Source: a virus
Length of the DNA stretch: 31,043 nt
Strand: one strand, 5' to 3'
IMG/VR virus record: IMGVR_UViG_3300020396_000024
Location: 1-31,043 of that record
Position numbers and translations under genes: made by a program. The notes beneath the pieces are model-generated. The model was not told the origin of the DNA. It made no database searches and saw only the letters and a list, made by a program, of their open reading frames with translations. Below are positions 1 to 31,043 of this stretch, piece by piece (positions within the stretch are counted from its first letter, which is position 1; each line of letters begins with the position of its first letter).

Positions 1-1
1 C

Positions 2-58
2 AGAGAATTTATTGGCGAACTTATTAAGTTAAAGATAATTGAAACTCCAAAATATTAA
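2..58 (+). CDS. 3' end of an unknown gene (partial)
   Basis: Eighteen codons are open from the window edge to a TAA at 56-58, reading REFIGELIKLKIIETPKY. The next gene starts two bases later, the same tight packing seen throughout the window, so this is probably the true end of an upstream gene. Too little is present to assign a family. Confidence 0.5.
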   Translation, partial: REFIGELIKLKIIETPKY

Positions 59-60
59 TA

Positions 61-552
61 ATGACAAATTCATTTAATTCATTCGTAGAAGAGAACATAA
101 CTCCAGCCAATATGGCAGGTATGGGTCCAGTTGCACTTCCAGTTGATGGAGCAGACGGTTCACGTGGCTCAGGAGATGTTCCTGCTGGAAAGGGCGATGC
201 TGAAGAAGAATTTAAGAAAAGAAAAAAAGAAAGAGAAGCAATGTTAAAAAACGAATCACATATAAAAAGTTTTGAAGCATTTTCATTTGATCATGAAGGA
301 GTAGATATTAAAAATCCATTTACTGATGAAACAGCAAGAATGGATGTAGATCCAACTCAACATTACGGAAAAGATTACGCTAAGTCAGATATTAAGAAGA
401 TTATTGACGCTAGTGAAGAATTTATTAGTAAATACAACGAATGGAAAGAATATCAGCCATTAGATGCAGATGAAGACATGCATGCAGATTATGGTGAATT
501 TGTTAAAGGATCTCTAGAAAAACTAAACGTATTAGTTAAGAAGTTAGGATAA
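61..552 (+). CDS. possible capsid-targeted internal/core protein
   Basis: A 163-residue protein with no family I recognise. The N-terminus MTNSFNSFVEE resembles the capsid-targeting sequence of T4 internal proteins (MKTYQEFIAE-like, cut after Glu by the gp21 protease). Residues about 15-45 carry a Gly/Pro-rich stretch with GMGPVALP and GSGDVP that closely resembles a stretch in the capsid protein encoded at 30381. Next comes a Lys/Glu-rich linker (about 46-65), a second SFEAFS segment near residue 70, and a charged helical C-terminus. A terminator follows directly. A virion-internal or prohead-core role is inferred from the two motifs; the ORF itself is secure. Confidence 0.7.
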   Translation: MTNSFNSFVEENITPANMAGMGPVALPVDGADGSRGSGDVPAGKGDAEEEFKKRKKEREAMLKNESHIKSFEAFSFDHEGVDIKNPFTDETARMDVDPTQHYGKDYAKSDIKKIIDASEEFISKYNEWKEYQPLDADEDMHADYGEFVKGSLEKLNVLVKKLG

Positions 553-582
553 TTTAAGTATCATCGAATTAAACTAAATAAG

Positions 583-609
583 AGTCCACTACATGTGGGC
601 TTTTTTTAT
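583..609 (+). terminator. rho-independent terminator
   Basis: AGTCCAC (583-589) pairs with GTGGGCT (595-601), a 7 bp stem with one G-T pair and loop TACAT, followed directly by a run of T. It ends the transcript of the 163-residue protein gene. Confidence 0.8.
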
Positions 610-622
610 GAAAAAAAATGAG

Positions 623-666
623 CCAGGATTTTTTTATGTCAAAAAGATTTGGTATATTAGCAGTAT
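623..666 (+). promoter_or_regulatory. phage promoter candidate, copy A
   Basis: CCAGGATTTTTTTATGTC, then 10 bases, then GGTATATTAGCAGTATA. The same block with the same 10-base spacing occurs at 1063-1107 before another small gene. TATATT ends about 8 bases before the ATG at 667, so the mRNA may have a very short leader or none. It resembles neither the T4 late promoter nor a clear Bacteroidetes TAnnTTTG box, so it is probably an early or middle promoter. Confidence 0.55.
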
Positions 667-1056
667 ATGAATGAATTAAAATGCAAAAAGATAATCGATA
701 GTGTCTATTCTAAGATAAAGGCACATTATGGTATATCAAAATACCAAAAAGAATTTCCTACAATAGAATTACATTATAATATCTATGCTAGAGTAACAGG
801 TTTTCCTGAAGCTGAAGGTGATTGTGATCCTGACGCAGAGTATGATAGACATGAAAATAATATTGTTATTTATTATCCTAAGGCTGAGAATAAACAGTGG
901 ATTTTACAAACATTAATACACGAGTATACTCACTATTTGCAAGACGGAGAAGAAATGCAAAGAATGTATGACGATGAAGGATATGAGTATGATACTCATC
1001 CATTTGAACTAGAAGCGATCGCCGCAGAAAAAGATTGGAAACTTTTTTTAAAATAA
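667..1056 (+). CDS. small HExxH zinc metallopeptidase-like protein
   Basis: A 129-residue protein. LIHEYTHYLQ holds a HExxH zinc-binding motif (H85, E86, H89), and Glu residues about 26-32 positions downstream (ELEAIAAEKD) could give the third ligand, as in gluzincin/ImmA-like minimal peptidases. There is no signal peptide or membrane segment, so it should act in the cytoplasm. It lies right behind promoter copy A, and a second copy of that promoter follows it, so it seems to be a single-gene unit. Substrate unknown; host takeover or counter-defence would be guesses. The motif is clear, the family assignment is not. Confidence 0.7.
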   Translation: MNELKCKKIIDSVYSKIKAHYGISKYQKEFPTIELHYNIYARVTGFPEAEGDCDPDAEYDRHENNIVIYYPKAENKQWILQTLIHEYTHYLQDGEEMQRMYDDEGYEYDTHPFELEAIAAEKDWKLFLK

Positions 1057-1062
1057 GTCACT

Positions 1063-1110
1063 CCAGATTTTTTTATGTCGATTATTTGTGGTATATTAGT
1101 AGTATAATAA
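1063..1110 (+). promoter_or_regulatory. phage promoter candidate, copy B
   Basis: CCAGATTTTTTTATGTC, 10 bases, GGTATATTAGTAGTATA. It matches copy A at 623-666 in both blocks and in their spacing while the 10 bases between differ, which argues for a selected promoter rather than a recent duplication. The ATG at 1125 follows. Confidence 0.55.
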
Positions 1111-1124
1111 TTAAAGAAAGAACA

Positions 1125-1514
1125 ATGGCTATACCTAAAATTTACAAACACGGAATTGAAATCACCAAACCTTGGTCAAAAGAAATGTACAAGTACAACG
1201 AAAACATACAGTCGCATATGATTAAAGAGATTGAAATCTCTATCAATATGTTAACTGATGTTGAAAGTGCTAACGTATTAGCAAAGATCATTAATCCATA
1301 TGGATATGGTGAAGGCTACGATTTAGAAGACATGAAAGAAGACATGTTAAAGAACGCAAAACATGCAGAACTATACTGGCTATCAGAAATATGGGACGAT
1401 TTAATTGATGCTGGTTTTACAAAACCTAATTTCGGTGAAGATAATGAAGTTTTTCACGTCATTGGATTTGAATCAAGAGAAGAGATACTAGAATTAAGAA
1501 CTAAATTCGCATAA
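1125..1514 (+). CDS. hypothetical protein, 129 aa
   Basis: I do not recognise this protein. The frame is open from 1035, but ATG 1125 (MAIPKIYKHGIEITKPWS) is the better start: it has an A-rich leader and lies after promoter copy B, whereas a start at 1035 would overlap the peptidase gene and translate the promoter. The product is soluble, mainly helical and acidic in its second half, with no membrane segment. It heads a run of four closely spaced small genes (1125-2283). Confidence 0.7.
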   Translation: MAIPKIYKHGIEITKPWSKEMYKYNENIQSHMIKEIEISINMLTDVESANVLAKIINPYGYGEGYDLEDMKEDMLKNAKHAELYWLSEIWDDLIDAGFTKPNFGEDNEVFHVIGFESREEILELRTKFA

Positions 1515-1515
1515 T

Positions 1516-1701
1516 ATGAAAAAGATAAAAGCAAAATTATTGACATACCTATTTACTGATTGGGTAAAAACTGAAAAAGACGTTGACATTTTACTTATGA
1601 CTAAAAAAATGATTGATGATCGTAAAAACGAAATAGTAGGACACACGCCTGTTATCGGATTTAGAACACATAGTATGCACACTAACCAAAAAATACAATA
1701 A
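1516..1701 (+). CDS. hypothetical protein, 61 aa
   Basis: A short basic protein (MKKIKAKLLTYLFTDWVKTE...) that starts one base after the preceding stop and ends two bases before the next ATG. Packing and shared strand support it as a real gene. No motif recognised. Confidence 0.55.
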   Translation: MKKIKAKLLTYLFTDWVKTEKDVDILLMTKKMIDDRKNEIVGHTPVIGFRTHSMHTNQKIQ

Positions 1702-1703
1702 AC

Positions 1704-1979
1704 ATGGCACATAAATTATTTAATAGGCACGACTGCTTTACATCGGAAATGATGAAAATGACAATGGATGTTATTAATGCAACGGAAGACGATTCATTAA
1801 CAAACATGGCATATGGTCTTTTTGATGGCTATTTATATGAAGATTTATTGCCTAGAGCTATTAAAATTGGAGTAAGTAAAGAAATAGAAAATAAAATCAG
1901 AGGTTTGAAAAAAGCAATCGAAATGTTTATTCAAGTAACACAGTCGGCTGCAGTCGAAGAATCTCAAAACATTCAATAA
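1704..1979 (+). CDS. hypothetical protein, 91 aa
   Basis: A helical, soluble protein with no recognised domain. It starts two bases after the previous stop and is followed after one base by the next ATG, so it is part of the co-transcribed 1125-2283 cluster. No signal peptide or membrane segment. Confidence 0.6.
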   Translation: MAHKLFNRHDCFTSEMMKMTMDVINATEDDSLTNMAYGLFDGYLYEDLLPRAIKIGVSKEIENKIRGLKKAIEMFIQVTQSAAVEESQNIQ

Positions 1980-1980
1980 T

Positions 1981-2283
1981 ATGGAAACATTTGATAAAAT
2001 TAAAATAGTTAAGAAAGCTGTACAAAAATTCTTCGATGATAGTGCAGAACAATTTATACACGATAACGACATTATTTCATGGGAAGAAAACCATATCATA
2101 ACAACAGGTACTCAGATCATGGCTAAGAAATGGAAAGTTTCTGAAAACTGTGGAGGCTTTGTAGATTCTGTAGTAGCAAACGATCTAAGCAAAACAATGG
2201 CTTCAGCAGACAACATCAACATGCACGCTGTCAGATTCTACTGTGCTATGATTTATAACGTATCTAAACCCAAACGTATATAA
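1981..2283 (+). CDS. hypothetical protein, 100 aa
   Basis: Last gene of the small-gene cluster; starts one base after the previous stop. Soluble, mixed alpha/beta, with two cysteines in its C-terminal half. No recognised family. A non-coding gap with a GC-rich patch follows. Confidence 0.6.
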   Translation: METFDKIKIVKKAVQKFFDDSAEQFIHDNDIISWEENHIITTGTQIMAKKWKVSENCGGFVDSVVANDLSKTMASADNINMHAVRFYCAMIYNVSKPKRI

Positions 2284-2392
2284 TGTTAGGAAACTAACAC
2301 TTTGCAGCCACCAGCTCGGGTGCAGCACTAAAAGAGTTGAAAATATATTTAAACAATTTACACTTTATGCGTATAATAACTAAATAAATCAT
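2284..2392. other. non-coding gap with GC-rich patch and promoter-like element
   Basis: A GC-rich patch at about 2301-2328 contains TGCAGC twice and could form CACC-AGCTCG-GGTG. Downstream, an AT-rich tract with GTATAATAA at about 2372-2380 could be a -10 region for the gene at 2393. No ORF of note. Confidence 0.35.
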
Positions 2393-2704
2393 ATGTCTAA
2401 GAATAAAAAAATTAACATCTTATCAGAAGCAAATGACATAGTCAATAATCGCTCTGAAGAAAAATCACGTCAATATGGTCCCTTTGAAGAAGGCATGAGA
2501 CGAGCTGCTATGATATTTAACGGCATGACTGGCCAAGACTTAAACGGTTCAGATATGTACGCTGCATTAGTAGCACTTAAACTAAGTAGACATTCATATA
2601 ATTATAAGCAAGATAATTTATTAGATGCTGTTGCGTACTTAGGTGCACTAGATAATTATGTCGATAAACATGGCTATAAAGAAAATGAAGATCCATTAAA
2701 GTAA
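2393..2704 (+). CDS. DUF6378-like (possible MazG-like) protein
   Basis: A 103-residue, all-helical protein. SRQYGPFEEGMRRAAMIF, then KLSRHSYNYKQDNLLDAVAYLGAL, match from memory the pattern of phage DUF6378 proteins: a (K/Q)YGxxxE start, then LKLxR, then a D-x-xx-Y segment. These are small helical proteins often linked to the MazG/dUTPase nucleotide-pyrophosphohydrolase group, so nucleotide-pool housekeeping is possible. It immediately precedes the modification-like operon, only 4 bases before the next ATG. Confidence 0.55.
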   Translation: MSKNKKINILSEANDIVNNRSEEKSRQYGPFEEGMRRAAMIFNGMTGQDLNGSDMYAALVALKLSRHSYNYKQDNLLDAVAYLGALDNYVDKHGYKENEDPLK

Positions 2705-2708
2705 AATT

Positions 2709-3770
2709 ATGACAGAGTTAACATTTTTCACAGAACAGGAAACCGATAAGTCGATTAAAGTCGGCATTTGTGCATTGGTTGGTAAAATTAGTCCAAAGAT
2801 CTCCTCACATAAAGGTGCATGGGCTCATATGTTATTAAATCAATTACAAAACGCAGGTTTTGACAATGCAGAAGTAATCACATCTAATCAAACTGACTGG
2901 AACGACTATGATGCAATTCTTATTGATCATGGTATGGAATTTAAAGGAACCTTTAATATATTTGGAGGATCTAATGATGATCTGTATCATCAATTAATGA
3001 GATTATTTACACCAGTAAAATTGTATTCATTACATCATGACATGCCAGATATTGGTAATTTAATAAAAACACGACTTAAAGCAGGTACAGATTTATTTAA
3101 AACTCTTGAATCTAGAATTGAAGAAGCTACAAAACTTTGTACAAAAATACAAAGAATTGATCATATTGAGAAAACTAAAAAATTATGTTTTGGCGATAGT
3201 CACTCTTTTGGAATGTATCAGTCAGGATATATGTGTCAAAGACATGATGGACTAACAATGCATGGCGCATTTAAACGCGGTTTACAAAGTTATGTTTATC
3301 CATGGGTAAATGAACTTACAGTTTATATGGGTAATATTGATGTTAGACATCACTTAATGCGCCAATCAAATCCAAGCGCTGCAGTTAAAACACTTATAAA
3401 AAGATATGAAGAAGAACTTATTGGATTAGGTATTAGTAATATTGAGATTGTAAATGTTTTACCTATTGAAAATGAAAGTAGACCATTACCAAAAACAGGG
3501 TATTATAAAGGAACACCATTTGCTGGAACTTGGGCAGAACGAACATCTCTAGTTGAAGAAATTAATGATGGTATTGAAGATATGGCCCAAAGAAATAATT
3601 GGAAAGTCTACAAGCATTCTGAAGTTTATTTTAATTCTAAAGGTGAATTAACATTTGACGTAATGGAAAAACCTAAGTCTGTTCATATATCAAGAGAGTA
3701 TTACAGATGGAATATGGAAAAAAATGAATCTAATAAAAATTTAATTAAACAAACGTTATCGTTATTCTAA
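2709..3770 (+). CDS. SGNH/GDSL-like protein with a Rossmann-like N-terminal region
   Basis: 353 residues. The second half has block-I motif FGDSHS (about 161-166), then GNIDVRHH (208-215) and a late His in KSVHIS (about 327), an arrangement seen in SGNH-fold proteins with a GDSH start and a GxIDxRHH block. Residues 15-130 look alpha/beta (VGICALVG, DYDAILIDHG, KLYSLHHDMPD), like the N-terminal domain of a GT-B type glycosyltransferase, but no motif confirms this. It opens the operon that continues into the aGPT-Pplase-like pair and PLP enzyme, so action on a DNA-base modification or on a glycan is possible. The C-terminus TLSLF resembles clamp-binding tails. Confidence 0.5.
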   Translation: MTELTFFTEQETDKSIKVGICALVGKISPKISSHKGAWAHMLLNQLQNAGFDNAEVITSNQTDWNDYDAILIDHGMEFKGTFNIFGGSNDDLYHQLMRLFTPVKLYSLHHDMPDIGNLIKTRLKAGTDLFKTLESRIEEATKLCTKIQRIDHIEKTKKLCFGDSHSFGMYQSGYMCQRHDGLTMHGAFKRGLQSYVYPWVNELTVYMGNIDVRHHLMRQSNPSAAVKTLIKRYEEELIGLGISNIEIVNVLPIENESRPLPKTGYYKGTPFAGTWAERTSLVEEINDGIEDMAQRNNWKVYKHSEVYFNSKGELTFDVMEKPKSVHISREYYRWNMEKNESNKNLIKQTLSLF

Positions 3771-3771
3771 T

Positions 3772-3921
3772 ATGAAACTAGACGAAAAATACAACATAAA
3801 AATTACTTATATAAAATCAGGAGAATCTGAAGTTATTGTAGTAGAAACAAAAGACATCGAGTGGTCAATGAACCAATTTCAAAGAAATAGAGCTCCGCTC
3901 ACATGGAAAATTATTGATTAA
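3772..3921 (+). CDS. small hypothetical protein, 49 aa
   Basis: ATG at 3772, one base after the previous stop, reads MKLDEKYNIKITYIKSGESE and ends WKIID at a TAA (3919-3921), one base before the next ATG. It fills exactly the gap between two sure genes on the same strand, which supports it. The pattern suggests a small beta-rich fold. No family recognised. Confidence 0.6.
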   Translation: MKLDEKYNIKITYIKSGESEVIVVETKDIEWSMNQFQRNRAPLTWKIID

Positions 3922-3922
3922 T

Positions 3923-5131
3923 ATGCAGATAACAACAACCAAGTATTACGATGAATTCTTAAGGTATTTTGATCTTGCCAAAAAGCAACAAGATCTGAGT
4001 AATCTTGGTCATGTTCCACACGCAGAATCAAAATTAGATGACGAACTAATGCATCACATTGAATTATATGATGTAGTAGAACGTAAGTATGCTGGATTTT
4101 CCCAAATAATTAATGATTGTTTTTATGGTTGGAATTCAGATCATCCATATTGGTCAAGAATGGAAGAGGGATTATATACACCACAAAGAATGGAAGTGGC
4201 AACTAATTGGAATTCTAAAAGAGACGAATTCGGATTAGAAGAATGGCTTTACATATTTATTCTTCACAGAGTATGTGGATCTGCAATTAATTATGCAACT
4301 AAACCTTCAGGTTACCATAACACTATTTTATTTAACTTACATGAATGTGAAACTATAGAAGAAATGTGTGAGGTGATCAAACATCATCCAACTCCATTTT
4401 ACACATCAGTAGGTTATCAATTTCCAGCATTTCCAAAACCACCAAAACCAGAAGGAAATGAAGATTCATTTGTAGGCATGTCAGGTTTTACAAAACCAGA
4501 ATATGTGTATAAAAGAGGTGGAGATTATTTCTTATGTGAATTTGCACCAAGAATGGCTAGAGACATGGCAAACTTCTTACGAGAAGGTGGTAAAAAAGAC
4601 TTAAGAGAATTAGGTGAATGGATGTTTAAATGGAACGCAGATAATGGATTAAGAGCTTATAGATTTCAATATGCTGCAGTTATTGCAGATGTTTGTGATT
4701 GGTACCCAGAATTTATGAATAGAGAATCAATGTTTTATTACGGCACAAATGCAGTAGAATGTATTGGTTATCTTGCAGATCCTGTTGAAAAGAAAGGTAA
4801 AAAATCAGAAGAGTTTTTGGATGCAGTTATGACTAAGATCTATGAAGATACTGGATCACTTCCATATAATGCAGAAGACGTAGCATGTGATTTTATTAGA
4901 TGGATTGAAAACTATCTAAGACCTGGAAAAGATTATGCACATATAAACATGGACACTTTGTGGAATTCTTCCTCCATTAAAGACCATCCTTATGGTAGGC
5001 AAAAAGCCATGTTAGATTTAGGATTAGTAAAAACATTCAATGATATGACTCAGTTTCCATCAGATGACAAAGTACTACAAAGTGCAGGCGTTTCTGTTGA
5101 AGACTATAAAAAAATGGTAGCAAAGACATGA
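3923..5131 (+). CDS. aGPT-Pplase-like thymine-modification protein, paralog 1
   Basis: 402 residues from ATG 3923 (MQITTTKYYDEF); the frame extends 3 codons upstream only with a TTG start, which is less likely. It is an all-helical protein with LHRVCGSAIN (near 140), ARDMANFL (near 230) and YPEFMNRESMFYYGTNA (near 260), a pattern resembling the HhH-fold alpha-glutamyl/putrescinyl thymine pyrophosphorylase family. In phages with hypermodified thymine that family moves an amino group or amino acid onto a pyrophosphorylated hydroxymethyl-uracil in DNA. The next gene is a diverged paralog coupled by ATGA, and a PLP enzyme follows. The family call rests on remembered pattern and context, not a search. 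Confidence 0.45.
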   Translation: MQITTTKYYDEFLRYFDLAKKQQDLSNLGHVPHAESKLDDELMHHIELYDVVERKYAGFSQIINDCFYGWNSDHPYWSRMEEGLYTPQRMEVATNWNSKRDEFGLEEWLYIFILHRVCGSAINYATKPSGYHNTILFNLHECETIEEMCEVIKHHPTPFYTSVGYQFPAFPKPPKPEGNEDSFVGMSGFTKPEYVYKRGGDYFLCEFAPRMARDMANFLREGGKKDLRELGEWMFKWNADNGLRAYRFQYAAVIADVCDWYPEFMNRESMFYYGTNAVECIGYLADPVEKKGKKSEEFLDAVMTKIYEDTGSLPYNAEDVACDFIRWIENYLRPGKDYAHINMDTLWNSSSIKDHPYGRQKAMLDLGLVKTFNDMTQFPSDDKVLQSAGVSVEDYKKMVAKT

Positions 5132-6240
5132 GCGAAGAATTAAAAATAAAAGAAATTAAAAAAGAAGTTAAACAAACACCCGATCAAGGTGTTTTGTTTA
5201 CGTTTGACGATGAAGTTACACAAGAATATAGGAACATTACATATGATGGAACTAATACAGATATAAAATTTAAGAAGAAGAAACCAGCAGAAAGTTGGAT
5301 GAAAGACTGGTCAGAAGAAATGAGATTAGATAAATTCTTTGAATTCTGTCATGAGTTTGATAAAAGAGAGGATAAATTACTTTTAGAAGATTATCAAATA
5401 TTTTCTCATAGATTACATTGGCATGAACATCCATATTGTTATATGATGAAACATGAAACTGACTTAGAGAAACTACTTTATTATACTATTGTGTTTTCAT
5501 TCTCTAATGAACACTGGGGGACTATTACAAAATTAATTAATCAGGGTGAAGAAAAGACTAGAGCACATTTTGTAGAAAATAGACATGCTAGAAACGATTT
5601 ATTTCAAATATATTATCCTAAAGGTACAATAGTTAAAGATTGGTTAATCGAAGGACCTAAGAAAGCAGCCAAAGATATGGCTCATATTTTAGAAGATTTA
5701 GAAAGACCATATACTATGATGGAGTTTGCTAAATTATTAGAAGCTTATTTTAAAGAACATCAAAACTTTAGATCACCTTTATATCCATGTAAAAATACAG
5801 CTAGATATGTAGCCATGAGTAGACCTGATCTTGTAGATCCTGAATCTATTTTATTCGGTGGAACTGGACACTTCGATGGTATGCAACAAGTGTTTGGAGG
5901 AGTTAATCTTAATGGCAAAGTAAAATATTCAATAGATTCAGATGGTCAGTTTATTGCAGAGAATAAGCACGCTGAAGAGTGGATTAGACAAATGGATGTT
6001 TTAGTAAATCATCCTAATAATCCAATGGAAAGCCAAAAATACTTAAACGTAGAAGATAAAACATGTTTCTTCTATAAGCATATAGCTATTAGTCATGGCA
6101 TTAAATCACCTACTAAGAGAATACCATACACATGGATATTTGATGGTCAATTTAACTTGGCAAAAAACCCCGACAAAGAAATTAATGTTAACGCAGATAC
6201 AACTCGCCACTTATGGGGCAGAGACTATCCAAACGAATAA
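5128..6240 (+). CDS. aGPT-Pplase-like thymine-modification protein, paralog 2
   Basis: 370 residues; ATG overlaps the previous stop (ATGA), so the two are translationally coupled. AKDMAHIL (near 190) and RPDLVDPESILFGGTGHFDG (near 235-255) align with ARDMANFL and the YPEFMNRES...YYGTNA region of paralog 1, with similar spacing. It lacks the LHRVCGSAIN segment, having a different sequence (TIVFSFSNEHWG) in its place, so the two probably have unequal roles, perhaps catalytic and structural in a heterodimer. The N-terminal 40 residues are Lys/Glu-rich. Biochemical role inferred only from family resemblance and the PLP enzyme next door. Confidence 0.45.
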   Translation: MSEELKIKEIKKEVKQTPDQGVLFTFDDEVTQEYRNITYDGTNTDIKFKKKKPAESWMKDWSEEMRLDKFFEFCHEFDKREDKLLLEDYQIFSHRLHWHEHPYCYMMKHETDLEKLLYYTIVFSFSNEHWGTITKLINQGEEKTRAHFVENRHARNDLFQIYYPKGTIVKDWLIEGPKKAAKDMAHILEDLERPYTMMEFAKLLEAYFKEHQNFRSPLYPCKNTARYVAMSRPDLVDPESILFGGTGHFDGMQQVFGGVNLNGKVKYSIDSDGQFIAENKHAEEWIRQMDVLVNHPNNPMESQKYLNVEDKTCFFYKHIAISHGIKSPTKRIPYTWIFDGQFNLAKNPDKEINVNADTTRHLWGRDYPNE

Positions 6241-6244
6241 ATAT

Positions 6245-7162
6245 ATGGCACACAACAAACACACAGAAAGTTTACAGAATCAAGATCTTAATTTAATGAT
6301 GCCTGACCGACAAGCTTGGTTAGATTTAGCAGGAGATTGGAAAGATCCATTCCCGGAACCTATTATCACTGAGCACGGTGGTTTAAAAGTAGTAAGAGAA
6401 GATTTAATGGGATTCGGATCTAAATGTAGATTCGGAGATATTTTAGTACAAAAGGCACCAACAGATACGTTAGTATATGTACAACCAAGATATGGATTTG
6501 CAGGTATATCACTTGCATATTTAGCGAAGAAGTACAATAAAAAACTAGTTTTATTTAGTCCTTCTCAAAAAGAAATTTCAGATCATCAGGCAATTTGTAT
6601 CGAAAGAGGTGCAGATATGAAATTTAGAAGAATAGCAGCAATGCCAAATTTAAACGCAATAGCAAAATCATGGGCAGAAGATAATAATGCAACATTTATT
6701 CCGTTAGGATTAAAACATGAATTAGTAACAGCTGCTGCAGTTAAAGTAGCATATGATCTTGCAGAGAAACATGGTTATCCAGAAGAGGTTTGGTCAGCTA
6801 TTTCTACAGGAGTATTACAACGTTCTTTACAAATTGCATGGCCAGATGCAGACTTCAATGCAGTTGCAGTGGCTCGTAATATTAAGAAAGGTGAAAGAGG
6901 TAGAGCAACAATGTGGTCACATCCTAAGGCATTTAACCAAAATGTACACCCTTCTAATTTCCCTCCATTTCCATCAGCACTTAATTATGATGCAAAAGCT
7001 TGGGAGTTTATGAAAAATCATGCAAAACCTGGAGCAATATTTTGGAATGTAGGTGGAGATCCTAAGCCAGATTTTATAAAAACAAAAGAATCAACTGATT
7101 CACAAAGAGAGTGGGGAGAAATTAGAGATGAAAAATTGAAACAACCACTAATTAGATCATAG
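6245..7162 (+). CDS. fold-type II PLP-dependent enzyme
   Basis: 305 residues from ATG 6245; the frame is open back to 6095, but that would overlap the previous gene by about 145 bases. GSKCRFGD holds a likely Schiff-base Lys in the GxKxR context of tryptophan-synthase-beta/ACC-deaminase-like enzymes. Then come GFAGISLAYLAKKY (cofactor or substrate loop), KKLVLFSP and ERGAD, and a late AISTGVLQRSL like the phosphate-binding SxGTGG loop. At 305 residues it is a compact version. Phage thymine hypermodification pathways use PLP enzymes on amino acids already joined to the base, which fits its place behind the aGPT-Pplase-like pair. An ordinary amino-acid lyase/deaminase is the alternative. Confidence 0.65.
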   Translation: MAHNKHTESLQNQDLNLMMPDRQAWLDLAGDWKDPFPEPIITEHGGLKVVREDLMGFGSKCRFGDILVQKAPTDTLVYVQPRYGFAGISLAYLAKKYNKKLVLFSPSQKEISDHQAICIERGADMKFRRIAAMPNLNAIAKSWAEDNNATFIPLGLKHELVTAAAVKVAYDLAEKHGYPEEVWSAISTGVLQRSLQIAWPDADFNAVAVARNIKKGERGRATMWSHPKAFNQNVHPSNFPPFPSALNYDAKAWEFMKNHAKPGAIFWNVGGDPKPDFIKTKESTDSQREWGEIRDEKLKQPLIRS

Positions 7163-7183
7163 AAATACTATACACAAAAAAAC

Positions 7184-7648
7184 ATGGCGAACATAGATAA
7201 CAAATGCGCAGATCTTGATATTCAAGATTATCACAAAGATACCAAAGATACATTTGGTTTACTCTTTGAAAAACAAAAAGAATTACAATCTAGATTAGGT
7301 TTCAATTTCGATGGTTGGACTATTAAAGAGATCGCAGATTTCTGGATGGTTAACAAACATGCAATGAGCGATGAACTAAATGAAATGTTCGATGCACTCG
7401 GTGGAATCAATGATGGTATTGGTAATGCAGGTTGGAAATACTGGAAGAAGGACAATGCTAAGACTCCTGAAATGAAAATAGAAGATCTTAGTAAAGAAGA
7501 CAAATTAGAATTATTTTATGAGTGGATTGATGGTCTTCACTTCTATATGAACTTTGCTATTTCTATTGGCATGACAAGTAAAGATATTGTTAACTTGTAT
7601 ATGGCTAAGAATGCAGAGAATCACGACAGACAAGAACGAGGATATTAA
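7184..7648 (+). CDS. all-alpha dimeric dUTPase/dCTPase-like pyrophosphatase
   Basis: 154 residues. The pattern ELFYEWIDGLHFYMNFAISI followed by LYMAKNAENHDRQERGY is typical of the dimeric all-alpha NTP pyrophosphatase family (dUTPase_2): the ExxD metal-binding helix and the KNxxNxxRQxxGY tail. An upstream helix with KQKELQSRLG also fits. It converts dUTP (or dCTP) to the monophosphate plus pyrophosphate, limiting uracil in DNA and feeding dUMP to thymidylate-type synthases. At the end of the modification-like operon it may supply dUMP for a modified thymine or clear unwanted dNTPs. Confidence 0.75.
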   Translation: MANIDNKCADLDIQDYHKDTKDTFGLLFEKQKELQSRLGFNFDGWTIKEIADFWMVNKHAMSDELNEMFDALGGINDGIGNAGWKYWKKDNAKTPEMKIEDLSKEDKLELFYEWIDGLHFYMNFAISIGMTSKDIVNLYMAKNAENHDRQERGY

Positions 7649-7669
7649 TCACACAACACACTCAAAAAT

Positions 7670-9073
7670 ATGCTATTAGATATAGAGCAAAAAGAAAACG
7701 AAGTTATTATCAGTTATTACGACAAAGAAGGCAAAGTGTCATTCAAAAGATACTCTGTTAATAAATTTGAAAATTGGGTAGTTACTGAAGAAAAAGATCG
7801 TTGGAAAGATGTTAAATTTAAAAACTGGGACAATCGTCCAATTAAGAGATCTATCTCAAGAAGTTTTAATAAATTTAGCTTGCTTTATTTCATGGATTCA
7901 TTGCCTGAAAGGGATCAAGAAGAAATCTTCGAATTTAATATGCCACGTACATACTTTGTGGATATTGAAACTGAAATTGTAGATGGTTTCCCAAAAGCAG
8001 AAGAAGCTAAAACCAGAATTCTATCATTCTCTATTATTACGCCTGAACGTAAAGCAATTGTTTTAGGTTTAGAAGATATGAGTTCAGATCAAATCAAAAA
8101 GATTGAAGATGATACCAATGCTCATTTTAAAGATTATGATCAGGATTGGGAATTCAGTTATTACAAGTTTGATGACGAGTATAACATGGTATATACATTC
8201 TTACATAAGTTTTTACCTAAGTTCCCAATGATGACTGGTTGGAACTTCATTAACTATGACTGGCAATATATAGTTAATAGATGTAAACGATTGCAAATAG
8301 ACCTGACTGACGTGGCAATCACTGGATCACTAGATAGAAACGACAGTAGACCATTACACATGGGAATCTTAGATTACATGCAATTATATGATAAGTATGA
8401 TAGATCAGTTGCTGTAAAAGAATCTAATTCATTAGATTTTGTCTCTAGCGCAGTATTAGATGTTGCAAAGATTAAATACACAGGTGGTTTACAAGAGTTA
8501 TATGAAAATAACTTCCAAAAATATATTTACTATAACGTGGTTGATTCATGTTTAGTATATTATATAGATAAACAACTTAGATCAATGGAAGTTCTATTGA
8601 CATTGGCAACTATCACAAGAATGCCACTTTATAAAGCTGCATCTCCAGTGGCAGTAACTGAGGCACTTATAGCTAGAAAGCTAATTGGTCAAAATAAAAA
8701 GATTGGAATGGAATGGAATAAAGAAGACGCTAAGAAAGATGGCAAATTTGAAGGAGCATTCGTTAAGCAACCTATTGTAGGTTATTACTCTGGAGTATCT
8801 GCATTTGATTTCGCATCTCTATATCCATCAATTATGCGTCAATTTAATATATCTCCGGATGCATTCGTTGAACAAGTAAATGAAATAGACATTCCAGAAA
8901 GAAGAAAAGACAAGAACGTAATTGTCTGTGAGAACGGAGTTGTTTATAGGAAAGAAGATAGTATTCTTAAAAAAATATTGGCAGATCTATATGGTCAACG
9001 TAAGGATTACAAGAAGACTTCCTATGAATATTATGAAAAAGCACACGAACTAGAAAAAAAATTAAAATCTTAA
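7670..9073 (+). CDS. 43: DNA polymerase (family B, gp43), N-terminal half of a split gene
   Basis: 467 residues: N-terminal domain, 3'-5' exonuclease and the start of the palm. Exo I is FVDIET (D98, E100), Exo II NFINYD (D197) and Exo III YNVVD (D292). Polymerase motif A is DFASLYPSI (D380). The chain runs on through the start of the fingers (YGQRKDYKK, near 441) and stops after HELEKKLKS, before motif B. The remainder is the separate gene at 13762. No frameshift is visible: the end is clean and followed by structured non-coding sequence. Both halves keep their catalytic residues, so they presumably assemble into an active enzyme. T4 gp43 is a single chain of about 900 residues; 467 + 402 gives a comparable total. 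Confidence 0.93.
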   Translation: MLLDIEQKENEVIISYYDKEGKVSFKRYSVNKFENWVVTEEKDRWKDVKFKNWDNRPIKRSISRSFNKFSLLYFMDSLPERDQEEIFEFNMPRTYFVDIETEIVDGFPKAEEAKTRILSFSIITPERKAIVLGLEDMSSDQIKKIEDDTNAHFKDYDQDWEFSYYKFDDEYNMVYTFLHKFLPKFPMMTGWNFINYDWQYIVNRCKRLQIDLTDVAITGSLDRNDSRPLHMGILDYMQLYDKYDRSVAVKESNSLDFVSSAVLDVAKIKYTGGLQELYENNFQKYIYYNVVDSCLVYYIDKQLRSMEVLLTLATITRMPLYKAASPVAVTEALIARKLIGQNKKIGMEWNKEDAKKDGKFEGAFVKQPIVGYYSGVSAFDFASLYPSIMRQFNISPDAFVEQVNEIDIPERRKDKNVIVCENGVVYRKEDSILKKILADLYGQRKDYKKTSYEYYEKAHELEKKLKS

Positions 9074-9084
9074 ATTTAGAAAAC

Positions 9085-9191
9085 ATGAATAATATCCTGA
9101 TATATAATATCATTAGCAGCGCTGCTATTATTCATACATACATCTAGATTGTAGATTAGACTGGGTCTTAAATAAAGGCCCATTGTAGTCT
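9085..9191 (+). ncRNA. structured leader upstream of nrdB
   Basis: Right after the polymerase stop. ATGAATAATA (9085-9094) pairs with TATTATTCAT (9126-9135); inside are GATAT/ATATC (9099-9111) and the palindrome TAGCAGCGCTGCTA (9114-9127), giving a possible three-way junction. Two further hairpins follow: ATCTA/TAGAT (9142-9156), and TGGGTCTT/AAGGCCCA (9162-9182) closed by AGAC/GTCT. No T run follows, so it is not an obvious terminator. It could be a 5' leader controlling nrdBA or a remnant of the element that split the polymerase. Pairings were read by eye and not folded. Confidence 0.45.
9099..9110 (+). promoter_or_regulatory. late-type promoter-like element before nrdB
   Basis: GATATATAATAT matches the GATATATAAW element found before the late genes, but sits 136 bases before the nrdB ATG and within the structured leader. 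It may be a promoter or simply one arm of the RNA structure. Confidence 0.3.
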
Positions 9192-9234
9192 CAACAGGAT
9201 TCTGTAAAAAAACTTAAATAAAAATAATAGCAAT

Positions 9235-10245
9235 ATGTCAAAACTCTTTAAAGAACGTCTAGAATATAAGCCGTTCGAATACCCTGAATATTATACCGAA
9301 GGCTGGCTTAAACAAGCCCAAGCATTCTGGTTACATACCGAAATCTCAATGCAAGGTGATGTAAAAGACTGGAATGAAAACTTAATGCCACATGAAAAAA
9401 ACTTAGTAGGTAATATTCTTTTGGGTTTCGCCCAAACCGAATGCGCAGTATCTGATTACTGGACTAACATGGTTACTGCTTGGTTTCCTAAACATGAAAT
9501 TAGACAAATGGCAATGATGTTTGGATCACAAGAGACAATACACGCTGTTGCATATTCATATCTTAATGAAACTTTGGGTTTGGAGGATTTCGCAGCATTT
9601 CTACATGAACCTGCAACTGCTGAGAAATTTGAATTCTTAACTTCAACTACAGCTGATTATACACATGAAGATTTACAAACAAATCCTACGGCAAGAAAAG
9701 AAGTAGCAAGATCATTGGCTATTTTTAGTGCATTTGCAGAAGGCGTTTCTTTATATTCATCGTTTGCAGTTCTATATTCTTTTCAAATGAGAAATCTTCT
9801 AAAAGGTATTGGGCAACAAATGAAATGGTCTGTAAGAGACGAAAGCTTACATAGCAAAATGGGATGCCAATTATTTAGAGAGATGTGTACTGAATATCCT
9901 GAACTATTTGATGAAGTTCATGCAGATGTAATTAAAGCAGCAGAATATATGGTTGAAATGGAGCATAAGTTTATTGATAAAATGTTTGAGCAAGGAGATC
10001 TTGCAAACATGGAAGCAGAAAACTTAAAACATTTTATTGCTAAAAGAGCTAACGAGAAAATTGCTGAACTTGGCTATAAAGAAGGTCCATTCATGGAATT
10101 AGATAACGATAAGGCTAGTCACTTAGATTGGTTCTATCACCTAACAGGTGGACATACACATACTGACTTTTTTGCAATCAGACCTACTGATTATGCAAAA
10201 GCAGGAGAAGACGAAAACTGGGACGAAGATGATTTGTTCGACTAA
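9235..10245 (+). CDS. nrdB: class I ribonucleotide reductase small subunit
   Basis: 336 residues, the ferritin-like radical-generating subunit that makes dNTPs with NrdA. Metal ligands: QTEC (E69), SQETIH (E100, H103), FAEG (E170) and RDESLH (E203, H206). The radical Tyr is Y107, seven residues after E100 as in the E. coli enzyme. The first ligand is Glu where E. coli class Ia has Asp84, a change seen in class Ic and some manganese-using enzymes. No N-terminal ATP cone. The C-terminus (NWDEDDLFD) is the usual acidic tail that docks on NrdA. It is 17 bases ahead of nrdA and both lie between the polymerase halves. Confidence 0.93.
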   Translation: MSKLFKERLEYKPFEYPEYYTEGWLKQAQAFWLHTEISMQGDVKDWNENLMPHEKNLVGNILLGFAQTECAVSDYWTNMVTAWFPKHEIRQMAMMFGSQETIHAVAYSYLNETLGLEDFAAFLHEPATAEKFEFLTSTTADYTHEDLQTNPTARKEVARSLAIFSAFAEGVSLYSSFAVLYSFQMRNLLKGIGQQMKWSVRDESLHSKMGCQLFREMCTEYPELFDEVHADVIKAAEYMVEMEHKFIDKMFEQGDLANMEAENLKHFIAKRANEKIAELGYKEGPFMELDNDKASHLDWFYHLTGGHTHTDFFAIRPTDYAKAGEDENWDEDDLFD

Positions 10246-10262
10246 TTTAATTAAATAATAGA

Positions 10263-12167
10263 ATGTACAGAGATAGAAATAAAAGCGAAGAACAGATCAG
10301 AGAAGAAAACATAAACTTGATTAAGAATAACGCAAAGACCGATGGTGATGTAAAAAACTTCGGTAAAGAATTAGGCTGGGAATTAGGTGTTGACTTTCCA
10401 ATTTGGGGAAACACAGAAATTTATATTAAAACAATAAGTAAAGGATATTGTTATCAAGACGAAACACCAAAAGACGCATATTGGAGAGTTGCTACTACTA
10501 TAGCAAAACGTTTAGGTAAACCTGAACTTGCATCGAAATTTTTTGATTATATATGGAAGGGTTGGTTAAATCTAGCTTCACCTGTACTTTCAAATACTGG
10601 ATTAGAAAGAGGTTTACCTATTTCATGTTTTGGTATTGATGTTGCGGATTCAATTCACGATATCGGTGCTAAAAATCTAGAGATGATGCTACTTGCCAAA
10701 CATGGTGGTGGTGTAGGTACAGGAATTAATCAAATTAGACCAGCAGGTGCAAAAATTACAGGTAATGGTACATCAGACGGAGTTGTACCTTTTTGCAAAA
10801 TATTTGACTCTACAATACTTGCCACTAATCAGGGTTCTGTTCGTAGAGGAGCAGCAAGTGTTAACATTGATATTGAACATCCTGATTTCTGGGAATGGTT
10901 AGAAATTAGAGAACCTAAAGGTGATGTCAATAGACAATCATTAAATTTACACCAATGTGCAGTAGTACCAGACGGTTTTATGCAAAAGGTTGAAGCTGGC
11001 GACAAAGAATCTCGTAAAAAGTGGGCTGCGCTCTTAAGGAAGCGTAGATCTACAGGAGAACCATATATCATGTACAAAGGAAATGTCAATAGAGCAAATC
11101 CAGAGGCATACTCTAAGAATGGTTTAAAAGTCTACATGACTAACATTTGTTCTGAGATTACACTACACACCGATGAGAATCATTCATTTGTATGTTGTTT
11201 ATCATCAGTAAACCTTGCTAAGTACAATGAGTGGAAAGATACAGATCTTATTTACACAGCAACTTGGTTTTTAGATGGTGTTATGGAAGAGTTTATTCAA
11301 AAGGCTAAATTCATGAGAGGGTTTGAAAATTCAATTAGATCTGCTGAAAAGGGTAGAGCTTTAGGACTTGGTGTTTTAGGATGGCATACATATTTGCAAG
11401 AGAAGAACATTCCATTTGATTCTTTATCAGCTTCATTCGAAACACGTAAAATATTTTCACAATTAAAGATAGAATCTGAAAGAGCATCTAGAGATCTAGC
11501 TACTGAATATGGTGAGCCATTATGGTGCGTAGGAACTGGAATGAGAAATACTCACTTAAGAGCTATTGCTCCAACAGTAACTAATTCTAAACTTAGTGGA
11601 AACGTTTCTCCAGGTATTGAACCATGGGCTGCAAATCTTTTAACGGAACAAACAGCTAAAGGCACTTTCATTAGAAAGAATCCAACACTAGAAAAGGTTT
11701 TAGATACTATTGGTAAGAATACTAAAACAACATGGGATAAAATATTAGAAGATGGTGGATCAGTATTAGGATTATCGTGGATAGAAGACTATTTCGTTTC
11801 ATCTTTCTCAGATAATGAAGGTACTTCGGGTATTCAAAAACCTTTAACTAAAAAACAATTAGAAAAATTACCATCATTAGAACAGGCTGATTATATTCCA
11901 ATGTCAGATGTATTTAGAACATTTAAAGAAATTAATCAATTAGACTTAGTTAGACAAGCTGGTATTAGACAACAATATGTTGATCAAGCTGCAAGTTTAA
12001 ATCTAGCTTTCCCAAAAGAAGCTGAACCAAAGTTTATTAATCAAGTACATTTAGAAGCATATAGAAAAGGTGTAAAAACATTATACTATATGAGAACAGA
12101 AAGTGTTCTTAGGGGCGATATCGCCGCAGCAGCAACTGATCCAGATTGTGCAGCATGTGATGGATAA
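10263..12167 (+). CDS. nrdA: class I ribonucleotide reductase large subunit
   Basis: 634 residues, shorter than E. coli NrdA (761) because the N-terminal ATP-cone (activity site) is absent, so dATP shut-off by that domain is not expected. Catalytic residues are in place: C122 (PISCFG), the N-x-C-x-E triad N294/C296/E298 (TNICSE), the partner Cys at 311-312, radical-transfer tyrosines Y608-Y609 (TLYYMRT), and a C-terminal CAAC pair (629, 632) for re-reduction. The neighbouring nrdB completes the holoenzyme. No intein or intron seen. A hairpin cluster and strong terminator follow. Confidence 0.95.
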   Translation: MYRDRNKSEEQIREENINLIKNNAKTDGDVKNFGKELGWELGVDFPIWGNTEIYIKTISKGYCYQDETPKDAYWRVATTIAKRLGKPELASKFFDYIWKGWLNLASPVLSNTGLERGLPISCFGIDVADSIHDIGAKNLEMMLLAKHGGGVGTGINQIRPAGAKITGNGTSDGVVPFCKIFDSTILATNQGSVRRGAASVNIDIEHPDFWEWLEIREPKGDVNRQSLNLHQCAVVPDGFMQKVEAGDKESRKKWAALLRKRRSTGEPYIMYKGNVNRANPEAYSKNGLKVYMTNICSEITLHTDENHSFVCCLSSVNLAKYNEWKDTDLIYTATWFLDGVMEEFIQKAKFMRGFENSIRSAEKGRALGLGVLGWHTYLQEKNIPFDSLSASFETRKIFSQLKIESERASRDLATEYGEPLWCVGTGMRNTHLRAIAPTVTNSKLSGNVSPGIEPWAANLLTEQTAKGTFIRKNPTLEKVLDTIGKNTKTTWDKILEDGGSVLGLSWIEDYFVSSFSDNEGTSGIQKPLTKKQLEKLPSLEQADYIPMSDVFRTFKEINQLDLVRQAGIRQQYVDQAASLNLAFPKEAEPKFINQVHLEAYRKGVKTLYYMRTESVLRGDIAAAATDPDCAACDG

Positions 12168-12177
12168 AATATAAAAG

Positions 12178-12222
12178 GTGTGGTTAAATCCACGCTTTAG
12201 GACCGGGATAGTTCTCGGAAAG
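12178..12222 (+). ncRNA. paired hairpins downstream of nrdA
   Basis: GTGTGG (12178-12183) pairs with CCACGC (12190-12195). CTTT-AGGA-CCGGGA (12195-12208) pairs with TCTCGG-AAAG (12213-12222) around loop TAGT. With the terminator that follows they make three hairpins in a row in one of the most GC-rich stretches of the window. A 3'-end-processed or regulatory RNA is possible; I do not recognise the family. Confidence 0.4.
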
Positions 12223-12260
12223 AGGCCAGACGTATCGCTACTGTCTGGCCTCGCTTTTTG
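12222..12260 (+). terminator. strong terminator after nrdA
   Basis: GAGGCCAGAC (12222-12231) and GTCTGGCCTC (12243-12252) form a perfect 10 bp stem followed by CGCTTTTT. It ends the nrdBA transcript and insulates the following gene. Confidence 0.85.
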
Positions 12261-12481
12261 GCCCTAATTATCATATTAACAATTTAAGGTTAATAAAATT
12301 AGATATAATGTGAAACCTTTTAAAAGATAAGGGTATAATAGTCCAATTAACAAAGAAAAATGAACAATACTTCATTATACTTATTAACAAAGACTGCTAA
12401 AAATAACAGCAGCACATCTATCTTTACTCCTAGAACTGTTATCACAGACTGATAGATTTATTTTAACCAAAACATTTTAAT
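12261..12481. promoter_or_regulatory. AT-rich region upstream of the outer-membrane protein gene
   Basis: Contains two TATAAT boxes, GATATAATG (12302-12310) and GGGTATAATAG (12331-12341), either of which could be the -10 of a promoter for the downstream gene after the nrdA terminator. A 30-codon ORF (12360-12452) lies within it. Confidence 0.4.
12360..12452 (+). CDS. possible 30-aa leader peptide
   Basis: ATG after an A-rich tract reads MNNTSLYLLTKTAKNNSSTS and ends FTPRTVITD at TGA 12450-12452. It sits 20 bases after a TATAAT box and 29 bases before the next gene. Ser/Thr/Asn-rich, no family. It may be chance. Confidence 0.25.
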   Translation: MNNTSLYLLTKTAKNNSSTSIFTPRTVITD

Positions 12482-12898
12482 ATGAAAAATTTTATTTTAA
12501 CATTAGCCCTTGCGGCTTTAACAACATTCGGTGCAAATGCACAGAACACAAAAGGTGACTGGTACGTAGGTACTGGCGATATTACTAACACGGCTTGGAC
12601 TGATTTATCAATCCAGCCAATGATCGGATATGCATTCGCTGACAACTATATGGTTGGAATGAATGTATCTCAAGCAGATTCAACTGAAGACATGGTCTTA
12701 GGTCTAGAAGGAAGATATTTCCACAAAGGATTCTTTGGCTATGTTGCGCTTAACGATTTTGATTTTGATCAACTTCAATTAGGTGTAGGTAAAATGTTTG
12801 CTTTCAACAAAGGCATGATGTTTGTAGATCCAAAGATCGTTTACGATCTAGGAATGGAAACAACTAACCTTCAAATCGGATTTGGTTTAAAGTTCTAA
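12482..12898 (+). CDS. outer-membrane beta-barrel protein (phage moron)
   Basis: 138 residues. Residues 1-20 are a classic signal peptide (K2, hydrophobic core ILTLALAALTTF, ANA before Q21). The mature part has about eight short alternating strands (WYVGTG, LSIQPMIGYAF, YMVGMNVSQ, VLGLEGRYF, FGYVALNDF, LQLGVGKMF, FVDPKIVYDL, LQIGFGLKF) and ends in Phe, the BAM recognition residue, fitting an 8-stranded barrel of OmpA-transmembrane/OmpX/Ail size. It stands between two terminators with its own promoter-like boxes, so it is probably expressed independently. A role in altering the infected cell surface, for example blocking superinfection or masking a receptor, is inference. It could be host-derived. 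Confidence 0.8.
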   Translation: MKNFILTLALAALTTFGANAQNTKGDWYVGTGDITNTAWTDLSIQPMIGYAFADNYMVGMNVSQADSTEDMVLGLEGRYFHKGFFGYVALNDFDFDQLQLGVGKMFAFNKGMMFVDPKIVYDLGMETTNLQIGFGLKF

Positions 12899-12923
12899 AC
12901 TAAAACTGATTTGGTTAAATGTT

Positions 12924-12957
12924 AAGCCCAAGTTTCTAGGATCTTGGGCTTTTTTTA
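12924..12957 (+). terminator. terminator after the outer-membrane protein gene
   Basis: AAGCCCAAG (12924-12932) pairs with CTTGGGCTT (12943-12951), a 9 bp stem with a 10-base loop, then a T run. With the terminator after nrdA it makes the barrel gene a self-contained unit. Confidence 0.85.
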
Positions 12958-13014
12958 TGAAACATTTCGAAGCAAATCTATATAATAATAAATCATTATC
13001 AAAAACAAATAATT
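12958..13014 (+). promoter_or_regulatory. promoter-like region before the clamp gene
   Basis: After the terminator, CTATATAATAATAAATC (about 12979-12995) gives a TATAAT-type -10 region about 25 bases before the ATG at 13015. A new promoter is needed here because the upstream gene is terminated. Confidence 0.4.
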
Positions 13015-13758
13015 ATGAAACTTAAATTAGATCGTATTGACCAGCATGCTTTAACAGCATTCATCAACCGAGTAAAACCAATTGATTCCTTCATCTACAT
13101 GAAGATTGCAAATGGAACAATTAACTCAACAGTTTACCTTCCACAAAGAGATGCCGTAAAGCACCACTCAGTAGAAGCTAGTACCATTTTTCAAGTAGAA
13201 GCATGGCCAGAAACTGACAAAGAAATGAAAATTGCATTCTTTGAAGGAAACAAAGTTATTGAAGCTATTAAGCACTTTGATGCAGATGCAATTAAAGGTG
13301 AAATAGAATTCATCGAAAATGACAACGAATTAGTAGCAGCTTCGCTACGTATTTTTAATGACGAACTAGAAATTACTCTAGCTTGTTCAGAACCATCTTT
13401 AGGATTTAAAGATCTTACTCAAGATCAAATTGATGTAATCTTTGCAAAAGAAGACAGTACGTTTGATTTTAACTTCGACACTCATATGATTGGAAAAGTT
13501 AAGAACCTATTCTCTCTTGACAAAGATGAAACATTTAGCATCAAATCAGATGTAACAGGAGTTAGTGTAAGCGGTAAATCATTTAGCGTTGTAATTAACC
13601 CAGATACAAGCGGAAACGGTGAAGTAACAGTTTATAAAAAGTACTTAAACCTGCTTGACAAAGACGAACAAACAGTACATGTCTCTGGATCAAAAGTTGT
13701 ATTCAACTCAAACGATACAGACACTTTGTTAACAGTTTCAACTTGTCAAACAGCATAG
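13015..13758 (+). CDS. 45: probable sliding clamp (gp45-like)
   Basis: 247 residues, close to T4 gp45 (228). Beta-rich, acidic, no catalytic motif. It begins MKLKLDRIDQHALTAFINRV, comparable to the MKL-start and first helix of gp45. Strand-rich segments such as FSIKSDVTGVSVSGKSFSVV and VHVSGSKVVFNS fit a two-domain clamp subunit. It ends 3 bases before the C-terminal polymerase half, its expected partner. In T4 the trimeric clamp gives polymerase processivity and also activates late transcription with gp55 and gp33; gp55 is encoded in this window. Identity rests on size, fold pattern and position; sequence similarity to T4 gp45 is weak. Confidence 0.6.
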   Translation: MKLKLDRIDQHALTAFINRVKPIDSFIYMKIANGTINSTVYLPQRDAVKHHSVEASTIFQVEAWPETDKEMKIAFFEGNKVIEAIKHFDADAIKGEIEFIENDNELVAASLRIFNDELEITLACSEPSLGFKDLTQDQIDVIFAKEDSTFDFNFDTHMIGKVKNLFSLDKDETFSIKSDVTGVSVSGKSFSVVINPDTSGNGEVTVYKKYLNLLDKDEQTVHVSGSKVVFNSNDTDTLLTVSTCQTA

Positions 13759-13761
13759 TAC

Positions 13762-14970
13762 ATGAACGTCGAAGAGCTAGAAAATAAATCTATAGAAGAA
13801 TTAACTGATAATGAGGCGAAGCTGCTTGTAGATCACTACAAGCAGCTGTCTGCCAAATATACAGCATATGAACAAGCAGTTAAGTTAACACTTAACTCTA
13901 TCTACGGAGCCTTCGGTAATAAATGGTTTCACTTTTTTAATATTGACATTGCCGAGTCAATTACAAAACAAGGCAAAAATGCAATTCTTTATTCAGAGAC
14001 TATTCTCAATAAGTATGTTAATGATTTCTGGCACAAGGACACTGCAGTACACTCTCATTTTGGGATTAAGGTAAAGGGTAAAATAGAAAAACCATCAGTA
14101 ATTTATATTGATACAGATTCTTGTTACGTACAGTTTCAAGATTTATATGAATCTATAATTTGGCCAGAAGAAACTGAGAAGATGGAAATAGATGTTTTCA
14201 TTTTAGCTCTTTATGGATTTAGACTTAGAGATTATATCACTAAGTGCATGCAGAAATATGCAGATAAAAGAAACTCAGATAATTATTTGATGTTTGAATT
14301 AGAAGCACTTGCATATAACGGTATTTGGATGTCTAAGAAAAAGTATATTCAGAATATTGCATGGGATGATAAGTTAGAGATCACAGACAGACATACTTCA
14401 TTAAAGAAGATTAAAACAATTGGATTTGATACTATTCAATCATCAACACCTAAATTTGCAAGAGAGAAATTAGTAGAAGCACTTAAAATTATATTTAAAA
14501 GTAGAGTAACTCCAACTGCAGAAGATCTTCAATCTTTAGTAGTCTTTATGAAAGAGACTAAAAAACAATTTAAACTTGCAGATATTGACGAGATCTCGTT
14601 TAATAGAAGAACTAATAATATCGACAAGTATATTGTAGATGATCAGAAGGAATTTCAAATTGGTCTGAAATGTCCAGCAAATGTTAAAGCAGCAGGATAT
14701 TATAATTACTTGTTGAATAATAATAAAAAATACAAAAACAAATATAAAGTTATAGGTAACGGTGAAAAGCTAAAGATTTATAATTGTAAATCACCAATAT
14801 CAGAGGTATATGCATATATGCCAGGAGATCATCCTTATGAGATTGCACCAGAAATCGATTATGACACTCAATTTGAAAAGGCAATGATTGACCCTCTCAA
14901 TAGAGTATTAACAGCAATTGGTTTACAAACACTAGACACTAACCTAATTTACGCATCGTCGTTATTTTAA
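13762..14970 (+). CDS. 43: DNA polymerase (family B, gp43), C-terminal half of a split gene
   Basis: 402 residues: rest of the fingers, palm and thumb. Motif B is KLTLNSIYGAFGN (K41, Y48, G49) and motif C YIDTDSCY (D117, D119). The first 35 residues are a charged helix (ELENKSIEELTDNEAK...) whose start resembles the end of the N-terminal half (HELEKKLKS). Neither half can polymerise alone: motif A is in the other gene 4.7 kb upstream. The end, YASSLF, could be the clamp-binding tail that T4 gp43 carries at its C-terminus. It starts 3 bases after the probable clamp gene, so clamp and catalytic half should be made together. Confidence 0.93.
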   Translation: MNVEELENKSIEELTDNEAKLLVDHYKQLSAKYTAYEQAVKLTLNSIYGAFGNKWFHFFNIDIAESITKQGKNAILYSETILNKYVNDFWHKDTAVHSHFGIKVKGKIEKPSVIYIDTDSCYVQFQDLYESIIWPEETEKMEIDVFILALYGFRLRDYITKCMQKYADKRNSDNYLMFELEALAYNGIWMSKKKYIQNIAWDDKLEITDRHTSLKKIKTIGFDTIQSSTPKFAREKLVEALKIIFKSRVTPTAEDLQSLVVFMKETKKQFKLADIDEISFNRRTNNIDKYIVDDQKEFQIGLKCPANVKAAGYYNYLLNNNKKYKNKYKVIGNGEKLKIYNCKSPISEVYAYMPGDHPYEIAPEIDYDTQFEKAMIDPLNRVLTAIGLQTLDTNLIYASSLF

Positions 14971-14980
14971 AAATAATATT

Positions 14981-15142
14981 ATGAACACACCAACATTTTA
15001 CGAAACAATTAAAGGTTTAATAAAGCAATATCCAAATGATATGCAATTAGGAAACGCAGTTAGGCGTTTAAATTGGAAAATAGAAGAGGCTAATAAACCT
15101 GATCCAAATCAATTAGAAATACAATTTCCAAAAGACAAGTAA
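14981..15142 (+). CDS. small hypothetical protein, 53 aa
   Basis: ATG 14981 (MNTPTFYETIKGLIKQYPND...) to TAA 15140-15142, filling the gap between the polymerase half and the next gene, which starts one base later. An A/T-rich leader precedes it. Helical, soluble; no family recognised. Confidence 0.6.
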   Translation: MNTPTFYETIKGLIKQYPNDMQLGNAVRRLNWKIEEANKPDPNQLEIQFPKDK

Positions 15143-15143
15143 T

Positions 15144-15353
15144 ATGCACGTAGAATTAACAGAAAGGCAAAAAGAATATGTTGAGCAATATCAATGGATT
15201 CTCAATAGACTCGGTGAAATACAACACGAATTATCTTCTTTAGGAACAGAGTCAACTTCCCTTATTAATAGATTAAAAGAAATAAGAAATGCCGAAGCTG
15301 TTGAATTTCCAGACGCAAACTTAATAGACACACTTAAGAAAGCCGACGAATAA
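15144..15353 (+). CDS. small coiled-coil protein, 69 aa
   Basis: One base after the previous stop. Residues 5-50 form a heptad-rich helix pair (LTERQKEYVEQYQWILNRLG, then IQHELSSLGTESTSLINRLK), like small coiled-coil phage proteins. The terminator hairpin overlaps its stop codon, so it is the last gene of this transcript. Function unknown. Confidence 0.6.
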   Translation: MHVELTERQKEYVEQYQWILNRLGEIQHELSSLGTESTSLINRLKEIRNAEAVEFPDANLIDTLKKADE

Positions 15354-15366
15354 GTCGGTTTTTTTA
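15341..15366 (+). terminator. terminator overlapping the end of the 69-aa gene
   Basis: CCGAC (15343-15347) pairs with GTCGG (15354-15358) and is followed by a run of seven T. The TAA stop codon lies in the loop, so the hairpin is partly coding. Confidence 0.7.
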
Positions 15367-15380
15367 TTTAGAAACAAATG

Positions 15381-15400
15381 AGGTTATTATGATATAACCT
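15381..15400. promoter_or_regulatory. inverted repeat upstream of uvsX (operator or promoter)
   Basis: AGGTTAT-TATGAT-ATAACCT is a perfect 7 bp inverted repeat with a 6-base spacer, 21 bases before the uvsX ATG and just after a terminator. The centre reads TATGAT, a plausible -10. A dimeric regulator site or an mRNA hairpin are both possible. Confidence 0.4.
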
Positions 15401-15420
15401 TAAACAAAACATTTACATAC

Positions 15421-16530
15421 ATGGCAAAGAAAGATTTTAGTTTCGCAGATATAAACTCAGAGTTAAAGACATTGAATCCACTAGGATCAATCATGGCAGA
15501 CTCTACATTCAGTGAAGTTACAGAGTGGATCGACACTGGTAATTTCCACTTAAATGCATGTGTTAGTGGTTCACTATTCGGTGGATGGCCTAACAGCAGA
15601 ACATGCTCAATAGCTGGACCATCAGGTACAGGTAAAACATTCTTAGTATTAAACTCTGTTAGAAAGGCAATTGAAATGGGTTACAATATAATCTACTTTG
15701 ATTCTGAAGCAGCAGTTGATAAAGATCAAATGGAAAAGTTTGGTATTGACGTAACAAAAGTTAATTACCAACCTATTAATACTGTTCAAGAATTTAGAAC
15801 ATCAGTTACTACGCTTACTAGCAAAATGCAAGAAGTAAAACGCAATGGTGGAAAAACACCAAAGATCATGATGATTCTTGATTCTGCAGGTAACTTAGCA
15901 ACTCAAAAAGAAATTGATGACGCTAGATCAGGATCTGAAAAAGCAGATATGACAAGATCTAAGGTTCTAAAATCTATTTTTAGAATCATTATGACACCAT
16001 TAGCAGATCTTAAGATACCTTTTATTTTCACTAATCACACATATCAAACGCAAGACTTTATTTCAAGACAAGTCGCAGGTGGTGGAACTGGACCAGAATA
16101 TGCAGCATCAATTGTTTTATATTTAGGAAAGGCACAACTTAAAGATACAGGTGGAGATAAAGCAGGTATTATTGTAACAGCTAAGCCTAATAAGAATCGT
16201 TTTGCAAAACCAACTAATATTAAATTTCATTTACACTTTACAGAAGGTATGAATGCATATGTTGGATTAGAACAATACATCGATTGGGAAGACATTGGTA
16301 TTACTAAAGGTATTATTGAAAAGGGTGAGAAGATTCCTAAAGCAACATCAAGAAATTGGATATGTAAGCATTTAGATCACACTGTACCAAACAAAGAATT
16401 CTTCACAGATAAAGTATTTACTCAAGAAATCTTAGAGAAGATTGAAAGTAGAATCAAACATGTGTTTAATTACAACACAGAAGAAAGAGAAATTGATTTA
16501 GAAGCTATATTAGAATCAGATGAAGATTAA
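15421..16530 (+). CDS. uvsX: UvsX/RecA-like recombinase
   Basis: 369 residues, close to T4 UvsX (391). Walker A is GPSGTGKT (66-73), Walker B is in IMMILDSAGNL (about 151-161), and the core has the RecA-type pattern NHTYQTQDF followed by the Gly-rich DNA-binding loop VAGGGTGPEY. The acidic C-terminus (ESDED) is usual for this group. It forms filaments on single-stranded DNA for strand exchange, repair and recombination-dependent replication, working here with gp41 and gp46/47 encoded downstream. It heads the recombination/replication operon and the next gene overlaps its end by 11 bases. Confidence 0.95.
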   Translation: MAKKDFSFADINSELKTLNPLGSIMADSTFSEVTEWIDTGNFHLNACVSGSLFGGWPNSRTCSIAGPSGTGKTFLVLNSVRKAIEMGYNIIYFDSEAAVDKDQMEKFGIDVTKVNYQPINTVQEFRTSVTTLTSKMQEVKRNGGKTPKIMMILDSAGNLATQKEIDDARSGSEKADMTRSKVLKSIFRIIMTPLADLKIPFIFTNHTYQTQDFISRQVAGGGTGPEYAASIVLYLGKAQLKDTGGDKAGIIVTAKPNKNRFAKPTNIKFHLHFTEGMNAYVGLEQYIDWEDIGITKGIIEKGEKIPKATSRNWICKHLDHTVPNKEFFTDKVFTQEILEKIESRIKHVFNYNTEEREIDLEAILESDED

Positions 16531-16819
16531 TCAGGACAATCTACCCATTAAATACATTATGGGTATCGAAAAAGATTTACCTGAATATCCAACCGGCTTT
16601 GACATACTTTACAATGAAATACAATTGTGTGTTAGAATGCCAGATAGACATAAGGGTAATTTTACTTTACATGCCCTAAAAACTTACAGGTTTCAAGAAA
16701 CAGAAGAATCTAAATTATTAGAATCTATAGCAGACTTAATCGATTTAGGTATTGTAGAACCAGTAAACACCGAGGAAAATAAACTTTCTTGGAAAATAAT
16801 TCAAAACCCATTCGCATGA
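16520..16819 (+). CDS. hypothetical protein, 99 aa
   Basis: ATG 16520 overlaps the last codons of uvsX in another frame; a second ATG at 16559 (MGIEKDLPEYPTGF) is an alternative start. The end overlaps the next gene by ATGA. The C-terminal half (ESKLLESIADLIDLGIVEPV) looks like a short winged-helix-type helix pair, but this is not strong. Coupling on both sides indicates expression with uvsX and the oxygenase. Confidence 0.6.
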   Translation: MKINQDNLPIKYIMGIEKDLPEYPTGFDILYNEIQLCVRMPDRHKGNFTLHALKTYRFQETEESKLLESIADLIDLGIVEPVNTEENKLSWKIIQNPFA

Positions 16820-17400
16820 TAGCAGTATTTGACAATTTTATAAAAGATAAAGATTTCTTAAAAGAGATACAATCAAACTCATCAACAATATTTGGAAACC
16901 CAGGCGTTTATAAATGGTATGACGGATGGTTTAATAATTCTCCAGCAAACAACACTGCAAAGAAATTAATTCAATACATATGGGGTGAAAATTGTCCCAT
17001 TTCGCAAACATTTGAAATTTCAGGTTTTGAGTATTGGACAGGAATTCAAGAAGCTAAGAATATTGGCGATAATTTCGAAGACAATCTACCAATGCATTTT
17101 GACAAAGATGAAGCTTGGTGGGAGAAAACAGGTGAATTTAAAACACCAATAATGGGTTCAATCTATTATCCACATCAAGATCAGTTTGAAGGCGGCATGT
17201 TAGAAATTTATACTAACGGCGAAGATAATCCACCAGAAATTGTTTATGCAAAACCAAATAGATTAATAATATTCGAAGCAGGAAAAGATCCACACCGAGT
17301 TACTGTTGTAACAAAAGGACAAAGGTTAGCAATCGCCATAAATTTATGGGAAGAAATACCTTACAGTAAACAAATCGGTAACTTTAACATAGAAGGATAA
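16816..17400 (+). CDS. 2-oxoglutarate/Fe(II)-dependent oxygenase
   Basis: 194 residues from ATG 16816 (ATGA overlap with the previous stop); a TTG 27 bases upstream is unlikely. Prolyl-4-hydroxylase-like fold: MHFDKD gives the HxD iron ligands (H94, D96), GGMLEIY lies in the core, and DPHRVTVVTKGQRLAIAINLW gives the distal His (H160) and the 2OG-binding Arg (R170). It should hydroxylate a protein or small substrate using 2-oxoglutarate and O2. Such genes are common in marine T4-like phages and their targets are unknown. Its position inside the uvsX-gp41 operon suggests action during replication. It lacks features that would make me call it a TET/JBP base oxidase. Confidence 0.8.
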   Translation: MIAVFDNFIKDKDFLKEIQSNSSTIFGNPGVYKWYDGWFNNSPANNTAKKLIQYIWGENCPISQTFEISGFEYWTGIQEAKNIGDNFEDNLPMHFDKDEAWWEKTGEFKTPIMGSIYYPHQDQFEGGMLEIYTNGEDNPPEIVYAKPNRLIIFEAGKDPHRVTVVTKGQRLAIAINLWEEIPYSKQIGNFNIEG

Positions 17401-17410
17401 ACAACATTAT

Positions 17411-18727
17411 ATGCAATTCGGTCAAGACTTTGAAAAAATATTCTTTAGGTTATCATTAGTAAAGCCTAAATACTTACAAGCTATTAAGAAAAGCTTTTAT
17501 ACATCTGAAGAGATAGATTTATTAAGCTACTTATCTAATAAGTTTTATGATAAGTTTCATGAGACTCCAAGTAAAGACCAATTATGGTTATTAATTGGTA
17601 GACATGAAAGAGCTAAAGAAAAGATTAATGAAGATTTATTAGATTTAGTTTTTAAAACAGATCTTGACCAATATGATGAAGAATGGTTAACTACTACCGC
17701 TGAATCCTGGATCAAATGGCGCACCTTTGATACAACTCTAATAGATACTATCGAATTTATTAAGACTACTAAGGTTACACCTGAGAACGCAGATACTGTG
17801 ATTCAAAAAGTTAAAGGTCTTATTAATGACAGAAACAATATATCATTTAATTCTGATCTTGGTTTAGATTTCTTTGATGTTGATGCACACGATCAAAAAG
17901 AAACAGAAAAGGTAAGCTCAGGATATAACTTTATAGATAGAATGCTAGGAGGTGGATATGATAAGGGAGGTAATCTTATTGTATATGCAGGTGAGCAAAA
18001 TATTGGTAAATCAATCTACTTAGCAAATGACGCAGCTAACTTTGTAAAAATGGGAACTAACACTGTAGTAATTACTGCAGAAATGGCAGCTCATAAATTT
18101 GTAAAAAGAATTGGATCAAATTTACTTAGTGTTAACATAGGCGAGTATGCCGAGAAAGCAAAAGCAAAAGATCACATTAAAAGAAGATTAGAAACAGTAG
18201 GCGATGGATTTACACCACCTGGACAATTATTCATTAAGCAAATGCCAACATCTCAAGCTACAGTATTAGATATTGAAGCATATGTTAGTCAAATTGAAGA
18301 AGAACGTCAAATAAAAGTCGGTGCAGTAGTAATTGATTATATCAATATCCTTGCCAATTATAGAAATCTAAATACTGAAAATACTTATATGAAGATCAAG
18401 CAGATTGCAGAAGATCTTAGAGCTATGGGTATTAGAAATGATTGGTTAATAGTTACTGCAACACAGATAAACAGAAATGGCTATAACTCATCAGATATTA
18501 CAATGACAGATATTGCAGAATCAGCTGGACTTTCTCATACGGCAGATATAATGTTCGGTATTATTCAAGATGATTTAATGAGAGCAAATTCAGAGTATTG
18601 GTTAAAGGTCTTAAAAATCAGAGACGGTGAAGGTAAGGGTACTAAATGTAAATTAAATATTAATTGGAATTACATGAGGCTTATTGAGACAGATGACATT
18701 ACTAATTCAAATTTACACGGAATATAA
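17411..18727 (+). CDS. 41: replicative DNA helicase (gp41, DnaB-like)
   Basis: 438 residues (T4 gp41 475). An N-terminal helical domain (1-160) is followed by a RecA-like motor: Walker A GEQNIGKS (194-201), VVITAEMAAHK after it, Walker B AVVIDYINILANYRN (about 307-321), then a sensor ATQINRNGY and an SxDI segment typical of gp41/DnaB. It unwinds DNA 5' to 3' as a hexamer at the fork and partners with a primase not found in this window. It starts 10 bases after the oxygenase gene. Confidence 0.93.
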   Translation: MQFGQDFEKIFFRLSLVKPKYLQAIKKSFYTSEEIDLLSYLSNKFYDKFHETPSKDQLWLLIGRHERAKEKINEDLLDLVFKTDLDQYDEEWLTTTAESWIKWRTFDTTLIDTIEFIKTTKVTPENADTVIQKVKGLINDRNNISFNSDLGLDFFDVDAHDQKETEKVSSGYNFIDRMLGGGYDKGGNLIVYAGEQNIGKSIYLANDAANFVKMGTNTVVITAEMAAHKFVKRIGSNLLSVNIGEYAEKAKAKDHIKRRLETVGDGFTPPGQLFIKQMPTSQATVLDIEAYVSQIEEERQIKVGAVVIDYINILANYRNLNTENTYMKIKQIAEDLRAMGIRNDWLIVTATQINRNGYNSSDITMTDIAESAGLSHTADIMFGIIQDDLMRANSEYWLKVLKIRDGEGKGTKCKLNINWNYMRLIETDDITNSNLHGI

Positions 18728-18736
18728 AAAACTACT

Positions 18737-19174
18737 ATGGCAACAAACGATAAAATATTTAATAATTCATTCGATTCACCAGACTTCGAATTAACAGACA
18801 TAACTTTCGATCTAGATCCTACGTTTAAAGACAATAGAGATGAAGAAATAAAAATTCATTTTGACATGATTGCTACTAAAATACATGATCTAATAGAAGG
18901 ATCGAGATTTAAGGCATTTAACAAGGTAGATGATTTAGGTAGATGTAATAAACTAAAGAAATCAGATATTAATGATGTATATGGATATATCTCAGATGAG
19001 ATGGCTGCTAAGTTTAGTCGCATAGATTTATTCAGCGAACTTTGTGTATATTTCGACATTAACCCAACCAAATTTTATAGCTCTCTTTCAAATGTATACA
19101 AAGAAGATCTTATACAAGAACTAGACAAAAAAACTGGAATTTTAGGAAAAAAGAACATCAATAAATTGTTTTAA
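18737..19174 (+). CDS. hypothetical protein between gp41 and gp47, 145 aa
   Basis: Not recognised. The N-terminal 40 residues are acidic and low-complexity (FNNSFDSPDFELTDITFDLD), the rest is helical. It ends KKNINKLF, a hydrophobic tail like that of the polymerase C-terminal half. The TAATG overlap with gp47 indicates co-expression with the recombination nuclease. By location a replication accessory factor such as a helicase loader is conceivable, but no motif supports it. Confidence 0.65.
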   Translation: MATNDKIFNNSFDSPDFELTDITFDLDPTFKDNRDEEIKIHFDMIATKIHDLIEGSRFKAFNKVDDLGRCNKLKKSDINDVYGYISDEMAAKFSRIDLFSELCVYFDINPTKFYSSLSNVYKEDLIQELDKKTGILGKKNINKLF

Positions 19175-20289
19175 TGATTGACCAAAAGACACTAGGTCAA
19201 GAGGTCAAAAGAGTTTGGGTTCTTGGCGATTTACACTTTGGAGTAAGGGCCAATTCTATGGAATGGTTAGAAATTCAAAAAGATTTCTTTGAGAATTTAT
19301 TTATACCTACTCTAATAAAACACGTTCAACCTGGCGATGTATTAGTACAAGTCGGAGATACGTTTGATAATAGACAATCTATTAATATCAAGGTATTAAA
19401 CTATGCAGTTACTTTATTCGAAAGGCTGGGTGAAATATTACCAGTGCACATTATATGCGGTAACCATGATATATGGGCTAAAAAATCAAATGAGATAACA
19501 TCAATTGATAGTTTAAAATGGATTCCTAATGTTCAGATCTATAAAGAACCAGAATTATTAAATTGGAATAATAGAAAAGTACTAATGATGCCATGGAGAA
19601 GAGATGCAGATCATGAAACATCAACTCTAGCAGATTTCCCACAAACAGATATAGTATTTTGTCATTCTGAAGTTAAAGGTATTTACCTCAATGCTAAAGT
19701 TAAAAACGAACACGGTACAGATTCTAATGTATATGATAAGTATACGAGGGTATATTCAGGACATATCCATTTTAGACAACAGCGTGGTAAATTATTAATG
19801 GTTGGTACTCCGTATCAATTGACCAGATCTGACGCAAACAACTCTAAGGGCTTTGATCTAGTAGATTTATCAAATATGGAAGAATCATTCTTTGAGAATC
19901 ACATTTCTCCCAAATTTCTTAAATATAATGTAACGCAATTGTTTGACATTACGCTAGGAACGTTTAAATCACAAATTAAAAATAACTTTGTTGATTTATT
20001 TGTACCTAGCCAAATAGCCACAACTAATGCTCTTAGTCAGTTGATCAATAAGATACAACAAATTAGTCGTAAGCTAGAACCTAATATTTATCAAGAAGAA
20101 AATTACATTGACAAAGATTTCCATGACATAGAAGAAATAGAAGAGATGTATAAAAATTACAACATCTTGAACCTATGTGATATGTATGTTGATAGTATAG
20201 GTGATGACGAAGAAATGAAACAAAAGCTTAAAGCAAAGTTAAAACAACTGTACACTCAATGTGCATATAACTACGACACCGAAGCATGA
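19174..20289 (+). CDS. 47: recombination nuclease subunit gp47 (Mre11/SbcD-like)
   Basis: 371 residues. Metallophosphoesterase motifs in order: GDLHFG (D19, H21), GDTFDNR (D62), GNHDIW (N97, H98), FCHSE and SGHIHF. These bind two metal ions in the Mre11/SbcD family. With gp46 it resects DNA ends, starting recombination-dependent replication and helping degrade host DNA. Its stop overlaps the gp46 ATG (ATGA), fitting a stoichiometric complex. Confidence 0.95.
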   Translation: MIDQKTLGQEVKRVWVLGDLHFGVRANSMEWLEIQKDFFENLFIPTLIKHVQPGDVLVQVGDTFDNRQSINIKVLNYAVTLFERLGEILPVHIICGNHDIWAKKSNEITSIDSLKWIPNVQIYKEPELLNWNNRKVLMMPWRRDADHETSTLADFPQTDIVFCHSEVKGIYLNAKVKNEHGTDSNVYDKYTRVYSGHIHFRQQRGKLLMVGTPYQLTRSDANNSKGFDLVDLSNMEESFFENHISPKFLKYNVTQLFDITLGTFKSQIKNNFVDLFVPSQIATTNALSQLINKIQQISRKLEPNIYQEENYIDKDFHDIEEIEEMYKNYNILNLCDMYVDSIGDDEEMKQKLKAKLKQLYTQCAYNYDTEA

Positions 20290-21956
20290 GAATAGATTTT
20301 ATAGAGTTTAAGAATTTCGCAAGTTATGGAAACCAATTGCAAAGAATAGAATTTGAGAAAACTAACTCAGAATTATTCTTAACACTTGGTAAAAATGGTG
20401 ATGGTAAAACTACTATCGCTAATGCTATGATATATGCTCTTTATGGTAAAGTAGAGGGTGTTAAATTATCTGATTTACCAAATAGAATTAACAAAGAATT
20501 ATACGTTCGTATAGGTTTAAAATGTGGTGCACTTCATATAGAAATAGAAAGAGGTTTAATGCCAAATAAATTTAGCGTTAAATTAAATGGTGTTGAATTT
20601 GATAAAGCAGGCAAGAAATCTGTACAAGACTATTTAGAAGAAGAGGTATTTGGTATTCCATATCATGTATTTAAAAACATTATTATTTTGTCGGTAAATG
20701 ATTTTAAATCATTCTTAACAATGTCTAATCAAGATAAAAAACAAATTATCGATAAGATGTTTGGTTTCTCTATTCTCAATGATATGCAGCGTCAAATAAA
20801 AGATGAGCGTAGACAAGTTAAGATGGATATTGATTCCTATGAAAGTGAACTTAATGAAATAATGAATTCTATTGGTTCTGTTAGGGGTAGACTTAACACA
20901 CTTTTAGAAGAATCAAATACTGCTAATAAATCAAAAATTGAAGAATTAAAAACAAATTTATTATCACTGAAAGCTAACGTAGAAACACTAGATACAGAGA
21001 GAACTAGTGCTGAAGGAGAAATGAATGCATTTAATACACAATACAGTGATAAACATTCTGATGCTAAAGATATTAAAAGAGAAATAGATTATCTAAATAA
21101 AAAACTCAAATTATATGAAAGTGGTCATTGTCCAACTTGTGAAACCAAATTAGATACCGAATGGCATACAAATCAAAAATGTGAGTTTGAAGAAAATATT
21201 AAAACAAACATGGACAGTATCAAATCTCTTAAAGGTGAGATGGACGTGTTATCAGAAAAAGTAACAGACGTAAGAGAATCTAAACTAAACCTAGAAGGAC
21301 AAATCTCAGATCACAAGGTTACGATGCGTGGGCTTAAGGAAGAATTAATGAAATTAAAGAGTACTTCAGGTGGTAAGGACTTTGATCATCTAAGAAATCT
21401 TATTACTGAGTTCGAAGAAAAAGAAGCTACCAAATCCAAAAACAAAGACACTTTAAATGGTGATTACAGTTTTATGGAAGTAATAGAACAAATATTAGGA
21501 GAGGACGGGGTTAAGAACTTAGCTGTCAAGACTATTTTACCGGGACTTAATACTAATATCGCTGCCATGGCACAAACGATGCACTTACCATTTCACATAA
21601 GATTTGATGAGAAATTTAATTGTATTATTAATCACTTAGGCGAAGATATTAATCCAATGACTCTTTCAACTGGTGAAAGAAAGAAAGCAGATTTTATTAT
21701 TATCATTGCAATTATTAAGATACTTAAGTTAAGATTTCCACAACTAAATATGTTGTTCTTAGACGAGTTGTTATCTTCAGTTGATCATGATGGTGTTTAT
21801 AACATTCTTAAGATATTAAATCAAGTAATTAAAGAAAATAAGATTAATACGTTTGTTATAAACCATACAGTATTACCACATGAAATCTTTGATAAAAAGA
21901 TTCAAATATACAGAGAAAATGGATTCTCTAAATTATCTATAGAAAGCATAGAATAA
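20286..21956 (+). CDS. 46: recombination nuclease ATPase gp46 (Rad50/SbcC-like)
   Basis: 556 residues (T4 gp46 560). Walker A is GKNGDGKT (35-42). Long coiled coils flank a zinc hook with CPTC (about 281-284). The ABC signature is LSTGERKK (about 460) and Walker B MLFLDELLSSVD (about 490), followed by a switch His in NHT. It is the SMC-like partner of gp47 and is translationally coupled to it. Last gene before the late region; a late-promoter-like element follows. Confidence 0.95.
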   Translation: MRIDFIEFKNFASYGNQLQRIEFEKTNSELFLTLGKNGDGKTTIANAMIYALYGKVEGVKLSDLPNRINKELYVRIGLKCGALHIEIERGLMPNKFSVKLNGVEFDKAGKKSVQDYLEEEVFGIPYHVFKNIIILSVNDFKSFLTMSNQDKKQIIDKMFGFSILNDMQRQIKDERRQVKMDIDSYESELNEIMNSIGSVRGRLNTLLEESNTANKSKIEELKTNLLSLKANVETLDTERTSAEGEMNAFNTQYSDKHSDAKDIKREIDYLNKKLKLYESGHCPTCETKLDTEWHTNQKCEFEENIKTNMDSIKSLKGEMDVLSEKVTDVRESKLNLEGQISDHKVTMRGLKEELMKLKSTSGGKDFDHLRNLITEFEEKEATKSKNKDTLNGDYSFMEVIEQILGEDGVKNLAVKTILPGLNTNIAAMAQTMHLPFHIRFDEKFNCIINHLGEDINPMTLSTGERKKADFIIIIAIIKILKLRFPQLNMLFLDELLSSVDHDGVYNILKILNQVIKENKINTFVINHTVLPHEIFDKKIQIYRENGFSKLSIESIE

Positions 21957-21962
21957 TATTAT

Positions 21963-21992
21963 GATATATAGAATAACTATTAAATATATAAT
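21963..21992 (+). promoter_or_regulatory. late-promoter-like element before the gp15-like gene
   Basis: GATATATAGAATAAC (21963-21977), with a second TAAATATATAATTTA at about 21979-21993, just before the GTG start at 22001. One of six or more GATATATAAW-type elements in front of structural genes. Confidence 0.45.
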
Positions 21993-22000
21993 TTAACTAA

Positions 22001-23056
22001 GTGGCTACGTACAATCTCAAATACAACAAAGACGATAGTGTTATCAGACATATTATTATAGGCCTGTTAGCAGATCTTAATAGTAAGTTAAGTTTTAGGA
22101 GACAATTAAGCAATGAAAATAGAGTTGTTGTTGATGTTCCTTTTTTCTATTCAGTGAGTGGAGATGAGAACTTCTTAAAAGACGCATTCTTATTTTCAAA
22201 TGCTAACGGTATTGGTTGTGATCCAGATGGCGAATTCGCCGATGGTAATTATGATAAAGTGCCAAGAGGTATTGTAAACCTAACATCGTTTGCTGTAGAT
22301 CCTTCAAAATTAGTTAATAAAAGAAACCTAGGTAACTATAATAGAATTAACGATGAAGGCTTTATGGAAGGCTTTGTTGCAGAATTTCAAATGATTCCAG
22401 TTAATGTAGGTGTTGATATTGAAATTTTAGTTTCAAGTCAATTAGATCTATTCAAAGTAACAGAAGCATTGGTTAAAAAAATGTATAAAGCTAATTTCTA
22501 TCATGTTGATGCAGGACACATAGAAGATGGGACATATAGAATAAGTTCTCAGTACATGATGCCAGACGATTACACACAAGAAAGACCTGTAGAATATGGA
22601 TTTGATGATAAGGGAAACCATAAGGTTACTTTTTCATTAGAGATAAATTCATTTATTCCTGACTTTAATTTTGAAGAAGATCAAATTAGAAAATATACAA
22701 CAGATTACTTTGCACTTGGTGCAATTGGTGATTATGTAGATCCTAACGGATTTATTTCAGGAGTTCCTGTAGGACATGTTTATTGTGACAACGGCACAGG
22801 TGCCAAATGGGAATATAATGGAACAGAATGGGTTCAAATAGGCACATGCGGAGATTCAGAATCTGAATCACTTGGAGAAAAACTTGAAACAAGAGAAGAA
22901 GTTGTTAACGTTACTAAAAGACGAAAACAAAGTAATAGAATGTTCACTATTGGAAACTCTTCGATAAACTTAGAAGACAAATTAACCGACCAGGATAGAA
23001 CAATGTTGGGCGACAATTATAGCGTCAAAGGGCGTGACTTACCATTCGAAGAATAA
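22001..23056 (+). CDS. probable tail protein, gp15-like (sheath stabiliser/tail terminator)
   Basis: 351 residues from a GTG start (GTGGCTACG), the only non-ATG start I accept here; no in-frame ATG lies upstream. The N-terminus IIIGLLADLNSKLSFRRQLS followed by VVVDVPFFYSV resembles T4 gp15 (an RRY-type helix, then kRql, then a VPxxY strand). GFVAEFQMIPVNVGVDIEIL and LFKVTEALVKKMY fit the gp15 core that packs on the sheath. Residues about 255-285 (VGHVYCDNGTGAKWEYNGTEW) look like a small beta insertion with two Cys. Late gene by promoter element and neighbours. Identification is by remembered pattern only. Confidence 0.45.
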   Translation: MATYNLKYNKDDSVIRHIIIGLLADLNSKLSFRRQLSNENRVVVDVPFFYSVSGDENFLKDAFLFSNANGIGCDPDGEFADGNYDKVPRGIVNLTSFAVDPSKLVNKRNLGNYNRINDEGFMEGFVAEFQMIPVNVGVDIEILVSSQLDLFKVTEALVKKMYKANFYHVDAGHIEDGTYRISSQYMMPDDYTQERPVEYGFDDKGNHKVTFSLEINSFIPDFNFEEDQIRKYTTDYFALGAIGDYVDPNGFISGVPVGHVYCDNGTGAKWEYNGTEWVQIGTCGDSESESLGEKLETREEVVNVTKRRKQSNRMFTIGNSSINLEDKLTDQDRTMLGDNYSVKGRDLPFEE

Positions 23057-23062
23057 TAGAAT

Positions 23063-23072
23063 GATATATAAA
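23063..23072 (+). promoter_or_regulatory. late-promoter-like element before the 395-aa gene
   Basis: GATATATAAA, 24 bases before the ATG at 23096; same core and similar distance as the copy before gp20. Confidence 0.5.
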
Positions 23073-23095
23073 GTAAATAAAAAATCTTAAATAAG

Positions 23096-24283
23096 ATGGC
23101 AAAATTAAATAAAAACATTATTTCACCAGTATCAGAACATACGAACGGTTATGTTTTCAACATTGCTGGCCAAAATTTTAAAGTAGTTGGAAGCCACATA
23201 AGCATGTTCAACGAATCAAATAAGGCTTTCAATTTATTACTGTCTGGTCAAAAAATGTTCAACATTAATGAAAGTACAGTTGAATTCATATATGACTACA
23301 ACGGTAAAAGCATAGTTTCTTCAATAGACGAGAATGCGTTTGATAACTTTAATAAAACAATTGAAACTAAAGAAAAATTAGCATTCTTAAAAGAAAGCAC
23401 TAAGACTGTAAAATTAGGAGGAGGATCAAGTACAGATGCTCTAAATGAAGCATCAAATGAAATCGCTCTTTTAGAAGCATATCTTTCTACAATGGTTAAA
23501 TCACCTAGAGGAATTAAATTTACATACAATGTTAATGAAAAAACTTACTTTGCTAATAACGCTGAATTATTAAATCACGGTTTTGGTATAGTAGAAACAA
23601 TCATATCTGCGGGGTATATTAAATATCAAGATAAATCATTATTTAGTTTATTTGAAAATACTTGTAAAAATCACGCATCTTATAAGAGATTAGACTTTTT
23701 AGTAGAATCAAAATCCAATAACATATCTGTTACTACTATGAAAGCAGGTCACAATGTGTATGTTTGGAGAATGAATGAAACTACAACTCTTGGTAAATTT
23801 AGTAAACTTTTACCTGATGCTGCAATAGAATACGTAGCAGAACAAACAGGAGCTGATGTAACATATCTAGTTGAAGATTTATTAGAATCATTTTCAGAAA
23901 GAAGAGAAGCTAAAAGAAATAAGATTTCACTAATGCACGAAATGATTGCTTTCTTAAAGGATCAAAAAGGTAGAATTGCCGAAGCAGACAGAAATCTTCC
24001 AGATATTAAAGCAGCTGATAATTTAATTAACACTGAAATCACTAGATTAAGTGAAGAACTTACAGATGCACAAAACGAAGAATTACTTGGTCTTTCTGAC
24101 GGTTATCTAGATGCTACAGTTTCTAGAGAAGCAGAAGGTTTAAAAGAAGGTGATCCTATTAAAGTTGATGCAGTAGAATACGCTTCAGCTGGAAAAGACG
24201 ACACATTAACTGTATTTGCAAACGACGAACCTCTTAGAATTGAAAAATTCAAAGTTGCCTTAGAAGCAGGTGCTGGAGTTTAA
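23096..24283 (+). CDS. hypothetical late (probable virion) protein, 395 aa
   Basis: Not recognised. The first 250 residues are mixed alpha/beta. Residues 280-345 are strongly helical and may be coiled coil (ERREAKRNKISLMHEMIAFL, then DNLINTEITRLSEELTDAQN). The C-terminal 60 residues look like a small beta domain (EGDPIKVDAVEYASAGKDDT). It has its own late-type promoter element and a terminator, and lies among structural genes, so a virion or assembly role is likely but not shown. Confidence 0.6.
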   Translation: MAKLNKNIISPVSEHTNGYVFNIAGQNFKVVGSHISMFNESNKAFNLLLSGQKMFNINESTVEFIYDYNGKSIVSSIDENAFDNFNKTIETKEKLAFLKESTKTVKLGGGSSTDALNEASNEIALLEAYLSTMVKSPRGIKFTYNVNEKTYFANNAELLNHGFGIVETIISAGYIKYQDKSLFSLFENTCKNHASYKRLDFLVESKSNNISVTTMKAGHNVYVWRMNETTTLGKFSKLLPDAAIEYVAEQTGADVTYLVEDLLESFSERREAKRNKISLMHEMIAFLKDQKGRIAEADRNLPDIKAADNLINTEITRLSEELTDAQNEELLGLSDGYLDATVSREAEGLKEGDPIKVDAVEYASAGKDDTLTVFANDEPLRIEKFKVALEAGAGV

Positions 24284-24307
24284 TACACACATATAAATTA
24301 TTAATTG

Positions 24308-24338
24308 AAGCCCGTTTGGAAACAAATGGGCTTTTTTG
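24308..24338 (+). terminator. terminator with GAAA tetraloop
   Basis: AAGCCCGTTTG (24308-24318) pairs with CAAATGGGCTT (24323-24333), an 11 bp stem with one G-T pair closed by a GAAA (GNRA) loop and followed by a T run. Confidence 0.88.
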
Positions 24339-24352
24339 TGTATAAACTTAAA
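24339..24352 (+). promoter_or_regulatory. promoter-like element before gp55
   Basis: TGTATAAACTTAAA immediately after the terminator and 14 bases before the gp55 ATG; similar to, but weaker than, the GATATATAAA late elements. Another ACATATAAAT lies before the terminator at 24289-24298. Confidence 0.35.
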
Positions 24353-24365
24353 CTAAATAGGATTA

Positions 24366-24743
24366 ATGGCTAGAAAAAAGAATTACCTCAACAACAAAGA
24401 TCTTTATAACGCAATAGTAGAATCTAAAGATCAGGATAAACTAACACCTACGGCAGAGAAAATGTTAATGTTACTTGCAGAAAGAGCAATAAACAAATTA
24501 ACATATGTAAATAGCGACGATAGGCAAGATTGTTTACAATTTGCAATGTTAGATTTACTAAAATACTGGCGTAATTTCAACCCAAAGTATACTAATGCAT
24601 TTGCGTATTTTACAGAGATAGCAAAAAGAGGATATGCTAAAGGATGGAATAAAATACACCCACAAAAATATAAGAATACACTTTCAATGGATAAGATCTC
24701 ATCAAAAGATTCTACAGGTGAAGGCGGAATGTTTAACATATAA
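24366..24743 (+). CDS. 55: late transcription sigma factor (gp55-like)
   Basis: 125 residues (T4 gp55 185). Sigma region-2-like core: INKLTYVNSDDRQDCLQFAM, LLKYWRNFNPKYTNAFAYFT and EIAKRGYAKGWNK match the FxxYTYRDEM-xD-YxxNFDPxKxxNPFAYFTxI pattern of T4-type gp55. It redirects host RNA polymerase to late promoters (TATAAATA in T4), in T4 together with gp33 and the clamp. The GATATATAAA elements before the structural genes are its likely targets. The C-terminus MFNI may be a shortened clamp-binding tail. It overlaps the next gene by TAATG. Confidence 0.85.
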   Translation: MARKKNYLNNKDLYNAIVESKDQDKLTPTAEKMLMLLAERAINKLTYVNSDDRQDCLQFAMLDLLKYWRNFNPKYTNAFAYFTEIAKRGYAKGWNKIHPQKYKNTLSMDKISSKDSTGEGGMFNI

Positions 24744-25216
24744 TGTCAATAAAAAATGTCAGACCAACTAATAACTCAGGATTTGTACAAGGGTATTTCA
24801 TACCAACAAAGCCAGAGAAGTATATTGGCCCGACACCAATTATATACAGATCTTCTTGGGAACGAAAGTTTATGATAATGTGTGATACTAAAGATAATGT
24901 TGTTAAATGGGCAAGTGAGCCAGTTGAAATTAAATACATCTGGTCATTTGACAAACGAGAACACAAGTATTATCCTGACTTTTATATGAAAACAAAGACT
25001 CAAGAAGGATTTGAAGAATTTTTAGTTGAAATTAAACCCGAAGCACAAATAAGAAAACCTGAACCTCCAAAAAAGAGAAGCAAAGGAGCAATCAAATCGT
25101 ATAAATTTCTAGCCGAACAGTATGTTAAAAATATGGATAAATATAAATATGCCAAAGCCTGGTCAGAAAACAGAGGGTGGAGGTTTATTGTACTTACAGA
25201 AAAGTCACTTAAATAA
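24743..25216 (+). CDS. 4: head completion protein/nuclease-fold (gp4-like)
   Basis: 157 residues (T4 gp4 about 150). The family signature is plain: YRSSWERKFM, DNVVKWASEPVEIKY, HKYYPDFYM and FLVEIKPEAQ. The PDF and EIKP elements match the metal-binding residues of the TnsA/restriction-endonuclease-like fold, and the preceding WE is also conserved. In T4, gp4 (gp50/gp4) is needed to finish the DNA-filled head before tail joining. TAATG overlaps at both ends tie it to gp55 and the next gene. Confidence 0.88.
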   Translation: MSIKNVRPTNNSGFVQGYFIPTKPEKYIGPTPIIYRSSWERKFMIMCDTKDNVVKWASEPVEIKYIWSFDKREHKYYPDFYMKTKTQEGFEEFLVEIKPEAQIRKPEPPKKRSKGAIKSYKFLAEQYVKNMDKYKYAKAWSENRGWRFIVLTEKSLK

Positions 25217-25809
25217 TGGGTCAAATTAAGAAAGACATAAAACAATTATCTAAAAGCGCAGGTAGCATGAGTAAAGCTATTAACGAGGCTAAAAAGTGGT
25301 TTGATAAGGGCAAAACAAAAAGCATTGCAGATACTCGTACACCGTTTCAACCTGGAAAGGTATATGTTTTCGAATATAAAAAACCCAAACATATTGATAG
25401 GATAGCATGGTTTGACGCCAATCCTGTTGTTTTAGCATTAGATCCAACTGAAGCAGGAAATGATTGTGGTATAAACCTAAATCTTTTGCCACCTCAAATT
25501 AAAGAAGATCTATTAGATTTTGTTTATGAACAATTGAAAGGGCAAATAGAAAATCAAAAGAAAGGTGGATCTGCAGACAATGCAAAAAAACAAAGTGAAC
25601 TTAAGTTTACTTATGAAGGTGCAAAAAGATTTTTAAAAGATTATGGTTTTGATTTTGCAATAAGGCAATACATTCCAAATCTTAAGACAAACCAAAAAGT
25701 GGTCTCTTACGAAAGTTGGGCAAAGATAGCTATTCTAGACTTTGCAGATATAAACGGCAGTGATATAAACAAGATCCAGGAAGCATTTAGAAACCACTTA
25801 AAGAAATGA
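25216..25809 (+). CDS. probable virion/head-tail protein, unassigned
   Basis: 197 residues, coupled to gp4 by TAATG. A basic helical N-terminus (1-45) precedes a domain with PGKVYVFEYKKPKHIDRIAW, WFDANPVVLALD and CGINLNLLPP, a pattern (GKxYxFxY, then xPxxLxL, then GxNLxxLP) I have seen in proteins of many myoviruses without a settled role. Position next to gp4 and before gp20 would fit the T4 gp2/gp53 neighbourhood, but it does not look like T4 gp53. Virion-associated function is inferred from context. Confidence 0.6.
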   Translation: MGQIKKDIKQLSKSAGSMSKAINEAKKWFDKGKTKSIADTRTPFQPGKVYVFEYKKPKHIDRIAWFDANPVVLALDPTEAGNDCGINLNLLPPQIKEDLLDFVYEQLKGQIENQKKGGSADNAKKQSELKFTYEGAKRFLKDYGFDFAIRQYIPNLKTNQKVVSYESWAKIAILDFADINGSDINKIQEAFRNHLKK

Positions 25810-25819
25810 GATATATAAA
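25810..25819 (+). promoter_or_regulatory. late-promoter-like element before gp20
   Basis: GATATATAAA, 22 bases before the gp20 ATG (25841). Confidence 0.5.
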
Positions 25820-25840
25820 ACATAACATAAATTAAAAACT

Positions 25841-27439
25841 ATGGCAGGATTTACAGAGAAGAGAAACGGACCATTGAGCGTAAACACAAAACCGTTCAGT
25901 CTCTCAAGCGCACTTAAAACGCTGAGTAGCTTCGGTATGCGTTACGATGACTTAGTACTTAGACAGTCGCAAGCCATTGGTCCTATGGAGGACCAGATAG
26001 GTTATGGGGAAATGAACCCATTCGGTTACGACAACGATGATATTTATGGTGCATTCGCAGCAATGTCAATGACTGACATTAATCTTAAAAAGAATATTCC
26101 ATTCTTTGATAAAGATTACATAAGTAAAAGAGATGAATTAAGAAGATTCTCAACAAACGATGAAATAGAAGATATTTTAGATATTCTTTGTGATGAGACT
26201 ATAGTATATGATGAGAAGAATTTCTTCGCTCAACCTGAAGTTTTAGGACTTGATATATCTGATAAAGTAAATAAGGACCTTAACAGGTATTTCAGACAGA
26301 TCTATCACTATTTTGGTTTTACAGAAGACCAATCAGCGTGGTACTATTATAGAAAATTCTTAATAGATGGTTATTTAGCATTTGAAATAATTTATTCCCC
26401 TGACCAAAAAGAAATTATAGGTTTTAAAGAACTAGATCCAGTTACTTTAATCCCAGGATATAACAACGATGACGGTAAGAAAGTTTGGGTACAATATAAA
26501 GATGATCCAGTAAAAGAGAGAAAGTTATATGATTCACAGATCATATACATCTCTTATTCGTCTATCACAACAGCATCGAGAGTCTCTTACTTAGAAAGAT
26601 TAGTAAGAGCATTTAACCTACTTAGAATTATGGAACATACTAGAGTGATCTGGTCTGTTACTAATGCATCTTTCAGGATGAAGTTTATTATTCCTGTAGG
26701 TGGTAAATCTAAAACAAGAGCAAAGCAATCTCTTTCTCAACTTATGAATTCTTATAAAGAACAGGTTGATTTTGATTGGGACTCAGCTTCTCTTTCAACT
26801 GATGGTAAACCAATGCTCCAGTTTAGTAAAGAATATTGGCTACCTTCTAAAGATGGTGATTCACCAGAAATAGAAACACTAGGTGGTGAAGGTCCAGAAC
26901 TAAATGATACAGAAGCACTTAAATATTTCTCAGATAAATTAAAGCACGTATCTAAGATTCCATTTAATAGATTTTTATATGAAGACGGTGGCGGGGAATT
27001 TAACCTTGCAGCTGATGGTATGATTAGAGATGAGATCAAGTTTGGTAAATTTATCAAACGTTTAAGATCTACATTCCAAGAGATATTAGTTAAGCCTTTA
27101 TATTTACAAATCTGTTTAAAATACCCAGAGTTTATTGATGATCCTCAATTTAAAACTCAAGTAGCATTAAGATTTAATGAAGAGAATATGTTTGCTGAAA
27201 TGAAACATATGGAAATCATGGAAAAAAGACTTGAATTCATTGGCAACATGAGAGATAGTTTAATGACAACTAATCAAGAAACTATGGAAGAAGAGTATTA
27301 CTTCGACCAAGAATACCTAGTCAAAAAGTACTTAAAGTTATCTGACGACGAAATAAGATCTAACGAAGCAGCCAAAGCTGCAAAAGCTAGAGAAGAAGCA
27401 GAAGAACCAGAGGAAGAAGACGATGGAATGGGCATCTAA
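25841..27439 (+). CDS. 20: portal vertex protein (gp20)
   Basis: 532 residues (T4 gp20 524). Conserved T4-type portal blocks: EIEDILDILCDETIVYDE near 108-125, FLIDGYLAFEIIYSPDQKEI near 178-198, ELDPVTLIPGY, then QFSKEYWLPSKDGDSPEIETLGGE near 327-350 and KIPFNRFLYE near 378. The C-terminus is acidic and helical. It forms the dodecameric ring at one capsid vertex that starts head assembly and carries the DNA channel and terminase docking site. Confidence 0.95.
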   Translation: MAGFTEKRNGPLSVNTKPFSLSSALKTLSSFGMRYDDLVLRQSQAIGPMEDQIGYGEMNPFGYDNDDIYGAFAAMSMTDINLKKNIPFFDKDYISKRDELRRFSTNDEIEDILDILCDETIVYDEKNFFAQPEVLGLDISDKVNKDLNRYFRQIYHYFGFTEDQSAWYYYRKFLIDGYLAFEIIYSPDQKEIIGFKELDPVTLIPGYNNDDGKKVWVQYKDDPVKERKLYDSQIIYISYSSITTASRVSYLERLVRAFNLLRIMEHTRVIWSVTNASFRMKFIIPVGGKSKTRAKQSLSQLMNSYKEQVDFDWDSASLSTDGKPMLQFSKEYWLPSKDGDSPEIETLGGEGPELNDTEALKYFSDKLKHVSKIPFNRFLYEDGGGEFNLAADGMIRDEIKFGKFIKRLRSTFQEILVKPLYLQICLKYPEFIDDPQFKTQVALRFNEENMFAEMKHMEIMEKRLEFIGNMRDSLMTTNQETMEEEYYFDQEYLVKKYLKLSDDEIRSNEAAKAAKAREEAEEPEEEDDGMGI

Positions 27440-27447
27440 AATAAACT

Positions 27448-27459
27448 GAATATATAAAT
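27448..27459 (+). promoter_or_regulatory. late-promoter-like element before the core protein gene
   Basis: GAATATATAAAT, containing the exact TATAAAT of the T4 late box, only 4 bases before the ATG at 27464. This would leave little or no leader, so it may instead be a chance match. Confidence 0.3.
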
Positions 27460-27463
27460 TATT

Positions 27464-27820
27464 ATGAAAGTAATTAAAACAATCGAATCATTTGCAAAAG
27501 AATCTCGCTACAATAGAGTTATTGAAGCGGCAGTAAAGGCAGGTGAAGAATCTAAAGTCTATATCGATGATATTGAATTAGACTCTGGCAAAGCAGTAAA
27601 AGCTGTCGAAATTATTGGAGCTATTGCAGCTTATCCTACAGAGAAAGAATTTAAAAAGTATTTCTATGATCAATACGGAGAGAATGCATTTGGCGAAGGT
27701 GAAATCGAAGTAGTTGTTAAATACTACAATGACGTAAAAGCCGAAGAGGCCGAAGCTGAAAAAGAAGCTGAAAAAGAAGAAGAAGGTGGTGATGAAGAAG
27801 ATCCACTGGCAGACCTATAA
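27464..27820 (+). CDS. prohead core protein, gp67/gp68-like
   Basis: 118 residues between gp20 and gp21, exactly where T4 has genes 67 and 68. The N-terminus MKVIKTIESFAKE resembles a capsid-targeting sequence (IxSFxxE). The C-terminus from about residue 92 is almost only Glu, Ala, Lys and Asp and ends EEDPLADL, like the acidic tail of T4 gp67. Core proteins of this type help shape the prohead and are cut by the gp21 protease. Assignment is by position and composition; real sequence similarity cannot be judged here. Confidence 0.6.
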   Translation: MKVIKTIESFAKESRYNRVIEAAVKAGEESKVYIDDIELDSGKAVKAVEIIGAIAAYPTEKEFKKYFYDQYGENAFGEGEIEVVVKYYNDVKAEEAEAEKEAEKEEEGGDEEDPLADL

Positions 27821-27851
27821 AGGTAATAAGATAATTACATAATATCTAAAG

Positions 27852-27865
27852 GATATATATTAAAA
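27852..27865 (+). promoter_or_regulatory. late-promoter-like element before gp21-gp22
   Basis: GATATATATTAAAA, 18 bases before the ATG at 27884; same core as the other late elements. Confidence 0.45.
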
Positions 27866-27883
27866 ATAGAAAAATCCATTAAT

Positions 27884-30277
27884 ATGAAAAAAGCAAAGGA
27901 TTTGCTAATCGTTGAAATGTCATCATCGGCTCTGAAAGTTACATCATCAGAGGAGAAAGATTACGTTCTCGAAGGAGTATTTGGTCAAATTGATCAAAAA
28001 AATAGAAACAATAGAATCTACACTGAAGATGAGTATGTTCCTCAAATAGAGGCTCTTCAGCAGAAAATTGAATCTTCTAAGTTGTTAGGTGAATTAGATC
28101 ACCCACAACAATTTGATACTTCATTGAAAAACGTATCACACATTGTTGAAGAACTTTTTTATGATAAAGAAAGCAAAGAAGTAAGAGGTCGAATTAGACT
28201 ATTAGATACTGAATGCGGTAGACAAGCAAAAGCGTTAGTTGATGCTGGTGTACCATTACAGATCTCATCAAGAGCAGCAGGAGCTGTCGAATCAAACGGT
28301 AAAGTAAAAATCAAGCAACTATTTACATATGATCTAGTAGCTGATCCTGGTTTTGAAAACGCAGAACTTAAAAGAGTTAATGAATCTTATGGATTTGGAA
28401 ACGACACTGGCGTATACATTTACGAAATGGGTGAAGCTAACATTACCGAAAATATTGAAACACAAAACACAAACATAGAAATAAAAGAAAATAAAAACAT
28501 GGAGGAATTCGTAAAAGCCGAAGACTTTAATAGATATTCTGAATATCTAGCAAAAGAAATTAAAGGCATAAAAGAGTCAATGGACGCTAAATCTGCCGAT
28601 GCTAGTGAAGACATGACTGTAGAAAACATTAAATCTCACAATAATCATATTGCTGACAACGTTAACACGTTATCAGAGTATGTTACTTATTTAGCTGAGA
28701 AATTAGACCAATCTATTCAATATTCTGAGCATGTTGCTGAGAAAGCAGATCAAGGTATTACATATACTGAAGAAGTTGCTGAGAAATTAGATCAAGGTAT
28801 TCAATATTCTGAGCATTTAGCTGAGTCTATTACTAAAGTAAAAGACTTCGCTAACTATTTAGCAGAAAATCATAACGAAGGAGCTGATTCAACAGCTAAT
28901 ATGTTAGGTTATGTAGAATACTTAAGAGAAAACTTACAATCTATTTCAGAATATGCAGAATACATTGCAGAATCAATCAACGAAAACTTAGTAGTTGAAG
29001 ATGGTGCAGGTGTTGATGCTGAAGATATGGAAGATGAAACAACTGATGAAACGCCAGACGTTATTGACGGAGACGGTGAAGAGTACGAAAAAGCTGCAGA
29101 TAGAGCAGAAGATAATTCAGATGAATTAGAAGCTGAAATAGAAGACGGTGAAGAAGGTGCTAAAGAAGTTACTGAAGATGAAGGCGAAGAAGCTGGTAAA
29201 GAAGTTGAAGAAATCGAAGATGACGCAGCTGAAGAACTTGAAGAAGATAAAGCTGAAGAAATCGAAGATGATATTAACGCTAAAGGCGAAGTAGAAGATC
29301 TAGACGACAAAGTTGAAGATACTGAAGAAGAAGTTGAAAATGCTGAAGATCATGTAGTTGAAATGGACGAAGAAGATGACGTTGTTACAACTGGTGAAGA
29401 AGTTGAAGCTGAAGAAGTTGAAGCTGAAGGTGAAGAAGCAGCTGAAGAAGTTGAAGAAATGGAAGAAATGCATGACGAAGAAGCTGAAGGCGAAGAATCA
29501 ACTGAAGAAGTTGAAGAGTCTGAAGAAGGCGCAAAAGATCTAGAAGAAATCGAAGGTGAAGAAGTTGAAGCTGGAGACAATTCTAAAGAAGGTGACGTTG
29601 ATGCTCATGAAGCAGGTGAAGAAGCTGAAGATTTAGAATCTGATTTAGATAACAGTGATCAAAAAATTCCACCAACAGGTAATACTGACGAAGTTGAAGC
29701 TGGCGAAGGTGAAGAAGAAGCAGAAGGTGAAGATGCAGCATCAGATCCATTAGAAGCTTATAAGAATGAAATTTCTTCAAAACTAAATAACTTAATAGAA
29801 ACTGCTCAAATCAAAGAGAATGAAAATCCTTCTTTCTTTAGAGTTGTTTCAGGAAGTACAATCGAAAAGTACAATGCTCTTAACGAAGATGCTAAAACTG
29901 AAGTTAGAAACGCAGTATCTAAAAGAGGCTTTATGACTGAAAGAGAAATTACTTCTATTATTGAATCATCTCAATTAATTGTTGAGAATAAAAACGCTGA
30001 ACCATTTTTCTTAGCGGCTATGCCACTAGAATATAAAGAAACGTGGACAAACTTAAGCGAAGCTAAGCAAAATCAAGTTGCCGCACAATCAAAGTATCAT
30101 ACTTTAAATACTGAGTATCAAGTAAGAAACTTTTGGCAAACTAGAGATCTTAGAGAAACTAAGGTTGATTTAGCTAAAGTAGCAATGGTTAACGAATCTA
30201 AGACTGAAAACAAGCCAACGCTTGGATATGATGCTGGAATCTACGCTGAAGCTATGAAGAAAAGATTCGAGAAATAA
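27884..30277 (+). CDS. fused prohead protease (gp21) and scaffold (gp22)
   Basis: 797 residues in one open frame. Residues 1-170 are a T4-type prohead serine protease: FGQIDQKNRNNRIY, LLGELDHP (His73) and LQISSRAAG (Ser128/129). From about 206 on it is scaffold-like: helices with a 14-residue tandem repeat (271-312), a very acidic low-complexity region (about 365-615), and a compact C-terminal domain (about 625-797, with FFLAAMPLEYKETW and FWQTRDLRE). T4 has separate gp21 (212) and gp22 (269). An in-frame ATG at 28499 (Met206) behind an A-rich leader may give the scaffold alone. It should form the prohead core around which gp23 assembles, then self-digest. Confidence 0.85.
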   Translation: MKKAKDLLIVEMSSSALKVTSSEEKDYVLEGVFGQIDQKNRNNRIYTEDEYVPQIEALQQKIESSKLLGELDHPQQFDTSLKNVSHIVEELFYDKESKEVRGRIRLLDTECGRQAKALVDAGVPLQISSRAAGAVESNGKVKIKQLFTYDLVADPGFENAELKRVNESYGFGNDTGVYIYEMGEANITENIETQNTNIEIKENKNMEEFVKAEDFNRYSEYLAKEIKGIKESMDAKSADASEDMTVENIKSHNNHIADNVNTLSEYVTYLAEKLDQSIQYSEHVAEKADQGITYTEEVAEKLDQGIQYSEHLAESITKVKDFANYLAENHNEGADSTANMLGYVEYLRENLQSISEYAEYIAESINENLVVEDGAGVDAEDMEDETTDETPDVIDGDGEEYEKAADRAEDNSDELEAEIEDGEEGAKEVTEDEGEEAGKEVEEIEDDAAEELEEDKAEEIEDDINAKGEVEDLDDKVEDTEEEVENAEDHVVEMDEEDDVVTTGEEVEAEEVEAEGEEAAEEVEEMEEMHDEEAEGEESTEEVEESEEGAKDLEEIEGEEVEAGDNSKEGDVDAHEAGEEAEDLESDLDNSDQKIPPTGNTDEVEAGEGEEEAEGEDAASDPLEAYKNEISSKLNNLIETAQIKENENPSFFRVVSGSTIEKYNALNEDAKTEVRNAVSKRGFMTEREITSIIESSQLIVENKNAEPFFLAAMPLEYKETWTNLSEAKQNQVAAQSKYHTLNTEYQVRNFWQTRDLRETKVDLAKVAMVNESKTENKPTLGYDAGIYAEAMKKRFEK
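28499..30277 (+). CDS. possible nested scaffold protein from an internal start
   Basis: ATG 28499 is Met206 of the fusion, preceded by AAATAAAAACATGG, the same kind of A-rich leader that precedes ordinary starts in this genome. The product would be 592 residues: the scaffold without the protease. Lambda C/Nu3 is the classic parallel for a scaffold nested in a protease gene. No proof of use from sequence alone. Confidence 0.4.
   Translation: MEEFVKAEDFNRYSEYLAKEIKGIKESMDAKSADASEDMTVENIKSHNNHIADNVNTLSEYVTYLAEKLDQSIQYSEHVAEKADQGITYTEEVAEKLDQGIQYSEHLAESITKVKDFANYLAENHNEGADSTANMLGYVEYLRENLQSISEYAEYIAESINENLVVEDGAGVDAEDMEDETTDETPDVIDGDGEEYEKAADRAEDNSDELEAEIEDGEEGAKEVTEDEGEEAGKEVEEIEDDAAEELEEDKAEEIEDDINAKGEVEDLDDKVEDTEEEVENAEDHVVEMDEEDDVVTTGEEVEAEEVEAEGEEAAEEVEEMEEMHDEEAEGEESTEEVEESEEGAKDLEEIEGEEVEAGDNSKEGDVDAHEAGEEAEDLESDLDNSDQKIPPTGNTDEVEAGEGEEEAEGEDAASDPLEAYKNEISSKLNNLIETAQIKENENPSFFRVVSGSTIEKYNALNEDAKTEVRNAVSKRGFMTEREITSIIESSQLIVENKNAEPFFLAAMPLEYKETWTNLSEAKQNQVAAQSKYHTLNTEYQVRNFWQTRDLRETKVDLAKVAMVNESKTENKPTLGYDAGIYAEAMKKRFEK
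28694..28819 (+). repeat. 42-bp tandem repeat within the scaffold
   Basis: Three copies encode AEKLDQSIQYSEHV, AEKADQGITYTEEV and AEKLDQGIQYSEHL (residues 271-312). Fourteen residues are two heptads, so the repeat extends a coiled coil by whole turns. Copies 1 and 3 are closest. Related but degenerate YLAE/YIAES units continue to about residue 365. Confidence 0.85.
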
Positions 30278-30280
30278 AAA

Positions 30281-30291
30281 GATATATAATA
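30281..30291 (+). promoter_or_regulatory. late-promoter-like element before gp23
   Basis: GATATATAATA directly after the gp21-gp22 stop, about 90 bases before the gp23 ATG, giving a long leader that contains a hairpin. Confidence 0.5.
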
Positions 30292-30297
30292 ATATAA

Positions 30298-30340
30298 TCG
30301 ACGAAAAAGGGTGACAGAAGCAGAAAACCCAAAATGTCGA
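30298..30340 (+). promoter_or_regulatory. hairpin in the gp23 leader
   Basis: TCGAC (30298-30302) pairs with GTCGA (30336-30340) and, inside, GGGT (30309-30312) with ACCC (30327-30330). No T run follows, so it is not a terminator; it may stabilise or regulate the mRNA of the most abundant virion protein. Confidence 0.4.
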
Positions 30341-30380
30341 GTTTAACTATAAACACAAACAAAAAAAGAACATTTACAAA

Positions 30381-31043
30381 ATGGCAAAATTAATCAATGA
30401 ATCTGAAATCAGAGGTACTTGGGCTCCTATTATTGAGGAAGCAACAGGAATCAATGAATCAGAAAAGCTAGCTTGGATGTCGACTTACTGTCACAATCAC
30501 AAGCTTTATGAAGACGCACAAATGATGGCGTTAAACCCAACTAGCCCAGGATCTATGAATATAGGTGGTATGGGTGCTGTATCATTTCCTTCGCAAGTTG
30601 GAAACGGTGCTGATGTAGGAACTAACGGTTCTGGTGACAAGTCACCAACGTTATTACCTTTAGCAATGCAAGTTGCTGCACAAACTATCGCACTAGACTT
30701 AGTACCAGTTGTACCAATGGCTGGACCAATGGGTCTTTTATCTTACCTAGACTTCGTATACGAAGGAGGTAGATTAGATGGTGGTGTTGCTCCAACTTTC
30801 ATTAAATCTTTAAGTGCTGACGGTGCTATAGCTGAAGCTGCAGCTGTGGATAACTATTTCTTCACAAGATTAGATCAAACATCAAGAATTGATGGTTTTT
30901 CTATCTATGAAGTTACTGAAATAGGTGCTCACGCTGGTACTTTACTAGATGCATTCGAAGCAGGTACTGCTGCGGATAACGGTATTGAATTAGTAAAAGC
31001 TTTAGAAGACCATATTCCTGGTTTCTCTGGTGCTGACGCTAAT
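30381..31043 (+). CDS. 23: major capsid protein gp23, N-terminal part (cut by window edge)
   Basis: ATG 30381 (MAKLINESEIRGTWAPIIEE) opens a frame with no stop through the window end, 221 codons. The N-terminal helix with WAPIIEE matches the gp23 prohead-targeting region (WKPLLE in T4). LPLAMQVAAQTIALDLVPVV, then PMAGPMGLLSYLDFVYE, is the conserved gp23 block (T4: ...IAFDICGVQPM...GP). Residues about 50-87 hold the Gly-rich NIGGMGAVSFP...GSGDKSP segment that also occurs in the protein at 61-552. It follows gp20 and gp21/gp22 in the standard T4 order. About half the protein lies beyond the window. Confidence 0.93.
   Translation, partial: MAKLINESEIRGTWAPIIEEATGINESEKLAWMSTYCHNHKLYEDAQMMALNPTSPGSMNIGGMGAVSFPSQVGNGADVGTNGSGDKSPTLLPLAMQVAAQTIALDLVPVVPMAGPMGLLSYLDFVYEGGRLDGGVAPTFIKSLSADGAIAEAAAVDNYFFTRLDQTSRIDGFSIYEVTEIGAHAGTLLDAFEAGTAADNGIELVKALEDHIPGFSGADAN

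Follow-up and report, generated by a model that had tools for sequence, protein, structure and literature searches.

A T4-type DNA polymerase encoded as two genes, and a break at the fingers tip that is shared across a phage lineage

The stretch of viral DNA that concerns us here, which we call the window, is 31,043 nucleotides long and carries a T4-type family B DNA polymerase encoded as two genes. Its N and C halves lie on one strand, 4688 nt apart, and each has its own start and its own stop (Table 1). A preliminary description of the sequence had ended the N half at 9073 and begun the C half at 13762, and the open reading frames (ORFs) lie exactly there.

Table 1 Features of the polymerase region (positions in the window)
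Feature	Position	Strand	Basis and content
dUTPase/nucleoside triphosphate pyrophosphohydrolase-like gene, directly 5' of N half	7184..7648	+	Pfam dUTPase_2, phrog_173
PolB N half, 467 aa	7670..9073	+	exonuclease motifs, motif A (D380), first fingers helix (R444, K448); phrog_2062
nrdB, between halves	9235..10245	+	Pfam Ribonuc_red_sm; cluster in 124/124 loci (window included)
nrdA, between halves	10263..12167	+	Pfam Ribonuc_red_lgC/lgN; 124/124 loci
Small ORF, 138 aa	12482..12898	+	no Pfam/PHROG match; cluster in 37/124 loci
Conserved ORF directly 5' of C half, "clamp-like"	13015..13758	+	cluster in 124/124 loci
PolB C half, 402 aa	13762..14970	+	second fingers helix/motif B (K41, N45, Y48), motif C (Y115-x-D117-T-D119), thumb; phrog_1918
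UvsX-like recombinase, downstream of C half	15421..16530	+	Pfam RecA, phrog_97

Homology to gp43 spans the exonuclease, palm, fingers and C-terminal part of the enzyme, which places the pair among the T4-type family B polymerases. The N half matches residues 88–487 of RB69 gp43 (E 1.7e-33) and also matches the T4-type polymerase in fold; the C half matches residues 554–832 (E 1.8e-19) and finishes in a conserved, hydrophobic C terminus (...ASSLF). The Pfam DNA_pol_B positions are 23–137 in the N half and 152–237 in the C half. Where gp43 of T4 type is a single polypeptide, the window and its related loci have two ORFs. Alignment to gp43, the means by which the preliminary description had proposed to locate the break, puts it between RB69 residues 487 and ~554, at the tip of the fingers, as in Aeromonas phage 25. 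With the break in this position, the active site must be completed by two chains.

The genes between the halves had been named by eye, and the names have fared unevenly. Pfam backs both nrdB and nrdA. The supposed outer-membrane protein, the small 138-aa ORF, finds no match in Pfam or PHROGs, and its name was given by eye alone. The clamp identity of the conserved ORF next to the C half is likewise without a Pfam or PHROG match (best PDB sequence match, E 0.57), and comparison with T4-type gp45 gave an hhalign probability of 0.3, no match; the gene does have relatives close to the C half in the phages PAU, MA9V-1 and PTm1 (probability 96.5, E 8.6e-10). As the description had also said, no endonuclease is left between the halves: Pfam and PHROGs find none in the four intervening ORFs. 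Nor is there any ORF of at least 60 aa similar to the relatives' endonucleases in loci L001–L160, or any PHROG endonuclease match among 15 intervening ORFs of relatives, taken one from each of 15 less common clusters. Where splits of the Aeromonas phage 25 type have an endonuclease or a short spacer, the window has 4688 nt with nrdB, nrdA and two further ORFs.

The window is a 31-kb fragment, and an assembly rearrangement or chimera was a natural suspicion. The order N half, nrdB, nrdA, clamp-like gene, C half is identical in all 124 loci with both halves (the window included), and the isolates PAU, MA9V-1 and PTm1 are split likewise, so that an artefact of assembly, one of the grounds on which the preliminary description might have fallen, is refuted. 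The 124 are what is left of 127 once PAU, MA9V-1 and LR756500 are set apart; three loci whose C half runs off the contig end (L009, L056 and L073) are outside the count, and in three of the 124 (L090, L097 and L120) the N half is cut or broken. The other such ground, a second full-length polymerase gene, fared no better. No intact polymerase gene was found in L001–L160, and in each of 21 larger related records DNA_pol_B picked up the two halves and nothing else.

We tested 22 positions in Exo I–III and motifs A, B and C, residues whose catalytic or motif roles we take as assigned, and all are invariant in the window's clade (12 in the N half, in 67/67 distinct sequences; 10 in the C half, in 65/65), in keeping with the earlier claim that all catalytic residues are kept. 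Farther afield, 2 of 9 N halves, those of PAU and MA9V-1, have Q at the position of the fingers residue K448. Median dN/dS, for pairs with dS of 0.2–1.5, is 0.058 for the N half (174 pairs) and 0.071 for the C half (293 pairs), so purifying selection on each is strong. N and C distances are correlated (r=0.90), as linkage alone would also make them. One might still suppose that the halves have separate functions, the N half as a free exonuclease and the C half as something else, while another polymerase replicates the genome, the more so as jumbo-phage group 2.2 (including Lak-B8 and PTm1) is reported to have, in addition to PolB, a minimal Pol III alpha that is split (PMC7824862). We think this highly improbable: the N half retains motif A and the first fingers helix, the C half retains motifs B and C, the tested positions are all invariant in the clade, and the constraint on the two halves is similarly strong.

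The more probable picture is that the N and C chains associate into an active heterodimeric polymerase. From the N chain would come the 3'–5' exonuclease, the first of the two fingers helices and the aspartate of motif A; the C chain would add the other fingers helix, the thumb and the aspartates of motif C, and no covalent bond would hold the two together. Structure prediction gave a C-half single-chain model too poor for use (pLDDT 53). In the N-half model, residues 352–388, which hold motif A, have pLDDT below 50, a feature that may fit a strand requiring the other chain and that proves nothing. There is a precedent by which the window's polymerase, too, would act as two chains: the 43A and 43B chains of Aeromonas phage 25 purify together and show polymerase activity (PMC2988022). 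That the chains are instead joined after translation or transcription, by a split intein or a trans-splicing intron, is an idea encouraged by the C halves of PTm1, LR756500 and Lak, which are split again at motif C by apparent split inteins. At the window's own junction no intein-like sequence was seen at either end (by eye, with Pfam as the only profile search), there is no Rfam match at E<=0.1 within 7000–15500, and each half starts and stops on its own; we give joining almost no credence.

Beyond what the preliminary description had seen, the split is a trait of a large lineage. The identical break is present in LR756500, LR756504, LR745206, LR756501, Lak-A1/A2, PAU, MA9V-1 and PTm1, and is common to PAU, Chryseobacterium MA9V-1, Tenacibaculum PTm1, the Lak megaphages and phages of 462–735 kb. 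LR756502 was seen only as two halves, and LR756503 lies outside the comparison. The halves are about 10 to ~280 kb apart in the Lak and LR phages (100–280 kb in some of the largest relatives). The tree has 39 rows: a 100/100 branch separates 16 split ones (15 distinct) from 20 intact rows and three other splits, and a grouping of all splits together is rejected by an AU test (p=3.8e-6). Its rows had first been thinned of near copies (75% for split rows, 80% for intact rows), and L207, L212, L213, L283, L285 and L294, whose genes are cut by contigs, and L290, split as in L287, were left out. L282, labeled as split in the first tree, turned out to be an intact-type gene cut by a contig end and was dropped from the final one. 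Within the split group we found no member with a re-fused polymerase.

The preliminary description had suggested looking for relatives with an endonuclease at this site, and there are several: Lak-A1, Lak-C1, LR756500, PTm1 and the viral contig groups L219 and L220 have a homing endonuclease at a broken end. Of 27 junction-facing sides, 7 have such an ORF as their immediate neighbor, and of 27 outer sides, none (Fisher's test, p=0.010, or p=0.022 once Lak-B6 and Lak-C1 are removed). The count is a small one, taken when the first cases had already been noticed, and its sides are not independent. It takes one locus per near-copy group (L220 stands for six contigs, L219 for three, L216 and L225 for two each), and it supersedes a rough estimate (0.25 neighbors expected, 4 seen) that used hand-merged gene numbers and scored Lak as 0. 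All seven adjoining endonucleases match phrog_3339 'homing endonuclease', and two of them, in L219 and at the C half of Lak-A1, are on the opposite strand. The 20 remaining junction-facing sides, among them all those of PAU, MA9V-1, LR756504, LR745206, LR756501 and LR756502, have none. In L281, a homing-endonuclease ORF sits, at the tip of the fingers, inside a gene that is otherwise of the intact type, although the C part of that gene is broken in the contig.

These endonucleases may have made the break or may have come to it. Ordinary recombination could have split the gene and moved its halves, with homing endonucleases colonizing the broken ends afterwards, free-standing beside essential genes. 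The enzymes are abundant in some of these genomes (LR756500 has about 12 places with endonucleases of the phrog_3339 type, merged by hand), and phrog_3339-type endonucleases may have arrived after the split. L287 and L290 are broken at the same place with one 69-aa ORF, without a PHROG match, between the pieces, and PMC2988022 voices this caution for phage 25, in whose relative 44RR an untranslated spacer separates the pieces. L220, moreover, has another endonuclease ORF 421 nt before its N half; counted as an outer neighbor it makes the outer sides 1 of 27 and the comparison p=0.050, and because of it we slightly lowered our confidence in the preferred reading and in the fuller version of it, both given below, and raised that in later colonization. 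Against later colonization stand the excess at junction-facing sides, weaker with L220 counted, and the ORF inside the L281 gene. We regard later colonization as a serious contender, somewhat short of even odds.

Our preferred reading remains two associating polypeptides, produced by a single ancestral split, most likely by a homing endonuclease, and dispersed later; we think it probably right. The fission would go back to one event in the ancestor of a wide T4-related phage lineage, most likely invasion by a homing endonuclease of the DUF7487/PHROG 3339 type that was subsequently lost from the window's clade. The genes nrdB, nrdA and the clamp-like gene would have come between the halves later, with the halves now 100–280 kb apart in some of the largest related phages. 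To a fuller version we lean only slightly: that an endonuclease drove one fission at the fingers tip, permanent since the common ancestor in genomes of up to 735 kb; that the replicase is a heterodimer whose metal site is split between independently placed genes; and that endonucleases are still at the broken ends, even where these lie >200 kb apart (Lak-A1).

Split gp43 was already known as a kind; what is of interest is that it has become fixed throughout a lineage. Replicative polymerases in pieces tend to be treated as curiosities of a few phages, and here one break marks a whole lineage, phages of 462–735 kb included. At least three further polymerases have come apart at this spot too, which suggests that the tip of the fingers is where family B polymerases naturally break. 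The lineage offers putative two-chain enzymes for studying how a split active site assembles, and annotation that expects one full-length gene would miss or miscount such a polymerase.

Among known systems, PAU (gp105/gp110), MA9V-1 (ORF135/138) and PTm1 share the window's break and its side of the tree and were already annotated as having several polymerase genes; they differ in their intervening genes and in sequence (~23–34% identity), and the C half of PTm1 has a further split at motif C, with gp239 deposited as 'intein-containing split DNA polymerase precursor'. The passages of the MA9V-1 paper that give both polymerase ORFs do so without the word 'split' (PMC10537231). Prevotella Lak-A1 and the uncultured LR756500, LR756501, LR756504 and LR745206 also have the window's break and tree side; unlike the window, Lak-A1, Lak-C1 and LR756500 have homing endonucleases at broken ends. 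A literature search, with most subscription papers outside its scope, found no description of a shared, lineage-wide break. Phage MIJ3 has a split PolB different from the window's (PMC6892783), the OM43 phages have other split polymerases (PMC10580990), and the 'split' passages of Iyer et al. concern Pol III alpha, with no split PolB in them (PMC7824862). A preprint on Jug phage describes Bacteroides/Phocaeicola phages whose DNA polymerase genes are often split by endonuclease sequences (PMC12363816); further background is in PMC2993671 and PMC10448857.

The 43A/43B pair of Aeromonas phage 25 (NC_008208) is, like the window's, a PolB of T4 type whose gene is divided in two at the tip of the fingers. 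Its halves are adjacent with a homing-endonuclease gene between them, whereas the window's are 4.7 kb apart with no endonuclease found; its 43B also holds an intron (record note), and on the first tree its split is independent, sister to T4. Dassa et al. in 2009 reportedly described fractured genes that combine split inteins with homing endonucleases, and the MIJ3 PolB (PMC6892783) is a phage example; those have an endonuclease between the pieces, whereas the window's junction has no intein visible by eye. Rhodothermus phage RM378, like the window, has its PolB in two distant genes, and there the break falls between exonuclease and palm, giving frames of 352 aa (the exonuclease) and 532 aa (the rest) that lie 57 kb apart.

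The DNA polymerase of the window is divided between two genes, and an ORF check bore out both the split with its gap and the coordinates that the preliminary description had given for each half. In RB69 gp43, residues 88-487 are matched by the N half and residues 554-832 by the C half; these limits put the break in the fingers domain and, as read from the alignment, between the QRK-motif helix and the helix leading into motif B. A single Pfam model, DNA_pol_B, is divided over both ORFs, the two pieces are already separate PHROGs families (phrog_2062 and phrog_1918), and one C-half match lies within the 31,043-base viral record. The T4-like neighbors are a UvsX-like recombinase, a DnaB-type helicase, a T4-type portal, a prohead protease and a pair, calcineurin-like phosphoesterase then AAA protein, that we read as the gp47/gp46 arrangement.

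Our IMG/VR scans gave 293 stretches with an N-half relative and 218 with a C-half relative, the best 80 of each being kept. No ORF in loci L001-L160 holds both polymerase parts. In all 124 loci with both halves, window included, the genes share a strand and run N half, nrdB, nrdA, clamp-like ORF, C half, the two halves being separated by 3654-5772 nt. Several of the loci are views of one contig; among the 121 whose halves are full-length there are 63 distinct pairs of sequences. The clamp-like ORF lies immediately 5' of the C half in every one (124/124) and has relatives near the C half in phages PAU, MA9V-1 and PTm1. Its name found no support: no profile tried recognized a clamp. Twelve positions are invariant in 67/67 distinct N halves and 10 in 65/65 distinct C halves; a wider set (nine N and five C halves) keeps them all save K448, replaced by Q in PAU and MA9V-1. 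Median dN/dS is 0.058 for the N half and 0.071 for the C half. Doubled overlapping matches in one 212-kb contig (L090) are perhaps sequence errors. A DNA_pol_B family search (E<=0.001) of 21 larger records, among them viral contigs of which none is certified complete, turned up nothing in any record beyond the known halves or their pieces.

The N chain carries motif A and the first fingers helix, the C chain motifs B and C, so neither chain alone holds a full metal or nucleotide site. The predicted N-half structure matches RB69 gp43 (TM 0.70 by query length). The last residues of the C half form a conserved hydrophobic tail, with L401 and F402 invariant in 33/33 rows; it is at this end that T4-type polymerases bind their clamp. 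That the two chains associate is suggested by homology, by the constraint acting on each of them and by the precedent of Aeromonas phage 25. The earlier proposal of an enzyme working as two chains stands as likely. In phage 25, 43A and 43B co-purify and show polymerase activity, as summarized in PMC2988022, citing Petrov et al. 2010.

Coordinates of the window features and of observations in compared loci
Locus	Positions	Feature
Window	6095-7162	ORF matching PHROG family named threonine dehydratase, odd beside replication genes; weak PALP match, under Pfam cut-off
Window	7670-9073	N half
Window	9074-9234	Non-coding, 3' of N half; perfect 14-base palindrome TAGCAGCGCTGCTA
Window	13015-13758	Clamp-like ORF
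Window	13762-14970	C half
L090	3973-5350	N half as two overlapping matches; likewise clamp-like ORF
L163 (PTm1)	11522-14328	C half split again at motif C
L164 (LR756500)	27721-31121	C half split again at motif C
L304 (Lak-A1)	3564-6802	C half split again at motif C
L166 (Lak-A2)	2908-5059	Only ~0.36 kb at second, motif C break
L164 (LR756500)	19374-23545	nrdA, endonuclease-like ORF between its apparent pieces
L220	7365-8579	Further endonuclease (phrog_681, Pfam DUF723) on other strand, 421 nt ahead of N half
L281 (viral contig)	3267-6394	Fingers-tip interruption of polymerase gene by ORF matching PHROG homing endonucleases; C part has stop near motif B
L287	4602-7444	Fingers-tip split; 69-aa ORF between, without PHROG match
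L290	5297-8010	Fingers-tip split; 69-aa ORF between, without PHROG match

The same break extends to more distant phages: PAU, Chryseobacterium MA9V-1 and Tenacibaculum PTm1, annotated with two or three polymerase genes, and Lak-A1/A2, LR756500, LR756504, LR745206 and LR756501. The distance between the halves ranges from 2.2 kb in MA9V-1 up to 222.6 kb in Lak-A1 and 280.7 kb in LR756504. Host entries name Chryseobacterium, Tenacibaculum and Prevotella, and for PAU Sphingomonas paucimobilis, a strain since reassigned to Sphingobacterium; together these make a Bacteroidota lineage likely. The second break in the C halves of PTm1, LR756500 and Lak-A1 shows what seem to be split-intein parts on either side of an endonuclease-like ORF, and LR756500 nrdA looks intein-split as well.

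Outside the window's clade, we surveyed the next ORF on either side of 17 N and 10 C halves. ORFs from a single homing-endonuclease family come next 3' of the N half in LR756500, Lak-A1 (8 nt), Lak-C1 (overlapping) and L220 (62 nt), and in L219 at 39 nt on the other strand; on the 5' side of the C half they adjoin it in PTm1 (overlapping) and Lak-A1 (45 nt, other strand). All seven match phrog_3339 'homing endonuclease' and six of them Pfam DUF7487. The likeliest history would be endonuclease-linked fission, after which the endonuclease was lost and other genes were gained between the pieces. The endonucleases could instead have arrived after the split, against which speaks their presence at 7/27 junction-facing vs 0/27 outer sides (Fisher p=0.010; p=0.022 without Lak-B6 and Lak-C1). 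That later arrival gains from the phrog_681 endonuclease near the outer N-half end in L220: counted as a neighbor, past an intervening 70-aa ORF that is perhaps no real gene, it weakens the comparison to 7/27 vs 1/27 (p=0.050). An ORF of this kind was found neither in the window nor in L001-L160. From relatives, 15 intervening ORFs, each standing for one of 15 less common clusters, gave no PHROGs endonuclease match.

A maximum-likelihood tree was built from the N part (39 rows, 38 different; rooted at the midpoint only). One side of a 100/100 branch holds the 16 split rows of the window's lineage, and the other 20 intact polymerases with the phage 25, L281 and L287 splits; the long rows Lak-A1 and MA9V-1 were flagged by the program, and their inner placement is unsure. 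An AU test rejects all splits as one group (p=3.8e-6). The literature we searched gave no account of one lineage-wide break with dispersed halves and, in some members, endonucleases at broken ends. The window's polymerase itself belongs to the known split gp43-type polymerases, and the annotation of isolates in its lineage already lists more than one polymerase gene. The fingers tip is the break site in phage 25, L281 and L287 too, whereas in the RM378 polymerase the break is at another site and separates the exonuclease from the palm.
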